From positions 1-64,000 of the forward strand of contig JADZCT010000037.1 in the NCBI GenBank assembly GCA_020851455.1: a DNA stretch of 64,000 nt, in the 5' to 3' direction. The translations under genes and the position numbers were made by a program. The notes beneath the pieces are model-generated. The model had not been told where the DNA came from. It saw only the letters and a program-made list of their open reading frames with translations, and did no database searches. Source of the DNA: Gemmatimonadaceae bacterium (GTDB lineage: Bacteria; Gemmatimonadota; Gemmatimonadetes; Gemmatimonadales; Gemmatimonadaceae). Below, piece by piece: positions 1 to 64,000 of the stretch (position 1 is its first letter; each line of letters begins with the position of its first letter).

Positions 1-1911
1 GCGGACTTCGAGCCGCGACGCGCGCTGCGGCTCGTGGTACACGCGCATCGGTGCCTTCACGAAGTCGGAAGGCGATGCCTCGAAGATGTTCGGCACGAAG
101 GTCTGCGGGTTCCGGTCGGTGAGCGGGACCCACGAGCTCTGCACCTGCACCATGATGCGGTGGCCTTTCCGGAAGGTGTGGTTGATGTCGGGCATCTCGA
201 AGCGAAGCGAGTCGGGCCGGTTGGGGACGAACGCCACGGGCTTGTCGGGGGCGCGGCGGTAGCGGCCGCGGAACGGCTCGCCGCGCACCAACTGCTGGTA
301 GCCGGCCACCTGGAACCCCGAGCTGTCGCCGGGCCAGTTGGGCGCGTCGGCCGGCCACACGTCAATCAGCTTCACGTCGAAGTCGGCGTCGGTGCCGCTC
401 GTGGCAACGTGCAGCACGGGTGCGACGGGGCCGGCGATCGTGACGTCATCGGTGAGCACGTCGCTCACGTAGGTGAGAACGTCGTAGCGGTCGGAGGCGA
501 ACCGCTGGTCGCCCACCATGTAATCGCGCGGCATCCCGCTCGGATCCTTGCGGCCCACGACGGGCACCGGGTCGGCGGGGTCGCTCACGTACTCGTCGTA
601 GCCGGCGCCCGCTGCGGGCGCGCTGAACGAGAGCTTGCCCCCGGGCTGCAGGTAGAGCGACTGCTTCGCGGCGCTGGGCGGCGGAAACACATCGTAGCGG
701 TCCCACTGGTTGGCGCCGGTACGGTAGATGAGCACCTTGGGGAGCTTCGGGTCGGGGCCGTCCGCCAGGTGATGCATGAAGAAGGGGAACTCGATCGAGT
801 CGCGGAACCAAGGGCCGGTCTTCACGTTCCAGCGGAGCGTGCCGATCTGGTCGCCGTCACCGCGCGCCCAGCCGCCGTGCGCCCAGGGGCCCATGGCGAG
901 ATGGTTTCCGGCGCGACTGGTCGCGTCTCCGATCTGCTCGATTGCGCGGAAGGTTCCGAACGGGCCGAAGAGGTCCTCCGCGTCGTAGAAGCCCCCGATC
1001 TCGAGCATGGCCGGCGCGGTCCTGCGCAGGTGGCGGCGGATGTCGCGCGCCTGCCAGAAGGCGTCGTAGGCGGGATGCTGCAGCACGATATCCCAGAGCG
1101 GGGCGGTCTCGCGCGGCAGGTACTTGCGCGAGCCGGGGCCCACGGGCCCCATCGCGAGGAAGAACGCGTAGGCGTCGTTGCCAGTGTTCGGGCGCGACTC
1201 GGGATACGACGGATCTGGGCCGAGCTGCGGGTTGCGTGGCGTTCGCCCGAATCCCTGGTAGAAGGAGAAGTTGGCGCCGAGGTAGAAGGCGCCGTTGTGG
1301 AAGAGGTCGTCGCCGTTCCAGAGGTCGGTCATCGGCGAGCCCGGCGCGCACGCCTTGAGCGCGGGGTGCGGGTCAATGCAGCTCGCGGTGGTATAGAAAC
1401 CCGGGTACGAAGTGCCATAGATACCCACGCGGCCGTTGTTGCTCCGCACGTTGTTCACGAGCCAGTCAATCGTGTCGTAGCTGTCGGTGGACTCGTCAAC
1501 GTCCTTCGGCCCCTTCCTGTCCTTGTGGGGCGTCATCTCGGTGAACTCGCCCTCGGAGTAGTAGCGGCCGCGGGCATCCTGGTACACGAAGATCATCCCG
1601 GCGTCCATGTACCTCTGGCCGAGCCCGAGGGTTGGGCGGTACGGCCCGCCGGGCGCGCCGATGCCGTAGGGAGTGCGGTTCATCAGGAACGGGTACTTCC
1701 GCGACGAGTCACGCGGCACATATATGGTCGTGAAGAGCTTCACGCCGTCGCGCATCGGAATCTTCACGTCGAGCTTCTCGTAGGCGCGCTGAACGGCGTT
1801 GATCGCGGCGGTGTCAACGTTGCCGCGGCCGCGCTGCGCGAGCGCAGGCGAGGCGCAGGCGGCGAGGGCGAATGCCAGGAGTACGGCGGATCGGGCGGCG
1901 GTGCGGTTCAT
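1..1911 (-). CDS. CocE/NonD-family (S15-like) secreted hydrolase, C-terminus beyond window
   Basis: The frame is open from the ATG at 1911 to the left edge, giving 637 residues without a stop, so the C-terminus is missing. The N-terminus is a signal peptide; both a lipobox-like LAAC (Cys19) and an ALA-Q signal peptidase I site are visible. The block IPMRDGVKLFTTIYVPRD (about 51-68) and the nucleophile elbow GTSYPG (Ser168) are typical of the CocE/NonD and X-Pro dipeptidyl-peptidase alpha/beta hydrolases, which cleave acyl esters or Xaa-Pro dipeptides. The start overlaps the stop of the NamZ-like gene by ATGA, so the two are probably cotranslated. The substrate cannot be told from sequence: this family contains both esterases and peptidases. 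Confidence 0.88.
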   Translation of the reverse strand, partial: MNRTAARSAVLLAFALAACASPALAQRGRGNVDTAAINAVQRAYEKLDVKIPMRDGVKLFTTIYVPRDSSRKYPFLMNRTPYGIGAPGGPYRPTLGLGQRYMDAGMIFVYQDARGRYYSEGEFTEMTPHKDRKGPKDVDESTDSYDTIDWLVNNVRSNNGRVGIYGTSYPGFYTTASCIDPHPALKACAPGSPMTDLWNGDDLFHNGAFYLGANFSFYQGFGRTPRNPQLGPDPSYPESRPNTGNDAYAFFLAMGPVGPGSRKYLPRETAPLWDIVLQHPAYDAFWQARDIRRHLRRTAPAMLEIGGFYDAEDLFGPFGTFRAIEQIGDATSRAGNHLAMGPWAHGGWARGDGDQIGTLRWNVKTGPWFRDSIEFPFFMHHLADGPDPKLPKVLIYRTGANQWDRYDVFPPPSAAKQSLYLQPGGKLSFSAPAAGAGYDEYVSDPADPVPVVGRKDPSGMPRDYMVGDQRFASDRYDVLTYVSDVLTDDVTIAGPVAPVLHVATSGTDADFDVKLIDVWPADAPNWPGDSSGFQVAGYQQLVRGEPFRGRYRRAPDKPVAFVPNRPDSLRFEMPDINHTFRKGHRIMVQVQSSWVPLTDRNPQTFVPNIFEASPSDFVKAPMRVYHEPQRASRLEVR

Positions 1912-3134
1912 GGGCCTGGATGGTTGGTCGGGTAGAGCCAGTAGGGGCGCGTGGAGTCCTCGAACTTTACGGCGTCGGAGTCCCAGCGCGCCAGAAGCGC
2001 ATTGGTGGTTCCCTGCTCCACTGCGGCCCTGAGGCCAGCGGTGCCGGCGAGGCGTTCGAGCGAGGGGCGCCACGCGAACTGGCTGACATGGCGCCTGTAG
2101 ATCACGGCGAGCATGGTGACACCCACGCGTACGGGGCGCACGCGCTCGCGGTCGGTGACGGTCGCGCGAATCATCGGGACGGGGCCGATCCCGCCGTGCT
2201 TCTGTCCTGTCGCGATTTCGCGTGTGACTGCCTCGAAGCGGACGCCTTCGAGGCCCGCGGCGTTCAGTTCGGCGGCAACCTCCGCGGCGTCTCTCAGCCA
2301 CGGCGCGCCAATGAGCTGGAAGGGGGCGTCGGTGCCGCGTCCTTCGCTGAGGTTGGTGCCCTCGAAGAAAACGGTGCCCGGGTAGAGCAGCGCGGCGTCG
2401 AGGTGACGGATATTGGGCGACGGGTTCCGCCAGGGGAGTCCGGTTTCGTCGTACCAGAGGGACCGCGCGTATCCCTTCATCGGGACGACTGTCGCGTTTG
2501 CGTCCACGAGCCTGGTGCCGACGAGGAACCGCATCAGTTCGCCGGGTGTGAGGCCGTAGCGGAGCGCCACGGGGTACTGCCCCACGAACGACGAAAAGGC
2601 GGGCTCGAGGATGTTCCCTTCCACGCGGTCGGCCCGGATGGGGTCGGGCCGGTCGAGGACCACGAACGGAACGCGCGCCCTGGCCGCGGCGGCCGCGGAG
2701 AGCGCCATCGTCCACTCGTAGGTGTAGACGCGCGCGCCCACGTCCTGGATGTCGTAGAGGAGCACGTCAATGCCGGCGAGGTCTTCGGCGCGGGGAACGC
2801 GCGTGTCGCCGTAAAGCGAGTGCACCGGGACGCCCGTCGCCGGGTCAACCGCCGATTCTACGCGTGCGCCCGCCTCTGCCTCGCCCCGGATGCCGTGCTC
2901 GGGCGCGAAGAGCACGACGAGCTTCACGCCCGGGGCGCGGAAGAGGAGATCTATGGAACTCGTGCCGTCGCGCGCGCGGCCGGAGTGGTTGGTGATGAGC
3001 CCCACGCGCTTCCCGCGCACGAGGTGGATGGAGTCACTGAGGAGGACTTCGATCCCGGGGGTCACCTTTTGGGCGCTCCCGGCACTCGCCGCGAAGGCGG
3101 CAACCATCACTGCCCGGGTGAGCACGGATCGCAT
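1908..3134 (-). CDS. NamZ-like exo-beta-N-acetylmuramidase (DUF1343)
   Basis: This 408-residue protein has a signal peptide (MRSVLTRAVMVAAFAASAGS then AQ) and full-length similarity to the DUF1343/NamZ family. NamZ removes N-acetylmuramic acid from the non-reducing ends of peptidoglycan fragments. Family landmarks are the GLITNHSG block (about 45-52), FAPEHGIRG (Glu79-His80, a likely catalytic region), LYDIQDVGAR and the PSPNI block. The start is the ATG just before the signal peptide; the frame is open further upstream but that extension looks non-coding. It is the first gene of a two-gene unit with the CocE-type hydrolase (ATGA overlap). The role is inferred to be cell-wall turnover in the periplasm or outside the cell. 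Confidence 0.88.
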   Translation of the reverse strand: MRSVLTRAVMVAAFAASAGSAQKVTPGIEVLLSDSIHLVRGKRVGLITNHSGRARDGTSSIDLLFRAPGVKLVVLFAPEHGIRGEAEAGARVESAVDPATGVPVHSLYGDTRVPRAEDLAGIDVLLYDIQDVGARVYTYEWTMALSAAAAARARVPFVVLDRPDPIRADRVEGNILEPAFSSFVGQYPVALRYGLTPGELMRFLVGTRLVDANATVVPMKGYARSLWYDETGLPWRNPSPNIRHLDAALLYPGTVFFEGTNLSEGRGTDAPFQLIGAPWLRDAAEVAAELNAAGLEGVRFEAVTREIATGQKHGGIGPVPMIRATVTDRERVRPVRVGVTMLAVIYRRHVSQFAWRPSLERLAGTAGLRAAVEQGTTNALLARWDSDAVKFEDSTRPYWLYPTNHPGP

Positions 3135-3173
3135 GGGGTTGACGATAGCATGTGAGCAGGCGATTCGGCGAGT

Positions 3174-3179
3174 ATTATA
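3174..3179 (-). promoter_or_regulatory. Candidate -10 box for the NamZ-like/hydrolase unit
   Basis: On the minus strand this hexamer reads TATAAT, a perfect sigma70 -10, and lies 40 bases upstream of the NamZ-like ATG. No good -35 is seen at 16-18 bases. It sits in the short divergent gap just before deoC. Confidence 0.35.
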
Positions 3180-3185
3180 GAAGTG

Positions 3186-4208
3186 ATGCCCACACTGAAG
3201 CTCGAAACAGGGCCACCGGCACCCGTGCCAACCATCCCGCGCGGCACCCCTGGCGCGACCTTTGCCCGGAACCCCGGCGCGTCGCTCGACCTGGACCGTG
3301 TGCTCTCGCTGAGGATCAACCGCAGTGCAGTCGAGCGCCGCGCGGCCACGATCCCCACGCGCCGCACGGTGAAGAAGCAGTGGCAGGCGGCGTGGCTCCT
3401 CCGCGCGATCACCCTCATGGACCTCACCACGCTCTCGGGCGACGACACCCCGGGCACGGTGCGGCGGCTCTGCGCGAAGGCACGGCATCCGCTGCGCGAC
3501 GACCTCGTGCGCGCGCTTGGCGCCGAGCGCCTGGGGATCACCTGCGGCGCGGTGTGCGTTTACCACGCGATGGTGCCCACCGCGGTGGACGCGCTCGCGG
3601 GCTCCGGGATCCCTGTGGCCGCGGTGAGCACCGGGTTCCCGGCCGGGCTCTCGCCGCTCTCCACGCGGATCACCGAGGTGAAGGAGAGCGTTGCGGCGGG
3701 CGCGGCGGAAATTGACATCGTCATCACGCGCGCGCACGTGCTCACCGGCAACTGGGAAGCCCTCTACGACGAGGTGCGCGCCTTCCGCGATGCCTGTGGC
3801 GACTCGCACATGAAGGCGATACTCGGCACGGGCGACCTGGCCACGCTCACCAACGTGGCGCGGGCGTCGGCGGTGGCGATGATGGCGGGCGCGGACTTCA
3901 TCAAGACGAGCACCGGCAAGGAGAGCGTGAATGCGACGCTCCCCGTGTCGCTCGTCATGGTGCGCGCGATCCGCGACTACTTCGAGCAGACTGGCCACGC
4001 GGTTGGCTACAAGCCCGCCGGCGGGATCCGCTCGGCGAAGAACGCGCTCGAGTACCTCTACCTCATGAAGGAAGAGCTGGGCGAGCGCTGGATGCGGAAG
4101 GACCTCTTCCGGTTCGGCGCGTCCGGGCTGCTCACCGACATCGAGCGGCAGCTCGACCACTTCACGACCGGCCGCTACGCCGCCTCCTACCGCGAGCCAA
4201 TGCCATGA
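3186..4208 (+). CDS. deoC: Deoxyribose-phosphate aldolase, DERA-like
   Basis: DeoC splits 2-deoxyribose 5-phosphate into acetaldehyde and glyceraldehyde 3-phosphate in the cytoplasm. The Schiff-base lysine lies in FIKTSTGKE (Lys240), the second active lysine in YKPAGGIRS (Lys276), and EIDIVITR supplies the acidic residue. At 340 residues it is longer than the 259-residue E. coli enzyme. Segments such as RRTVKKQWQAAWLL and DLTTLSGDDT resemble the animal DERA type more than the E. coli type (from memory of those sequences). The ATG at 3186 is preferred over the GTG three bases before it. The stop overlaps the aldehyde dehydrogenase start by ATGA, which fits disposal of the acetaldehyde product. 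Confidence 0.95.
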   Translation: MPTLKLETGPPAPVPTIPRGTPGATFARNPGASLDLDRVLSLRINRSAVERRAATIPTRRTVKKQWQAAWLLRAITLMDLTTLSGDDTPGTVRRLCAKARHPLRDDLVRALGAERLGITCGAVCVYHAMVPTAVDALAGSGIPVAAVSTGFPAGLSPLSTRITEVKESVAAGAAEIDIVITRAHVLTGNWEALYDEVRAFRDACGDSHMKAILGTGDLATLTNVARASAVAMMAGADFIKTSTGKESVNATLPVSLVMVRAIRDYFEQTGHAVGYKPAGGIRSAKNALEYLYLMKEELGERWMRKDLFRFGASGLLTDIERQLDHFTTGRYAASYREPMP

Positions 4209-6667
4209 GTTCGACGATTCCCGGGATCTTCGAGACGATGGAGTACGGGCCGGCGCCGGAGAGCGGCAAGCCGGCGCTCGATTGGATCGCGGCGCACAAG
4301 GGCGCGTTCGGGCACATGATTGGCGGCTCGTTTACAAAGCCAGACAGGGGATCGCAGTTCGATGTGCTCGAGCCAGCGACAGGAAAGACGATCGCCCGCG
4401 CGGCGCAGGGTACGAAGTCCGACGTTGACGCCGCCGTGAAAGCGGCCCGCGCCGCGCTCCCGGCCTGGCAGGCGTTTGGCCCGCACGGGCGCGCGCGCCA
4501 CCTCTACGCGCTCGCGCGCATGGTGCAGCGCAACTCCCGCCTCCTCGCCGTGCTCGAGTCGCTCGACAACGGGAAGAGTATCCGCGAGACCCGCGACCTC
4601 GATATTCCGCTCGTGGCCCGGCACCTCTACCACCACGCCGGCTGGTCGCAGCTCCTGGATACGGAGTTCGCGGGACACACGGGCGTCGGCGTGGTCGGGC
4701 AGATCGTACCATGGAACTTCCCGCTGCTCATGGTCTCATGGAAGATCGCCCCCGCGCTCGCGGCGGGATGCACCGTGGTGATCAAGCCCGCGGAGTTCAC
4801 GCCACTCAGCGCGCTCGCGTTCGCCGAGCTCGCCACGCAGGCCGGGCTGCCCAAGGGCGTGCTGAACGTGGTGACCGGCGACGGCGCGACGGGTGCGGCA
4901 ATCGTGGAGCACCCTGGCATAGATAAGATCGCCTTCACCGGTAGCACCGAAGTAGGCCGCATCATCCGCAAGGCGACCGCCGGAAGCGGGAAGAAGCTCT
5001 CGCTCGAGCTGGGCGGCAAGAGCCCGTTCATCGTGTTCGACGACGCCGATCTCGACTCGGTGGTCGAGGGCGTGGTTGACGCGATCTGGTTCAACCAGGG
5101 GCAGGTGTGCTGCGCCGGTTCGCGGCTCCTGGTGCAGGAGGGCGTGGCCGACCGGCTGGTGGCGAAGCTCCGGGAGCGGATGGAGCGGCTCCGCGTTGGC
5201 TCTCCGCTCGACAAGGCCATTGACATGGGCGCGATCGTGGCGCCGGTGCAGCTCGAGCGCATCCGCTCGCTGGTGGCGCAGGGCGGGAAGGAAGGCGCGG
5301 AAATGTGGCAGCCGAGCTGGGCCGTGCCGAAGGAGGGCTGTTTCTATCCGCCCACGCTCTTCACGAAGGTGGCGCCAAGCTCGACGATCGCGCAGGTGGA
5401 GATCTTCGGCCCGGTGCTCGTGACGATGACGTTCCGTACGCCGTCCGAGGCGGTGCAGCTCGCGAACAACACGCCGTACGGGCTGGCCGCGAGCGTGTGG
5501 AGCGAGAACATCAACCTCGCGCTCGACATCGCGCCGAAGGTAAATGCGGGCGTGGGGTGGGTGAACTGCTCGAATCTCTTCGACGCAGCCGCCGGCTTTG
5601 GCGGGTACCGTGAGTCAGGGTACGGGCGCGAGGGCGGACGCGAGGGAATGTGGGAGTACCTGAAGCGCGTCCGGCCAGTGGTTTCGCGGACGGCATCTGC
5701 GCGTGTCGCGCCGAAGGAGCAGGCGCGCGCGCGCGCGGGCGCTGGCGCGGAGGCGGCAGCGTTCGCCGGGATAGACCGCACTGCCAAGCTCTACATCGGC
5801 GGGAAGCAGGCGCGTCCCGACGGCGGGTACTCGATGAGGGTGGTTGGTGCCGACGGCCGTTTCCTGGGTGAAGTGGGCGAGGGAAACCGAAAGGACATCC
5901 GGAACGCGGTGGAGGCGGCACGCGGCGCGGCCGACGCGTGGGCGCGCACGAGCGGCCACGCGCGGGCGCAGATTCTCTACTACATCGCCGAGAACCTCGC
6001 GGCGCGGCGTGACGAGTTCGCGGCGCGCATCGAGTCGCTGACAGGCATGCCGCGTGGCGCGGCCGGAAAGCGTCGATCGGCCGCAGCGGCGCCCAACGGC
6101 GCCGGCGCGCATGACGGTGCCGCAGAAGTGGACGCCGCCATCGCGCGGCTCTTCACCTACGCCGCGTGGGCCGACAAGTGGGACGGCGCAGTGCACCACA
6201 CGCCGGTGCGGGGCGTCACGCTCGCAATGAACGAACCAGTCGGCGTGATCGGTATTTCCGCGCCGGAGGAATGCCCGCTGCTCGGCTTCGTTTCGGTCGT
6301 TGCGCCCGCTATTGCGGCTGGCAACACAGCGGTGGCGATCCCGGGCGAGCTGCACCCGCTCGCCGTGACCGACTTCTACCAGGTGCTCGAGACGAGCGAC
6401 GTGCCCGCGGGCGTGGTGAACATAGTGACCGGCCGCCGCCACGAACTGGCAAGGGTGCTGGCCGAGCACGACGGCGTTGACGCCATCTGGTGGTTCGGCG
6501 ACGCGGAAGGCGTGAAGGAGTGCGAAGCCGCGAGCTGCGGCAACATGAAGCAGACGTGGTGCGAAGCAGTGCCGCGCGCATGGCTCGACCCCGCAGACGG
6601 CGAAGGGCGCGAGTTCATGCGCCACGCCACGCAGGTGAAGAACATCTGGATTCCGTACGGCGAATAG
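4205..6667 (+). CDS. ALDH16-type aldehyde dehydrogenase with C-terminal pseudo-ALDH domain
   Basis: This NAD(P)-dependent aldehyde dehydrogenase has 820 residues, against about 500 for an ordinary ALDH. Domain 1 (about 35-500) carries VPWNFPLLM, KPAEFTPLSA, FTGSTEVGR, the general base in LELGGK (Glu268) and the nucleophile in GQVCCAG (Cys302). Domain 2 (about 530-810) resembles the first half of an ALDH (YIGGKQARPDGGYS, NEPVGVIGI) but has no ELGGK and no catalytic cysteine motif. This active-plus-inactive layout is that of ALDH16 proteins. A basic, Ala-rich linker near 610-640 interrupts domain 2. Coupling to deoC (ATGA) suggests that acetaldehyde from deoxyribose breakdown is a substrate; that is inference. 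Confidence 0.92.
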   Translation: MSSTIPGIFETMEYGPAPESGKPALDWIAAHKGAFGHMIGGSFTKPDRGSQFDVLEPATGKTIARAAQGTKSDVDAAVKAARAALPAWQAFGPHGRARHLYALARMVQRNSRLLAVLESLDNGKSIRETRDLDIPLVARHLYHHAGWSQLLDTEFAGHTGVGVVGQIVPWNFPLLMVSWKIAPALAAGCTVVIKPAEFTPLSALAFAELATQAGLPKGVLNVVTGDGATGAAIVEHPGIDKIAFTGSTEVGRIIRKATAGSGKKLSLELGGKSPFIVFDDADLDSVVEGVVDAIWFNQGQVCCAGSRLLVQEGVADRLVAKLRERMERLRVGSPLDKAIDMGAIVAPVQLERIRSLVAQGGKEGAEMWQPSWAVPKEGCFYPPTLFTKVAPSSTIAQVEIFGPVLVTMTFRTPSEAVQLANNTPYGLAASVWSENINLALDIAPKVNAGVGWVNCSNLFDAAAGFGGYRESGYGREGGREGMWEYLKRVRPVVSRTASARVAPKEQARARAGAGAEAAAFAGIDRTAKLYIGGKQARPDGGYSMRVVGADGRFLGEVGEGNRKDIRNAVEAARGAADAWARTSGHARAQILYYIAENLAARRDEFAARIESLTGMPRGAAGKRRSAAAAPNGAGAHDGAAEVDAAIARLFTYAAWADKWDGAVHHTPVRGVTLAMNEPVGVIGISAPEECPLLGFVSVVAPAIAAGNTAVAIPGELHPLAVTDFYQVLETSDVPAGVVNIVTGRRHELARVLAEHDGVDAIWWFGDAEGVKECEAASCGNMKQTWCEAVPRAWLDPADGEGREFMRHATQVKNIWIPYGE

Positions 6668-6675
6668 GAGGCAGG

Positions 6676-7167
6676 ATGTCGTTCACGCTCACGAGCAGGG
6701 AAATCGCGCCCGATTCGACGATCGGCAGCGCGCACGTATTCAACGGCTCCGGCTGCGCCGGACAGAACATCTCGCCCGGTCTCTCGTGGAGCGGCCCGCC
6801 CGCCGGCACGAAGAGCTTCGCGGTGACCGTGTACGACCCCGACGCCCCGAGCGGCAGCGGCTGGTGGCACTGGGTGCTGTACAATATCCCGGCGAGCGTG
6901 GGCGAACTCCCCGCCGGGGCGGGCGACGCGAATAGGCGCATCCTGCCCGCGGGCGCCGTCCAGGGGCTCACCGACTACGGGACGACCGGCTACGGCGGCC
7001 CCTGCCCGCCCCCCGGCGACAAGCCGCACCGCTACGTGTTCACGGTTTACGCGCTCAAGGTCGCAACGATGGACCTGCCGGCGAACGCGAGCGGAGCGAT
7101 GGTGGGGTTCAACATCCACGCGAACGAGCTGGGTTCGGCGTCGTTCACTGCGCTGTACGGGCGCTGA
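6676..7167 (+). CDS. YbhB/YbcL-type PEBP (Raf kinase inhibitor-like) protein
   Basis: This 163-residue protein of the phosphatidylethanolamine-binding protein family has the usual bacterial length. Visible motifs are VTVYDPDAP (anion/ligand pocket), HWVLYNIP, YGGPCPPPGDKPHRY and FTVYAL. A clear ribosome binding site (AGGAGG) lies just before the ATG, eight bases after the aldehyde dehydrogenase stop. The last 23 bases overlap the 3' end of the convergent tryptophanase gene. The cellular role of bacterial members is not settled, so none is claimed. Confidence 0.92.
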   Translation: MSFTLTSREIAPDSTIGSAHVFNGSGCAGQNISPGLSWSGPPAGTKSFAVTVYDPDAPSGSGWWHWVLYNIPASVGELPAGAGDANRRILPAGAVQGLTDYGTTGYGGPCPPPGDKPHRYVFTVYALKVATMDLPANASGAMVGFNIHANELGSASFTALYGR

Positions 7168-8533
7168 CCAGTTCGAACTTCGCAGTGAAGTGCCGCAATG
7201 CCGGGGGCTGCTCCGTGATCCGAACGCCCCTGATGGTGTGCACCACCGAGTTGAGGTAGAGGAGCACCTCGCAGACGTAGTCCATGTGGCTCTGCGTGTA
7301 CACGCGGCGCGGGAAGGCGAGGCGCACCAGCTCGAGGCTCGCGGGCCTCTCGCTGCCGTCCGGCTGCCGGCCGAACATGACCGATCCGATCTCGCACGCG
7401 CGGATCCCGCCGGTCACGTAAAGCGCCACGGCGAGCGCCCAGCCCGGGTACTGCGACTGCGGGATGTGCGAGAGCCAGGCCCTGGCGTCGAGGTAGAGCG
7501 CGTGGCCGCCGGCTGGCCGCACGGTGGGGATGCCAGCGGCGGTCATGCGCTCGGAGAGGTACTCAACGGTGCGGATCCGGTAGCGCAGGTAGTCCTCGTC
7601 GAGCGCCTCGCGCAGCCCCACGGAGATTGCCTCGAGGTCGTAGCCGGCGAGGCCGCCGTAGGTAGGGAAGCCCTCCGTGAGTATGAGCGAAGTGCGGCAG
7701 GTCGCGGCAAGAGCGTCGTCGTTCATCGCGAGGAAGCCGCCGATGTTCGCCATGCCGTCCTTCTTGGCGCTCATCGTGCAGCCGTCGGCGAGGGAGAACA
7801 TCTCGCGGGCGATCTCCGTTGGCGTGCGATCGGCGTACCCAGGCTCGCGCTGCTTTATGAACCAGGAGTTTTCGGCGAATCGGCAGGCGTCAATGAAGAA
7901 CGGAACGCCGTGCGCGCGGCAGAGCGCGCTCACCGCCCGGACGTTCTGCATCGAGACCGGCTGGCCCCCCTCGGAGTTGTTCGTGACGGTGATCATCACG
8001 AACGGCACCGAGTGGCGGCGCTCCTTCAGCACGCGCTCGAGCGCGGCCACGTCCATGTTGCCCTTGAACGGGTGCAGCGTGGCCGGCTCGTGGCCCTCGC
8101 GGATGGGGATGTCGCGCGCCTCGCCGCGCTCGTGCTCGATGTTGGCGCGGGTGGTGTCGAAGTGCGTGTTGTTCGGGACTATGCTCCCCTCGCGCACGAG
8201 CGCGCCCGCGAGGATGCGCTCGGCCGCGCGCCCCTGGTGCGTCGGGATCACGTGTTTGAAGCCAGTGATTTCGCGAACCGTGTCCTCGAAAACGAAGAAC
8301 GAACGCGCCCCGGCGTACGACTCGTCGCCCTTCATCATCCCTGCCCACTGGAAGACGCTCATGGCGCCTGTGCCGCTGTCGGTGAGGAGGTCAATGAGGA
8401 CGTCTTCGGCCCGGAGCCGGAACGGGTTGTAGTGCGCCTCACGGATTGCCGCAATGCGTTCCGCCTCGGTGGTCTGGCGGATGGGCTCGACGGTCTTGAT
8501 CCGGAACGGTTCGATGATTGTCTTGAATTCCAT
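7145..8533 (-). CDS. tnaA: Tryptophanase (tryptophan indole-lyase)
   Basis: This PLP enzyme cleaves L-tryptophan to indole, pyruvate and ammonia. It has 462 residues, the family length. It carries DLLTDSGTGAMS, PTHQGR and the PLP lysine in SAKKDG (Lys258). The close relative tyrosine phenol-lyase can be told apart at two sites: Thr124 of that enzyme is Asp here (FDTT, Asp126), and its phenol-binding Arg381 (MERG) is Ile here (CEIGS). Both match tryptophanase. The start is the MEFKTIIEPF methionine; the frame is open upstream but runs into the divergent M3 gene. No tnaC-like leader or tryptophan permease is seen beside it. Indole could serve as a signal; that is inference. Confidence 0.9.
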   Translation of the reverse strand: MEFKTIIEPFRIKTVEPIRQTTEAERIAAIREAHYNPFRLRAEDVLIDLLTDSGTGAMSVFQWAGMMKGDESYAGARSFFVFEDTVREITGFKHVIPTHQGRAAERILAGALVREGSIVPNNTHFDTTRANIEHERGEARDIPIREGHEPATLHPFKGNMDVAALERVLKERRHSVPFVMITVTNNSEGGQPVSMQNVRAVSALCRAHGVPFFIDACRFAENSWFIKQREPGYADRTPTEIAREMFSLADGCTMSAKKDGMANIGGFLAMNDDALAATCRTSLILTEGFPTYGGLAGYDLEAISVGLREALDEDYLRYRIRTVEYLSERMTAAGIPTVRPAGGHALYLDARAWLSHIPQSQYPGWALAVALYVTGGIRACEIGSVMFGRQPDGSERPASLELVRLAFPRRVYTQSHMDYVCEVLLYLNSVVHTIRGVRITEQPPALRHFTAKFELVSARTAQ

Positions 8534-8600
8534 GGCGCGGAATATGCGTGGAGCGCCGCTGGCCGTGCTAGCTTTCCGGTACCCGTTTCCAGGGGCGGCA

Positions 8601-10736
8601 ATGACAGGACGCTGCACTCGATTGCTCATCGCATGCTGCTGCATGGCGGCATCCACCATTTCATGCAATCCCAGGATGGAACCCACTTCCGGCACGAACC
8701 CGTTCGCCGCGCCAAGCGCGCTGCCGTTCCAGGCGCCGCCGTTCGACCGCATCAGGGACAGCGACTACGCGCCGGCCTTCGACACGGCCATGCGCGAGCA
8801 TCTGGCCGAGATTGACAGCATCGCGGCGCTCCCGGCGGCCCCGACGTTCGACAATACGATCGTGGCGCAGGAGCGCTCAGGGCGTATGCTGAGCCGCGTG
8901 AGCAACGCGTTCAACGCAGTCGCGGGCGCGAACACGAACGACGTGCTGCAGCGCACGCGGGAGGATGTCGCACCGAAGCTGGCGGCTCACTTCGACGCCA
9001 TCTTCCTGAACGGCCCGCTCTACGCGCGCATCAAGGCGGTTTACGACCAGCGCGACAAGCTCGGACTCACGCCTGAGCAGAAGTACCTCGTCGAGACCTA
9101 TCGTCGTGACTTCGTGAAGGCGGGCGCGGAGCTCTCGGACTCCGCCAAGGCGGCGCTCAAGAAGCTGAATGCAGAGGAGGCCTCGCTCTCGGCGCAGTTC
9201 GAGAACAAGCTGCGCGCCGCGGCGAAGGCCGGCGCGCTGGTCGTTTCCGACAAGGCGGAACTCGACGGGCTGGGTGAGGGCCCGGTCGCGGCGGCTGCGG
9301 AGGCAGCCAGGGAGCGGGGGCTCGCAGGCAAGTGGGTGCTGCCGCTTCAGAATACCACGCAGCAGCCGGCCCAGGTTTCGCTGGCCAACCGCGCCACGCG
9401 GCAGGCGCTGTTCGAAGCGTCCATCGGCCGCGCGGAGCGCGGCGACTCGAACGATACCCGGGCCATCATCGAGCGGCTCGCGCAGCTTCGCGCCGGGAAG
9501 GCACAGCTTTTTGGCTTCCCGACGTACGCCGCGTACGCGATCCAGGACCAGGTCGCGAAGACGCCCGAAGCGGCGATCAAGCTGCTCACCGACCTCGCGC
9601 CTGCCGCGGTGGCGAAGTCGCGCGACGAGATGACGAAGATGCAGGCCCTCATTGACCGCGAGCGCGGCGGATTCAGGCTCGCCGCATGGGATTACCAGTA
9701 CTACGCCGAACAGGTGCGCAAGGCCGAGTACGCGCTCGACGAGTCGCAGGTAAAGCAGTACTTCGTGCTCGACACCGTGCTGCAGGACGGCGTGTTCTAC
9801 GCGGCGAACCAGCTCTACGGGCTCACGTTCAGGGAGCGCAAGGACATCCCCGTGTACAACCCCGACGTGCGCACCTTCGAGGTGTTCGACGCCGACGGCC
9901 AGCCCCTGGCGCTGTTCTACGCCGACTACTTCAAGCGCGACAACAAGAACGGCGGCGCGTGGATGGACAACCTCGTTGATCAGTCAACGCTGCTGGGCAC
10001 GAAGCCCGTCGTGTACAACGTCGCCAACTTCACGAAGCCCGCGCCCGGGCAGCCGGCGCTGCTGAGCTTCGACGACGTGACCACGATGTTCCACGAGTTC
10101 GGCCACGCGCTGCACGGGATGCTGTCGAACGTGACGTACCCGTCCATCTCGGGCACGCGCACGCCGCGCGACTTCGTGGAGTTCCCGTCGCAGTTCAACG
10201 AGCACTGGGCGCTGGAGCCGAGAGTATTCGCGAACTACGCGAAGCACTACCAGAGCGGCGCACCGATGCCCGCGGAGCTGGCGGGAAAGATCCGCAAGGC
10301 GCGCACCTTCAACCAGGGCTTTGCGACGCTCGAGTACCTCGAAGCGGCGCTCCTCGACTTCGCGTGGCACACGCTGCCCGCGAACGCACCGCTGGAGCAG
10401 CCGGCGCCGTTCGAGAAGGCGTCGCTCGAGCGTTATCACGTGCTCGTGCCCGAGGTCCCGCCCCGCTACCGATCCACGTACTTCCTGCACATCTGGGCCA
10501 ACGGCTACTCGGCGGCATACTACGCATACATGTGGAGCGAGGTGCTGGATCACGACACCTACTACTGGTTCAAGGACCACGGCGGGATGACGCGCGCCAA
10601 CGGCCAGCGCCTGCGCGACCTGGTGCTGTCGCGCGGACACACGGCCGACCCCGGCGCGCTGTTCAGGTCGTTCGTGGGGCGCGACCCGTACGTGGAGCCG
10701 CTGTTGATCGAGCGGGGGCTGAAGCCGGCGAAGTAG
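8601..10736 (+). CDS. M3-family zinc metallopeptidase (Dcp/oligopeptidase A-like), exported
   Basis: This 711-residue protein has the length and layout of M3 peptidases such as peptidyl-dipeptidase Dcp. The zinc site is HEFGHALH (His498, Glu499, His502), followed by the family segment IWANGYSAAYYAYMWSEV near the C-terminus. The chosen ATG follows an AGGGG ribosome binding site and opens a Cys-rich hydrophobic leader (LLIACCCMAAS) that looks like a lipoprotein signal, so the enzyme probably acts in the periplasm. Substrates would be short peptides. The neighbouring convergent pilC stops 16 bases away. Confidence 0.93.
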   Translation: MTGRCTRLLIACCCMAASTISCNPRMEPTSGTNPFAAPSALPFQAPPFDRIRDSDYAPAFDTAMREHLAEIDSIAALPAAPTFDNTIVAQERSGRMLSRVSNAFNAVAGANTNDVLQRTREDVAPKLAAHFDAIFLNGPLYARIKAVYDQRDKLGLTPEQKYLVETYRRDFVKAGAELSDSAKAALKKLNAEEASLSAQFENKLRAAAKAGALVVSDKAELDGLGEGPVAAAAEAARERGLAGKWVLPLQNTTQQPAQVSLANRATRQALFEASIGRAERGDSNDTRAIIERLAQLRAGKAQLFGFPTYAAYAIQDQVAKTPEAAIKLLTDLAPAAVAKSRDEMTKMQALIDRERGGFRLAAWDYQYYAEQVRKAEYALDESQVKQYFVLDTVLQDGVFYAANQLYGLTFRERKDIPVYNPDVRTFEVFDADGQPLALFYADYFKRDNKNGGAWMDNLVDQSTLLGTKPVVYNVANFTKPAPGQPALLSFDDVTTMFHEFGHALHGMLSNVTYPSISGTRTPRDFVEFPSQFNEHWALEPRVFANYAKHYQSGAPMPAELAGKIRKARTFNQGFATLEYLEAALLDFAWHTLPANAPLEQPAPFEKASLERYHVLVPEVPPRYRSTYFLHIWANGYSAAYYAYMWSEVLDHDTYYWFKDHGGMTRANGQRLRDLVLSRGHTADPGALFRSFVGRDPYVEPLLIERGLKPAK

Positions 10737-10752
10737 CGCCCTGCCGTGCGCG

Positions 10753-11949
10753 CTACTGCACCGCGTTGATCATGTCGAAGATCGGCAGGTACATGGCGAC
10801 GACCATGCCGCCAACGACCACGCCGAGGAACACGATCATGACCGGCTCGAGCAGCGAGAGCAGGTTGCCCACGGCGGCGTCCACTTCCTCGTCGTAGAAG
10901 TCGGCGATCTTCGACAGCATCTCGTCGAGTCCGCCGGTCTGCTCGCCGACGGCGATCATCGAGATCACCATTGGCGGGAAGACGTTGGACTTCGCCAGCG
11001 GGGCGGCGATAGTGTCGCCGCCTGCGATTGACGACCGGCTCGACATGATCGCGTCCTGGATGACGCGGTTGCCGGCTGTCTTGGCGGTGATCTCGAGCCC
11101 GTCGAGGATGCTCACGCCGGAGCTGATGAGCGTGCCAAGCGTGCGCGTGAAACGGCTGACGGCCGACTTGCGGAGCACGTCGCCGAGCACGGGGAACGCG
11201 AGCATGGCCTTGTCCACGGCAAGCCGGCCCTTGGGCGTGGCGTAGTATCGCTTGAAGAACTGGAATCCGAAGAAGCCGCCGCCGATGATGGCCCACCAGT
11301 ATCCCTTCAGGAACTCCGAGAGCCCGATCACGATGCGGGTCGGGAGCGGGAGGGCGAGGTTCACGCTCGCGAACATGCTCTGGAAGACGGGGATCACGAA
11401 GATGAGCAGCACGGTGACCGCGATCGCCGCGACGCTGAAGATGACGCCAGGGTAGATCATGGCGCCTTTCACTTTGCGCACGAGGGCGTCGTTCTTTTCC
11501 ATGAACGTCGCGAGCCGCATGAGGATCGTGTCGAGGATGCCGCCGGCTTCGCCGGCGGCGACCATGTTCACGTACAGGTCGCTGAACGCTTTTGGGTGCC
11601 TGCCGAGCGCGTCGGCCACCGTGTGGCCCGATTCGACGTCGAAAACGACCTGGCGCGTGACGGCCGCGAGCGCCTTGTTCTCGGTCTGCTTGGAGAGGAT
11701 GTCGAGGGCCTGCACGAGCGGAAGGCCGGAGTTGATCATCGTCGAGAACTGGCGGGTGAAGATCACGATGTCGCGCATCGCGATCGAGCCGCCGGTCTTC
11801 TGCTTCGCCTTGGCCGCCTCCTCGACCTTGACGACGTTGAGCCGCAGCTTGCGGAGCTGCGCAACCACGTCCTGGCGGTTGGCCGCCTCGATCGTGTCGG
11901 ACTTGAGGGCGCCCTTCGCGTCGCGGGCGGTGTACGTAAAGGTGGCCAT
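10753..11949 (-). CDS. pilC: Type IV pilus inner-membrane platform protein PilC (GspF family)
   Basis: This 398-residue protein has two GspF domains (about 70-190 and 270-395), each with SGLPLVQALD or SGVSILDGLE-type starts and transmembrane helices (for example around 170-190, 222-240 and 370-392). PilC is the membrane platform on which the PilB and PilT ATPases work. The N-terminus (FTYTARDAKGALKSDTI) is the usual one for the family. It lies last in a pilB-pilT-pilC unit, 69 bases after pilT. Confidence 0.95.
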   Translation of the reverse strand: MATFTYTARDAKGALKSDTIEAANRQDVVAQLRKLRLNVVKVEEAAKAKQKTGGSIAMRDIVIFTRQFSTMINSGLPLVQALDILSKQTENKALAAVTRQVVFDVESGHTVADALGRHPKAFSDLYVNMVAAGEAGGILDTILMRLATFMEKNDALVRKVKGAMIYPGVIFSVAAIAVTVLLIFVIPVFQSMFASVNLALPLPTRIVIGLSEFLKGYWWAIIGGGFFGFQFFKRYYATPKGRLAVDKAMLAFPVLGDVLRKSAVSRFTRTLGTLISSGVSILDGLEITAKTAGNRVIQDAIMSSRSSIAGGDTIAAPLAKSNVFPPMVISMIAVGEQTGGLDEMLSKIADFYDEEVDAAVGNLLSLLEPVMIVFLGVVVGGMVVAMYLPIFDMINAVQ

Positions 11950-12018
11950 TGCCTACCTCGGCACCGGGGAGAATGAAGTGACGGCCATCAGGTAAAGACG
12001 AACACCTCCCGGGCGGCG

Positions 12019-13155
12019 TTACCGCCGTCCCGGGGCCTCCCGGGCACCGGTCTCTTCCTGCGGCGTCTTGCCGATCATCCGCAGGAACTCGTTCGGGTCA
12101 CCCGAGACGCGGAGGCATTCCTCCTCGTCAACCTCGCGCGCCATGTACAGCTGGTAGAGCGCATCGTTCAGCGTCTGCATCCCGTGCTTCTTGCCCGACT
12201 GCATCGCCGAGTAGATCTGGTGGATCTTGTCGTCGCGGATCATCGCGCGGATTGCGGGCGTCACGACGAGGATCTCGGCGGCCATCGCGCGGCCCTTGCC
12301 GCCCTTCTTCTGCACCAGCGTCTGCGTGACGATCCCCTCGAGCACGAAGGCGAGCTGCGCGCGGACCTGCGACTGCTGGTGGCTGGGGAAGACGTCAATG
12401 ATACGGTTGATGGACTCGGCCGCGGAGTTCGTGTGCAGCGTCGCGAAGGCGAGGTGGCCCGTCTCGGCGATCGTGAGGCCCGCGTGGATCGTCTCGTGGT
12501 CGCGCATTTCGCCCACGAGCACCACGTCGGGATCCTGGCGCAACGCGTACTTGAGGGCGGCATCGAACGACTTCGTGTCGGTGCCCACCTCGCGCTGGTT
12601 GATGATGCAGTTCTGGTGCTTGTGAATGAACTCGATCGGGTCTTCCACGGTGATGATGTGGCCCTTCCACTCGCGGTTGATCTTGTCAATCATCGCGGCG
12701 AGGGTCGTGGACTTGCCGGAGCCCGTGGGCCCGGTGACGAGCACCAGCCCGCGCGGCTTCTCGGCCATCCTGGTGATCGCCGGCGGGAGCCGGAGCTGGT
12801 CGGCGGTCTTGATGGTGATCGGGATCTGCCGCATCACCATCGAGACGCAGCCGCGTTGCTTGAAACAGTTACCGCGGAAGCGGGCGAGGTTCTGGATGCC
12901 GAACGAGAAGTCGAGCTCGTCCTCCATCTCGAAGCGCTTCTTCTGCTGCTCCGTGAGCACCGAGTAGGCCACCTGCAGGGTGTCCTTGGGCGACAGCACG
13001 TACGTGTTCCTTGACGACGTGATATCGCCGTCAACCCGGAGCTTCGCGCACTCGCCTGCGGTGATATGGAGGTCGGAAGCGCCGCGCTCGATCATCTCCT
13101 CGAGGAGGGCGCGGAGGTTGACACCTTGCAGGGGAGCAGTGGCGGGGGCGGTCAA
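12019..13155 (-). CDS. pilT: Type IV pilus retraction ATPase PilT
   Basis: This 378-residue hexameric ATPase drives pilus retraction (twitching, DNA uptake). It shows Walker A GPTGSGKSTT, Asp box TVEDPIEF, Walker B region GEMRDHETI, His box TGHLAFATLHTNSA and the PilT-specific AIRAMIRDDK. The longest open start is a TTG at 13155; no convincing ribosome binding site decides it, and the first ATG comes 20 codons later inside the conserved ERGASDLHI region, so the TTG is preferred. It follows pilB by 42 bases. Confidence 0.95.
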   Translation of the reverse strand: MTAPATAPLQGVNLRALLEEMIERGASDLHITAGECAKLRVDGDITSSRNTYVLSPKDTLQVAYSVLTEQQKKRFEMEDELDFSFGIQNLARFRGNCFKQRGCVSMVMRQIPITIKTADQLRLPPAITRMAEKPRGLVLVTGPTGSGKSTTLAAMIDKINREWKGHIITVEDPIEFIHKHQNCIINQREVGTDTKSFDAALKYALRQDPDVVLVGEMRDHETIHAGLTIAETGHLAFATLHTNSAAESINRIIDVFPSHQQSQVRAQLAFVLEGIVTQTLVQKKGGKGRAMAAEILVVTPAIRAMIRDDKIHQIYSAMQSGKKHGMQTLNDALYQLYMAREVDEEECLRVSGDPNEFLRMIGKTPQEETGAREAPGRR

Positions 13156-13197
13156 TGGACGGGGCGGAAGGAGGAAAGAATCTGGTAACGGTTGCGG

Positions 13198-15030
13198 CTA
13201 TACTGACGTCTCGCGAAGTACCTGCTCGAGCGGCACGACACCCTTGAGGATCTTGAGCCAGCCGTCCATGCGAAGGGTGAGCATGCCGCCTTCGATCGCC
13301 GAGTCGCGAATCTCGGCTGCGCCAACGTTCTGCAGGATGAGCTTGCGCAAGATCGGTGTCATGAACATGACCTCGTAGAGCCCCTGGCGCCCCTTGGTGC
13401 CCGTGCCGCCGCACTGGTCGCAGCCGGCACCTTTGAAGAACGGCAGTTCGCCAATCGTGGTCTTGAGCGACAGCTTCTCGAGGTACGGGACGGCGTCCTT
13501 GTGGGCCTTGGCCCTGGCGTTGTACAGGGCTTCCTCGGTGAAGCGCAGCTCGCCGAGCGTGGTGCCGCGCTTGACCTTGGCCTGCTCGAGCTCGAGGTCG
13601 TCGGGCTCGTACTTGACCTTGCAGTTCCCGCAGATGCGGCGCACGAGGCGCTGGGCCAGCACGAGGTTGAGCGCCGAGCTCACGTTGAAGGGTTCGAGCC
13701 CCATGTCGAGGAGGCGGGTGACCGTCTCGGCGGCGGAGTTGGTGTGCAGCGTCGAGAGCACCATGTGGCCCGTGAGGGCCGCCTTGATGGCGATGCCGCC
13801 CGTCTCGAGGTCGCGGATCTCGCCCACCATGATGATGTTCGGATCCTGGCGGAGGAACGCCTTGAGCGCCGCCGCGAACGTCATCCCGATCTCGTTGCGC
13901 ACGAGCACCTGGTTGATGCCGAAGATGTTGTACTCGACGGGGTCTTCGGCCGTCATGATGTTCGTGTCTATGCTGTTCACCTTCGACAGCGCCGAGTAGA
14001 GCGTGGTCGTCTTGCCCGAGCCGGTGGGGCCCGTGACGAGCACCATGCCGTACGGGTTGGTGACCGCCTCCATCAGCTCCTTCTCGGCGCGCGTCTCGAT
14101 GCCGAACTTCTCGAGGTCGAGCGTGAGGTTGTCCTTGTTCAGGATCCGGAGGACGATCTTCTCGCCAAAGAGCGTGGGCAGCGTCGAAACGCGGTAATCA
14201 ATGACCTTCTTGCCCATCTTGAGCTTGATGCGACCGTCCTGCGGCACGCGGCGCTCGGCGATGTTCAGCTGCGAGAGGATCTTGAAGCGCGAGACCAGCG
14301 CCGCCTGCATCTTCTTGGGCGGCTTCATGATCTCCGACAGGGCGCCGTCAATGCGGTAGCGCACGCGGAGGTCGTGCTCGAAGCACTCGAAGTGGATGTC
14401 GGAGGCGCCCCGCTTCACGGCGTCGGTGAGAATACCGTTGATGAGCTTCACCACCGGGGCGTCGTCAACAGCGGCGGCGAGCGCCGCGGCCGACATCTCC
14501 TCTTCCTTGTCCTCGACCGCCTCGACTTCCTCACCTTCGCCGGCCTCGATCTCCTCGAGCAGCGCCGACATCTGCAGGTCGGTGTTCGATTCGTAGTTCT
14601 TCTCGATCGCGTTGCGAAGCGTGAACTCGCCCGCGAGCACGGGCTGGATGTCGTAGCGCGTGATGAACTTCAGGTCCTCGATCGCCGCGAAGTTCGTCGG
14701 GTCGGCCATGGCGACGGTGAGCGTGCGCCCGTCGCGCTTGAGGGGGAGGACGAGGTTCTTGGTCGCGAGGTCGGCCGGAATCAGCTTCACCAGCTTCGGG
14801 TCGGGCTCGAACTTGGAGAGATCCACCGCGGGCATCTTGGACTGCCGCGCGAGAACCTTCACCAGCTCGAGTTCCTGGATGAAGCCGAGCTTGATCAGGT
14901 TGTAGCCCACGCGCGTGCCGTTGGCGCGCTGCTCCTGCAGGGCCTTGTCCAGTTGCTCCTTCGTGATCAGCCCCTCCTTCACGAGGAGGTCGCCGATCCG
15001 TGCGCTCGAGCTTGTGGATGGTGCAGCCAT
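13198..15030 (-). CDS. pilB: Type IV pilus extension ATPase PilB with MshEN domain
   Basis: This 610-residue GspE/PilB ATPase powers pilus assembly. The N-terminal MshEN domain (about 10-165) begins RIGDLLVKEGL and reaches LxxALQEQ, the pattern of c-di-GMP-binding MshEN repeats. The C-terminal ATPase has Walker A GPTGSGKTTT, TAEDPVEY, GEIRDLETG and the His box STLHTNSA, then a four-cysteine zinc site (CGNC ... CDQC). An acidic stretch of Glu and Ala residues near 180-200 separates the domains. The start is the ATG before AAPSTSSS, 17 codons inside the longest frame, because it puts the MshEN domain at the usual distance. Confidence 0.95.
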   Translation of the reverse strand: MAAPSTSSSARIGDLLVKEGLITKEQLDKALQEQRANGTRVGYNLIKLGFIQELELVKVLARQSKMPAVDLSKFEPDPKLVKLIPADLATKNLVLPLKRDGRTLTVAMADPTNFAAIEDLKFITRYDIQPVLAGEFTLRNAIEKNYESNTDLQMSALLEEIEAGEGEEVEAVEDKEEEMSAAALAAAVDDAPVVKLINGILTDAVKRGASDIHFECFEHDLRVRYRIDGALSEIMKPPKKMQAALVSRFKILSQLNIAERRVPQDGRIKLKMGKKVIDYRVSTLPTLFGEKIVLRILNKDNLTLDLEKFGIETRAEKELMEAVTNPYGMVLVTGPTGSGKTTTLYSALSKVNSIDTNIMTAEDPVEYNIFGINQVLVRNEIGMTFAAALKAFLRQDPNIIMVGEIRDLETGGIAIKAALTGHMVLSTLHTNSAAETVTRLLDMGLEPFNVSSALNLVLAQRLVRRICGNCKVKYEPDDLELEQAKVKRGTTLGELRFTEEALYNARAKAHKDAVPYLEKLSLKTTIGELPFFKGAGCDQCGGTGTKGRQGLYEVMFMTPILRKLILQNVGAAEIRDSAIEGGMLTLRMDGWLKILKGVVPLEQVLRETSV

Positions 15031-15142
15031 CGCTCCGCCTGGATGGGGCGCGCCGCGGCCCGGAACGCCGGTGGGCCGCAACTATAGAGGAAAGGGGACG
15101 TCCGAACCTGAAATGTGAAGGTGGCCGCCCGCTTCCAGCGTG

Positions 15143-15676
15143 TCAAGATGACTTGCGGCGGCGTGAGATCTTGGGGAACTGGATGATGACGGGGGGCGCC
15201 GACAGGGGGCGCGAGAACGTTACGTGGGGCTCCACGCGGGCGGCGAGCGCCGGGCCTACCCCTTTGACGCGTCTGAGGCCCGCGAGCGACCCGAATGGCC
15301 CGCGCAGCCGGCGCTCCTCGACGATGCGCGCCGCGAGCACCGGTCCGATCCCCGGGACAGTCTCGATCTCGGCGGCGCCGGCCACGTCGAGATCCACTGG
15401 TCCGCGCGGCGGGGCAGGCGTACGCGGCGCCCTGTCAGGACCAGCCGGACCAGGCGTCGCGCGCGGCGACTGCCGGCCCGTGCGCCTGCGCGCCGCGGCT
15501 GCCAGCGTGGCCGCCGATGTCGCAGAGTCAACCGCGGCGATCTGGCGGGCGAGGGCAGCTACGCCGGCGGTGTCGGCGGTCCGTTCGCGGCCGGCCCGCA
15601 ACCCCCGCGCCCCGGCCCCAAGGGCCGCGACGGCGGCCAGGAATAGCAATGCCTTGCGTTCGGCTTGCGTCGCCAT
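15143..15676 (-). CDS. ComEA-like helix-hairpin-helix protein
   Basis: This 177-residue protein has a short hydrophobic N-terminal segment (about 9-25), a long Ala/Arg/Pro-rich low-complexity linker and a C-terminal pair of helix-hairpin-helix motifs (TVPGIGPVLAARIV and RVKGVGPALAARV, about 107-145). ComEA proteins bind double-stranded DNA at the membrane during natural transformation. Only 112 bases separate it from pilB, so it may belong to the pilus/DNA-uptake unit. The linker is longer than usual, and the tail ends in a basic Lys/Arg cluster. Confidence 0.8.
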   Translation of the reverse strand: MATQAERKALLFLAAVAALGAGARGLRAGRERTADTAGVAALARQIAAVDSATSAATLAAAARRRTGRQSPRATPGPAGPDRAPRTPAPPRGPVDLDVAGAAEIETVPGIGPVLAARIVEERRLRGPFGSLAGLRRVKGVGPALAARVEPHVTFSRPLSAPPVIIQFPKISRRRKSS

Positions 15677-15774
15677 GGCCCCACGATACGGCGCGCGGCG
15701 CGCGCGCGCGTCATCGAATTACCGCGCGCCGGACCATCCCGTTGCAGCGTCGGCCAGGGCGCCGCAGGCGCCGG

Positions 15775-16806
15775 TCAGCGCAGCAGGGCCATCGCCACGT
15801 CACCCACCACCTGGAGCGACTTGGCGCTCACCCTCGAGAGGTCGTCGCCCATCGTGTGGTGCGCGTCGTAGTCGAGGTCAATCACGTCAATCACCGGGAG
15901 CCCCGCCGCCAGCAGCGGGTAGTGGTCGTCGGTGATCGGGAACTGGCGCACGTTGGGCAGGAAGTACCGGTCATAGCCAAGCTCCTTTGCCTTGCTCCAC
16001 ACCCGCTGTACGACCGCGGGCGCCTGCTGTGCCGAGTACATCTCCTGCGGGATGTTCAGGTCGGCGTCGCCGATCATGTCCCAGAGCACGCCCCACTCCG
16101 GCCGGTAGCCGGGGCTGGGCAGGTGCGAGGCGAAGTAGGTGGAGCCGATGAGCACGTCCACGTCGGGCGGGCCGAAGGTTCCGTAGTCCTCGCCGTCCAC
16201 GAAGAGCAGGTCCACGCCAACGCCGGGCGGCACCTTCTTGAGCGCGTCGGCAACGGCGAGGAGCAGCCCCACGCCGCTGGCACCGTCGTTGGCGCCCGGG
16301 ATGGGCTTGTCGCGGTTGGCGGGGTCGGGGTCGGAATCGGCGTGCGGGCGCGTATCCCAGTGGGTCACGTAGAGGACGCGCTGCGCGGCGTCGGGCCTGA
16401 AGCGGGCGAGGATGTTTCGCATCGGGATCTGGCCGCCGCCGGCGAGCGTGTGCGTCCATCGCTGCTCGGTCACCGCGTCGGCCGTGCCCTTGAGCTTCGC
16501 GACGATCCAGTCGCCGGTCTTCTGCCAGCCGGGCGTACCGGGCACGCGCGGGCCGAAGGCGACCTGCTGACGCACGTAACTCATCGCGGAGTCGGAGTTG
16601 AACTCCTGGGCCGCGGGGCGGCCGCCCGGCGCGGCGGCGTCTCCGGCGGGTGAGCACGCGGCGGCCGCGAGCGCGCCGATGGCCGCCACGGCAGCCGCGC
16701 CGCGGGCCGCGGCGGAGAGTGCGCCAACGAACCCCATGGCGGAAGCCTGGGCGTGAACCCGGGTGCGCGGCAGCGGGCTGGCCCGCCGGATGGATGGTGC
16801 GGTCAT
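15775..16806 (-). CDS. M28-family lipoprotein resembling bacterial glutaminyl-peptide cyclotransferase
   Basis: The M28 fold is shown by THWDTRPHADSD, PIPGANDGASGV (Asp174), LLFVDGEDYG (Glu206) and a late HHTMGDD. The combination DTRP, GANDGASGV, DGEDYG and DDHYPLL matches the glutaminyl cyclases of Bacteroidota better than the aminopeptidases. Such enzymes turn an N-terminal Gln into pyroglutamate on exported proteins. A lipobox (AAAAC, Cys51) follows a hydrophobic stretch. The annotated ATG at 16806 overlaps the SprA-like stop by ATGA, but the ATG at 16737 would give a more normal lipoprotein signal of 27 residues. An aminopeptidase role cannot be excluded from sequence. Confidence 0.82.
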   Translation of the reverse strand: MTAPSIRRASPLPRTRVHAQASAMGFVGALSAAARGAAAVAAIGALAAAACSPAGDAAAPGGRPAAQEFNSDSAMSYVRQQVAFGPRVPGTPGWQKTGDWIVAKLKGTADAVTEQRWTHTLAGGGQIPMRNILARFRPDAAQRVLYVTHWDTRPHADSDPDPANRDKPIPGANDGASGVGLLLAVADALKKVPPGVGVDLLFVDGEDYGTFGPPDVDVLIGSTYFASHLPSPGYRPEWGVLWDMIGDADLNIPQEMYSAQQAPAVVQRVWSKAKELGYDRYFLPNVRQFPITDDHYPLLAAGLPVIDVIDLDYDAHHTMGDDLSRVSAKSLQVVGDVAMALLR

Positions 16807-19800
16807 CGCAATGCCCCCGCGAAGAACGATATCTGGAGCACCGCCGAGAGCACCACCTGCGAGAGCCGGCGGTTCAGGTTGTTGTCGTACGTGATGATCC
16901 GCGCCCCTTGCAGCGAGAACGTCAGATTGTCGGCGACGTCCGTGTCGGCATTGAAGCTAATCGCGTCGCGGCCGTTGTCCGCGAGCCGGCTGCGGAGCTG
17001 CGACGGCCCGGTAGCCGTCACCCAGCTGGTGGTAGCGGTACGCTGCCAGGCGAGCCGCGTGCGGAGGCCGCTCTTCAGTTCCCATTCCGGCGGCAGCCGG
17101 AAGGTGCGGGTGGCAGTGGCGCCGAGGTCGCGCGAGGTTGCGTCGGTGCGCGTGCCCGGGAGGGAGTCAATGCGCTGCGTGGTCGAGAACGACACGCTGG
17201 TGGTGAGCTGGCCGACGTCGTTCCATGCGAACGAGGCGCTGAGCGGATAGCTCAGCATGGTGGAGGTCCTGGTATCGAGCGGCGCGTCCGGGGCGCCAGG
17301 CAGGTAGCTGTGCTGCGACGTCGCGACGAAGCGCGCGCTGGTCGTCACGCTGGAGAGCACGCGCTCGAGGAGTCCCGGGCGGAGCGTGGCGCGGAGCGCG
17401 AGGTCGGGGAGCGTCACGAGGTCGCCGTTCACGACGAGCTCCGAGCGGTCGGGCCTGCGCAGCCAGTTACGCGCGGCAAGGCGTTGCGTACGCGCGTCGA
17501 GGACTATCCCGAACGGCAGCCGGAGCCCGGTGGCGATCGCGACCTGGGTGTTGCTGGTGGCCGTGGTTGCGAGAAAGCCATGGTCGCCGAGGAAGGTCCC
17601 TTCGCCGCCCCAGCCGAGCTGGAGGCCGAGCCCCGGGTCGCGCGGTGTGCCGTCGTAGGCGGACGAGATCGTCCGGGTCACAGAGAGTTCGACCGGCACG
17701 AGCGTGCGGTCGAGCCGTGCGAGCGTGGCGGAGTCGGCCACCCAGGCGCGCGCGGTGCGAGCGAGGTCAACCGCTATTGCGCCGTTCAAGGTCTGGGCCG
17801 CGTTCACGCGGCGGGGGAGCCGGAGGGCGCCCGTGGTATCGCCTTCCCTCAGCAGCACGCGCGTATTCGGGTCGCGCAGCAGGCCATAGCTGGTGCTCAT
17901 CCCCGCGCGCGGCCGCAGCCAGCCCTCGAGCCGCGGCGCCAGGGTGTACGTGGTGGTGAGCGCGCGTTCGCGCTCCAGCCCGGCGTCAATCCCCAGCACG
18001 GACGACCGTTCGGCGGTGGCAGCCGCGCCCGTGGCGGTGGAGTCGCCGTAGTGCACGAGGTCGCGCGTGCTCGCGAGCTCCCAGCGCGCGCTGAGGGCAT
18101 CGAACGGGCGGAGTTCGAAGGCGGTGCTGTTGCGCCATGCGTCCACGCGGCCGTTCACGACGCGGGCTGTGTCGCGCGGCGAGGCGGCGATGGCCTGGAA
18201 GCTGGATCTGCTCTCGTCCGATGACACGAGGTTTCCGCTTGCGCGAAACTCCGCGGGCTGCAGGCGCGGCTTTGCGTCGCGCAGCGCGCTGACGACCTCC
18301 GCCCCGGCGAGCCAGCCCGGGAGGTGCGAGAACGCGGCCGTCCACCAGCCGGGCATGCGACCCGCCGGCGACGCGCCGCCCACTGCGTAGTCAACGCCGG
18401 CCGTGACGCGCGACTCGTCGGCCACCTGGAACTCCGTGCGCGAGCCGGCACTCCCCGCGCCCACCGCCGCGCTCAGGTGGTTGACGATGGGCGCGAGCCA
18501 GCTTCCGGTCAGCGGTGTCGCGCGCCTGAGGGCGAGCGACACGCTCACGACGTTGCGCTCCGGCGAGCGCAGGCCGCGGATATCGGCGGCGCGAATGTCG
18601 GATTGCGACACGTATTGCGGCGCCGCGCGCGCGCGCGACACCGATGCGCTTAGCGGGAGCATCCACCCGCCGGCTCCACCGAGGAGCTGGTCGAGGCGCA
18701 GCGTGGCGCCAAGCTCCACCTGGTCGTCGGCCACGTACGACGGCGCTTCCGTGAGCTGCCGGAAGCTCGGGTCGCGGCGCGAGGCGGCGAAGCGGACCTG
18801 TGCGACGTCACCCATGTTGGCCTGCACCGCGAATTGGCCCGCGTACCCCGGCGTGTTCACCACGCCCGCGAGGCGGATGTCATCCACCCAGACCTCCAGC
18901 GTGTCGCCGGGCATGATCGGCGTCGTGCCGGCGCCTGTGGAATCCACGCGCACCATCCCGACGGCGAGTTCCTGGACGGCCGAGAGGTTCGGCGGGCTTA
19001 CGGCGGGGTCGGCGGCGTACACGATGTAGCCGTCGCCGCACGCCGCGTGGCGGCGGGAGACCTGGCCGACGCCGATCGCGCTGCGCTGGATGAGCGCGAG
19101 GTCCGCCCCGCTGCACGAGACGGAATCGGGCAGGTCGCGCAGGTACGCGTTCTCGAGCCGCGCGCGCAGTTCGTAGAGCTTGTCGAAGTTCACCCGCACC
19201 TCCGGGAGCCACGCGGCCTGCGTGGTACCCGTGTTCACCGGGGTGCGGTAGGCGTAGAAGTTGTCCACGTCGCGCCCGATCTTGACGTAGAACTGCAGCT
19301 CCCCGCGCTCGCCCCATCCGCTGCCGCGTCCGCGCGCCCAAGCCCTCAGTTCGCGGTACTGGCGGAAGTTCTGCGCGCCGGCGGGAAAGGTGTAAACCGC
19401 CTCGGCGCGCTCGAGCGGCGCAAGACGCGTGGCGGTGAGCCGCATGGATCTCTCGTTCACGACCACGGCCTGGTTCTCGAGCCCCGTGAGCCGGCGGTCG
19501 GCCTCGCTCACCACGCCCGGCGGCGACTGGTATCCCAGCACCGAGAGCGAGTCTTGCGTGCCCACCACGCCCGCGAAGACGAGGCCATTCCCTTCGCGCG
19601 CGCCGCCTATCCCCTGGATGGTGCGCTCGGAGCGCTTGAGCCATGCGGCGCCCGTGAAGCGGAGGCGCGCAATCACCGTCTGCGAGAACTCGTTGTCGGC
19701 CAGCCCTGCGCCCGAGACGACCGTGAGCCGCGCGGCGCGGACGCGAAGCGGCGACGGCCCGCCGCTGATCGTATCGGCCGGCGCGGAGAACGGGAGCCGC

Positions 19801-22800
19801 ACGAGCACCCAGCAGAGCTTCGGAGCAGCGGGACCGGCCGGATCGTTGGGCGCGAGCCGGCAGCCGCCAACGCGACTCCAGGCGGCAGGATCGGCAAGGT
19901 CGGCGACGTAGCGGAAGACGCGTTCCTGCTCGCGCTGCGACGCGAGGTAGTTCAGCACCCCGTCGCCGTCTATGTCCCATTCGTCCAGCCGTCCGTTCTG
20001 CACGGTGCAGTTGGTGCGCGTGTCGCCGAGCCGGGCGACCTGGACGTTGCCGCGGGAGCACATCGGGACGTTCGTCCTGATCCCGCCGCCCGCGGGCGAG
20101 CTGACGATAAGCCGCGGCACCACGTCGCCCACGAGGCCGACGTCGTTCGTGGCCTGGTTGAACGCGCGCGAGAAGGGGTCGCGCTCGGACTGCAGCGTGT
20201 CGCGCCCCACGACCGCCCGTCCGCTCCAGGTGGAGTCGGTGGCGGCGGTGCCGGACGAAACCGCGAGTTGCGTTGGCACGACCGCCACGGCGTCCTCGCT
20301 GACGTCGCCCAGGTCAATGACGATCGTCGGGTTGCGGCGCCTCCGCACGGCGCTCGTGTCAACGAGCGCCCAGAACTCAACGGCTTCCTTGCCGCTCAGG
20401 TTCACGCCGGACGGCGGGCCCAGCACGGTACGGATGGAGCGCCAGCGCCGGCCGGGCGTGGCGTTCCCGGTCCGCCAGCGGTAGGTCTTCGAGACGTCGT
20501 CGTACGCGCCGCCAACACTCAGGGGGTAGAGCGTAAGCCAGAGAGCCTGCTCGGGCGCCTGGAACGCCGCCCCTGCGAGCCGGGTGAGCGGGTCAATTTC
20601 CTGGAGCGTGAACCGCGGCACGGTGTCGCCGAGCGACCGGCCGTTCGTCTGCCAGGCGATCGTCGCCGCGCGGGCGAGATCGAGCGTGCCGGAGCCGCCG
20701 ATGCGGGAGGGGAGGACGCGCCCCAGCGCCGGCTGGCTCGATATCGCCCACGACGGGTCGGCGAGGGGCACCGCGAACGCGCCGTCCGACTCGAACGACT
20801 CGAGGTACGCCTGCCCCGACGACCCGGCCTGCGGAAGGCTCGCCGCGAGTTCCGCTTCGAGCCGGACGCGCGAGGGCGCAAGCTGTTCCGCTCCCGTGAT
20901 CCGGCGCGCCGCCCGGGCCAGGGCGGGCACGTCCCACGCGTACGACCCGCTCACGCCGGCGACGATCTCCGCTTCGTCGGCGTAGCCGAGCTGGGGGCGC
21001 GTGAACGACGAATGCTGGCGCTGGCCGATGGCCACGAAGTTGAGTTCGCCGTTGGCCAGCGCGTAGCGCGATGCTATGCCGACGATCGTGGTGGGCGTCG
21101 TGACGAAGAGCGGAGTCTCCTCGAAGCGCACCGTCACCTGGCGCGGGCGCGCGAACACAGAATCGGCGCGGAGCATCGTCACACGGCCCACGTCGTAGTC
21201 AATCTCGTAGTCCGTACCGCGGCGCAGCACGGTGCCGTCGTCGAGCACGAGCCGCTCCGACCGCGGGCGAAGCTGAGTCGCGCCGAGCGAGAACGACTGA
21301 GCGTCACCGCCCATGTCGCTCTCGAAGGAAAGGTTGAGCCGGTAAACCGGCTGCGGCCGGCGGGGCGAGTAGAGGTCCTCGCCGGGGGTCGTGTAGATCG
21401 TGTCGTTCGCGGGGTTCGGGAGGGAGCCCACGAGGCCCGACCGCGCGAACGGCCTCAGCGACGGCAGGATGACGAACCGCTCGCGCACCACTGACGACGT
21501 CGCCGAGCCGGAGAGCGAGGCAACCGGGTCACCACGGCGCGGGAAGACCCGCGCCTCCGGGTCGAAGAGCGCCGGCGCGCCGACGCGGGCCATCCGGAAG
21601 AGCTCGAGGAAGGTGGACGCGGTGCCGCCCAGGGGCCGCTCCTGCGCAAAGGTGCCGCCCGTGGTGATGGTGAGCTGGATGGACTCGCGCCGCACCTCCT
21701 CGCCGCCTACGCGGTAAGCGGCCCGCACTTCGCGGTAGGACGCCGGGTCGCCGGGTCGTACGTTCGGATCCCAGAGCAGCGTGGCCCACTGCTCGCGGCC
21801 CTCGGCCCACGCCACGTCCGGCGTGCCGCCGGTGGAAGCGACCACCGTATCGCGCCCGCCAACCCGCACGGTGTACGCAACGACGAGCCGGTCACGATTC
21901 GGGTCGAGCGGCTGCGCGAGCATCACCCAGAGCTGCGACGGGTCAACGTAGTAATCCACATTCTCCCGGAGCGCCTCGTACACCGGCCCCGGGCGGGACG
22001 CCGGGTCGCCGATCAGCCGGAAGCGCGGCCCGTTGGGGTTGACCGGCTGGCCGCCGATGAACTGCCGGTACAGGAATACGCGCGCGGGACGGACGCTGTC
22101 GGGGAGCTGGGCAGCGAGCTGGGCGAGCCGGGGACCGTCGAGAAGGTCAATGTTGGGGTAGCCCGCGAAGACGCGCGGGTCAACGGTGAGGAAGAACCGG
22201 CGCGCCTCCACCTGGTAGTCGTCAATCTTCAGCGAACCCGCCTGCGCGCCGGTTCCCCCCACGGTGAATACCCGGTCGCGCTGCACGATACCCTTCTGCT
22301 CCGCGGCAATCGCCTTGACGCCCAGCCGGCCGAACTGCGCCACAGCCTGCAGCCCGTAGTTGCCCTGCGGAATACCGCTCGTGATGAATCGCGAGGCGGG
22401 GACGTCGAGCGTCACGTTGCCCACGTCAACCCGGCGCAGCCATTCACCCTCCTGCCCGAGATACGAGAGGGAGATGGTGTTCGAGCCGTCGAACTCGCGC
22501 CGCGAGTCGTAGTTCACGTCGGTGCGGATCCGGTCGGCGATGGTGCCCCCGGTCTGCAGGCCGAACTGGAAGTCGGGCGTGAACTCCCACCGCGGCACGC
22601 ACTGCGAGCCGAAGACCAGGAGTTGGCTCGCCACGCAGCGCTCGTTGTTCGTGCGCTCGTTGCGGAACTCGAAGCGTCCGTCGAAGCGGAGTCCCAGGTC
22701 GCTTCCCGGCCCGAAGAGACGAGTGAAGAGCGAGTCTGTCGCGGTGGTGTCGCGGCGCTGAGCAGTGTCGCGGGGAGTGCGCGCCGGGTCGGCTCCGCCC

Positions 22801-22910
22801 TGAAGGGCCTCGGCCGCGTTTGCCGCAACGCAGGCGGCGAGCATGGCAGCGAGGGGGAAGCGGAGGTATCGCACGAAGGGGCGCACCCGGGCCCGGGAAC
22901 GGGGTATCAA
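16803..22910 (-). CDS. SprA/Sov-like giant outer-membrane protein
   Basis: This 2035-residue exported protein resembles SprA, the very large beta-barrel translocon of the type IX secretion system, which is about 2400 residues in Bacteroidota. SprA-like segments recur in order: YGLQAVAQFGRLGVKAIAAE then RRFFLTV (about 180-245), DYEIDYDVGRVTML (about 565-580), YLESFESDGAF (about 700), DEWDIDGDGVLNYL (about 980), GELQFYVKIGRDVDNFYAY (about 1210), EVWVDDIRLAGV then GDVAQVRFAASRRDPSF (about 1340-1390), and a strand-rich C-terminus. The longest start is TTG at 22910; GTG at 22886 and ATG at 22844 also precede or lie in the signal peptide, so the exact N-terminus is open. The M28 gene follows with an ATGA overlap. 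No PorV- or GldK-N-like gene lies in this window. Confidence 0.82.
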   Translation of the reverse strand: MIPRSRARVRPFVRYLRFPLAAMLAACVAANAAEALQGGADPARTPRDTAQRRDTTATDSLFTRLFGPGSDLGLRFDGRFEFRNERTNNERCVASQLLVFGSQCVPRWEFTPDFQFGLQTGGTIADRIRTDVNYDSRREFDGSNTISLSYLGQEGEWLRRVDVGNVTLDVPASRFITSGIPQGNYGLQAVAQFGRLGVKAIAAEQKGIVQRDRVFTVGGTGAQAGSLKIDDYQVEARRFFLTVDPRVFAGYPNIDLLDGPRLAQLAAQLPDSVRPARVFLYRQFIGGQPVNPNGPRFRLIGDPASRPGPVYEALRENVDYYVDPSQLWVMLAQPLDPNRDRLVVAYTVRVGGRDTVVASTGGTPDVAWAEGREQWATLLWDPNVRPGDPASYREVRAAYRVGGEEVRRESIQLTITTGGTFAQERPLGGTASTFLELFRMARVGAPALFDPEARVFPRRGDPVASLSGSATSSVVRERFVILPSLRPFARSGLVGSLPNPANDTIYTTPGEDLYSPRRPQPVYRLNLSFESDMGGDAQSFSLGATQLRPRSERLVLDDGTVLRRGTDYEIDYDVGRVTMLRADSVFARPRQVTVRFEETPLFVTTPTTIVGIASRYALANGELNFVAIGQRQHSSFTRPQLGYADEAEIVAGVSGSYAWDVPALARAARRITGAEQLAPSRVRLEAELAASLPQAGSSGQAYLESFESDGAFAVPLADPSWAISSQPALGRVLPSRIGGSGTLDLARAATIAWQTNGRSLGDTVPRFTLQEIDPLTRLAGAAFQAPEQALWLTLYPLSVGGAYDDVSKTYRWRTGNATPGRRWRSIRTVLGPPSGVNLSGKEAVEFWALVDTSAVRRRRNPTIVIDLGDVSEDAVAVVPTQLAVSSGTAATDSTWSGRAVVGRDTLQSERDPFSRAFNQATNDVGLVGDVVPRLIVSSPAGGGIRTNVPMCSRGNVQVARLGDTRTNCTVQNGRLDEWDIDGDGVLNYLASQREQERVFRYVADLADPAAWSRVGGCRLAPNDPAGPAAPKLCWVLVRLPFSAPADTISGGPSPLRVRAARLTVVSGAGLADNEFSQTVIARLRFTGAAWLKRSERTIQGIGGAREGNGLVFAGVVGTQDSLSVLGYQSPPGVVSEADRRLTGLENQAVVVNERSMRLTATRLAPLERAEAVYTFPAGAQNFRQYRELRAWARGRGSGWGERGELQFYVKIGRDVDNFYAYRTPVNTGTTQAAWLPEVRVNFDKLYELRARLENAYLRDLPDSVSCSGADLALIQRSAIGVGQVSRRHAACGDGYIVYAADPAVSPPNLSAVQELAVGMVRVDSTGAGTTPIMPGDTLEVWVDDIRLAGVVNTPGYAGQFAVQANMGDVAQVRFAASRRDPSFRQLTEAPSYVADDQVELGATLRLDQLLGGAGGWMLPLSASVSRARAAPQYVSQSDIRAADIRGLRSPERNVVSVSLALRRATPLTGSWLAPIVNHLSAAVGAGSAGSRTEFQVADESRVTAGVDYAVGGASPAGRMPGWWTAAFSHLPGWLAGAEVVSALRDAKPRLQPAEFRASGNLVSSDESRSSFQAIAASPRDTARVVNGRVDAWRNSTAFELRPFDALSARWELASTRDLVHYGDSTATGAAATAERSSVLGIDAGLERERALTTTYTLAPRLEGWLRPRAGMSTSYGLLRDPNTRVLLREGDTTGALRLPRRVNAAQTLNGAIAVDLARTARAWVADSATLARLDRTLVPVELSVTRTISSAYDGTPRDPGLGLQLGWGGEGTFLGDHGFLATTATSNTQVAIATGLRLPFGIVLDARTQRLAARNWLRRPDRSELVVNGDLVTLPDLALRATLRPGLLERVLSSVTTSARFVATSQHSYLPGAPDAPLDTRTSTMLSYPLSASFAWNDVGQLTTSVSFSTTQRIDSLPGTRTDATSRDLGATATRTFRLPPEWELKSGLRTRLAWQRTATTSWVTATGPSQLRSRLADNGRDAISFNADTDVADNLTFSLQGARIITYDNNLNRRLSQVVLSAVLQISFFAGALR

Positions 22911-22917
22911 CTATACT
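22910..22917. promoter_or_regulatory. Candidate overlapping divergent -10 boxes between sprA-like and lptF
   Basis: In the 107-base divergent gap the sequence ACTATACT offers TATACT on the plus strand (22912-22917) and TATAGT on the minus strand (22915-22910), each one mismatch from TATAAT. No clear -35 accompanies either. If the minus-strand box is used, the TTG at 22910 cannot be the start of the SprA-like gene. Confidence 0.22.
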
Positions 22918-23017
22918 TGAAAGCGATCGGCGGGCCCGTGGAATATACGGGCGGCCCGGACCTCTACAACCCTTTGCGCCGCAGGGAGTTCGGTCACCGC
23001 CGCTTCCCCATCCATCA

Positions 23018-24721
23018 GTGAAAGTCATCAGCCGCTACGTCCTGCGGGAACACCTTGGGCCGCTCGTCTTCTCGATGTCGGCGCTGACTTCGCTGCTGCT
23101 CCTCAACTATATCGCCAAGCAGCTCCCGCAGCTCGTGGGCAAGGGGCTCCCGTGGACTGTGATCGCGGAGTTCATCGTCCTGGCGATGCCGTTCACGATC
23201 GCGATGACGCTTCCCATGGCGGTGCTCGTCGCGACGCTGCACGCCTTCAGCCGCCTTGCCGCCGACAGCGAGATCACCGCGTTCAAGGCCAGCGGGCTCC
23301 CGATGTCGCGGCTCATGCGCCCAGTGGTGATTGCGGGGTTCCTGCTCTCGGTGATGATGGTGTGGTTCAACGACCGCATCATGCCGGCCGCCAACTACGA
23401 GCTGCAGACGCTGATGAACGACATCGCCCGGAAGAAGCCGACGTTCGCGCTCAAGCCCCAGGTGATCAACGAGGTCGCGCCGGGCCGGCTCTTCCTGCGA
23501 GCCGGCCACCTGTCGAGCGGATCCGGCGACCTGAAGGACGTGACGATCTACGACTTCTCCGATGCGTCGCGCCGGCGCACGATCCGGGCCGACTCCGGGA
23601 CGCTCGCGCTCTCGCCCGACAGCCGCGACCTCCTGCTCACGCTGTACGATGGCGACGTCGTGGAACTGAACCGCGCGGAGATGAGTCAGCTCCAGCGCGT
23701 GTTCTTCACCACCAACGACGTGCGCGTGCGGGGAATCGGCAACCAGCTCGAGCGGAACGGTTCGGTCGCGGAGAAGAGCGATCGCGAACGGACGGTCTGC
23801 GAGCTCCAGGCGCAGCTCCAGATGGCGATGCAGCGGCGCGACAGCGTGCGCGCGGCGCTCGCGAGGATAGACGCCGCGGCGGCCGCGCAGTTCGGGGGTG
23901 GCGGGACGACCGCGGGGAGCGGGTCCGCGTACTGCCGCATGATCAACTGGTTCCGGTCGTGGGGCGACGGCGCGGCGGGCACGGCGGTGGTGGCGAAGCC
24001 AACTGACCCAGGGGTGATGCCCGTGGAGTCGGCGCAGCCGCGGGAGGTGGCCGCTGCTGTTCCGGAGAGCGCCGCCCGGCACCTCAAGCCTGCGCCCATG
24101 ATCGCCCAGGACACGGCGGGGAGCGGTGCCAGGCACGATTCTGCCGCAGCCTCCGCAACCGCGGGGCACGATTCGGCCGCGGCAGCCCCTCCGAGCGCAG
24201 GAAACGATACGGCTGCGGCCACGCCTGTTGCGCGGGACGCTCTCCCGGCGCCTTCGAGCGGCGCAGCGGCCGGCGACGAGATACAGACGCCGGCGCCGGT
24301 CCTCGCCGAGGCGATGAAGATCCAGCTCAACTCGACGCAGGGGCTGATACTCGGCAACCAGGTCGAGATCGAGAAGAAGTTCGCGATCGCCACGGCGTGC
24401 CTCATCTTCGCGCTGCTTGGCGCACCCATCGCCTTCAGGTTCCCCAGGGGAGGCATTGGCCTCACCATCGGCGTGAGTCTTGGTGTCTTTGGCGTGTACT
24501 ACTGCGGGCTGCTCGCCGGCGAGGAACTGGCAAGGCGGGGCTACATGCCCGCGTACGCCGCGATGTGGGGCACCAACTTCCTGCTGCTGGCGGCCGGCGT
24601 ATACCTCACCGCCCGGCTGGGCTCCGAAGGCACCACGCACCGCGGGAGCGAACTCTCCGACCGTCTCGCCCGGCTCCGCGACAGGTTCCGGCGCCGACCC
24701 CGTCACGCGTTGGGGGGCTGA
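23018..24721 (+). CDS. lptF: LptF/LptG-family LPS export permease with long periplasmic insertion
   Basis: This inner-membrane permease belongs to the YjgP/YjgQ family, which with LptB extracts lipopolysaccharide. The N-terminal helices (YVLREHLGPLVFSMSALTSL) and the coupling segment EITAFKASGLPMSRLMRP are typical, and the C-terminal helices start after QVEIEKKFAIATA. It has 567 residues, against about 360 for the family: residues 246-430 are an insertion holding a short coiled-coil-like Gln/Arg/Ala stretch, two cysteines and Ala/Pro-rich tandem repeats. The start is the GTG at 23018; the frame is open upstream but the extension does not look coding. It is the first of four tightly packed genes. 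Which of the pair is LptF and which is LptG is assigned by order only. Confidence 0.88.
   Translation: MKVISRYVLREHLGPLVFSMSALTSLLLLNYIAKQLPQLVGKGLPWTVIAEFIVLAMPFTIAMTLPMAVLVATLHAFSRLAADSEITAFKASGLPMSRLMRPVVIAGFLLSVMMVWFNDRIMPAANYELQTLMNDIARKKPTFALKPQVINEVAPGRLFLRAGHLSSGSGDLKDVTIYDFSDASRRRTIRADSGTLALSPDSRDLLLTLYDGDVVELNRAEMSQLQRVFFTTNDVRVRGIGNQLERNGSVAEKSDRERTVCELQAQLQMAMQRRDSVRAALARIDAAAAAQFGGGGTTAGSGSAYCRMINWFRSWGDGAAGTAVVAKPTDPGVMPVESAQPREVAAAVPESAARHLKPAPMIAQDTAGSGARHDSAAASATAGHDSAAAAPPSAGNDTAAATPVARDALPAPSSGAAAGDEIQTPAPVLAEAMKIQLNSTQGLILGNQVEIEKKFAIATACLIFALLGAPIAFRFPRGGIGLTIGVSLGVFGVYYCGLLAGEELARRGYMPAYAAMWGTNFLLLAAGVYLTARLGSEGTTHRGSELSDRLARLRDRFRRRPRHALGG
24134..24229 (+). repeat. Three degenerate tandem repeats in the lptF insertion
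   Basis: Three copies of a unit of about 33-36 bases encode H/N-D-S/T-A-A-A followed by Ala/Pro/Ser-rich residues, starting at codons 373, 384 and 396. The array lies in the low-complexity insertion of the LptF-like protein. Confidence 0.6.
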
Positions 24722-24726
24722 CTCCC

Positions 24727-25812
24727 GTGCAGCTTCGCCTCCATCCGCTGGACCGGTACGTCCTCCGCGAGTTCACCAAGATCTTCGCGTCGGCTGCGCT
24801 TGGCTTTCCGGTGCTCGTCATCGTGCTCGACGTAGTCGAGAACTTCGGCAAGTACATCCGCCGCGAGCTGCCGCCGCTCGACATCGTCAAGGCGTACGTG
24901 TACGGAATGCCCGAGACGATGTTCCTCGTGCTCCCGGCAGCCGTGCTGTTTGCGACGGTCTTCTCGATAGGCGGCTTCACGCGGCACTCGGAGATCACGG
25001 CCGCGAAGGCCAGCGGGATCAGCTTCCACCGGTTCATCGTCCCGATTGCGTTCGGCTCCCTGGCGGCCACGGCGCTTGGCCTGGCGCTGGCGGCAGCGAT
25101 GCCCGACGCGAACCGGATGCGCGACCAGCTTCTCCAGGAGCGGAAGTCCCGCAACCTGGACTTCAGAGCCAGCTTCACCTTCGCAAGCGAGGACGCCCGG
25201 GTGTACCAGATCGGCCAGGCCGACGCGGTCCAGGGCACCCTCGACGACGTCGAGATCGAGCGGCGCGGCACCGGGCCCGCGTACCCGTCGTACGTGATCT
25301 ATGCGAGGAGCGCGCGGCACACTGATGACCGCGGCTGGACGCTCAAGCAAGGCGTGATGCACCTCATGCCCACCGACTCGGCGACGATGGCGGTTGCCTT
25401 CGACTCGCTGCGCGACCGCGGGTTCAGGGAATCGCCGCGCGTCCTCATGGCCGACCCGCGCGCGCCCGAGGAGATGGGCTTCCGCGACCTCGGCGTGTTC
25501 ATTCGGCAGATGGAGCGCTCGGGCACCGATGTAAACAAGTTCCGCACCGCGAGGATGCTCAAGCTGGCCATCCCGGCCACGTGCGTGATCATCATGCTGT
25601 TTGGCGCTCCGCTCGCCACGACCACGCAGCGCGGCGGCCCCGCGCTCGGGGTCGGCATCAGCCTGGCCACCACTGTGGTGTTCCTGATGCTCGTGCAGCT
25701 CACGCTCGCCATCGGAGAGAAGGGCCTGGTAATGCCGGAACTTGCAGCGTGGATCCCGGGCGCCGTGTTTGGCGGGCTCGGGGCAATCCTCCTCGCGAGA
25801 GCCCGCACGTGA
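24727..25812 (+). CDS. lptG: LptF/LptG-family LPS export permease
   Basis: This second YjgP/YjgQ permease has 361 residues, the usual length. It begins LRLHPLDRYVLREFTKIF and has the coupling segment SEITAAKASGISFHRFIVP, a periplasmic beta domain (about 135-255) and C-terminal helices after KLAIPATCVI. With the preceding gene it should form the LptFG heterodimer. The start is the GTG at 24727, five bases after the lptF stop. Its own stop overlaps the mlaE start by GTGA. Confidence 0.9.
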   Translation: MQLRLHPLDRYVLREFTKIFASAALGFPVLVIVLDVVENFGKYIRRELPPLDIVKAYVYGMPETMFLVLPAAVLFATVFSIGGFTRHSEITAAKASGISFHRFIVPIAFGSLAATALGLALAAAMPDANRMRDQLLQERKSRNLDFRASFTFASEDARVYQIGQADAVQGTLDDVEIERRGTGPAYPSYVIYARSARHTDDRGWTLKQGVMHLMPTDSATMAVAFDSLRDRGFRESPRVLMADPRAPEEMGFRDLGVFIRQMERSGTDVNKFRTARMLKLAIPATCVIIMLFGAPLATTTQRGGPALGVGISLATTVVFLMLVQLTLAIGEKGLVMPELAAWIPGAVFGGLGAILLARART

Positions 25813-26678
25813 CGGTGCCCGTGCCGCAGCATGAAGGCGCTCCGGAGCCGGAGCGCCGGGAACACACCCACTCGTTCCCGGTGGTGCAACGGGTCCCGCT
25901 GCGCTTCCTGCGCCGCATGAGCCGGGGCACCTTCGGCTTCTTCGGCGGGTTCGGCGCCCGCGTGCTCTTCGTGCGCGAGCTTCGGCGCGCTCTCCGCGAG
26001 CCCAGGACGTACGCGCCGCTCATCATCAGGCAGATGCGCACGATCGGGGTGGATTCGGTGCCGCTCGTTGCCATGGTCGCGGCCTTCATCGGCGCGGTGA
26101 TCGCGATCCAGGTGCGGTACCAGCTCTTCCCGGGCATCCAGCTTTCCATCGTCGGCCTGTCGTCGCGCCAGATCACGGTCCTCGAGACCGGGCCGCTGCT
26201 CACGGGCCTCGTGCTCGCTGGCCGCATCGGCGCGAAGATGACGGCCGAGATCGGGACGATGCGCGTCACCGAGCAGATAGACGCGCTCGAAACCCTGGCG
26301 TACGACCCCGTGGCGTACCTCGTGGTGCCACGCCTGATCGCCGCCGTGGTGATGCTTCCCCTGCTCACGCTGATGGCCGACTTCATTGGCGTGGTGTCGG
26401 GCGCGCTGGCCGCGGTGCTCGTCGGCGGCGTGCAGCTCACGCAGTTCGTGGACGGCGTACGGCTTGGCTACGACCACTTCCAGGTGATCTACAGTCTCAT
26501 CAAGGCCACGCTCTTTGGAGCCGCGATTGCGTACCTCTGCACCTACGAGGGGTACGTGACGCAGGCGGGCGCCGAAGGCGTGGGACGTTCCACCGCCAAA
26601 GCGGTGGTGATCTCGTCCATCTGGATTCTCGTGCTCGATGCCGCCATCGCGTTCATCCTCGCACCATATTTGCAATGA
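25809..26678 (+). CDS. mlaE: MlaE-family lipid ABC transporter permease
   Basis: This 289-residue permease of the Mla/Mce lipid transport family moves phospholipids between the membranes. It shows MLVALE-family landmarks such as FIGAVIAIQ, ETGPLLTGLVLAGRIGAKMTAEIGTMRVTEQIDAL and YDPVAYLVVPR, with about five or six transmembrane helices and an unusually polar 45-residue N-terminus. The GTG at 25809 overlaps the lptG stop; GTGs two and four codons later are alternatives. mlaD follows with an ATGA overlap. No ATPase (MlaF) gene lies between them, unlike the common mlaF-mlaE-mlaD order. Confidence 0.92.
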   Translation: MTVPVPQHEGAPEPERREHTHSFPVVQRVPLRFLRRMSRGTFGFFGGFGARVLFVRELRRALREPRTYAPLIIRQMRTIGVDSVPLVAMVAAFIGAVIAIQVRYQLFPGIQLSIVGLSSRQITVLETGPLLTGLVLAGRIGAKMTAEIGTMRVTEQIDALETLAYDPVAYLVVPRLIAAVVMLPLLTLMADFIGVVSGALAAVLVGGVQLTQFVDGVRLGYDHFQVIYSLIKATLFGAAIAYLCTYEGYVTQAGAEGVGRSTAKAVVISSIWILVLDAAIAFILAPYLQ

Positions 26679-27559
26679 TGAAACGTCGCGACGAAGTGCT
26701 CGTCGGCCTGTTCGCCACCGTCGCCCTGATCCTTGGCTTCATGGGCGCGCTCTGGCTCGCGCGCGGCGGCCTGGCGCCCGGGTACCCGCTCTACGCGAAG
26801 TTCGTGTGGGGCGCAGGGCTCAAGCAGGGCCAGCCCGTGCTCCTCGCGGGCATCAACGTTGGCTACGTGGACGAGGTCACGCTCCAGCGCGACGGAATGC
26901 TGGTCGTCACCTTCCGTGTGCGCAACGACTACAAGGTGCCCAAGGGCACCACGGCCACGATCGAACCCAACGGTTTCTTTGGCGACATGCTCGTGGCGCT
27001 GAGGCCGTCGCTGCCGTCGCCCGACAATTTCGCCCCGGGCGACACCATCCCGCCGGGGCGCGCCTCGCCCAGCGTCGGCGACGTGCTCACCCGGGTGGAC
27101 ACGCTGGCGGGCCACCTCACCGCGCTCGCGGGCGCGCTCCGCAAGCAGGTGGTGGACGAGCACGCGCTCGACGACGTCCGCCGGGCGGTCGTCCGGGCCG
27201 GAGCCATGTTCGCGTCCATCGAGAAGCTCGCGGCCGACCAGGACGAGGAACTCCGGAAGACGGAAGCGTCGCTGCGGCGGGCGGCGAGCGCGCTCGACTC
27301 CACCCAGATTGACTCGACGCTGCGGAGCATCCGCGGCGCGGGATACGCGGCCGACTCTCTCGCGGCGGCGTTCCGGACCACGGCGGGCCGGCTCGACACG
27401 CTCCTGGACAAGCTGAGCAACGGGCCAGGCTCGGCCTCACGCCTCGTGAACGACCGCGCGATGTACGACGATGTGCGCTCGCTCGTCCAGCGGATGGACT
27501 CGCTGCTCACGGAGTTCCAGAAGAACCCGCGCAGGTTCTTCAAGTTCTCGATATTCTGA
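26675..27559 (+). CDS. mlaD: MlaD-family MCE-domain lipid-binding protein
   Basis: This 294-residue protein has one N-terminal transmembrane helix (about 8-30) and an MCE domain (about 38-118; GAGLKQGQPVLLAGINVGYV). A long C-terminal part predicted to be helical follows (about 135-285) and ends in a basic, aromatic tail (RRFFKFSIF). MCE proteins form periplasmic hexamers that hand lipids to MlaE-type permeases. The start overlaps the mlaE stop by ATGA; a second methionine follows at once. It is the last gene of the lptF-lptG-mlaE-mlaD unit. Confidence 0.9.
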   Translation: MMKRRDEVLVGLFATVALILGFMGALWLARGGLAPGYPLYAKFVWGAGLKQGQPVLLAGINVGYVDEVTLQRDGMLVVTFRVRNDYKVPKGTTATIEPNGFFGDMLVALRPSLPSPDNFAPGDTIPPGRASPSVGDVLTRVDTLAGHLTALAGALRKQVVDEHALDDVRRAVVRAGAMFASIEKLAADQDEELRKTEASLRRAASALDSTQIDSTLRSIRGAGYAADSLAAAFRTTAGRLDTLLDKLSNGPGSASRLVNDRAMYDDVRSLVQRMDSLLTEFQKNPRRFFKFSIF

Positions 27560-27628
27560 GCCGGCGTCGGGGAGGGCAACGCGCCCTGCGTGGCGCATTG
27601 CCCGCCCGGCCGGGACTGGCTGCAAGAA

Positions 27629-27660
27629 GAGAGGCCCGGGGCTTTCGCCCCGGGCCTCTC
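27629..27660. terminator. Strong hairpin between convergent mlaD and TonB-receptor genes
   Basis: A perfect 14-base inverted repeat (GAGAGGCCCGGGGC and its complement) with a TTTC loop lies between two convergent genes. There is no run of T after it on the plus strand. Position and symmetry suggest a two-way terminator. Confidence 0.7.
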
Positions 27661-27676
27661 CCGTACCGCGGCGGCG

Positions 27677-30600
27677 CTAGAAGCTGTACCGCACGCCCAG
27701 CTGCATCCTGTAGTTCGACGTCGCGTTCGTGCTGCTGGTGAACTTGGTCGTCGGGCTGAAGGTGTACCGCGCCCGCGCGCCCTTGCCGTCCGGGCCAAGG
27801 CCGTCCTTCACGATCATCGAGCCGGCTTCCTTCGAGCTGTACGAGAGCAGGTTGATGGAGCCGAAGCCCGACGAGGCATACCGGCCCCAGTCGGCGTTGA
27901 TCAGGTTCGCGAGGTTGAACACGTCCCACTGGATCTGGACGCGATTCGCCCACGAGTCCCTGAGGTTGCCCCAGCTCCCGAACAGCGAGCCAAGACGCTG
28001 CCGGACCGAAAAGTTCCACAGGTGGTGGAACGGCTCGGCGCAGGAATTGCGCTGCATGATGGTTCCGGCCTGATCCTTGAGGCACTTGTTCGAGTTGATG
28101 TAAGACTCGAGCGCGTCCTGCTGCTGCTGGATCGTGTAGCCCGAGAGCGCCGCGAAGATGATCTCGCTGGAATCGCGCACGTTCTTCGGGATGTACATGA
28201 GATCGTTGCCGATGCCGTCGCCGTTCATGTCGCCGCTCGACGACCCGCCGTACGTGTAGTGGAACCGCTGGCCGCTCTCCCCGGTGTACTGGAGCGAGAG
28301 GTCGGTGCCGGTTGACGGGAAGGTGTACGTGCTGGTGAACACGATCCGGTGCGGCGACTCGAAGATCGAGTGGCCGAGGTCCTGCACGTTCTGCGCTACT
28401 GCGCCGTACGACTTTCCGTACTGGTACTGCGAGATCGTCGTGGACGACGTAAGACTCTGCACGTCGCGCGCTACCGTGTAGGTGTAGAAGAGCGACGCCT
28501 CGAGGTTATTGATGTAGCGCCGCGTGAGGCCTGCGGTGAGCTGGTAGGTGTAGTCTTTGTTCGAGTTGGTGATCTCGAAGACCTGCGTCTTGCTGTACCC
28601 GCCGCTCTGCGTGGCTGCGGCCGCATTGTACGTGCCGCCCACGTGCACCGGCTGGAGTGGCGCCGGGCCGTACATCACGCGCCCGTAGCGGTCCACGCCC
28701 TGCGGGCCGCCAAGGGCGATGTTCTGGTAGAAGAGCTGGTTGAGGCCGCGCGAGTACATGCCCTCGACCGTGAGGACGTAGTTGTCGAACACCTCGCGGT
28801 CGTAGCCGAAGGTATAGCGGAGACTCTGCGGGAACTTCAGGTTCGGGTCGGCAAGGTCAACCTCGGAACCCGCGCTCGCGGTGAGCGCCGGACTGGTTGC
28901 GCCCGGGCCGGCGACGCACGCCGTCGGCGGGTTGGCGATGTTGGCCGCGTTGAACGCGGGCGGCCGGTTCGTCGCCGTGTTGGACGTCCCCGTGCACTGG
29001 AGCTGCTTGTAGCCCGAGAAGCCGGAGTTCTGGTACTCGTTCGACATCCAGACGAACGCCGGCTGGCCGGTGAAGATGCCCACGCCGCCGCGCAGCTGGT
29101 TGCGGCCGTCGCCGGTCACGTCCCAGTTGAAGCCAAGGCGCGGCGCGATCTGCCAGTTGCCCGACGGAATCCTGCGCGTGTCGCGCTTGAGCGTGTCGAG
29201 CACGCCCTGGTTGAGCGGCGGCTTGTCGTCGAAGAACGACGCGTCCGCGCGCAGACCGGCGGAGACGGTGAGCCGGTTGGTGGGCGTCCACTCGTCCTGC
29301 ACGTAGAAGGCGTGCGTCCGCTGGCGGAACCGCACGGCGCCGTCGCCCTCGGCAGGCACGCCCACCCAGTATTGCGACGGGAGCCCGTTCTGCAGCGAGT
29401 CAATCGAGTTGAACTGCCAGTAGCCGTAGCGCTGCTGGCCGAACAGGTTGCGCACCTTGTACCACTGGTTCTGCGTGCCGATCGTGAGCCGGTGGTTCGA
29501 CCCGAGCGGGTGCGTGTAGTTCTCTGTGATTTCGTACACGTCCTGGTCGAGCTGGTTGGCCTGCGACGACCGCTCGGCGCCGAGCTGCATCGAGACGCTC
29601 CCCGAGCCGCGCACGAGGATCTGGGGCGTCGTGGGCGGCACGAAGGTCACGCGCGCGTCGCGGATGTGCGTGAGCCCAGCGAAGAGCTCGTTGTACGCCC
29701 CGTTCGAGAACTGCGACTTGAGCTGCGCAACGTACGCACTCTTGTCCGACTTGAACGTGTAGCCGTTGTCGGTGAGCGCGAACGTCGAGCCCGATGACGA
29801 CCGGCTGAACACGTCCTGCTCCGCGTGCGCGTAGTTGTCGCGAACGGTGAGGATCGAGTTCCAGGGAAGCCCCTGGAAGTCGAGCCGGATGAAGGCGTTG
29901 GTCAGCGGGTTTTCGTTGGTGCGGAACGCGCCCGACGCCGGTGCGAAGCCAAACGGCTTCACGATGGACTGGACGCGGTCAATGTCGGCCTGAGTCGCGA
30001 CCGGCCCGCTCACGCTGCCGCCCACGTACGGCCCGGTGGCCGGGTTGTTCTGCGTCTGCGGCTCGAGGTTGATGAAGAAGTGCGCCTTGTCCTTCACGAT
30101 CGGACCGCCGAGCGTGAAGCCGTACTGCTCCTGCCGGTAGCCGCCGAGGTACGGCTGAGTGCGCGTGAGCGCCGAGTCGCGCAGGTAATAGTACACGCTG
30201 CCGAACATCTCGTTGGTGCCGCTCTTCGTCACCGCGTTGACGAGCACGCCAGAGAAGTTGCCGAAGCGCACGTCGTACGGCGAAAGGAGCACCTGGTACT
30301 GCTTCACCGCCTCGATGCCGATTGACTTGCCGCCGGCTTGGCCACCGGGTTGACCCGTGGAGCCAAGGCCGAACAGGTCCTTCTCGGTGGAGCCGTCAAT
30401 CTGGATGTTGTTGTAGCGGTTGTTCGCGCCGCCGCCCGAGAGGCCCGGGCCCGAGCTCGAGATCTGCGGCGCGAGCGAGACGAAGTCGGTGAACGTGCGG
30501 TTCAGCGACGGCAGCCGGTGCAGCGTCGAGTCGGTGACGGTCGTGCCCACCCCCGTCTTGGAGGGTGCGATGATCGGATCGGCCGTGGCGACGACCTGCA

Positions 30601-30961
30601 CGCTCGAAAGCTGCACGGCCGTCTCCTTCAGCACGAAGTCGAGACGCGTGGTCGTGTTGATGGAAACCGCCTGCTTCTCCCGGGTGTCGGGCGCAAAACC
30701 AATCCGCCGCGCCGTCACCGTGTAGTCCATCGCGGGCTCGATCCCGGAAATGAAATAGCGGCCCTCGACATTCGTCTCGGCGCCGCGCGTCAGGCCCGTG
30801 CTCGGGCTCTTCACCTGGACCACCACGCCAGGCATCGGGTTTCCGTTTCCGTCGGTCACGCGCCCGGCAATCGAGCCGGTGGTGACCTGTGCAAGCCCCG
30901 TCGTGCCGCTCAGGGCCAGCGCGATCGCGGAGGCCGCGAGTCGCCAACGCCACATTTTCAT
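27677..30961 (-). CDS. TonB-dependent receptor, Oar-like, with carboxypeptidase-regulatory domain
   Basis: This 1094-residue outer-membrane receptor has a signal peptide (ending GTTGLA-Q), an N-terminal carboxypeptidase-regulatory-like domain (about 25-112; SIAGRVTDGNGNPMPGVVV), a plug domain (about 130-245; NNIQIDGSTEKDLFGL, FSGVLVNAVTKSGTNEMFGS) and a C-terminal barrel ending in YSF. It is of the Oar type seen in Myxococcus and many Gemmatimonadota. The ligand is unknown. The start is the ATG at 30961, with GAGG seven bases before it; an ATG two codons later is possible. It stands alone, with a terminator on its 3' side. Confidence 0.93.
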   Translation of the reverse strand: MKMWRWRLAASAIALALSGTTGLAQVTTGSIAGRVTDGNGNPMPGVVVQVKSPSTGLTRGAETNVEGRYFISGIEPAMDYTVTARRIGFAPDTREKQAVSINTTTRLDFVLKETAVQLSSVQVVATADPIIAPSKTGVGTTVTDSTLHRLPSLNRTFTDFVSLAPQISSSGPGLSGGGANNRYNNIQIDGSTEKDLFGLGSTGQPGGQAGGKSIGIEAVKQYQVLLSPYDVRFGNFSGVLVNAVTKSGTNEMFGSVYYYLRDSALTRTQPYLGGYRQEQYGFTLGGPIVKDKAHFFINLEPQTQNNPATGPYVGGSVSGPVATQADIDRVQSIVKPFGFAPASGAFRTNENPLTNAFIRLDFQGLPWNSILTVRDNYAHAEQDVFSRSSSGSTFALTDNGYTFKSDKSAYVAQLKSQFSNGAYNELFAGLTHIRDARVTFVPPTTPQILVRGSGSVSMQLGAERSSQANQLDQDVYEITENYTHPLGSNHRLTIGTQNQWYKVRNLFGQQRYGYWQFNSIDSLQNGLPSQYWVGVPAEGDGAVRFRQRTHAFYVQDEWTPTNRLTVSAGLRADASFFDDKPPLNQGVLDTLKRDTRRIPSGNWQIAPRLGFNWDVTGDGRNQLRGGVGIFTGQPAFVWMSNEYQNSGFSGYKQLQCTGTSNTATNRPPAFNAANIANPPTACVAGPGATSPALTASAGSEVDLADPNLKFPQSLRYTFGYDREVFDNYVLTVEGMYSRGLNQLFYQNIALGGPQGVDRYGRVMYGPAPLQPVHVGGTYNAAAATQSGGYSKTQVFEITNSNKDYTYQLTAGLTRRYINNLEASLFYTYTVARDVQSLTSSTTISQYQYGKSYGAVAQNVQDLGHSIFESPHRIVFTSTYTFPSTGTDLSLQYTGESGQRFHYTYGGSSSGDMNGDGIGNDLMYIPKNVRDSSEIIFAALSGYTIQQQQDALESYINSNKCLKDQAGTIMQRNSCAEPFHHLWNFSVRQRLGSLFGSWGNLRDSWANRVQIQWDVFNLANLINADWGRYASSGFGSINLLSYSSKEAGSMIVKDGLGPDGKGARARYTFSPTTKFTSSTNATSNYRMQLGVRYSF

Positions 30962-31014
30962 ACCTTTGCCTCGAAATGAGGAGTGAGGGTGCTGCATGCA
31001 TTCTGCAGTCCCGA

Positions 31015-31044
31015 AAAATACGAACGCGGAATCGCCGCACGCAA
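31015..31044 (-). promoter_or_regulatory. Candidate sigma70-like promoter of the TonB-dependent receptor gene
   Basis: On the minus strand TTGCGT (31044-31039) and TATTTT (31020-31015) are separated by 18 bases. Transcription would begin near 31008, leaving a leader of about 47 bases before the ATG at 30961. The A/T run stands out from the GC-rich surroundings. Confidence 0.4.
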
Positions 31045-31160
31045 CGCACCGGAATCGGGCGTGACGCGCCCGAACCTGCCGGGGTAATTGACAACACGCC
31101 GGCGTCCACCCCCGACGGCGTGCATGGCCGGGCGTTCGTGACACCGGCGCAGATGGTTGG

Positions 31161-32534
31161 CTACCGGTTGGTTCGCCGCCTGCCGAGGGTGAACGCGTAC
31201 ACCGGCGCCCCGAGCGCAACCACGCCGAGCACCGCCAGCGTGCTCATCCGGCTGCCGGGCTGGATGACCGCGTTCGCGAGGAGGTAGAGGACGCTCAGCA
31301 CGAACAGGGCCGGGACGAGCGGGTAGAGCGGCACACGGAACGTGGGCGCGTAGTCCCGGCGCCTCCTCAGGCGGAAGACGGACGACACTGCCAGCGCGTA
31401 GAACGGCAGGAACGCGGTCACGAATGCGTCGGCCAGCGACTCGAACGTCCCGACGAGCACGAACACGATGCCGAGGATGGCAACGAGGATGATCGAGATG
31501 AATGGCGTGCCGCGCGAGGGGTGCACCCTGGCGAACATCGGGAAAAACAGCTTGTCGTCGGCCATCGCGAAGAAGATGCGCGGGCTCGTGAGCAGCACCG
31601 TGTTGAGCGTTCCGAAGGTGGAGATCATCACCGTGACAGAGACGAATATCACGCCCGCCGAGCCCATCACCACCTCTGCCACGTCCGCCGCCACCAGTTT
31701 CGACACCCGTACCTGCTCGACGGGCAGCACGGCCAGATAGCCGACGTTCGCCGCGAGGTACACAGCGAGCACGAGAAGCGTGCCGCCCACGAGCGCGCGT
31801 GGCAGGTTTCGCTGCGGGTTCGTCACCTCACCTGCGTTGTACGACACGTCCGCCCAGCCGTCGAACGCCCAGAGCGCCGACACGAGCGCGAGCCCGAACG
31901 CCGCCATCGTGAAGCTTCCGGGAGGCGCGGCCGGCGTGAAGTGGGCGGCCCCTCCGTGGGGAATGCCCCACGCGAGCGCGATGAGCACGATGAAGACGAG
32001 CCCGCCGTACTTGGCGAGCACCGTGAAGTTCACGACGGCAGACGACGTGCGCACGCCCACGATGTTGAACAGCGCCGTGACGACGATTGCCGCTACGGCC
32101 GTCAGGCGGACGCTCATCATCTGGCCGGTCGCCTCGCCGCCCTTCCCGGTCACGCGCAGGAAGTACTCCGCGAACGTGATCGAAATGGCGCCGAGCGAGG
32201 CGGCGCGGATCATCACGAGCTGGCCCCAGCCAAAGAGGAATCCCGCCAGCCGACCCCATCCCTCGCGGCAGAAGACGTACACGCCGCCGGTGCGCGGCAT
32301 CGCGGTCGCGATTTCGGCGAGCGTCAGAGCGCCGCAGAGCGCGAAGATCCCGCCCACGACCCACACGGCGAGCAGCGGCCCGGGCCCGGGCAGTTTGTCG
32401 GCGATGCCGGCCGGCGAGCGGAAGATCCCGGAGCCGATCGTCGAGCCGATGACTACCGCCGTCGCGCTCCAGAGGCCAAGGCGCCGCTGGAGGACGCCCG
32501 AAGGAGCCGGCGGCGATGCGGGAGCGTCATTCAT
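31161..32534 (-). CDS. APC-family amino acid permease
   Basis: This 457-residue inner-membrane transporter has about 12 transmembrane helices and the APC helix-1 motif GSTIGSGIFRSP (about 30-41), followed by ALCGALTLAEIATAMPRTGG (about 66-85), which is typical of LAT/YfnA-like members. It probably exchanges or imports amino acids; the substrate cannot be read from sequence. The ATG at 32534 is used. The 199 bases between its stop and the TonB-receptor start hold that receptor's likely promoter. Confidence 0.92.
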   Translation of the reverse strand: MNDAPASPPAPSGVLQRRLGLWSATAVVIGSTIGSGIFRSPAGIADKLPGPGPLLAVWVVGGIFALCGALTLAEIATAMPRTGGVYVFCREGWGRLAGFLFGWGQLVMIRAASLGAISITFAEYFLRVTGKGGEATGQMMSVRLTAVAAIVVTALFNIVGVRTSSAVVNFTVLAKYGGLVFIVLIALAWGIPHGGAAHFTPAAPPGSFTMAAFGLALVSALWAFDGWADVSYNAGEVTNPQRNLPRALVGGTLLVLAVYLAANVGYLAVLPVEQVRVSKLVAADVAEVVMGSAGVIFVSVTVMISTFGTLNTVLLTSPRIFFAMADDKLFFPMFARVHPSRGTPFISIILVAILGIVFVLVGTFESLADAFVTAFLPFYALAVSSVFRLRRRRDYAPTFRVPLYPLVPALFVLSVLYLLANAVIQPGSRMSTLAVLGVVALGAPVYAFTLGRRRTNR

Positions 32535-32638
32535 CCGCCAATGCTACGCCCGGTGCGCTTGTTGCGCGACCCCTCGGTCCGTTGAATACGGCGCTGCACC
32601 GGGCGATTCTTCACCGTCCCTACCAGATCCCCGGTTCC

Positions 32639-32887
32639 GTGGCCACACAGCTCGCCGACATCCTGTTCGTGATCCTCGCCGCCGCGATCGTCGTATCGCA
32701 GGCGCTCATCCTGCGCTCCACCGCGCGGGGCATGCGGCACGGCATTCCCGGCGACAGGGTGGCGCTCGAGTGGGCGTACGCGATCATTCCCGCGGTCGCC
32801 CTGGCAGCGCTGCTCGTTGCCACGTGGGCCGCGATGCACCCCGCTACGGTTGACGTGCGCGGCGTGGCGCCGGTGGCCGGCCTGTGA
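32639..32887 (+). CDS. Small membrane protein resembling the COX2 transmembrane hairpin
   Basis: This protein has 82 residues and two transmembrane helices (about 3-22 and 45-65). The second, LEWAYAIIPAVALAALLVATW, resembles helix 2 of cytochrome c oxidase subunit II, where the LExxWTxIPA pattern is conserved, but the copper-binding cupredoxin domain is absent. The stop overlaps the ctaB start by GTGA, so a role in a haem-copper oxidase or its assembly is likely. The start is uncertain: GTG at 32639 is chosen, but the frame is open further upstream (a TTG at 32583) and no clear ribosome binding site decides it. Confidence 0.6.
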   Translation: MATQLADILFVILAAAIVVSQALILRSTARGMRHGIPGDRVALEWAYAIIPAVALAALLVATWAAMHPATVDVRGVAPVAGL

Positions 32888-33780
32888 CGACCGAGACGGC
32901 GTCGCAGTCGCGGCCGCTCGCCGCCGACCTCCTCACGCTCACCAAGCCGCGGATAATCTCGCTGCTCCTGGTCACCACGGCGATGCCGATGTACGCCGCC
33001 GGATCGCCGGACCTCTTCACCCTCCTCGTGGTGATGGCCGGCGGCTACCTGATGGCCGGCGGCGCCAACGCGATGAACATGTACTTCGACCGCGACATAG
33101 ACGGCGTGATGTCGCGGACGCATACGCGCCCGCTCCCGTCCGGCCGGATGGCGCCGAAGGCGGTGCTGGCATTTGGCATCGCTTGCGCCACGGCGGCGAC
33201 CTTCATGCTGGGCCACCTGGTCAACGCCATGACAGCCACGCTCGCGCTGGCGGGCTTCTACGGCTACGCGTTCGTCTACACGCGGTGGCTCAAGCGCACG
33301 ACGCCGCAGAACATCGTGCTCGGCGGCGCAGCCGGCGCCTTCCCGCCTCTCGTTGGGTGGGCCGCGATGACAGGCGGCGTGGACCTCCGCTCGATCATCC
33401 TTTTCCTGATCGTGTTCTACTGGACGCCGCCGCACTTCTGGGCGCTGGCGCTCAACAAGCAGGTTGATTACGGGCGCGCTGGCATCCCCATGGCGCCCAA
33501 TGCCTGGGGGACGCGCGAGACGATTGACCAGATGTGGTGGTACAGCGTGCTGCTGGCGGCGCTCACCCTGCTGCCTGTTTGCATCGGGATGTTCGGGATC
33601 ACGTACCTCGGTGCCACCCTGCTCCTCAACGCGATCTTCCTGCACTATGCGTGGCGCGTCAAGCGGCACCGCGACGCCGACAAGCCGGCGTGGAGCGCGC
33701 CGGCGTGGACGCTCTACAAGTACTCCCTCCTCTACCTGGCGCTGCTCTTTGCCGCCATGGCGGTGGACCGCCACCTGTAG
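32884..33780 (+). CDS. ctaB: Protoheme IX farnesyltransferase
   Basis: This 298-residue membrane prenyltransferase (CyoE/CtaB) makes haem O from haem B and farnesyl diphosphate for haem-copper oxidases. It has the two Asp-rich motifs: NAMNMYFDRDIDG with SRTHTRPLPSG (about 60-85), and the later KQVDYGRAGIPM (about 195-206), within about nine helices. It begins with a GTG that overlaps the stop of the COX2-like gene. Its last 49 bases overlap the convergent APC permease gene. No oxidase subunit I gene is in this window. Confidence 0.95.
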   Translation: MTTETASQSRPLAADLLTLTKPRIISLLLVTTAMPMYAAGSPDLFTLLVVMAGGYLMAGGANAMNMYFDRDIDGVMSRTHTRPLPSGRMAPKAVLAFGIACATAATFMLGHLVNAMTATLALAGFYGYAFVYTRWLKRTTPQNIVLGGAAGAFPPLVGWAAMTGGVDLRSIILFLIVFYWTPPHFWALALNKQVDYGRAGIPMAPNAWGTRETIDQMWWYSVLLAALTLLPVCIGMFGITYLGATLLLNAIFLHYAWRVKRHRDADKPAWSAPAWTLYKYSLLYLALLFAAMAVDRHL

Positions 33781-35105
33781 AGCAGGGCGCCGGCGGCAAG
33801 CATCGCCGAGCCGGCAAGCGACATGCGCGGGGCGGAGATCCACGCGCTCGCCACGCCGGCCGCCGCGCAGACGACGAACGCGGCCGGAAGCCACGGATAG
33901 CCCACCACCCGGTAGGGGCGCGCACGGCCCGGCTGCACAGCGCGCAGGCGGAAAACGGCCGACGCGGCAAGGCCGAAGAACACCCAGTCGGCGAAAACCA
34001 CTCCCGACAGCAACGCACCCAGGGATCCGCGCGTGGCGAACAGCAGCACGAGCGACCACGCCCCGAGCAATACGAGGGCCACGTGCGGCGAGCCGAACCT
34101 CGGGTGCACGCGCGCGGCGAACCCCAGGAGCGTGCCGTCACGGCCCAGCGCGTAGAGCACACGCGCATTAGCGAGCAGCGCGACATTCACGAACCCGAAG
34201 ATCGAGAGCATGGCCCCGGCGGTGATTACGCTGGCGCCGGCATCGCCCAGCAGCCGCCGCGCCGAGTCGGCCGCGGCGGCGTCGCTCGCGGCAAGCCCGT
34301 CGCGCCCGAGCGCGTTCAGGTACGCCACGTTCGCGCCTGCGTAAACCACGATGACCACCACGACGCCCAGCGCCAGTGCGCGGGGCAGCGTCTTTCCGGG
34401 ATCGCGGATCTCACCCGCGACCATGCTGGTCTGCTGCCAACCGCCAATCGTGAACAGCACGGCGACGAACGCGGTGGCGAGCCCGGCTGCGAGCGGAGGA
34501 GCGGCGCCCAGCGTGGCTGCCGCGGCGGGGAGCGGCCCGCGCGGCACGAGCAGCAGCCCGGCCACGATGAGCCCCCCAAGCACCGCCAGCTTGGCGGCCG
34601 TGAAAGCGTTTGCGGCCGCCGTGCCCGGCCTCACCCCCAGCACGTTCAGCGCCGTCACCCCGGCGATCGTGATGGCCGCGGCACCCATCGGCCCGCCCAC
34701 GGCGCCAGTCGGGACGAACTGGCCGAGGTAATTGCCGAAGCTGAGCGCGACCGCGGCAATCGCGCCGCTCGCGATCATCAGGAGGATCATCCAGCCATGG
34801 AGGAACGCCGGGAGCGGCCCGAACGCCTCGCGGATGTACACGTACGGCCCGCCGGCCTCGGGGAGCATCGCCCCCAGCTCGCCGAAGGTGAGCGCGCCGG
34901 CCATCGCCACGGCGCCGGCAAGCACCCACATGCCAAGAATCAGCGACGGCCGATCGAGCGACGCAGCCACCTGCGAGGGCGTGAAGAAGATGCCGCTCCC
35001 GATGATGCCACCCACCACGAGGAGGACGGCCGATGCCAGGCCAAGCTCGCGCCGCAAGCCGCTCCCGCCTGGCCCCCGACGCGCCGGCGACGGCCCGATG
35101 TCCAT
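33732..35105 (-). CDS. APC-family amino acid permease (second copy type)
   Basis: This 457-residue permease has about 12 helices, the motif GGIIGSGIFFTP (about 32-43) and LTFGELGAMLPEAGGPYVYI. It is related to the permease at 31161-32534 but clearly distinct in sequence, so the two probably differ in substrate. The 3' end overlaps ctaB by 49 bases in the opposite direction. It starts at an ATG immediately (within one base) after the stop of the M24 peptidase gene, so the two may be cotranscribed, which would fit peptide breakdown and amino acid transport. Confidence 0.9.
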   Translation of the reverse strand: MDIGPSPARRGPGGSGLRRELGLASAVLLVVGGIIGSGIFFTPSQVAASLDRPSLILGMWVLAGAVAMAGALTFGELGAMLPEAGGPYVYIREAFGPLPAFLHGWMILLMIASGAIAAVALSFGNYLGQFVPTGAVGGPMGAAAITIAGVTALNVLGVRPGTAAANAFTAAKLAVLGGLIVAGLLLVPRGPLPAAAATLGAAPPLAAGLATAFVAVLFTIGGWQQTSMVAGEIRDPGKTLPRALALGVVVVIVVYAGANVAYLNALGRDGLAASDAAAADSARRLLGDAGASVITAGAMLSIFGFVNVALLANARVLYALGRDGTLLGFAARVHPRFGSPHVALVLLGAWSLVLLFATRGSLGALLSGVVFADWVFFGLAASAVFRLRAVQPGRARPYRVVGYPWLPAAFVVCAAAGVASAWISAPRMSLAGSAMLAAGALLYRWRSTAMAAKSSAR

Positions 35106-36305
35106 CTACACGATGGTGAGTGCGCGCTGGATTTCGACGGGCGTGACGACCAGATCGCGGTCGCCCACCCAGCAGTTCACTTCCGACCGCACGCCGAGTT
35201 CGCCGGCGATGTACACGCCGGGCTCGACCGAGAAGCCGACGCCCGGGATCAGCAGCCGCTCCTCGCGCGTCTCGAGGTTGTCGAGGTTGGGGCCCGAGCC
35301 GTGGAGGTTACGCGCGTCAATCGAATGGCCCGTGCGGTGGGTGAAGTACTTCGCGAAGCCGGCGCGTTCGATGACGCCACGCGCCGCGTCGTCGGCCTCT
35401 GCGCCCCGGATCTCAACGCCGCCCTCGACGCGCGAACGGATGAGGTCGAGCGCCGCGTCGCGCGCGGCGCTCACCGCGTTCCACACCTCGACGAGCCTCG
35501 GCGACGGCGCCCCGATGCTCGCCATCCACGTCTGGTCGGCCTGGGGGTGCCCGGGCTCGCCGGCCCAGAGGTCTATCAGCACCGCGTCGCCCACGCGCAG
35601 CGCCCGCTGGGGGCCATCCGGCCCGGGCTCGTAGTGCGGATTCGCTGCGTGCTCCGTGGCCGACACATTGGGGCCGTGGTCGCTGCAGATGCCCGACGCG
35701 CGGAACTCGCCGCGGATCCACTCCACCAGCCCGTGCTCGGTCACGGGGGTGCCCGAGCGCGCCGCAGCGCCTGCCCGCGCGAACGCCGCTGCGGCGATCC
35801 GCGCGAGGTGCTCCGCCGAGCGACGGTGGGAAGCAAGGCCCTCGGCTGTCCACACCGCGAAGAACCGCGAGACAAGCTCGGCGGAACTCGCAACCGTCGC
35901 TCCCGCGCGGCGCACGAGTTCCAGCACGCCCGCTGGCACCTGGTCCACCACGGGCACCGCATCGCCCGGCGAGTACTCCATGGCGACGCGCTTTCCGGCC
36001 ACGAAGCGCGCAACGTCCGCCTCGAAGGTCCGCCACGACACATATGCGCGCTTCTCCCACGCAGCCGGCCATCCGTCCCACGGCGCCTGTTCGATCGCGT
36101 GCGTGATCGCCACGGGGGCGCCGTCCACCGGCACCCATGCGAAGACCCTGCGCGTCTGCATCCCCTCGAGCCCAAGGAGCGAGCGGGCGATGGGGTTGAG
36201 CCCCCGGAAATCGTAGAGCAGCCAGCCATCGAGGCCGTGCGCGCGGATTGCGTCCTGCACCGTCGCGAGCGAATCGGGTGTCAGCACGGCGCGGGCGGCG
36301 GTCAC
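35106..36305 (-). CDS. M24-family metallopeptidase (Xaa-Pro dipeptidase-like)
   Basis: This 399-residue pita-bread peptidase has an N-terminal creatinase-like domain (about 1-160) and a C-terminal catalytic domain. Metal-ligand positions are visible as LIDLWAGE, ADQTW, HRTGHSID, FSVEPGVYI and RSEVNCW. The more usual G-x-x-x-D-x-T-R block reads QADQTW here. The GTG at 36305 overlaps the stop of the upstream V4R-like gene (GTGA) and is preferred to the longer frame. It would release amino acids from Xaa-Pro peptides in the cytoplasm, since there is no signal peptide. Confidence 0.85.
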   Translation of the reverse strand: MTAARAVLTPDSLATVQDAIRAHGLDGWLLYDFRGLNPIARSLLGLEGMQTRRVFAWVPVDGAPVAITHAIEQAPWDGWPAAWEKRAYVSWRTFEADVARFVAGKRVAMEYSPGDAVPVVDQVPAGVLELVRRAGATVASSAELVSRFFAVWTAEGLASHRRSAEHLARIAAAAFARAGAAARSGTPVTEHGLVEWIRGEFRASGICSDHGPNVSATEHAANPHYEPGPDGPQRALRVGDAVLIDLWAGEPGHPQADQTWMASIGAPSPRLVEVWNAVSAARDAALDLIRSRVEGGVEIRGAEADDAARGVIERAGFAKYFTHRTGHSIDARNLHGSGPNLDNLETREERLLIPGVGFSVEPGVYIAGELGVRSEVNCWVGDRDLVVTPVEIQRALTIV

Positions 36306-36931
36306 CTTGCCACCCCGATCGGGCGCCATTCGGCCCGCCACTCGCATGTCGCCTCGTTGCGCCCCGAGCAGCGGACGTGTTCCACCGCGCCAACGCCGCC
36401 CACGAGGAGCTGCATGAGCTCTCGCAGCGCTGCCTCGTAGTACGCGCAGCCGCCTTGCCGCGGCGCCGAGCCAAGCGTCACCGAATCCGGCACCTCGAGC
36501 AGGATCGTCGAGCCCACGCGGCGCACGGTGCCGCCCGTATACCGCGTGCAGATACGCCTGACGTACCGCAGCGCGAACGGCCGCGATACCATCGCCGGGA
36601 GCGCAAGCATCAGGCGCCGAATCGGAGGCGAGATCGTACGGTATGACTGCCTCGCCATGTTGCGCCCCGCTTCCCGGAAGACCGCCTCGGCGTCCGGCCG
36701 ACGGCCTATGAGGCGGGCGATGCCCGCGGCTTCGTCGAAGGACGCCGGCTGGTGACGGCGCACCGCTTCGGTAAACCGCCTAATCTGCGCGTGCACCGTG
36801 TCGGAGAGCCCCAGCCGCTTGCTCCGAAGTTCCGCCACGAACTCCGCGTCCAGGTCGCCATCGGGAAGGTCAACGGTGCGCACGGCTTCGAGCAGCGACA
36901 GCGGCAGGAGTGGGTGAACGGTAGCGGACAT
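36302..36931 (-). CDS. Hypothetical protein with V4R/TIGR02265-like C-terminal region
   Basis: This 209-residue cytoplasmic protein is not confidently recognised. Its C-terminal half has a YYEAALRELMQLLVGGVG segment followed by VRCSGRNEATCEWRAEW. The C-x-G-x-x-x-C-x-W ending is like that of V4R and haem-NO-binding-like ligand domains and of the TIGR02265 family. The N-terminal part is helical (LDAEFVAELRSKRLGLSDTV). It is coupled by GTGA to the M24 peptidase. A small-molecule sensing role is possible but is inference. Confidence 0.6.
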   Translation of the reverse strand: MSATVHPLLPLSLLEAVRTVDLPDGDLDAEFVAELRSKRLGLSDTVHAQIRRFTEAVRRHQPASFDEAAGIARLIGRRPDAEAVFREAGRNMARQSYRTISPPIRRLMLALPAMVSRPFALRYVRRICTRYTGGTVRRVGSTILLEVPDSVTLGSAPRQGGCAYYEAALRELMQLLVGGVGAVEHVRCSGRNEATCEWRAEWRPIGVAR

Positions 36932-37012
36932 CTGGGCTGGTTGGGGAGGCCACGGTGAAAAGTAGCAATCGCGCGCTTGCGGTGCGCCGTCACGCGTGGC
37001 GAGAATGAACTC

Positions 37013-37813
37013 ATGCTTGTACGGATCGTGGCCGGCGCGGTCGCCGCGGCGGCGGTAGCGTGGCTGGCGCGGCGGCGCGGCACGCTGGACGGCAGCGGCC
37101 AGTTGGCCGCGCTCGTGTGCGGCACGGCTGCGGCCGCCGCCGGGTGGGCGTGGGCCGCGGTGCTCGTCGCATACTTCGGCGCCGCGGTCGCAGTCACGGC
37201 GGCCGGCGCGGCCCGTAAGTCGGCGCGCACGAATGGCACGCTCGCGAAGGGCGGTGCGCGCAACGCCGCGCAAGTGGCGGCAAACGGAGGCGTCTTCGCC
37301 TTGCTCGCGCTCGCGGCTGGCGGCGAGCCGGCAACCGCCATGGGAATCGCGGCGACGGGAGCGCTTGCGGCCGCGAGCGCAGACACGTGGGCCACGGAGA
37401 TCGGCACGCTCTGGGGCGGCACGCCGCGTTCGATCCTGACCGGCGCGCGCATCAAGGCCGGGATGTCCGGCGGGATAACACTCGCCGGCACCGCAGCGGC
37501 CGCGGCGGGCAGCCTGTTCGTGGCTGCCGCATCGGTCCTGGCGCACGACGCCCCCGATGCGCGCCACAGGGTTCTGGTGACCGGGTCCGCCGGCTTCGCC
37601 GGAGCCATGTTCGACTCGCTGTTCGGGGCGTCGCTGCAGGAGCGCCGCTGGTGCGCGCGTTGCCGCGTGCACACCGAGCAGCGCGTCCACCCGTGCGGCG
37701 AACCCACCGCGCACGCAGGGGGAACACGCTGGATCAACAACGATGTCGTCAACGTCGCCGGCACCCTTGCCGGAGCCGGCGCCGCCGTGATGATAAGCCG
37801 GCTCGCGGCATGA
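37013..37813 (+). CDS. DUF92-family integral membrane protein
   Basis: This 266-residue, Ala-rich membrane protein has about six helices and the DUF92 landmarks RTNGTLAKGGARNAAQVAANGG (near 73-94), SADTWATEIGTLWG, and GFAGAMFDSLFGASLQ with CARCRVHTEQ. The family includes plant VTE6 phytyl-phosphate kinase and animal TMEM19, and its bacterial role is not established. The ATG at 37013 is preferred over an in-frame upstream start because it leads directly into the first helix. Its stop overlaps the flavin reductase start by ATGA. Confidence 0.85.
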   Translation: MLVRIVAGAVAAAAVAWLARRRGTLDGSGQLAALVCGTAAAAAGWAWAAVLVAYFGAAVAVTAAGAARKSARTNGTLAKGGARNAAQVAANGGVFALLALAAGGEPATAMGIAATGALAAASADTWATEIGTLWGGTPRSILTGARIKAGMSGGITLAGTAAAAAGSLFVAAASVLAHDAPDARHRVLVTGSAGFAGAMFDSLFGASLQERRWCARCRVHTEQRVHPCGEPTAHAGGTRWINNDVVNVAGTLAGAGAAVMISRLAA

Positions 37814-38295
37814 GCGTCGCCGCCGCCGCGTTCCGGCGCGCCCTCGGCGCCGCGCCATCGCCCGTGACGGTCGTGACCGTCGTGGACCCGCACGGCGCCG
37901 ACCACGGCATGACCGTGAGCGCCTTCACCTCCGTGAGCCTCCGGCCGCCCCTCGTACTCGTGTGCATCGGCGAAGCTGCAACCATCGCAGCACCAATGCG
38001 CCACGCCGCGCACTTCGGCGTCAGCGTGCTGGGCGAAGGCCAGGAGGCGCTCTCGCTCCTCTTCGCCGACAGGAATGCCCGCGGGTTCGACGCAATCCCG
38101 CACCGGCGTGGCCCCGATGGCAGCATTCTCCTCGACGGCGCCGCGGCCCACCTCGAGTGCCGCGTGGTGGCAAGGCACCCGGCCGGCGACCACACCGCGA
38201 TCGTCGGTGAAGTCACGTACGCCCGCGCAACCGGCGAGCGGCCGCTCGTACATCTGCAGGGCCGCTACACCGCAGTGACACCGCTTCCGGATTGA
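37810..38295 (+). CDS. Flavin reductase-like FMN-binding protein
   Basis: This 161-residue protein has the flavin reductase-like split-barrel layout: SPVTVVTVVDPHGADHGMTVSAFTSVSL (about 17-44), FGVSVLGEGQE, and LECRVVARHPAGDHTAIVGEV near the end. Such proteins bind FMN and often reduce free flavin with NAD(P)H for a partner oxygenase. No monooxygenase gene is adjacent; the partner here, by ATGA overlap, is the DUF92 membrane protein. Confidence 0.88.
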   Translation: MSVAAAAFRRALGAAPSPVTVVTVVDPHGADHGMTVSAFTSVSLRPPLVLVCIGEAATIAAPMRHAAHFGVSVLGEGQEALSLLFADRNARGFDAIPHRRGPDGSILLDGAAAHLECRVVARHPAGDHTAIVGEVTYARATGERPLVHLQGRYTAVTPLPD

Positions 38296-38430
38296 CCCGG
38301 CTGCCGGTTGCCGCGTCCAGTGGACGGAGCGGCCGCAGCGTTGTAGTTCTTCCTGTGTGCAACAAGCAGCGTCCCGCCGGCCGGAGCCGCGACCCGCATC
38401 CGGCCGGAGCCACCACCTGAGATCGAACTG

Positions 38431-39060
38431 GTGTCCCTCGAAGCAGAACGCGAGCGAATCGTCGAGCAGCTGAGCGCGCATTTCGCCGCCGACAACCTCA
38501 CCACGCAGGAGCTGGAGGAACGCTTCGAGCGGGCCTATCGCGCGCGCACTCCGGACGAGCTGCGCGAGGCAGCGGCGGGCCTCCCCGCCCTCGCCAACGC
38601 GCCGCAACCGCCCGCGCCGCGGCCCTCGGTGCCCACGCCGCAGCGCTCCGTTGGCATGGGGCGGCCACGGTACGCCGTGTTCATGTCGAAGTTCCGCAAG
38701 CAAGGGGACTGGACGCCCAGCCGGACCACGAGTCTCGTGGCCATCATGTCGGAGGCTCGCCTCGACCTCCGCGACGCGACCTTCGTGGACAGCGAGATCC
38801 GCTTCGACGTCACCGCGGTGATGGCCGACGTCCGCATCATCCTCCCGCCCGGCGTCACCGTGGACTGCGATGGCAGCGCGATCATGGGCGAGTTCTCGGG
38901 CCAGCAGGACGCCGCCCAGCTCGATCCCGACGCGCCGCGCATCATCGTCAAGGGCGTCGCGATAATGGGAAAGGTCCTCGTGGAAACACGGCTGCCCGGA
39001 GAGTCACGGCTCGCCGCCTGGCGCCGCTCGCGGCGGTTGCGCGGGGAGTCCGGCGACTAG
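38431..39060 (+). CDS. DUF1707 plus LiaF-like C-terminal domain protein
   Basis: This 209-residue protein has an N-terminal DUF1707-type helix pair (about 5-50; AERERIVEQLSAHFAADNLT then LEERFERAYRARTPDEL), a Pro-rich linker (about 55-75) and a beta-rich LiaF-C/DUF2154-like domain (about 85-195; TSLVAIMSEARLDLRDA, ADVRIILPPGVTVDCDGSAI). LiaF-type proteins act in cell-envelope stress sensing, but this one has no transmembrane helix. The start is the GTG at 38431. Confidence 0.75.
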   Translation: MSLEAERERIVEQLSAHFAADNLTTQELEERFERAYRARTPDELREAAAGLPALANAPQPPAPRPSVPTPQRSVGMGRPRYAVFMSKFRKQGDWTPSRTTSLVAIMSEARLDLRDATFVDSEIRFDVTAVMADVRIILPPGVTVDCDGSAIMGEFSGQQDAAQLDPDAPRIIVKGVAIMGKVLVETRLPGESRLAAWRRSRRLRGESGD

Positions 39061-39064
39061 CTAC

Positions 39065-39095
39065 GCCGCGCGCAGGCCCTCTGGCGGCGCGCGGC
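39065..39095. terminator. Hairpin between convergent LiaF-like and STAS genes
   Basis: A nine-base GC-only inverted repeat (GCCGCGCGC and GCGCGCGGC) with a 13-base loop lies in the 58-base gap between convergent genes. There is no T run, so termination is inferred from position. Confidence 0.4.
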
Positions 39096-39118
39096 AAGGC
39101 GACCCGCGCGGCCGGCCG

Positions 39119-39427
39119 TCATCCGTCGAACTCGAACAGATACTCGACGCCCGCGAGGCGAAGCACCCTTCGGACCGAGGAGTCGGCGTTCAGCAGACGC
39201 GTCGCGACCATCTGCTCCCGGGCCCGTTTCTCCAGCATGAGAAGCGCGCCAATCCCGCTCTCGTCAACCTCACGCGTCGCGCTCATGTCCACGCTGATGC
39301 GCATCGCCGATTCGCGCACGGCGCGCTTCAGGTGATCGAGTGCTGCGGCGCGGAACTCGCGGCGCGTGTCGGCCGTGAGCCGGCTCGGCGCCGGCAGCGC
39401 GTTCGCACTTCCACTCGCAGTTGACAT
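39119..39427 (-). CDS. STAS-domain protein (anti-sigma-factor antagonist type)
   Basis: This 102-residue single-domain protein has the STAS core [25 protein letters not shown]. The serine before Gly in VDESG (Ser57) occupies the phosphorylation site of SpoIIAA-type antagonists, so switching by phosphorylation is possible. The start is the ATG before STASGSAN, about a dozen bases after AAGGAGCAG; the frame is open upstream but that part looks non-coding. No kinase or sigma factor gene is adjacent. Confidence 0.82.
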
Positions 39428-39745
39428 GGCGTCCCGCTGCTCCTTCGGTGGCTGACGGCATGTTCCGATGAGCGAACGGCATGCCACGATACCGGCGCGC
39501 AAAGTCGTTGGCGGAGACGCACTTGCCGCCGTCATCACAGCGTGACGGCGCCCGCCGCCGCCGCTTTGTGCGCGACGCCACGCGCCTTGCGCCACGAGAT
39601 GTCACGTCGTGTCGTTACGCCGCATGCCGCGACCGTCACGCCACTGCGCCCGCGCCGGACCTTCCATGAGCCCGCCACGCCAGTTACGGTAGCAGTACGA
39701 CGAAGTACGCGCGCCGTCCCACACCGCCCTGCCCGGGGTCCAGTC
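39428..39745. other. 318-base divergent intergenic region, STAS gene to acs
   Basis: This gap is GC-rich like its surroundings. Both flanking genes have open in-frame upstream extensions here, but these lack recognisable domain sequence. I see no RNA gene, repeat or convincing promoter hexamers; it presumably holds both promoters. Confidence 0.4.
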
Positions 39746-41706
<1,961 letters not shown>

Positions 41707-41710
<4 letters not shown>

Positions 41711-42129
41711 CGACTGGCGCGCGCGCGCCAGTCCCACGCCGAAAGCCCGAACAGCACCGCAACCGCCGCCGCGCTCACCACGCAGTAGCGGCAGATCGCG
41801 TGGATCCGCGCCAGCTCGAGCCACGTGAGGTAGGACGAGAAGGCCACGCCCCACCCGTTCAGGACGAGGAGCGCGGTGGTGGGCCAGGCGCGCTCCGGTC
41901 CCGAGCCCACCGACCCCGCTATCGCGATCGCTGCGGCAGTGGCGTAATAACCCACGCCCCAGAGCGCCACGGGCAGGCCCATGAACATCGCGTACTTGCT
42001 CGTTTGCACCTTCTCGCAGCCGCCTGTGCCGCACGCCAGCGAGCCCAGGTAGCCGTAGTGATACAGCGTCAGGTAGCCGGCGAGAAAAACGCCGAGCAGC
42101 GCCAGTATGGCGATTGCCTGTCGTTGCAC
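41707..42129 (-). CDS. Vitamin K epoxide reductase-family quinone-linked oxidoreductase
   Basis: This 140-residue membrane protein has four helices. It carries the loop cysteine pair C33-GTGG-C38 and the active CRYC (Cys113, Cys116) of VKOR homologues, which reoxidise a DsbA-like partner by passing electrons to quinone. The gene for a thioredoxin-fold DsbA-like protein lies 18 bases upstream on the same strand, so the pair probably forms a disulfide-generating system replacing DsbB/DsbA. The stop overlaps that of acs (CTAG). Confidence 0.92.
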
Positions 42130-42147
42130 GAGCGCGCCGCCGCCGGG

Positions 42148-42891
42148 CTAGAGGGGATTCTTGGTCGAGGGCGCCTTCGAGGCCGCCGGTCCGGCGGGCT
42201 TGCTGCTCGCAGCCGCTTTCGCTGCCTCGGCCTCTACGGCCTTCGCGAACTGATCGTACGGCATGGCACCGGGATAGATGGTCGAGCCAATGATGAAGGT
42301 GGGCGTCTGGTTGATTCCACGCCTCGCCCCCTCCTCCTGGCTGGCTTTGATCCGCGGATAGTTGGCCTGAGCATCGTAGCACTTCTGCCATGCGTCCATG
42401 TCGAGCCCGACTGATTCGGCGACCTTGCGGAGCACCTTGCTCGGGTCGCGCGTCGCCTCGCCATTCCACTGGTCCTGCGCAGCGAAGACGCCGTCATGCA
42501 TCTCCACGAACTTCCCCTGGTCGGCCGCGCAGGCAACGGCGTTCGACGCCGGCCACGTGTTCCGGTGCACGTCGAGCGGGTAGTCGAAGTACCGGAACGA
42601 GATCTTGCCGGTCGCGATGAGGCGGGAGCGGACATCGGGTTCGGTCACGGTCGCCCACTGACCGCAGGCCGGGCACTCGAAGTCGCCGAACTCGACCACC
42701 TTCACGGGCGCATCTGGGTTCCCTACGAGGTACCCCTCGGCGGTGCCAGGCGGAAGGTTGGGGTCAACGGGCCGGATTCCCGCCCGCGGCTGCGCAACCA
42801 CGTACCCGAGGGCCGCTACCCCGACGATGACGACGAGCACTAGCACGCCGACGAACTTCCCATTCGACTTCTTCCGGACGGTCTTCGCCAC
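42148..42891 (-). CDS. DsbA-family thiol oxidoreductase, membrane-anchored
   Basis: This 247-residue protein has a basic N-terminus, one transmembrane anchor (about 13-33) and a DsbA/thioredoxin-like periplasmic domain with active site CPAC (Cys73, Cys76) and cis-proline loop NQTPTF. It resembles the BdbD/DsbA-like proteins paired with VKOR. The C-terminal 30 residues are Ala/Lys/Pro-rich and probably disordered. It would oxidise exported proteins and be recharged by the downstream VKOR protein. Confidence 0.92.
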   Translation of the reverse strand: MAKTVRKKSNGKFVGVLVLVVIVGVAALGYVVAQPRAGIRPVDPNLPPGTAEGYLVGNPDAPVKVVEFGDFECPACGQWATVTEPDVRSRLIATGKISFRYFDYPLDVHRNTWPASNAVACAADQGKFVEMHDGVFAAQDQWNGEATRDPSKVLRKVAESVGLDMDAWQKCYDAQANYPRIKASQEEGARRGINQTPTFIIGSTIYPGAMPYDQFAKAVEAEAAKAAASSKPAGPAASKAPSTKNPL

Positions 42892-43110
42892 TACGGGCCT
42901 CCTTCAGCAAGGGGGGCGCCACCGCGCGTGCGGGCCGCCCCCGCGATGGCAGTTCAAGATAACCGCGACGGAGCCGGCCAGGCGCGAGACGCGCCAACGG
43001 ACGGCCCGGTGCCTGCGTAAACGGACTGTCCACCGGTGCCGCGACAGGTTGGAACGCGCCGCCAATCCAGCTAACTTTCACCTGTTGTTCCTACCCCAGA
43101 CCAGGACGAG

Positions 43111-43374
43111 ATGAGCACAAGGCGGTCCAGAGCGCCGCGCGTCAGCAGCGAACCAACGCCGTTCACGCAGGCACGCGACGAGCTCTTCCAGCATATCATC
43201 AGTTGCAGCGTCGTTGGCGCCGAACCGGAAGACCAGAAGGCCTGGTTCGACGAAACGATGGCGTACATGGCCGGTCGGTTCCACGAGCTCGACAAGCGCG
43301 AACTTGGCGAACTGCGCACGTTGGGCGAGCGGTTCGCGCAGCCAGCCAAGAGCAACCAGCCAGTCAGCGCGTGA
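43111..43374 (+). CDS. Small hypothetical protein, 87 residues
   Basis: No family is recognised. The protein is charged and soluble, with one likely helical core (about 20-75, ARDELFQHIISCSVVGAEPE then KAWFDETMAYMAGRFHELD). A good ribosome binding site (AGGACGAG) precedes the ATG and a hairpin follows the stop, so it looks like a real single-gene unit. Confidence 0.65.
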   Translation: MSTRRSRAPRVSSEPTPFTQARDELFQHIISCSVVGAEPEDQKAWFDETMAYMAGRFHELDKRELGELRTLGERFAQPAKSNQPVSA

Positions 43375-43379
43375 CGTTC

Positions 43380-43404
43380 AGGGGTACCCGAGCCGGGTAC
43401 CCCT
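43380..43404. terminator. Hairpin after the 87-residue protein gene
   Basis: A perfect 11-base inverted repeat (AGGGGTACCCG and its complement) with a three-base loop starts six bases after the stop, between convergent genes. The T content after it is modest. Confidence 0.65.
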
Positions 43405-43442
43405 CATTCGTTCGCGCTGGTTGCACGCCCTTCGGAGCACGC

Positions 43443-43919
43443 TCAGCGACCGCGCGCGCGCGCTGGCCTCAGAACCAGCGCCGCGCGCAGGCCGCCCGCC
43501 ACGTCCACCTCGAGCGAACGCTCCCATGAGCCGCCGCCGGGCAGCGCAACGCCTGCCTGCAGCACGATGTACGCACGCCCTGAGCAGCCGTCGCGCCATG
43601 CGGCAGCGAGCCCGGCGCCGGCGTACGCGCCCCAGCGTGACTCGCGGAACGGATCCAGCAGGAACCGGGCCGTCACTTCCGCGCCGAGGATTGTGCTGCC
43701 TCCACGGGCATCGTCGCGAACGAAGGTAACCCCAGGACCGGCCCGAACGTAGTAACCCGCCGGCACGTTCACGCCCACCCCGGCGCCGATACCGCCATGA
43801 GGGGAAGCCGCAACCACGATGCGGGCCTCGCCCTGCGGACCGGGCGACACGAAGCTTCCCTGCGCCCCGATGGCCCCAGGCACCAGAATTGCACCCGCCA
43901 CCACCGCCGCTCGCAGCAT
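43443..43919 (-). CDS. Exported hypothetical protein, probable small outer-membrane barrel
   Basis: This 158-residue protein starts with a signal peptide (MLRAAVVAGAILVPGAIG-AQ). The rest alternates hydrophobic and polar residues (ARIVVAASPHGGIGAGVGV, AGYYVRAGPGVTFV, WGAYAGAGLAAAW), as in small outer-membrane beta-barrels. No family is recognised. The ATG at 43919 is preferred over a longer frame because it opens the signal peptide. It is divergent from the cyclic-nucleotide-binding gene. Confidence 0.6.
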   Translation of the reverse strand: MLRAAVVAGAILVPGAIGAQGSFVSPGPQGEARIVVAASPHGGIGAGVGVNVPAGYYVRAGPGVTFVRDDARGGSTILGAEVTARFLLDPFRESRWGAYAGAGLAAAWRDGCSGRAYIVLQAGVALPGGGSWERSLEVDVAGGLRAALVLRPARARGR

Positions 43920-44017
43920 GGGGCGTAAGGTAGGAACCCGCCAAAATGCTTGCCAACCACGTGGTCCGCAGCCTAGCTTCGCCAGACGGCTCGTTTCCCG
44001 CAGCAACCGGGTTTGGC

Positions 44018-44482
44018 ATGGCTGACGTGACAGGACTGCTCCGCCAGGTGGCGATCTTCAAGGACCTCGACGATGGCGAACTCGCCAGAGTCGCCGAGGT
44101 CTGCCGCACACAGGAGTTCGTATCGGGCGAGTACGTGTTCAAGGAAGGCGAGCACGGGAACCGGCTGTACCTCATCGTGGAAGGCGAGGTACGGATCAGC
44201 CGTACAATTCCCGGCAGCGGCGAAGAGGCGCTGGCCGTGCTCAAGCCGGGATCGCTGTTCGGCGAGATGGCGGTGTTCGACCGCAGCGAGCGCTCGACGG
44301 ACGCCATCTCGAACGGCGGTACCAAGTGCCTCACTGTCGCGCGGTCGGACTTCGAGCTCCTGCTGGACTTCAACCGCGACATCGCGTACAAGGTGCTGTG
44401 GGCGTGCGTGCGACTGCTCTCCAGCCGCCTGCGGAACACGAACGATTCGCTCAGGTCGTTCCTCGCGATGAGCATGTTCTGA
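44018..44482 (+). CDS. Cyclic nucleotide-binding domain protein
   Basis: This 154-residue single cNMP-binding domain of the Crp fold has EFVSGEYVFKEGEHGNRLYLI, GEVRIS, and a phosphate-binding-cassette-like PGSLFGEMAVFDRSERSTDA. The usual Arg-Ser/Thr-Ala end of the cassette reads Arg-Ser-Thr-Asp, so ligand binding is uncertain. There is no DNA-binding helix-turn-helix: the tail after about 120 is helical (LWACVRLLSSRLRNTNDSL). The ATG at 44018 matches the start of the domain; an upstream ATG at 43946 is possible. Confidence 0.85.
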   Translation: MADVTGLLRQVAIFKDLDDGELARVAEVCRTQEFVSGEYVFKEGEHGNRLYLIVEGEVRISRTIPGSGEEALAVLKPGSLFGEMAVFDRSERSTDAISNGGTKCLTVARSDFELLLDFNRDIAYKVLWACVRLLSSRLRNTNDSLRSFLAMSMF

Positions 44483-44504
44483 CGGCCGCGACACCGTCAG
44501 CCCG

Positions 44505-44846
44505 ATGGCTGTCGTCATGATGACTGGCGCGCCGCCGCTCATTCACCGCATTGCCCATTTTCGCGGCGTAGCGTCGCCGATCGTGCGTGATGGGGGTGCG
44601 CTCGCGGGGCTCGTGCTCTCCGCGGCGGGCGCGGCGGGGCTCACATCCATCGAAGCGCCAATCGTGCGCGCGCTGCCGCGCGACGGGCTCGCCGTAGTGC
44701 TCCTCCTCGACCTCGGCCACATCGCCGTTCACACGATCCCGGACCGGGAAATCGCGGTGGTGGACCTGCTCGTCGCCGCGGGCCGCGACCCGCGGACCGC
44801 GGTTGACGTGTTCGCGCGGAAGTTCGGCGTGCCCGCGGCAGCGTGA
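44505..44846 (+). CDS. SpeD-like protein lacking the pyruvoyl-forming serine
   Basis: This 113-residue protein aligns with bacterial S-adenosylmethionine decarboxylase proenzymes (SpeD/SpeH) around GHIAVHTIPDREIAVVDLL and DPRTAV. In SpeH the chain cuts itself between Glu and Ser of ESH to create the pyruvoyl group; here that site is LGH (Leu70-Gly71), so self-cleavage should not occur. The active-site His (His76) remains but the active-site Cys is Ala (Ala91). It is therefore unlikely to be a normal decarboxylase. It is coupled by GTGA to the DUF2461 gene. A non-catalytic role is inference. Confidence 0.7.
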   Translation: MAVVMMTGAPPLIHRIAHFRGVASPIVRDGGALAGLVLSAAGAAGLTSIEAPIVRALPRDGLAVVLLLDLGHIAVHTIPDREIAVVDLLVAAGRDPRTAVDVFARKFGVPAAA

Positions 44847-45574
44847 GCGGGGCACAGGGGCCCTGGTTCCGGCCGGCCGCCTTCACCTTCCTGCGCAGCC
44901 TCCGTCGCAACAACCGCCGCGAATGGTTCGAGGAACACAGGGAAGCATACCGGCGCGACCTGTATGATCCGCTGTGCACCGTCGTGACGGAACTCGACGT
45001 GCGATTCGCGGAACTCGCCCCCGAGTACGAAGCGAGCCGCAAGCATTCGCTCTTCCGCATCCACCGGGACGTCCGCTTCTCGAAAGACAAGTCGCCGTAC
45101 AAGACACACGCGGCGCTCTGGGTCTACCACCGCGTGCCCGGCCGGGGGATAGGGAAGGAAGTGGACGGAGGCGCAGGGTTCTACCTGCATGTTGAACCGG
45201 GTGCCTCGCACGTGGCGGCCGGCCTGTGGATGCCGCCCCGGCACTCGCTCATGAAGGTCCGCGAACGGCTCGCGGATGACCACGCATCATTCACGCGGAT
45301 CGCGGCGGCGCCGGCGTTCCGGCGCCGCTTCGGCGGACTCACCGACGACGAACCCGGGGTGCGGCTCACGCGCATGCCCCGCGGGTATGCCGACGATCAT
45401 CCCGCCGCTCGCTGGCTTCGCTTCAAGTCGTTCACGGCGGGAGCCGCGTACGCCGACCAGGAGGTGCTCTCTCCCGCCTTGCTCGACCGCGTCATGCGCG
45501 ACTACGCGCTGCTGCTTCCGCTCGCCCGCTGGCTCAACGAGGCGCTGGGCTACCGGCCAGCGCGGGCACGCTAG
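44843..45574 (+). CDS. DUF2461/TIGR02453-family protein
   Basis: This 243-residue cytoplasmic protein of unknown function has the family signature FRIHRDVRFSKDKSPYKTH (about 72-90), the start LRSLRRNNRREWFEEHR and later GGAGFYLHVEP with MPPRHSLMKVRE. The GTG start overlaps the SpeD-like stop. Only three bases separate its stop from that of the convergent M16 gene. Confidence 0.88.
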   Translation: MSGAQGPWFRPAAFTFLRSLRRNNRREWFEEHREAYRRDLYDPLCTVVTELDVRFAELAPEYEASRKHSLFRIHRDVRFSKDKSPYKTHAALWVYHRVPGRGIGKEVDGGAGFYLHVEPGASHVAAGLWMPPRHSLMKVRERLADDHASFTRIAAAPAFRRRFGGLTDDEPGVRLTRMPRGYADDHPAARWLRFKSFTAGAAYADQEVLSPALLDRVMRDYALLLPLARWLNEALGYRPARAR

Positions 45575-45577
45575 CGG

Positions 45578-48253
45578 TCAGCCAACCTTCCCCGAGCCGC
45601 GGACGATTCCCTCCACCCTGCGGCCAGGGTCGAGGCACTCACGCGCCACGCGGCGCACGTCTTCTTCCGTCACCGCGCGGATATTCGCGTCGAAACTGGC
45701 GATGTCGTCCAGCGAGTTGCCGTAGAGCCAGGCGTCGGCAATGTCGCCGAGCACCGCGGCCGCGGCTTCACGCCTGATTGCGTTCGCGCCCAGCGCGTAC
45801 GTACGGGCGCGCGCCAGCTCTTCAGGCGTGACCAGGCCGTCGCGCAGCCGCCCAATCTCCCGCAGCAGCCCGGACCGCGCGGCTTCTTCCTTCTCCGGCG
45901 AAGTCCCGACGTAGCCGAGGAACGCGCCCGAGAGCTTCCGGACGATCGGCGCGAAGTGGACCACATACGCAAGCGACTGGCGGCTCCTGAGCTCCTCGAA
46001 GAACCGGCCGCCCAGCCCGCTCACGATTCCGCTCAGTATCGCGGCGGCGAACCGGTCGTCGTCGCGGCGCGCGGGCCCGGGGAAGAGCATCGCGAGCGCG
46101 GTCTGCGCCTTGTCACGGGATTCCGCGTGCTGCGTGACGCCCGTCGGCCACTGGGGCCGCGCGACGCGCGCCGCCGGACGATCGGTCAGGCCGGCGAAGC
46201 GCTCGGCCAGCAGCGCGGCCACGTCGTCCGGCGCGGCGTCGGCGACACACGCCAGCACCCCGCTCGCCGAGAGCGCGCACTGGGCATGCCACGCCTCCAG
46301 TTCCGCCGCGCCGAGCCGGCCGAGGGACTGCTCGGTACCGAGCACGCTGCGGCCGTATGGATGCCCGCTCCACGCCGACCGGCCCGCGAGCTGGAGCGGC
46401 CAGCGGTACATGTCGTCGCGCATGGCGGCGATACCGGCCAGGGCCACCGCGCGCTCGCCCTCCACAGCGTCGGGGCGAAATGCGGGACGTTGCACTACGT
46501 CCGCGAGAATGTCAGCGGCGGCAACCAACGAGACACTCGGCACTGAAACCGTCCACTGGAACCCGTCGTGTCCGGCGGCCGCAGCAAGGGTGCCGCCGGA
46601 AAATTCGATCGCCTCGGCGAGTTGCTTCGCGCCGAGGTCCTGAGTTCCGCGTATCGCCGCGTGCGCCATCAGCGACGTGATTCCCTCCTCGCCCTCGCGC
46701 TCGGCGAGCACGCCCCCGTTCACGAACCAGCCCATGTACGCCACTGGCCCGTTGACCCGCTGCACGACGATCGGGACACCCGATTCCATGCGGTAGACGC
46801 AGGCGCCGCCTTCGCGGCGTTCCATGCGCATCGCTCGCCGCGCTGCCCGGCTGGCCGCCTTCCCGGCTGGTGCGGCCACTGGCTCGATCGGCTCCGGCCG
46901 GTCACCCCCAAGCAGCCGCTCCACGTCGGCGGCGCCGGAGGCGAATGCCGGCGTGCCAGCCGGGCGATAGACGAGGACTCCCGCGCGACGTTCGCCGAGC
47001 CACCGGTTGGCCGCCACGACGACATCTTCCGGGCCGGCCGTGAGGAGCCCGCCAAGGTAGTCGCTGCCACGCCGCCAGCCGCCAGCGAGTTCCCACTCGG
47101 CGAGGTGGTTCGCCTGCCCGTCCGACGTCTCGAGCCGGCGCATCCACTGTGCCATCACGAAGCGGCGCGCGCGCTCCACCTCGGCTGCGGCGACCTCGCC
47201 TTCACGGATGCGGCGCACCTGGTCCCAGGCCGCGCGCAGCGCACTCGCCGAGCGCTCCGGACGGGCGGTCGCATGCACAGTGAACACACCGAGCTCCGTT
47301 GGCGTGTAGTTCGACGCACCGACGAACGAGGCAAGCCGGCGGTCGCGCAACCCGCGATACAGGCGAGACGCCCGGCCGCCTGAGAGGATCGTCGCAATGA
47401 GGTCAATGACCGGAGTGTCAGGATGGTCGAGCCCGGGTGTGCGCCACCCGAGCAGGAGCTCGGACTGCTGCACGTCGCCCGATAGCTCGCGGTAGCGGAT
47501 GGGACCGTCCGCGGGCTCCGGCTCCGCCGGGCCCGGAGTGCGCACGACCGGCCCCTGCCCCACGTGTCCATAGCGCGCCGCAACGGCTACAATGGCTGCT
47601 GCCGGCTCCACGTCACCCACGACGGCGACCACGGTGTTGTTCGGCCTGTAGAAGTTGCGGTAGAAGGCCACCACGTCGTCGCGCGTGAGCGCGCGCAGGC
47701 CGTCCTCGCGCCCAATCCGCCATCGCCGGATCCGGTGGCGGTCGTGGAGGAGAGCGAACATGGTCTCGGTTGCAACGGCTTGCGGATTGTCGGCCTTCCG
47801 CTTCGCCTCCTCGATGATCACCTCGAGCTCACGGTGCAGCTCGCCGGCGTCCACGAGCGAGTTGGCGAATGCATCTGCCTGGATGTCGAGCCCTGCCTCG
47901 AAGGCTGTCGCAGGCAGCACCACGTAGTAGTGAGTGTGGTCGTAGATCGTTGCTGCGTTCAGGATCCCGCCGCTCGACCTGGTCTCGCGCGCGATCTCGC
48001 CCACGCCGCGGCGCGGCGTACCCTTGAAGTACATGTGCTCGAGCACATGTGCGACCCCAGCCACCTGGTCGGGCTCGTCGAAATAGCCCGCGCCAACATA
48101 GGTGACGATCGCAACGACGCCGGTCCCCGGCGTGCGCCGCGCAAGTACACGGAGCCCGTTGGGGAGTATCTCGCGGCGCACGCTCCCTTCGGGGAAGAGG
48201 TCGCCAACGGCGGCGGGGAGGGACTCGGCTTCGGGAGGCGGGGGCGGGGTCAT
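45578..48253 (-). CDS. M16-family zinc metallopeptidase, two-domain (insulinase/pitrilysin type)
   Basis: This 891-residue protein carries two M16 halves in one chain. The N-terminal half has the inverted zinc motif HVLEH (His69, Glu72, His73) and the third ligand in EVIIEEA (about Glu149). The C-terminal half (about 480-885) keeps the fold, with FFEELRSRQSLAYVVH near 775, but has no zinc motif, as is usual. There is no signal peptide after the chosen ATG, which overlaps the ABC permease stop (ATGA). Coupling to an ABC exporter suggests work on a transported or leftover peptide; that is inference. Confidence 0.93.
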   Translation of the reverse strand: MTPPPPPEAESLPAAVGDLFPEGSVRREILPNGLRVLARRTPGTGVVAIVTYVGAGYFDEPDQVAGVAHVLEHMYFKGTPRRGVGEIARETRSSGGILNAATIYDHTHYYVVLPATAFEAGLDIQADAFANSLVDAGELHRELEVIIEEAKRKADNPQAVATETMFALLHDRHRIRRWRIGREDGLRALTRDDVVAFYRNFYRPNNTVVAVVGDVEPAAAIVAVAARYGHVGQGPVVRTPGPAEPEPADGPIRYRELSGDVQQSELLLGWRTPGLDHPDTPVIDLIATILSGGRASRLYRGLRDRRLASFVGASNYTPTELGVFTVHATARPERSASALRAAWDQVRRIREGEVAAAEVERARRFVMAQWMRRLETSDGQANHLAEWELAGGWRRGSDYLGGLLTAGPEDVVVAANRWLGERRAGVLVYRPAGTPAFASGAADVERLLGGDRPEPIEPVAAPAGKAASRAARRAMRMERREGGACVYRMESGVPIVVQRVNGPVAYMGWFVNGGVLAEREGEEGITSLMAHAAIRGTQDLGAKQLAEAIEFSGGTLAAAAGHDGFQWTVSVPSVSLVAAADILADVVQRPAFRPDAVEGERAVALAGIAAMRDDMYRWPLQLAGRSAWSGHPYGRSVLGTEQSLGRLGAAELEAWHAQCALSASGVLACVADAAPDDVAALLAERFAGLTDRPAARVARPQWPTGVTQHAESRDKAQTALAMLFPGPARRDDDRFAAAILSGIVSGLGGRFFEELRSRQSLAYVVHFAPIVRKLSGAFLGYVGTSPEKEEAARSGLLREIGRLRDGLVTPEELARARTYALGANAIRREAAAAVLGDIADAWLYGNSLDDIASFDANIRAVTEEDVRRVARECLDPGRRVEGIVRGSGKVG

Positions 48254-48999
48254 CGCGCGAACGATACCCGGCGCATGAGCACAACGGCAGCCACGACGAA
48301 GAGCGCGCCGTAGGCAACCGCGATCCCGGCGTGCGCCAAGGGCAGCGGATTGCCGGCAAAGAGCGCGGCACGCACATGGTCCACGTGCTGCACCGGCATC
48401 GTCACCCGAACGATCTGCCGCATCCACGGCGCCATGGCGCTCCCCGGGGAGTCCTTGAGGCTGTGCAGCACGCTGCTCCCCACGTAAGAGACCACCAGGA
48501 CCGGCACGTCGTAGTTGGTGCCGACCGAGAGCGCGAAGCCGACTCCGCCGACAAGCACCCACGTCACGGCCATGACCTGCATCGCGGCGCCGACCGGCAC
48601 CGGAACGGTGAGAGCGCCGAACAGCGACGCCAGCAGCCCGATGAGGACGACGAGGCCCACGCCGTTCACGATCCACTGCTGCATGTAGAACGCGCACATG
48701 GACACCGGCTTGCTGAACAGGAACCGGTAGTACCCGTTCGACCGGTCGTCGCTGACGATCCTCGCCACGCCCAGGAAGGCGCCGGCCAGGACGAACATGG
48801 TCGAGAGCATATCGAAGACCTGGCGGGCAATCATGCGCCCCTGCGGCGACTCCCATCCGTCGGCCGGCAGTTGGACCGTCGCGATCATCATCCAGGCGAA
48901 CATCACGACGACCGCCGTGGGCAGGGACGCCCGCAAGAGGAGAAAGTCCTTCGCCTGGAAGGCGAGGTACGCGCGAAGCTGCCCGCGCGGGCCGGTCAC
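48250..48999 (-). CDS. ABC-2-like transporter permease
   Basis: This 249-residue membrane protein has about six helices (for example 28-45, 68-85, 110-130, 140-160 and 222-245). It has the general look of ABC-2 permeases, including GVARIVSDDRSNGYYRFLFSKPVS after helix 2. The GTG start overlaps the ATPase stop and its stop overlaps the M16 start, so all three should be made together. The substrate is unknown. Confidence 0.82.
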   Translation of the reverse strand: MTGPRGQLRAYLAFQAKDFLLLRASLPTAVVVMFAWMMIATVQLPADGWESPQGRMIARQVFDMLSTMFVLAGAFLGVARIVSDDRSNGYYRFLFSKPVSMCAFYMQQWIVNGVGLVVLIGLLASLFGALTVPVPVGAAMQVMAVTWVLVGGVGFALSVGTNYDVPVLVVSYVGSSVLHSLKDSPGSAMAPWMRQIVRVTMPVQHVDHVRAALFAGNPLPLAHAGIAVAYGALFVVAAVVLMRRVSFAR

Positions 49000-49919
49000 G
49001 CCACGTCCGCCGGGCTCGCGCCGACGGCTTCGGCGTACTCCGTCTCGAGCGTCCTCGCGCGCGGCGTTACGCCGGTGACCTGCACGCCATCAGCGAGCGC
49101 GCGGGCCAGCAGCGTGTTGAACTCCTCAACGGAGAGGGGCGGCAGTTCCACTTCGTGCGCCCCCAAAACCGTCGCACCCGTGAACGACCGGCATGCCACG
49201 ACGGCATCGCCCGCCACCCGTACGCGAAACGCGCCCGCGCCGCCGTCACGGCTAGCCCCGCCCACGTTCACGATGCGCTGTATCCGCCCGTGGTCGAGGA
49301 TCACAACACGGTCACATAGCCGATCGAGCTCATCGAGATTGTGGGATGCAACGAGGATCGTGCGATCCGGCTTCCGGAGCGCGCGCACGATCCCGCGAAA
49401 CCGCATCGTCCAGACCGGGTCGAGTCCGTGTGTGGGCTCGTCGAAGATCGCCACGCTGCAGTCCCGCAGCAGCGCCTGGGCGATCCCAACGCGCTGGAAG
49501 TTGCCCTTCGACAGCGCCTTGACCCGCTTGCGCGCGTGCTCCCCGATCTCGAGCATGGCCATTACGCGCGCGGCCTCTTCGCGCGCGCGGCCCGGCGCAA
49601 GGCCCGCCAGGAGCGCAAGGCGGCGGAGGGCGTCCTCCACACGCCACGCCTTGGGAAGCGCCATGAGTTCGGGGAGGAACGCGATGCCGTGCTGCTCCAC
49701 GTATGCGCGCGGCCGCATTCCGGCGATCGCCAGTTCGCCCGCCGTGGGATGCAGGAACCCGAGGAGCATCGCGAGGATCGTCGTCTTGCCCGCGCCGTTC
49801 GGCCCCGCGATCCCCACGACCTCGCCGGCCGCGACGTCCAGCGTGACGTCGGCCACCGCAGGCACCCTGCCGCCAAGCAGCGACCGGTAGGACTTCGACA
49901 CGCCACGGAGCGTGATCAC
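48996..49919 (-). CDS. ABC transporter ATP-binding protein
   Basis: This 307-residue ATPase has Walker A GPNGAGKTT, the signature LSKGNFQRV, Walker B VAIFDEP with THGLDP, and the switch histidine in SHNLDEL. The last 80 residues are a C-terminal extension like those of ABC-2-type exporters. It energises the permease encoded next and begins 34 bases after the TPR gene. Confidence 0.93.
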   Translation of the reverse strand: MITLRGVSKSYRSLLGGRVPAVADVTLDVAAGEVVGIAGPNGAGKTTILAMLLGFLHPTAGELAIAGMRPRAYVEQHGIAFLPELMALPKAWRVEDALRRLALLAGLAPGRAREEAARVMAMLEIGEHARKRVKALSKGNFQRVGIAQALLRDCSVAIFDEPTHGLDPVWTMRFRGIVRALRKPDRTILVASHNLDELDRLCDRVVILDHGRIQRIVNVGGASRDGGAGAFRVRVAGDAVVACRSFTGATVLGAHEVELPPLSVEEFNTLLARALADGVQVTGVTPRARTLETEYAEAVGASPADVA

Positions 49920-49953
49920 CGTACGCCCCGGCCCGCAGCGGCGGCCGCAGCCG

Positions 49954-51069
49954 TCAGTGGACGATCCTCAGCAGCCCCGCATCGGCGCTGCCGCGAATGA
50001 ATTTCTCCGCGTCGCCGGCCGGTATCAGCACGCCGGTGAGCGAGAACCCGCGCCGCGCCTCGTGCTGCATGTACTCGGCAGCCGAGCGCGACTCCAGCGA
50101 ACTGTCGGCGCGCATGCGCTCGACGATCTCGGCCCAACTGCCGCCGTACTCGCGTCCGTCGCGCGATACCACGGCGTGCGACTCCTCCTCCTCCGCGCCC
50201 CGCGCCCCCGCGAGGCCCGCAAGCATCGAACCAAACAGCTCAAGCTGGCTCCGCGCATCGCGCTCATCGGCGCGCGAGGCGCGCTGCTCGATCTCGGCGA
50301 GCATTTCGTCAATCGAGTCCGGCTCACCCTCGAGTTCCGCGATCCGCTCTGTCCAGGGACGCAGTGAATCGTCGTCGTCCGCGAGCCGGTAGGTGCTCTT
50401 CCGGAGCTCAATCAGGCGCCAGATGCCGAGTTCATCCCAGTGGTCGTCGGGCTCCGTCTTTTCGAAGTGGTAGAGCGCCGCCTCGAATTCGCCGCGGTCA
50501 TACAGCAGGTTGGCCAGGTAGATCCGCGCCTCGGAGAACGACGGGTCGAGCGTCAGCGCACGCCGCAATGTGGCGATCGCGGCTGCATCATCAGCCGCGC
50601 GGTGCTCCGTATACCCGACCATCGCCACGGCCTCGGCGTTGTCGGGCACCTGCCTGCGCACTACCTGCAGGAACTGGCGGGCGTCGTCCACGAGATCCTC
50701 GCGGAAGAGCACCCTGGCCACCTGCAGCAGCAGCTCGACGTCGTCCTGGTAGCCGAGCTCGAGGATGCGGTTGAATGCCTTGAGGGCACCCTGCTGCTGG
50801 CCGAACTTGAGGAGCGTCTCGCCGAGCCCCGCGAGCGCGTCTTCGTGGTCGGGGTCGAGGACGAGCGCCTCCTCAAAGCACCGCCGCGCCCACGCGAACT
50901 CATCGCGCGCAAGCCGCGCGTACCCAATGCCGATGTGAAGTTCGACGGCGCTGGGATAGAGCGCTATCCCCTCGCGGAGGACCTCGAGGGCGCCGTCGTA
51001 ATCCCCTTGATTGTAAAGCTGGTGCGCCCTCTCGTCGTACTCCTCGGAGCTCAGGAATGGCGAAGGCAT
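49954..51069 (-). CDS. TPR-repeat protein
   Basis: This 371-residue soluble protein has about five or six tetratricopeptide repeats between residues 10 and 215 (AHQLYNQGDYDGALEVLREG, IGYARLARDEFAWARRCFEE, NLLYDRGEFEAALYHFEK). An acidic helical segment (about 225-300) and a C-terminal region with SLTGVLIPAGDAEKFIRG follow. It has no signal peptide. The partners are unknown; its position suggests a link with the ABC exporter that follows. Confidence 0.85.
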   Translation of the reverse strand: MPSPFLSSEEYDERAHQLYNQGDYDGALEVLREGIALYPSAVELHIGIGYARLARDEFAWARRCFEEALVLDPDHEDALAGLGETLLKFGQQQGALKAFNRILELGYQDDVELLLQVARVLFREDLVDDARQFLQVVRRQVPDNAEAVAMVGYTEHRAADDAAAIATLRRALTLDPSFSEARIYLANLLYDRGEFEAALYHFEKTEPDDHWDELGIWRLIELRKSTYRLADDDDSLRPWTERIAELEGEPDSIDEMLAEIEQRASRADERDARSQLELFGSMLAGLAGARGAEEEESHAVVSRDGREYGGSWAEIVERMRADSSLESRSAAEYMQHEARRGFSLTGVLIPAGDAEKFIRGSADAGLLRIVH

Positions 51070-51143
51070 CTGCCCGTTGACCTCCGGCTCAGGGAACTTC
51101 AGCGCAACCTAACGAGCGTCACGGCGCCACGAAACTGGCGGCG

Positions 51144-52076
51144 CTACGCCACGCCGCGGCCCGCCAATCCGGCTAGCGCCACGGCAATCGAGCCAGCGAC
51201 CGCGGCGTTCGCCTCTAGGAGCGCGAGATTGGCACGCACCGACGCGCCTCCCGTGGCCCGCTCCACGGCTGCGAGGAGGAACGGCGTGACGGCGGGTCCG
51301 TGGATTCCGCCCGCGCGCGCCTCGGCCAGCGCGGCGCGTACCGCCTCATCCACGACCGCGCCGTCCAGGGCGTGCGCGGCCGGGGGCGGCTGCACCACGA
51401 GGATCGAACCCGGCCGCCCGATCGCCCTCTGTGCCAGGAACGCGCGGGCAACGTCCTCGGGACGCGTCGCAACAGCCCTCAGCCGCAGCCCGGTACGGGC
51501 CGTGAAGAATCCCGGCAACTCATCCGTGCCGAACCCGATCACCGTCACGCCGAGGGCTTCGAGCCGCTCGACCGTCGCCGGCAGGTCCAGGATCGCCTTG
51601 GCCCCCGCACACACGACGACCGCGCTCGCGCGCGAGAGTTCCATCAGATCCGCCGACTCGTCGAATGGCGCGTCACGATGCACCCCGCCGATCCCGCCGG
51701 TTGCGAACACGTCGAGACCGGCTGCGGCCATGATTGCGAGCGTGGCGGCGACGGTGGTGGCGCCGTCACCACCGGACGCCATCGCCCACGCCAGGTCACG
51801 CGCCGAAACCTTGGGCGCGCCGATCGCGAGGAAGCGCTCCATCGCGGCGCCTTCGACCCCTGCGACGGCCTCGCCCGAGACGACTCCAGTCACCGCGGGC
51901 ACCGCGCCGGCGCGTTCCACGGCAGCCTTCATTTCCGCGTACGCCCGCCGGTTCGCCGGCGGCGCGAGCCCCTGCGCGAAAACCGAACTCTCGAGCGCGA
52001 CAATGGGCGCACCTTCGGCACGGGCGCGCGCCACCGCCTGCCCCCAGCGAATCACCGGGGGCCTCCCTCCAGTCAC
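51144..52076 (-). CDS. psuG: Pseudouridine-5'-phosphate glycosidase
   Basis: PsuG splits pseudouridine 5'-phosphate into uracil and ribose 5-phosphate. The 310-residue protein has the catalytic lysine in CAGAKAILD (Lys160), GGDGATTVAAT, FATGGIGGVHR, FDESADL and the ALES acid region (Glu29). The usual STIISHG after ALE reads SSVFAQG here, a change near the active site. The start is a GTG. No PsuK kinase gene is adjacent; the small gene ten bases upstream is probably in the same transcript. Confidence 0.93.
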   Translation of the reverse strand: MTGGRPPVIRWGQAVARARAEGAPIVALESSVFAQGLAPPANRRAYAEMKAAVERAGAVPAVTGVVSGEAVAGVEGAAMERFLAIGAPKVSARDLAWAMASGGDGATTVAATLAIMAAAGLDVFATGGIGGVHRDAPFDESADLMELSRASAVVVCAGAKAILDLPATVERLEALGVTVIGFGTDELPGFFTARTGLRLRAVATRPEDVARAFLAQRAIGRPGSILVVQPPPAAHALDGAVVDEAVRAALAEARAGGIHGPAVTPFLLAAVERATGGASVRANLALLEANAAVAGSIAVALAGLAGRGVA

Positions 52077-52086
52077 GTCGCGCCGG

Positions 52087-52314
52087 TCAGGCGTCGTCGA
52101 ACTCGTCGGCTTTGCGCGTGGCGATCAGATCGCGCTCGCGGGCGTCCGGATCGCGCACCGCCAGCAGCTTGACCGTCTCGCCCGCGAAGCAGTCGAACGC
52201 CTTCCCCACCCCGCGCTTCAGGACGATCTCGTGGCCGTCCTCAAACCTGAGCACGACATTTGGATAATCGGCATTCAGGTACTTCTTGCGCAGCTTGTGC
52301 GGGGTGGTTGGCAT
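52087..52314 (-). CDS. Small hypothetical protein, 75 residues
   Basis: No family is recognised. It is basic at the start (HKLRKKYLN) and acidic at the end, with a likely beta-rich middle (NVVLRFEDGHEIVLKRGVG). It sits ten bases upstream of psuG on the same strand. Codon use looks like that of its neighbours, so it is probably a real gene. Confidence 0.6.
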   Translation of the reverse strand: MPTTPHKLRKKYLNADYPNVVLRFEDGHEIVLKRGVGKAFDCFAGETVKLLAVRDPDARERDLIATRKADEFDDA

Positions 52315-52551
52315 GGAATGACCTGTGCGGTGGGAGTGGCCAGCGTAACCGTTCCGAAGGTATTCCGGGCACGCTGCTGCGGCCAGAGGGCAGGCAAAGC
52401 CGGAGCAGGCCTTCCCGGCACGGCGGCGGCCCCGTAGCTCGTGGCCGGAACGCCGCTGCGCGGATAGCTTCTCCCGTCGGGCCAATTCCCCACCCGAGGC
52501 GAACGATGGACCGCCGCTGCCGCTGCGCGAACCCCCTGCCGGACTAGCCGC

Positions 52552-53682
52552 ATGGCGCCAACACGCCTCCCCGAACGTATTGCGCTCGTGCTGGGGGGCG
52601 GCGGGCTCAAGGGCTTCGCGCACATCGGCGCCATTCGTGCCCTCCGGGAGCGTGGGATCCGCCCGGCAGTCGTAGCCGGGTCGAGCATTGGCGCGCTGAT
52701 TGCCGCCGCTCACGCAGGGGGTATGGGGCATGAGGAACTCGAGGGGCGCGCCCTCGCGCTCAAGCGCCGCGACCTCTTCCGCATAGACCACATGCACATG
52801 GTCACGCGACGAATGCAGTCGCCGTCGCTCTACCTCGGCGGGCCCCTCATGGACTCCGTCCGCGCCATCGTTGGCCCGGGGACGTTCCGCGACCTTCCCA
52901 TGCCCCTGCTGGTGAATACGGTGGACCTCGAACGGGCGATGCCGGTGGTGTGGGGTCTTCCAGGCCTCCAGGACGTCGAGGTTGCCGACGCGGTGTACGC
53001 GTCGTGCGCGCTCCCCGGCTTCTTCCCGCCGCGCATCGTGGACGGCCACACATGCGCCGACGGCGGCGTGATTGACAATATCCCCGCCGAGCCGGCCGCA
53101 TACGGGATGGATGCGGTAATCGCGATTGACGTCGGCAGCACGAGCCTGACGCAGGCGCGCCACGTCGAGGAGAGAGGGTTCGCGGCCGTGTTCGTCCGCG
53201 CCGCGCAGACAATGATGCGCGCCATGCAGCTCGACGCCCTCGTCCGCTGGGCCGGTCCGCCACTGCTGCTCGTGCGGCCCGAAGTCTGGCGGTATGGCTG
53301 GTTCAGCTTCCAGCACACGCGGCAGATCATCGAGGCGGGCTACGTCGCAATGCATGCCGCGCTCGACGAGGCGGGCGGGGCGCTGGCAACGGGCGTGCGC
53401 GGCGTGTATCCCCGCCGCGAGGTGGAGGTGTCGGTGGACAGGGACCGCTGCATCGGCTGCCGGCTCTGCGCCACGCTCGCGCCCGGGATCATGAGGATGG
53501 ACTACGATGGAAAGGCGGTGGTGACCAGGCCCAGCGTCGAGTGGTCGCGCGCCGACGGCGACTTCGTGCACCGCTGCCCCACGAAAGCGATCGGCGTCAC
53601 GGCCGTGGAAGGCGATGCCCGGCGCCGGACGATGGAGTGGCAGCTGATGCCGGACGGCGACGACATCATCGCGACCGACTGA
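52552..53682 (+). CDS. Patatin-like phospholipase fused to a ferredoxin-like 4Fe-4S domain
   Basis: This protein has 376 residues. The N-terminal part (about 8-285) is a patatin/RssA-type lipid acyl hydrolase: oxyanion loop GGGGLKG, nucleophile elbow GSSIG (Ser45) and catalytic Asp in DGG (Asp170). The C-terminal part (about 290-350) reads like a ferredoxin: C300-IG-C303-RL-C306 and then Cys342 before PTKAI, the Cx2Cx2C...CP pattern of one 4Fe-4S cluster. There is no signal peptide. The stop is in frame well after the cluster domain, so this is one continuous protein. The purpose of the fusion is unknown. Confidence 0.88.
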   Translation: MAPTRLPERIALVLGGGGLKGFAHIGAIRALRERGIRPAVVAGSSIGALIAAAHAGGMGHEELEGRALALKRRDLFRIDHMHMVTRRMQSPSLYLGGPLMDSVRAIVGPGTFRDLPMPLLVNTVDLERAMPVVWGLPGLQDVEVADAVYASCALPGFFPPRIVDGHTCADGGVIDNIPAEPAAYGMDAVIAIDVGSTSLTQARHVEERGFAAVFVRAAQTMMRAMQLDALVRWAGPPLLLVRPEVWRYGWFSFQHTRQIIEAGYVAMHAALDEAGGALATGVRGVYPRREVEVSVDRDRCIGCRLCATLAPGIMRMDYDGKAVVTRPSVEWSRADGDFVHRCPTKAIGVTAVEGDARRRTMEWQLMPDGDDIIATD

Positions 53683-53791
53683 CCACCGCCCCGCTTATAT
53701 TCCGTTCAGCCTGGCGCCGCCGCCGCTTGCCGCCGCCAGTGGCTCAGGCCATCACTCGCCCGCCCTTCCCGCGGGCACAGCACAACCGGCC

Positions 53792-56593
53792 ATGACATCC
53801 AACAATACTTTCGGTTCCCGCTCGTCTCTCACCGTGGACGGGCAGACGTACACGTACTACTCCCTCGCCGCTGCGGCGGGGATCCCCGGCGCCACCGTCG
53901 CATCGCTTCCGTTCTCTCTCAAGATCCTCCTCGAGAACCTCCTCCGGAACGAAGACGGCGCCTTCGTGAAGAAGGGCGACATCGAAGCGCTCGCCACGTG
54001 GGATGCCCGCAAGCCCCGCGACAAGGAAATCTCACTCCGCACGGCCCGCGTGCTGCTGCAAGACTTCACGGGCGTACCCTGCGTCGTGGACCTCGCCGCG
54101 ATGCGCGACGCGATCGCCACCCTCGGCGGCGACCCGAGAAAGATCAACCCGCTCCAGCCGGTGGACCTCGTCATTGACCATTCAGTGCAGGTTGACGAGT
54201 TCGGCACGTCGGCCGCGCTCGAGACCAACAAGAAGCTGGAGTACGAGCGCAACCTCGAGCGCTACCAGTTCCTGCGCTGGGGCCAGGACGCGTTCCGCGA
54301 CTTCCGGGTGGTGCCACCGGGAACGGGAATCTGCCACCAGGTGAACCTGGAGTACCTCGGGCGCGTCGTGTACGACACGGACGAGGTTGACGCGAACGGG
54401 AGGAAGACGGGGCGCATCGCATACTGCGACTCGCTCGTCGGCACCGACTCGCACACGACGATGATCAACGGCCTGGGCGTACTCGGCTGGGGCGTCGGCG
54501 GAATCGAAGCGGAGGCGGCAATGCTCGGCCAGCCGCTGTCCATGCTCGTTCCTGAGGTAGTTGGCTTCAAGTTCACCGGTCGCCTCCCGGCCGGCGCCAC
54601 CGCCACCGACCTCGTGCTCACCTGCACGGAGATGCTCCGGAAGAAGAAGGTCGTCGGCAAGTTCGTCGAGTACTTCGGCGAAGGGCTCTCCTCGCTCGCG
54701 GTTGCGGACCGTGCCACAATCGGCAACATGTCGCCCGAGTACGGCGCGACGATGGGCTTCTTCCCGGTGGACGAGGCCACGCTCAAGTACCTCCACCTCA
54801 CCGGCCGCTCCGAGCACCACATCAAGCTCGTCGAGGCATACTGCCGGGCGCAGGGCCTCTTCCATGAAGCGGGGATGCCTGACCCTGTGTACAGCGACAC
54901 GCTCACGCTCGATCTCTCCACCGTCGTGCCGAGTCTTGCGGGCCCGCGGCGCCCGCAGGACCGGATCGCGCTCGGCAACATGAAGGAGAGCTACGAGGAG
55001 TCGTACCGCGCCGAGCGCGAACGCCAGGCGGCCGCGGCGGCAACACAGCCGGCCAGGACGGCAGGCATCACGCCACTCGCGGCTGGTACCCCGACGGCCG
55101 CGATGGTCGCCGAGGGCGCGCCAATGCTCGAACCACGAAGCGTACCCTGCAACCACAACTGCGAGGAGTTCCACCTCTCCGATGGCGCCGTCGTCATAGC
55201 CGCCATCACGAGCTGCACGAACACCAGCAACCCGAGCGTGATGCTCGCCGCGGGCCTCCTCGCGCAGAAAGCGGTGGCAAGGGGACTCAAGCCCAAACCG
55301 TGGGTCAAGACCTCGCTCGCGCCGGGATCGAAAGTCGTCCGGGACTACTTCATCAAGGCTGGAGTCCAGCCGGCGCTCGACGCCCTCGGCTTCCAGATCG
55401 TTGGCTACGGGTGCACCACATGCATCGGCAACTCCGGCCCCCTCCCCGAGCCCGTCGCCAAGGCGATTGACGAAGGGAAGCTCGTGGTCGCCTCCGTGCT
55501 CTCCGGCAACCGGAACTTCGAGGGGCGAATCAACCCGATGACCCGATTCAACTACCTCACCTCGCCGCCGCTGGTGGTGGCGTTCGCGCTCGCCGGCCGC
55601 GTGGACATTGACCTCGACAAGGAGCCGATCGGTACGGGTACCGATGGCGCGCCGGTATTCCTGCGCGATATCTGGCCGACCCCGAAGGAAGTCCAGGAGG
55701 TCGTGCTCGCCAACGTCAAGCGCGAACAGTTCGAAAGCGAGTACGCCGACGTCTTTGGCGGCGACGAGACGTGGAAGGGAATCTCGACGCCCGAAGGCGA
55801 CCGCTACGCATGGGATGCCCGCAGCACGTACGTGAAGCACCCGCCGTACTTCGAGGGGATGACGATGACACCGCCGGGCGTCCAGCCCATCGCCAACGCG
55901 CGCGTTCTCGGCCTCTTTGGCGACTCGATCACCACGGACCACATATCTCCGGCGGGCTCGATCGCGGAGAAAAGCCCCGCGGGCCAGTGGCTCCTCTCGC
56001 TTGGCGTGGCGAAGAAGGACTTCAACTCGTACGGTTCGCGCCGTGGCAACCACGAGGTGATGATGCGCGGCACCTTCGCGAACATCCGCCTCAAGAACGA
56101 GTTGACGCCGGGAATGGAAGGGTGGTGGACGCGCACTGCGCCTGGCGCGGAACCCACGTCGTTCTACGAGGCGGCGATGGCTTTCCAGAAGGCCGGCACG
56201 CCGCTCGTGGTGATCGCCGGCAAGGAATATGGGACCGGGTCCTCGCGCGACTGGGCCGCCAAGGGCACGATGCTCCTCGGCGTCCGCGCGGTAATCGCCG
56301 AGAGTTTCGAGCGGATCCATCGCTCGAACCTCGTCGGCATGGGCGTGCTCCCGCTGGAGTTCGTGGACGGCGAGACCCGGCTCTCGCACGGGCTCACGGG
56401 CTTCGAGAGCTTCACGATCGAGGGGCTGGCGGACGGCATGGCGCCCCGCGCGACGCTGGTGGTGAAGACCGTCGCCACTGATGGCACCGCCAGGTCGTTC
56501 AAGGTTCGCAGCCGCATAGACACGCCCGAAGAGCTGCGTTACTACGAGAACGGCGGGGTCCTGCACTACGTGCTACGAAACCTCGCGCGCTGA
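53792..56593 (+). CDS. acnA: Aconitate hydratase A
   Basis: This TCA-cycle enzyme isomerises citrate to isocitrate. It has 933 residues, the IRP/AcnA length. The 4Fe-4S ligands are Cys475 (SCTNTSNPS), Cys541 and Cys544 (CTTCIGNSGPL), with the same spacing as in IRP1. The swivel domain has DSITTDHISPAG and SSRDWAAKG. An Ala-rich insertion near 415-450 lies before the second domain. A TTATAT stretch at 53695-53700 could be part of its promoter. Confidence 0.97.
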   Translation: MTSNNTFGSRSSLTVDGQTYTYYSLAAAAGIPGATVASLPFSLKILLENLLRNEDGAFVKKGDIEALATWDARKPRDKEISLRTARVLLQDFTGVPCVVDLAAMRDAIATLGGDPRKINPLQPVDLVIDHSVQVDEFGTSAALETNKKLEYERNLERYQFLRWGQDAFRDFRVVPPGTGICHQVNLEYLGRVVYDTDEVDANGRKTGRIAYCDSLVGTDSHTTMINGLGVLGWGVGGIEAEAAMLGQPLSMLVPEVVGFKFTGRLPAGATATDLVLTCTEMLRKKKVVGKFVEYFGEGLSSLAVADRATIGNMSPEYGATMGFFPVDEATLKYLHLTGRSEHHIKLVEAYCRAQGLFHEAGMPDPVYSDTLTLDLSTVVPSLAGPRRPQDRIALGNMKESYEESYRAERERQAAAAATQPARTAGITPLAAGTPTAAMVAEGAPMLEPRSVPCNHNCEEFHLSDGAVVIAAITSCTNTSNPSVMLAAGLLAQKAVARGLKPKPWVKTSLAPGSKVVRDYFIKAGVQPALDALGFQIVGYGCTTCIGNSGPLPEPVAKAIDEGKLVVASVLSGNRNFEGRINPMTRFNYLTSPPLVVAFALAGRVDIDLDKEPIGTGTDGAPVFLRDIWPTPKEVQEVVLANVKREQFESEYADVFGGDETWKGISTPEGDRYAWDARSTYVKHPPYFEGMTMTPPGVQPIANARVLGLFGDSITTDHISPAGSIAEKSPAGQWLLSLGVAKKDFNSYGSRRGNHEVMMRGTFANIRLKNELTPGMEGWWTRTAPGAEPTSFYEAAMAFQKAGTPLVVIAGKEYGTGSSRDWAAKGTMLLGVRAVIAESFERIHRSNLVGMGVLPLEFVDGETRLSHGLTGFESFTIEGLADGMAPRATLVVKTVATDGTARSFKVRSRIDTPEELRYYENGGVLHYVLRNLAR

Positions 56594-56606
56594 GCGCGCA
56601 TCGCGG

Positions 56607-57560
56607 CTACGCGCGGCCCGGGTCGAACCTGTACTCGAGGGCCGCGCGTAGCCGTGCCGTAGCGCGCAGTCCGGTGGGCTCGGTGTGCCTGCCGAATGGC
56701 ACGTAAAGGGCGAGTCGCCGCGCCAGTCCACTCAGGAGGTCCTCGGTGTTCGCATCGCCTTCGCGGTCTATCCCGCTTGGAGGCATTGCAGGCGCGAGGG
56801 CCGCGGCGAGGCTGGCCTGGCCTGCCGTTCGCCAGGGAACGTGCTCGCCCACATGTGACGCCGGCTGCGCGATGAGCACTCCACGGACAGGACCGAGAGG
56901 ACGGCACATTTCGGCTGTTGGCGCATCCGGCGCCATGTCTCCCTCCTGACGCCCAGGCTCGGGCCGGTGCCACGTTTCGGCGATGAGAATCTCGGGCTTG
57001 AGCGGCGCCGATCGCAGCAACACGCTGCCGTCGCTCACGCACCATGCACTATCCGCGGTGAAGGCGCGAACGAGCCAGTTCCTGTCGGCCGGCTCCCCAA
57101 GCACGAGCCACACCCAGCCAACGGGATCCATCACCGCCGACGCGCGAAGGATCAAGGCGCGCGCCCGCGCCAGCACCAGCGCAGCAGCCAAGTCCAGCAA
57201 CGCCGCGGCGCCGGCCCGATCCTCACCGGGGTGGACCTTCGCAAGGCGCCCACGCAGGTCAATCGAGGCGTGCCCGGTCGCCCCAAGCAGGGTCACGCGT
57301 TCTCCGGCGCGCGACATCCACGCGCGTACGAGCCCGGTGTCAACGTCCGGAGCCTGCGGCGCGACGGCAGGCCGCGCCTCCCGAACGACCGAGATCGCCG
57401 CCGCGGGCGCATCCTCGTTCGGCACGTTCATCTGCGGAAGCCAGCCGGATACCAGGCCGAAGTCCACACCCTGCTCAACGACGAAGCCCAAAGGGCCGAG
57501 CCGGAAATAGAGGCGGGTTTCTGCTGATGTCCGATCTGACGCGCCGGCGCCCAACTGCAA
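56607..57560 (-). CDS. HprK-like protein with degenerate P-loop
   Basis: This 317-residue protein resembles the HPr kinase-like proteins often found near peptide-modification genes. It has RLYFRLGPLGFVVEQ (about 16-30), RASAVM (139-144) and a later VSDGSVLL (175-182), which match the usual order of HprK-like domains. The P-loop, expected as G-x-S-G-x-G-K-S, reads LGEPADRNWL (154-163), so normal ATP binding is unlikely. No PqqD, B-protein or cyclase genes lie nearby. Possible starts are TTG at 57560 (used) and TTG at 57554, which has GAGGA six bases before it. The assignment rests on pattern only. Confidence 0.55.
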   Translation of the reverse strand: MQLGAGASDRTSAETRLYFRLGPLGFVVEQGVDFGLVSGWLPQMNVPNEDAPAAAISVVREARPAVAPQAPDVDTGLVRAWMSRAGERVTLLGATGHASIDLRGRLAKVHPGEDRAGAAALLDLAAALVLARARALILRASAVMDPVGWVWLVLGEPADRNWLVRAFTADSAWCVSDGSVLLRSAPLKPEILIAETWHRPEPGRQEGDMAPDAPTAEMCRPLGPVRGVLIAQPASHVGEHVPWRTAGQASLAAALAPAMPPSGIDREGDANTEDLLSGLARRLALYVPFGRHTEPTGLRATARLRAALEYRFDPGRA

Positions 57561-57597
57561 TCCTCACGGTGCAAGTGCGTGAGAAGCTCACTCTCCG

Positions 57598-57690
57598 CCG
57601 TCTCTTTAGCGTCTCAACACCCTTCATTGCTTGGAATTGCCCATAGGCAAGCGCGATACCGTCAAGATATTGTTCGGCAAGTTGGCTCAA
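57598..57690. other. AT-rich dip in an otherwise high-GC intergenic region
   Basis: By hand count 57601-57690 is about 48 percent GC, against roughly 70 percent around it. It lies between the divergent HprK-like and lipid kinase genes and may hold their promoters. A short minus-strand frame from a TTG at 57690 runs through it. Confidence 0.5.
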
Positions 57691-57747
57691 ATCGCGGGTT
57701 TCCCAGGCGGACCGACGCCATCGTGAACGAACCGTGAAGGGGCGTCA

Positions 57748-58653
57748 GTGAACAACACGGTAGTGATCGTGAATCCCGCAGCAGGCCGCGGGCGCTGCGC
57801 TTCGATGATTGCGCCGATCCGCGAGGCATTCGAAACGCGGCCTGGGTGCCGCGTGCGAATCACGCGGCACGCGGGCGACGAGGCACGGCTCGTCCGCGAA
57901 GCCCTCGGCGACGGAGCGGGCACGATCGTCTCGTGCGGCGGCGACGGTACGTGGAACCGGTGCGCGGCGGCCATACTCGACGCCAACGCGGCAGGCCGTG
58001 TGAGAATTGCCTTCGTCGCGGCCGGGACCGGCAACGACTTCGCGAAGAACCTGGGCGCGCCGGCGCGCGATGTCCGCGCGATGGCGGCCCTCGTAGCCAA
58101 CCCTGGCGTGGAACGGCATGTTGACGTCGGCGCGGTGGAATCGGGCGGCACGACACTCTGGTTTCTCAACGTCGCCGGCTTCGGGTTCGACGCCGTGGTC
58201 CTCGCCGACCTCGCCCGTGCCCGCGGCCCGCGCTTCGTTCGCGGGTACACGGCCGTGGCGCTCCGCCGACTCCTGGACTATCCCGGGTTCGCGTTCACCG
58301 AAGGGGGAACGCAGGGGCGCTCGCGGCCAGCGATGATGCTGGTGTTCTCGAATGGCGCCACCTTCGGCGGCAGCTTCCGAATCGCCCCGGCCGCCCGTGT
58401 GGATGACGGTCTCCTTGACCAGGTCGCAATCGGCGACGTGCGCGGATTCGCGCGGCTCCCGCTCTTCGTGCGCGCCCTTCGGGGCGCTCACGTCAATCAC
58501 CCGAAGGTTCGCGTGGCGCGCCGTGCGCGCTTCGACCTCACGTTCGCGCAGCCACCTGAGTGCGATCTCGACGGCGAACTCGTGCAGCTTGCCTCACGCG
58601 ACGCCACGGTAAGGGCAGTGCCGCGCGCCCTCCGCGTCGCCGCGCCAGGATGA
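57748..58653 (+). CDS. Diacylglycerol kinase-family lipid kinase
   Basis: This 301-residue protein of the DagK/YegS family phosphorylates a lipid alcohol such as diacylglycerol. It has VNPAAGRGR (about 8-16), the ATP-binding SCGGDGTWN, AAGTGNDFAKNLG and a beta-rich C-terminal half with APAARVDDGLLD. The GTG at 57748 follows an AAGGGG ribosome binding site. It is a single gene convergent with the lipoprotein gene at 58691. Confidence 0.92.
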   Translation: MNNTVVIVNPAAGRGRCASMIAPIREAFETRPGCRVRITRHAGDEARLVREALGDGAGTIVSCGGDGTWNRCAAAILDANAAGRVRIAFVAAGTGNDFAKNLGAPARDVRAMAALVANPGVERHVDVGAVESGGTTLWFLNVAGFGFDAVVLADLARARGPRFVRGYTAVALRRLLDYPGFAFTEGGTQGRSRPAMMLVFSNGATFGGSFRIAPAARVDDGLLDQVAIGDVRGFARLPLFVRALRGAHVNHPKVRVARRARFDLTFAQPPECDLDGELVQLASRDATVRAVPRALRVAAPG

Positions 58654-58690
58654 CCGGAGCGGCGACGCGCTCCGCATCAACCGCTGGCAG

Positions 58691-61132
58691 CTACGGCCAG
58701 GAGGACGGCGGAGTCATCGGTGACGCAAAGCACCCGGACGGCCCGATCCCGCGCCAGAGCCGCGGCGCGAGCACGTCCCACTGGTCCGTCGTCACGGCAA
58801 GCGCGCACCCGCCTGCCGCGCCGGAGATGGACAGGATGCGGCTCCGGAAACCGGTCACGGGCATTTCGCGCCACCGAGCCCCATCCCAGCGCGCGATTCC
58901 TCCCCACTCGGAGCCCACATACACCTCCCCCGGCCCACGCACCCAGAGCCCAAGCTGAAACGTTCCCTGTCGGGAGGATGGCGCTGGCGACCTGAAACTC
59001 CGCAAGTCGCCGTCGAACGCCACGTTCGTCCACTGCGACCCATCGAAGTGAAGCAGCACCGAATCGCCCAGGGCCCAGACATCGCCCGGTCCGCTGCCCG
59101 TAACCCGCACCAGCGTACGGGTGGTCGGGCTTGGCATCGGCTGCCACGCGCCGCCGGCCTGTGACTGGAGAATCCGCCCGCCCGCGCCAACCGCGACCTT
59201 CATGGCACCGCTCGGAGTACCCCAGATGCTGTAGAGCGGGCTGCCGCCGGTTGCCTCAGTGGCGCACGTCGCGGGAGCCGAACAGCGCAGGATGGTCGCG
59301 TCGCCAACGATCCAGACGCTGGATCCGAGCCCCCACACAGCGTTGTAGCTGTCGAAGATTGTGATCGGCGCAAGCGCATCGCTCACCTTCGACCATGCCG
59401 TGCCGTCCCACCGGAAGATGGTGCTCGCGCCGCCAACGGCCCATGCATTGTGAGGCCCGTCCGCCCACACACCCTGCATGATGCGCACGCTTGGCGTGCC
59501 CGCGGGTGGCGGGTCGAGGTTCCACTTCACCCCGTCCCACCGGGCGAGGAAGACGTTCCAGCCCACCGCGTACGCGGTCGTTGGCGACACAACCATGATG
59601 TCCCGCAGCGACGGCTCGTAGCTGACCACGCTCACCCCCGCGGCCGTTACGCGCTCCACGCGGCCAAAAGCCACCGCCAGGTAAGCCGCGCCCCCTGAGG
59701 GATCGGCCCACATGGCCGCAACGAAGCTCTGCGCGAACCGGCTGCGGCCGACCTCCTTCCATGTTGTACCGTCGAATCGGTAGTACACGCGTCCCGCAAG
59801 GCCGGCGTCAGGCGCCCAGGCATACATCTCGGTGCCGGACGTCACAGCCCAGTAGGCAACGGTCAAAGCGGGGAGGCCAGCCTTCGGCAGCTCGCTCCAG
59901 CAGTTGCCGCACCACTTGTAGTAATGAATCCCCCCGACCCCGGTACTCATCACGAATACATGTCCCGGGCCCGGACACTGCAGAAGGGCGTACGTGGCCC
60001 CGGAGACCGGCAACGGAACCGCCGCCCACTGCGTGCCGTCAAAGCGCCAGATGCTGTTGGCCGCGCTGTTGGCCGCGCCGTTGCCCGCAATCGCGAACGC
60101 CTCGGTCGGCCCGGTAACGCAGACTTCGCTCACGGCGCCGGAAGTGCCGAGATTGTAGCGCTTCCACGTCTGCGTGTCGCCGACCCACGCTATTCCGGCC
60201 TTCGCGCCGGCAATTACGTACCTGGCGCCGAGCGGAGCGCCGGCAACCGCCACGAGTGAATCGGTGATGCCCGGAATGCGGGTGAACGCAGTGCTCGCGT
60301 TCGCCAACCGGTAGAGCCCTGAGGCGTGCGCCGCGTACAGGTCGCCAGCAGCGTAACCGACGGCAGTGAAGGCCGATCCCCCCGGAAGGTCGGTGTCAGG
60401 AATGCGTCGCCATTGTCCATTCTCGAACACGCCGAGGGCGGGAAACACCTGGCCCAGCCGGCCTCCCGGCGTGACTGACCACGCCATGTAGTACGTGGGC
60501 ACGACGATCGCAGCCGCGCCACCACCACGCGAGATGCCCGTGTACGGCCCGGACGGCGATGCTATCTGGCTGCCGCCGAGGCGGAGCGCTTCGTCACCCT
60601 CCCACTGGATGACCCCGAACCTCGACGCAGACAGGTTGATCGCCGGGAGCGTGGGCGGACGCCCCGGCGCCACGTCGAACGGACCCCCCATCGCGAAGTC
60701 GAAGCTGCTGTTGAACAGGCCGTTGCCACCGTCAGCGCCGAGCCCCGCAGTGTCGGCCAGGAGGGACGCCCCAACCAGCAGCGGACAACTGCCGCGGCCG
60801 CGCGCCTCCCAGTACGCGAGGCAACGCGAGATGTCCACCGACAGCGTGGTACGCTGCGTCCCGGGCGAATAGGGAACCGCCGTGTACGCGAGCACGCCGC
60901 CGGTGGTGTCGCTCTGGCTGGCGGAATCGCCGTCGAAGCCCGCGGCCACGACGAGCCACCGCGGGCCGAACGATGCCTGCTGCGACCCCTGCGTCGTGAC
61001 CTGCAGCGAGAGCTTCGGTGAAAGCTCACGGGCTGATGGCCCCAACTGCTTATCGGCACACGCGGCCACCACGCTCGAAGCAACCAGGACCGCTGCGAGG
61101 GGCCATGCGCGCGAGTATGCATGGAAGTTCAT
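58691..61132 (-). CDS. Large lipoprotein with beta-propeller-like repeats
   Basis: This 813-residue exported protein has a lipobox (VAAC, Cys25) after a hydrophobic signal. From about 290 onwards it is built of short repeats with a W-x-x-V/I, F-D-G-T-x-W pattern (WRFDGTQWAAV, YRFDGTTWKEV, FRWDGTAWSKV, LHFDGSQWTNV, ARWDGARWREM), as in beta-propeller-like sensor or surface proteins. The N-terminal part (about 40-250) is not recognised. The start overlaps the stop of the barrel gene by ATGA. A surface or periplasmic role is inferred. Confidence 0.78.
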   Translation of the reverse strand: MNFHAYSRAWPLAAVLVASSVVAACADKQLGPSARELSPKLSLQVTTQGSQQASFGPRWLVVAAGFDGDSASQSDTTGGVLAYTAVPYSPGTQRTTLSVDISRCLAYWEARGRGSCPLLVGASLLADTAGLGADGGNGLFNSSFDFAMGGPFDVAPGRPPTLPAINLSASRFGVIQWEGDEALRLGGSQIASPSGPYTGISRGGGAAAIVVPTYYMAWSVTPGGRLGQVFPALGVFENGQWRRIPDTDLPGGSAFTAVGYAAGDLYAAHASGLYRLANASTAFTRIPGITDSLVAVAGAPLGARYVIAGAKAGIAWVGDTQTWKRYNLGTSGAVSEVCVTGPTEAFAIAGNGAANSAANSIWRFDGTQWAAVPLPVSGATYALLQCPGPGHVFVMSTGVGGIHYYKWCGNCWSELPKAGLPALTVAYWAVTSGTEMYAWAPDAGLAGRVYYRFDGTTWKEVGRSRFAQSFVAAMWADPSGGAAYLAVAFGRVERVTAAGVSVVSYEPSLRDIMVVSPTTAYAVGWNVFLARWDGVKWNLDPPPAGTPSVRIMQGVWADGPHNAWAVGGASTIFRWDGTAWSKVSDALAPITIFDSYNAVWGLGSSVWIVGDATILRCSAPATCATEATGGSPLYSIWGTPSGAMKVAVGAGGRILQSQAGGAWQPMPSPTTRTLVRVTGSGPGDVWALGDSVLLHFDGSQWTNVAFDGDLRSFRSPAPSSRQGTFQLGLWVRGPGEVYVGSEWGGIARWDGARWREMPVTGFRSRILSISGAAGGCALAVTTDQWDVLAPRLWRGIGPSGCFASPMTPPSSWP

Positions 61133-62334
61133 CGTGCATCCCTCCGCGCGGCGACAGAGAGGCCAACCGTGACTCCAAACCCGGTGGCCCTGGCCGCGCC
61201 AGTGTCGAACGTTCCGTACTGCCCGCGGACGGTGAAACGGCTCAGCATGGCGTCGCCAGCACGCTCGTAGCCAAGCGTGAGGCCTCCAGCGGTCACCGCC
61301 GCGCCGACCAACGCATCCGTGAACCTGAGCCCGGAATGCCATCGCCCGTCGAGTCCTACGACCAGCCCGGAGCCGAGGGCGCCGCCGCGCACTCCGCCCA
61401 GCGACGCCTCGAGGTACGTGCCAGATGACCCGGACACCTTAGCGCCCGTCTCATCGGCGAACTCGGATCGCACCCGCACGCCCGCGTCGAACGACGCCTC
61501 GCGCCAGCCCGCGGCCGCCAGCGCAATCTGGGACGTGAGGGTAAGCTGCGGACCGAGCGTGTAGTCCGTGCCCGATCCCGCGCCGCCGGTGAAGCGCACA
61601 TGGTCCTTCGCGAAGAAGTCTCCAACCGCCAGGAGACTCCATCGGCCCTCCCCCAGCGCCCGGTCGAACCCGGCCGTGACGTGCACCGCAGCGCCTGGCG
61701 CGACGCGCGTCTCCGCCTTGCCCGCGGCCAGCGCGAGCGCGATCGGCGAGTACTCGGTCCGCTGCTCGAACGACCCGCCAAGCGCGAGCGCCCAGTCGTC
61801 ACCTTCGAAGGCGCGAAGCAGCCCCAGGGTCGCCCCGGAGCCCATGCCGAACGCGCCAACCGGCATGCGGAGAGCGGGCGCGCCGACGACCTGCAGCGCC
61901 CCTGCCTCGTCGGCGTCGAGGCCGGTCTTGCCCGTAGGGATGTTCACGCCGCCGGTGATGGTGTATCCGGCCAGGCCAAGCGGGCCGGTGAGACGCAGCT
62001 TCATGTCCGTCACGCCGGCGATGCGGATGACGCGGTCTTCGCCCGCTCCGGTTCCGCCCTGCCCGGTGGACAGGTGCGCCGCTCCCACCGCGCCTGCACC
62101 GGACAGGTCGAACGTCCAGCGACCGAGCAACGTGCGCACGCGAAACGGAACTGCCAGTTCCGCCACGTCGGCAACGGATCCGGCGGCCTGCGGGATGGGC
62201 GTCGAGAAGTGCCAGGCGCCCAGCCCGGCCGCCGCGCCCCATCCGGTTGAGGGAAGCAGCGATTCCTGCGCCCCTCCGCTGGCCGGAAGCGCCACGACGC
62301 ATGCCAACGCGAGTCCCGCGCGGGCGGCGTTCAC
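61129..62334 (-). CDS. Outer-membrane beta-barrel protein, unknown function
   Basis: This 401-residue protein has a signal peptide (LALACVVALPASGGA-Q) and then regularly alternating strands rich in Gly, Leu and aromatics (KLRLTGPLGLAGYTITGG, EASLGGVRGGALGSGLVVG). It ends with a strand-like FGVTVGLSVA segment. It looks like a barrel of the transporter or porin type; no family is named with confidence. The GTG start overlaps the CsgG-like stop, and its own stop overlaps the start of the lipoprotein gene. Confidence 0.72.
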   Translation of the reverse strand: MNAARAGLALACVVALPASGGAQESLLPSTGWGAAAGLGAWHFSTPIPQAAGSVADVAELAVPFRVRTLLGRWTFDLSGAGAVGAAHLSTGQGGTGAGEDRVIRIAGVTDMKLRLTGPLGLAGYTITGGVNIPTGKTGLDADEAGALQVVGAPALRMPVGAFGMGSGATLGLLRAFEGDDWALALGGSFEQRTEYSPIALALAAGKAETRVAPGAAVHVTAGFDRALGEGRWSLLAVGDFFAKDHVRFTGGAGSGTDYTLGPQLTLTSQIALAAAGWREASFDAGVRVRSEFADETGAKVSGSSGTYLEASLGGVRGGALGSGLVVGLDGRWHSGLRFTDALVGAAVTAGGLTLGYERAGDAMLSRFTVRGQYGTFDTGAARATGFGVTVGLSVAARRDAR

Positions 62335-63299
62335 GGCGTCACCTGGATGACGAAGATGAGCGAGAGCACGGGCGACGCCGCGAGCGGCGCGTCAATCGCC
62401 TCGGGCAGCTTCGCGACAACCGGGGCGTTCACGGCCGCCGTCGCGAGGTCCAGTACGCGGGTCACGCCCGACGCGCGCTGCGATGCCGCCGGCGCACTCG
62501 CGGTTGCCTGCATCCGCGCCGCCGTGAACGCCGCATCGAGCCGCGACGCCTCGTCGAATGCCGACGTTGCCCCGACTGCATCGCCGCGTGCCTCCGCCTC
62601 GATACCGCGCCCGTACGCCACGAGCGCACTCAGCTTCGTCGTCTGACGCTGCTCCACCTGCGCCCGCTGCGCCGGCGTCAGCACGACGCCCATGCGCTCG
62701 AAGAGGAGCAGGGCAAGCTGCTTCTCCGCTTCGAGCACGCGATCCATTGGCGCCTCGGCTGTCACCACCTCCTGCACGGTTCCCGCGATCACGTCCACGA
62801 CCCGCGCCTGGAGGCGCAGCGTGCCGGGGCCAGATCTCGACGCGGTCCCGAGCAGCAAGCGGCGCGCGCCCACGAGCCGACCGACGCGCGGCGCCTGGCG
62901 CGGATCGGTTACACCCTCATCCACGAGCGCAAGCTCGCGCAGCATGGCCTCCGTCCGCGTGCGCTCCACGAGCTTCAGCTCAGGCGATCGGGTAAGGTCG
63001 CCTGCAAGCAAGTCGGCAAGGCCGAACGCGAGCGGGCCTGTAAGCGTATCGCGCGAATCAACGGTGAATGGAAGAACCGCGAACGTTCGGGCAGGAATCC
63101 TGGCCGGATCCAGCGCGTTCTCCCGCGCGAGAGCGGCCTTGGCTGCCTTGTCCGCGTCTGCGATGACGGCGGCCCGGCGAACCGCAGGATTGGTAGCGCA
63201 CGCCCCCAGCGCCAATGGGGCGTACGCAACAGCAAGCAAGAGCAGCGACCGACAGGCGCACAATCGCGCAACGGCGCCTTGGATGCAGATGGCTGGCAT
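62331..63299 (-). CDS. CsgG/FlgO-like lipoprotein
   Basis: This 322-residue protein has a lipobox (LGAC, Cys34) and a CsgG/FlgO-like domain (about 60-210; FAVLPFTVDSRD, LADLLAGDLTRSPELKLVER, LVGARRLLLGTA, ARVVDVIAGTV). A TPR-like helical pair follows (LVAYGRGIEAEARGDAVGAT). CsgG-type proteins sit at the outer membrane, the best known being the curli export pore. The chosen ATG at 63299 opens the lipoprotein signal. It is coupled to the barrel gene by GTGA. Confidence 0.78.
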   Translation of the reverse strand: MPAICIQGAVARLCACRSLLLLAVAYAPLALGACATNPAVRRAAVIADADKAAKAALARENALDPARIPARTFAVLPFTVDSRDTLTGPLAFGLADLLAGDLTRSPELKLVERTRTEAMLRELALVDEGVTDPRQAPRVGRLVGARRLLLGTASRSGPGTLRLQARVVDVIAGTVQEVVTAEAPMDRVLEAEKQLALLLFERMGVVLTPAQRAQVEQRQTTKLSALVAYGRGIEAEARGDAVGATSAFDEASRLDAAFTAARMQATASAPAASQRASGVTRVLDLATAAVNAPVVAKLPEAIDAPLAASPVLSLIFVIQVTP

Positions 63300-63413
63300 A
63301 TGGATGGCCTGAGGTTGAGGAAGGCGGCCAACGACGGTGCACCAATATGTTGGCTCCCGGGGCCGGCGCAATGCCGATACCAGGGCCAGTGGCCCCCCGT
63401 GGCTCTCGGCGTA

Positions 63414-64000
63414 TCAGCCGGGCGGCTCGACCATCAGTCCGGCGACCCGCCACCCGGAACCGTCGGGCACCATATAGAGGCGCGCACGCAGCAGCTTCGA
63501 TCCGTCCCGGTATTGAAGGTCCAGGTCGAACTCCGTAAAGAACCCCGTGGACCACGCCTCCGGCGCGCTCGGCAGGCGGTCGAACCCGGCCGAGAAATCC
63601 GCGGCGGACTCGACGAGCCTGGCAAGGTGGGCGCGAGCGGCCTGATCCCCACCCATGGCTGGGATCTGCGCAAGCTCGCGGTAGCGTCGCTGGTTGAGCA
63701 TGGTCACGAACTCGCGGCCGACTCGCCTGGCATCCTCGCGCGACGCGGCGGGCGCAGTCGGCCCGGCAGGTAGCTCTGGCTCTGCCAACGGGCGCGCGGG
63801 GCGAGCCGCGGAAGGAGGCACCGCAGCATCGCCCGGAGATGGGGGGGCAATCGCAGCCCCGGGAATCACCGCCGCCCCTCCGGACGCCAGCGGTGCAGGC
63901 GCAACGCGCGCACCAGCCTGCACGCTCTGGCCGGCGGCGGGTGGCAAGCCGCGCGCGCCAGGGCTGCCCCGACGCGTTTCCGCGCCGGATGGCGGCGTGA
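63414..64000 (-). CDS. Hypothetical protein, N-terminus beyond the window
   Basis: The frame is open from the stop at 63414 to the right edge (195 codons), so the start is not seen. The first visible part is Pro/Ala-rich and low in complexity. The last 110 residues look like a folded domain (ARRVGREFVTMLNQRRYREL, then FFTEFDLDLQYRDGSKLLRA). No family is recognised. It lies 114 bases upstream of the CsgG-like gene on the same strand and probably belongs to that unit. Confidence 0.6.
   Translation of the reverse strand, partial: TPPSGAETRRGSPGARGLPPAAGQSVQAGARVAPAPLASGGAAVIPGAAIAPPSPGDAAVPPSAARPARPLAEPELPAGPTAPAASREDARRVGREFVTMLNQRRYRELAQIPAMGGDQAARAHLARLVESAADFSAGFDRLPSAPEAWSTGFFTEFDLDLQYRDGSKLLRARLYMVPDGSGWRVAGLMVEPPG

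Follow-up and report, generated by a model that had tools for sequence, protein, structure and literature searches.

A conserved sprA–glutaminyl cyclase operon in Gemmatimonadota that probably serves two separable envelope functions

Organization and conservation of the sprA–qc locus

The soil bacteria considered here belong to the phylum Gemmatimonadota. The analyzed window covers 64 kb from the start of a 144-kb contig in a Gemmatimonadaceae genome (2.96 Mb, 97% complete, 4% contamination). On its reverse strand lies sprA (16803..22910), which encodes a 2035-aa member of the outer-membrane translocon family of the type IX secretion system (T9SS), followed by qc (15775..16806), which encodes a 343-aa lipoprotein that we assign to the type II (animal-type) glutaminyl cyclases (QCs). 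As a preliminary description of this DNA had noted, the two genes share an ATGA stop-start overlap (16803..16806, reverse strand), the ATG of qc overlapping the TGA of sprA (...GCGATGACC...). In 18 of 41 SprA–QC pairs from several families, a start codon is available that would produce this 4-nt overlap, so the overlap is not due to chance. The description had also considered what a coupled pair outside Bacteroidota would mean. In a scan of named genomes with the QC alignment, the QC finds its best named relatives on Gemmatimonadaceae and Gemmatimonadetes contigs, mostly at 55–62% identity; since the host belongs to Gemmatimonadota, the pair does lie outside Bacteroidota. The coupling is both real and old.

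Downstream of qc, also on the reverse strand, are a gene for a ComEA-like helix-hairpin-helix protein (15143..15676; PF12836, E 1.8e-13) and three ORFs that we take to be pilB-like (type IV pilus/T2SS ATPase, 13198..15081), pilT-like (ATPase, 12019..13155) and pilC-like (inner-membrane protein, 10753..11949). Divergent from sprA, the forward strand carries lptF (23018..24721; PF03739, 257.7 bits), whose start we set at the codon before KVISRY in an ORF that opens at 22820, and lptG (24397..25812; PF03739, 220.8 bits, with the family match from about 24748). These are followed by genes for an mlaE-like lipid permease (25581..26678; PF02405) and an mlaD/MCE protein (26675..27559; PF02470), both conserved in place within family f1. 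The PF02405 match begins at amino acid 148 of the mlaE-like ORF, and the true start of this gene is probably further in.

We followed this gene order by tblastn of the window genes on 40 regions and on individually named loci. The arrangement of lptG-lptF and divergent sprA-qc-comEA-pilB-pilT-pilC recurs in families f1, f2, f3 and f9, and parts of it were found within shorter stretches in f4 and f8, making six families in all. Divergent lptF-sprA is also present in f11, where QC is encoded on another contig than SprA, and in KSB1. Outside the phylum, the sprA-qc pair occurs on a KSB1 contig (L266, with divergent lptF-lptG; SprA score 792 bits), a Calditrichota contig (L256, 806 bits) and a contig from an unplaced bacterium (L277, 356 bits). 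At six loci (L220, L221, L222, L232, L234 and L257), qc comes directly after lptF, and tblastn detected no SprA homologue between the two.

The large protein belongs to the SprA family

In a family-model search, the 2035-aa protein scored 585.9 bits against TIGR04189 (surface_SprA; curated cut-off 200), aligning to profile positions 126-308 and 376-1815 of 2319, and it matches the solved SprA of F. johnsoniae (6h3i) with an E of 1.8e-24. The gene first described as SprA-like thus encodes SprA over most of the model. The protein resembles the T9SS SprA of F. johnsoniae and P. gingivalis at the level of an equivalog family match, but its gene differs in that qc and pilus genes share its operon.

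SprA homologues were found in 91 of 119 Gemmatimonadota genera, and in 106 of the 150 Gemmatimonadota genomes that we used for all presence/absence tables. The SprA of G019, presumably Gemmatimonas aurantiaca T-27, reaches 1251 bits against TIGR04189, well above its congeners, and so may be a seed sequence of that model. SprA in this phylum is therefore not new in itself, and a 2024 paper counts Gemmatimonadota among the phyla that may have a T9SS (PMC11285876).

The M28 protein is a type II glutaminyl cyclase

The preliminary description had likened the 343-aa M28-family protein (PF04389) to glutaminyl cyclases, and sequence, tree, fold and active-site residues agree that it is a QC and not an aminopeptidase. 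Among solved structures, bacterial QCs are its closest sequence relatives (E about 1e-60), with the P. gingivalis QC the best (6qql, E 3.3e-60) and the aminopeptidase YwaD matching more weakly (E 2.4e-8). For an AlphaFold model built with 21 homologues as input (pLDDT 96), every one of the top 50 PDB folds (Foldseek and VIA) was a QC or a re-annotated relative of one (TM 0.94, Z 43.9), and 6qql aligned to the model at 1.3 Å over 276 residues. We also built the tree with QCs and aminopeptidases that had been suggested for this protein. The protein groups with the QCs: all Gemmatimonadota sequences fall into a single clade (96/99) that lies among QCs from other phyla, and Gemmatimonadota M28 paralogues, one of them from the host genome, are placed far outside.

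The zinc ligands D149, D183 and H299 and the base Glu of bacterial QCs correspond to D174, D207, H317 and E206 in the window QC. These residues are invariant in 21 aligned sequences, and the D-G at the first ligand (NDG) is nearly so; by published criteria (PMC7948796), Asp-Gly in place of the Asp-Asn of aminopeptidases separates QCs from those enzymes. The protein carries a lipobox (...ALAAAAC) whose cysteine, on inspection of the alignment by eye, is present in essentially all homologues. It thus shares with the bacteroidal type II QCs (PgQC 6qql, TfQC 6qro and BtQC 7d1e; PMC7948796) the fold, 36–40% identity, the single-zinc ligands including the bacterial Asp, the D-G motif and the lipoprotein anchor. 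It differs from them in that its gene comes after sprA and in two tryptophans. W193 of the P. gingivalis QC, which has been linked to substrate binding, is replaced by V and is not conserved, and the W298 position holds H in family f1 and W in f2, f4, f8 and f9. Both tryptophans line the pocket and lie outside the zinc site that defines the family.

These substitutions, together with an annotation model (NF007568) that weakly names an aminopeptidase (27 bits of 298), speak for an aminopeptidase or an inactive QC relative whose position beside sprA is neutral. We regard this reading as very improbable: the D-G (not D-N) and, at the zinc site, the E-D are kept in all or nearly all of the 21 sequences. 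Sequence, tree and fold place the protein with QCs, and it is the host paralogue (L175:14727-15863), not the window QC, that matches leucyl aminopeptidases. Moreover, type II QC is exchanged for type I QC across genomes, as described below.

SprA co-occurs with a PorV-like protein

The window ORFs that were scanned against family models gave no other type IX component, in line with the earlier statement. We also searched genome-wide for PorV and GldM, as had been proposed. With a profile that we built from PorV relatives in the phylum, the host genome yielded a candidate PorV-like protein (E 3.9e-35) on which the Pfam model PF19572 is silent at 1e-3, and GldM gave no match in the host genome at E<=1 or, in a second search, at E<=0.1.

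Using the phylum profile at E<=1e-20, we found the PorV-like protein in 98 of 106 SprA-bearing genomes compared to 3 of 44 SprA-less ones (98/8/3/41, p=4e-25, 150 genomes). Because tests at genome level ignore shared ancestry, so that their p-values overstate the independence of related genomes, we repeated them by genus; the SprA–PorV association holds (p=6e-13), and within genera g1, g7 and g74 the two are lost together. As a check free of the home-built profile, the Pfam PorV model matched 31 genomes, all of them SprA-bearing and none SprA-less (p=9e-6). A SprA without any partner, as the window by itself would suggest, was rejected, as the phylum profile finds the PorV that Pfam misses in most genomes.

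The Gemmatimonadota SprA thus resembles the T9SS of F. johnsoniae and P. gingivalis in going with a PorV-like barrel, as in the SprA-PorV complex (PMC10994853), but differs in that the host genome has no GldM or PorU matches and no clear sorting tails. At E<=0.1, GldM was absent from all eight Gemmatimonadota genomes searched (the host, Gemmatimonas, G043 and five of f11) and from the KSB1 and Calditrichota genomes, with 4/4 Bacteroidota genomes as positive controls matching at E<1e-120. PorU (NF033707) gave no match in the host genome and exceeded the cut-off only in f11, and sorting tails (TIGR04183) are abundant only there; the best tail in the host belongs to an M14 carboxypeptidase (E 0.0068), with none at E 1e-3. 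The GldN model matched none of the 150 genomes and was equally silent on its positive controls.

As GldM and PorU were not found in the host genome, these profile searches point to a reduced SprA-PorV translocon and not a complete T9SS. Release of cargo-carrier complexes from the Bacteroidota channel depends on the motor (PMC10994853), so a motor-less SprA-PorV pair would be powered in another way, see little use or rely on a motor that the models used here do not recognize. It is unlikely, though worth weighing, that the system is instead a complete T9SS with a motor and a sortase that have diverged beyond the reach of these models: the PorV-like partner is present, the GldN model has no working control, and PorU, numerous tails and paralogues of PorV occur in f11, but the GldM model that finds all four Bacteroidota finds none of the eight Gemmatimonadota, nor KSB1 or Calditrichota.

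Family f11, a deep lineage, is itself a candidate for a motor-less or differently powered type IX system. Its genomes (G001, G003, G005, G007, G009 and G011; loci L033-L048, L092-L094 and L129-L130) encode SprA, PorU over the cut-off, at least 7–13 PorV relatives and 11–33 sorting tails per genome. GldM was absent from the five genomes searched, and the GldN model, for which no control rang, had no match.

The conserved divergent lptF-lptG and, in f1, mlaE-mlaD neighbors might suggest a SprA-like protein that has left secretion for a different role in the envelope, for instance in moving lipids or LPS. LptFG remain where SprA is undetected, however, and PorV goes with SprA, so we give this reading little credence.

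The M14 carboxypeptidase of the host (L131:4566-7475; G000:C85:59565-62474) has a C-terminus that resembles a type IX sorting tail (NGVYLVVARSG..RLKLFVARR). Its orthologues in the genus match TIGR04183 with E values of 3.6e-5 to 8e-4, and it has orthologues in other SprA-bearing genomes; on this resemblance it is a possible SprA cargo in the host genome. We also observed in f2-f4 a protein of about 1300 aa with a type IX-like tail, followed by PorV (L115:193-6796, L077:3082-6382, L122:4294-9210 and L123:3915-8870), with a GWxTD/PKD protein adjoining the pair in L115. This group lies on the sprA contig in several genomes, and in G036, G043, G044 and G050 PorV or a tail is on that contig within about 13–25 kb.

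Two cyclase types and glutamine after signal peptides

Type II QC is present in 107 of the 150 Gemmatimonadota genomes. The type I (plant-type, propeller) QC (PF05096) occurs in 33 of the 43 genomes that lack type II, compared to 14 of the 107 that have it (p=1e-13; p=5e-4 by genus), and 10 genomes have neither. The switch between the types is seen in families f1, f4, f5, f6 and f7, with type I standing in for type II in about a quarter of genomes (G019, G017, G042 and others). Since type I fills the gap in 33 of 43 genomes, the matches indicate that a QC of one of two unrelated types is near-universal in the phylum. Type I QC is predicted to catalyze the same reaction, but it has an unrelated propeller fold and was not seen beside sprA. 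Such exchange is expected if glutaminyl cyclization itself is under selection, and the same animal-type and plant-type lineages replace each other inside Bacteroidetes (PMC5837995).

Among putative secreted proteins, we tallied those in which [AVSTGIL]x[AGS]|Q occurs close to where the signal peptide ends. By this count, which uses a crude home-made predictor and a small sample, Gln follows the site in 118 of 214 pooled Gemmatimonadota proteins (55%) and 42 of 82 from Bacteroidota (51%), compared to 3 of 25 in E. coli (12%) and, as a second negative control, 6 of 21 on S. meliloti pSymB (29%). The same crude count by group gives 23/52 in the host's own genus, 24/37 in the SprA-less genus g2, 19/24 in Gemmatimonas and 22/32 in f2/f3. 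Compared to elsewhere, the odds of Gln after an AxA-like site come to 13 for the own genus, 9 for Bacteroidota and 2 for E. coli, and single-site cleavage prediction gave a similar picture with lower numbers. A first signal-peptide scan and an expectation-maximization version were discarded, as they misplaced cleavage sites; the latter gave 15% Gln in the Bacteroidota control. Examples from the host are PVVAHA|QAAPG, TTVA|QGVDI and ALASPASA|QSAAR. A TonB-dependent receptor with a carboxypeptidase-regulatory domain (window 27680-31219, reverse strand) has a signal peptide that seems to end GLA|QVTTG and fits this pattern.

The Q-rule, so far reported as typical of Bacteroidetes (PMC5837995, PMC10653852), thus apparently holds in Gemmatimonadota. 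As in Bacteroidetes, about half of the putative substrates carry Gln behind the signal peptidase I site (by the same crude count), and animal- and plant-type QCs replace each other; the difference is the phylum. The 2018 paper analyzed Bacteroidetes, Chlorobi, Spirochaetes, Chlamydiae and Cyanobacteria and found scattered high Q values elsewhere, with Ignavibacterium at 77% (PMC5837995); the main texts of PMC5837995 and PMC10653852 do not name Gemmatimonadota, and our literature search found nothing on pyroglutamate in a Gemmatimonad. We considered that loss of type II QC removes the Q-rule and rejected this, as genomes with type I QC, such as Gemmatimonas, keep it.

SprA and QC are distributed independently

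Across the 150 genomes, 76 have both SprA and type II QC, 30 only SprA, 31 only QC and 13 neither (p=1.0; by genus, also p=1.0). These presence data argue that the two functions are separable. The preliminary description had envisaged a type IX-like export pathway with built-in pyroglutamate capping; the identities of SprA and QC and their coupling stand, but a dedicated capped route does not fit such independence, and SprA co-occurs with the PorV-like protein instead of with QC. A literature search for SprA and glutaminyl cyclase together returned unrelated papers only.

In favor of a QC that is an accessory dedicated to the SprA pathway and caps cargo during export, the genes overlap in many families and the pair recurs in KSB1, Calditrichota and the unplaced bacterium; a special role of QC toward SprA or its cargo would make an overlap conserved over phylum-scale distances, and the pair in KSB1 and Calditrichota, easier to explain. 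We nevertheless hold such a role to be rather improbable. QC is kept in 31 of 44 SprA-less genomes and has been lost from 30 of 106 SprA-bearing ones, and it stays in place at loci where SprA was not detected; SprA-less g2 shows Gln at +1 no less often than other groups; f11, richest in sorting tails and PorU, has the two genes on different contigs; and mutants argue that pyroglutamate does not steer type IX secretion (Bochtler et al., PMC5837995).

A model of two envelope functions in one operon

We therefore favor, with good though not full confidence, an old translationally coupled operon for two envelope functions, with QC serving the exported proteome and SprA-PorV forming a reduced translocon. 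QC would be a membrane-anchored type II cyclase that faces the periplasm and, like the P. gingivalis QC, forms pyroglutamate on most Sec-exported proteins from the Gln that signal peptidase I uncovers. It would act on the exported proteome generally and not on SprA cargo alone, and pyroglutamate may protect these proteins from aminopeptidases. This half of the model rests on the family, fold and active-site residues of the enzyme, on the near-universal QC and on the Gln enrichment at +1. SprA would form the outer-membrane channel in a reduced type IX-like translocon, working with the PorV-like barrel protein as plug or cargo carrier and driven by another energy source or none. Its cargo would probably be a small number of proteins that end in a type IX-like domain, with the M14 carboxypeptidase of contig C85 as a candidate. 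This half rests on the identity of SprA, its near-obligate co-occurrence and co-loss with PorV, and the lack of GldM and PorU matches. The shared operon would coordinate expression of sprA and qc, neither gene needing the other.

A broader reading, which we offer tentatively and think somewhat less likely to hold than to fail, is that Gemmatimonadota cap their exported proteome by either cyclase and run a motor-less SprA-PorV, and that the sprA-qc operon is ancestral in the FCB group (Gemmatimonadota, KSB1 and Calditrichota). The Bacteroidota systems would have been dispersed from it later, type IX export and the Q-rule having begun linked.

These observations would extend the Q-rule from Bacteroidetes, for which it was described, to a second large phylum. 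They offer a natural experiment in which two unrelated cyclases replace each other and some genomes lack both. With SprA kept alongside PorV but without the known motor, comparison can also test what drives SprA or depends on it. The coincidence of type IX secretion with pyroglutamate, noted and dismissed in 2018, gains a physical gene link.

Elsewhere in the window, at 58694-61342 and 62334-63371 on the reverse strand, we noticed a weak beta-propeller (Rax2-like) protein near a CsgG-like protein.
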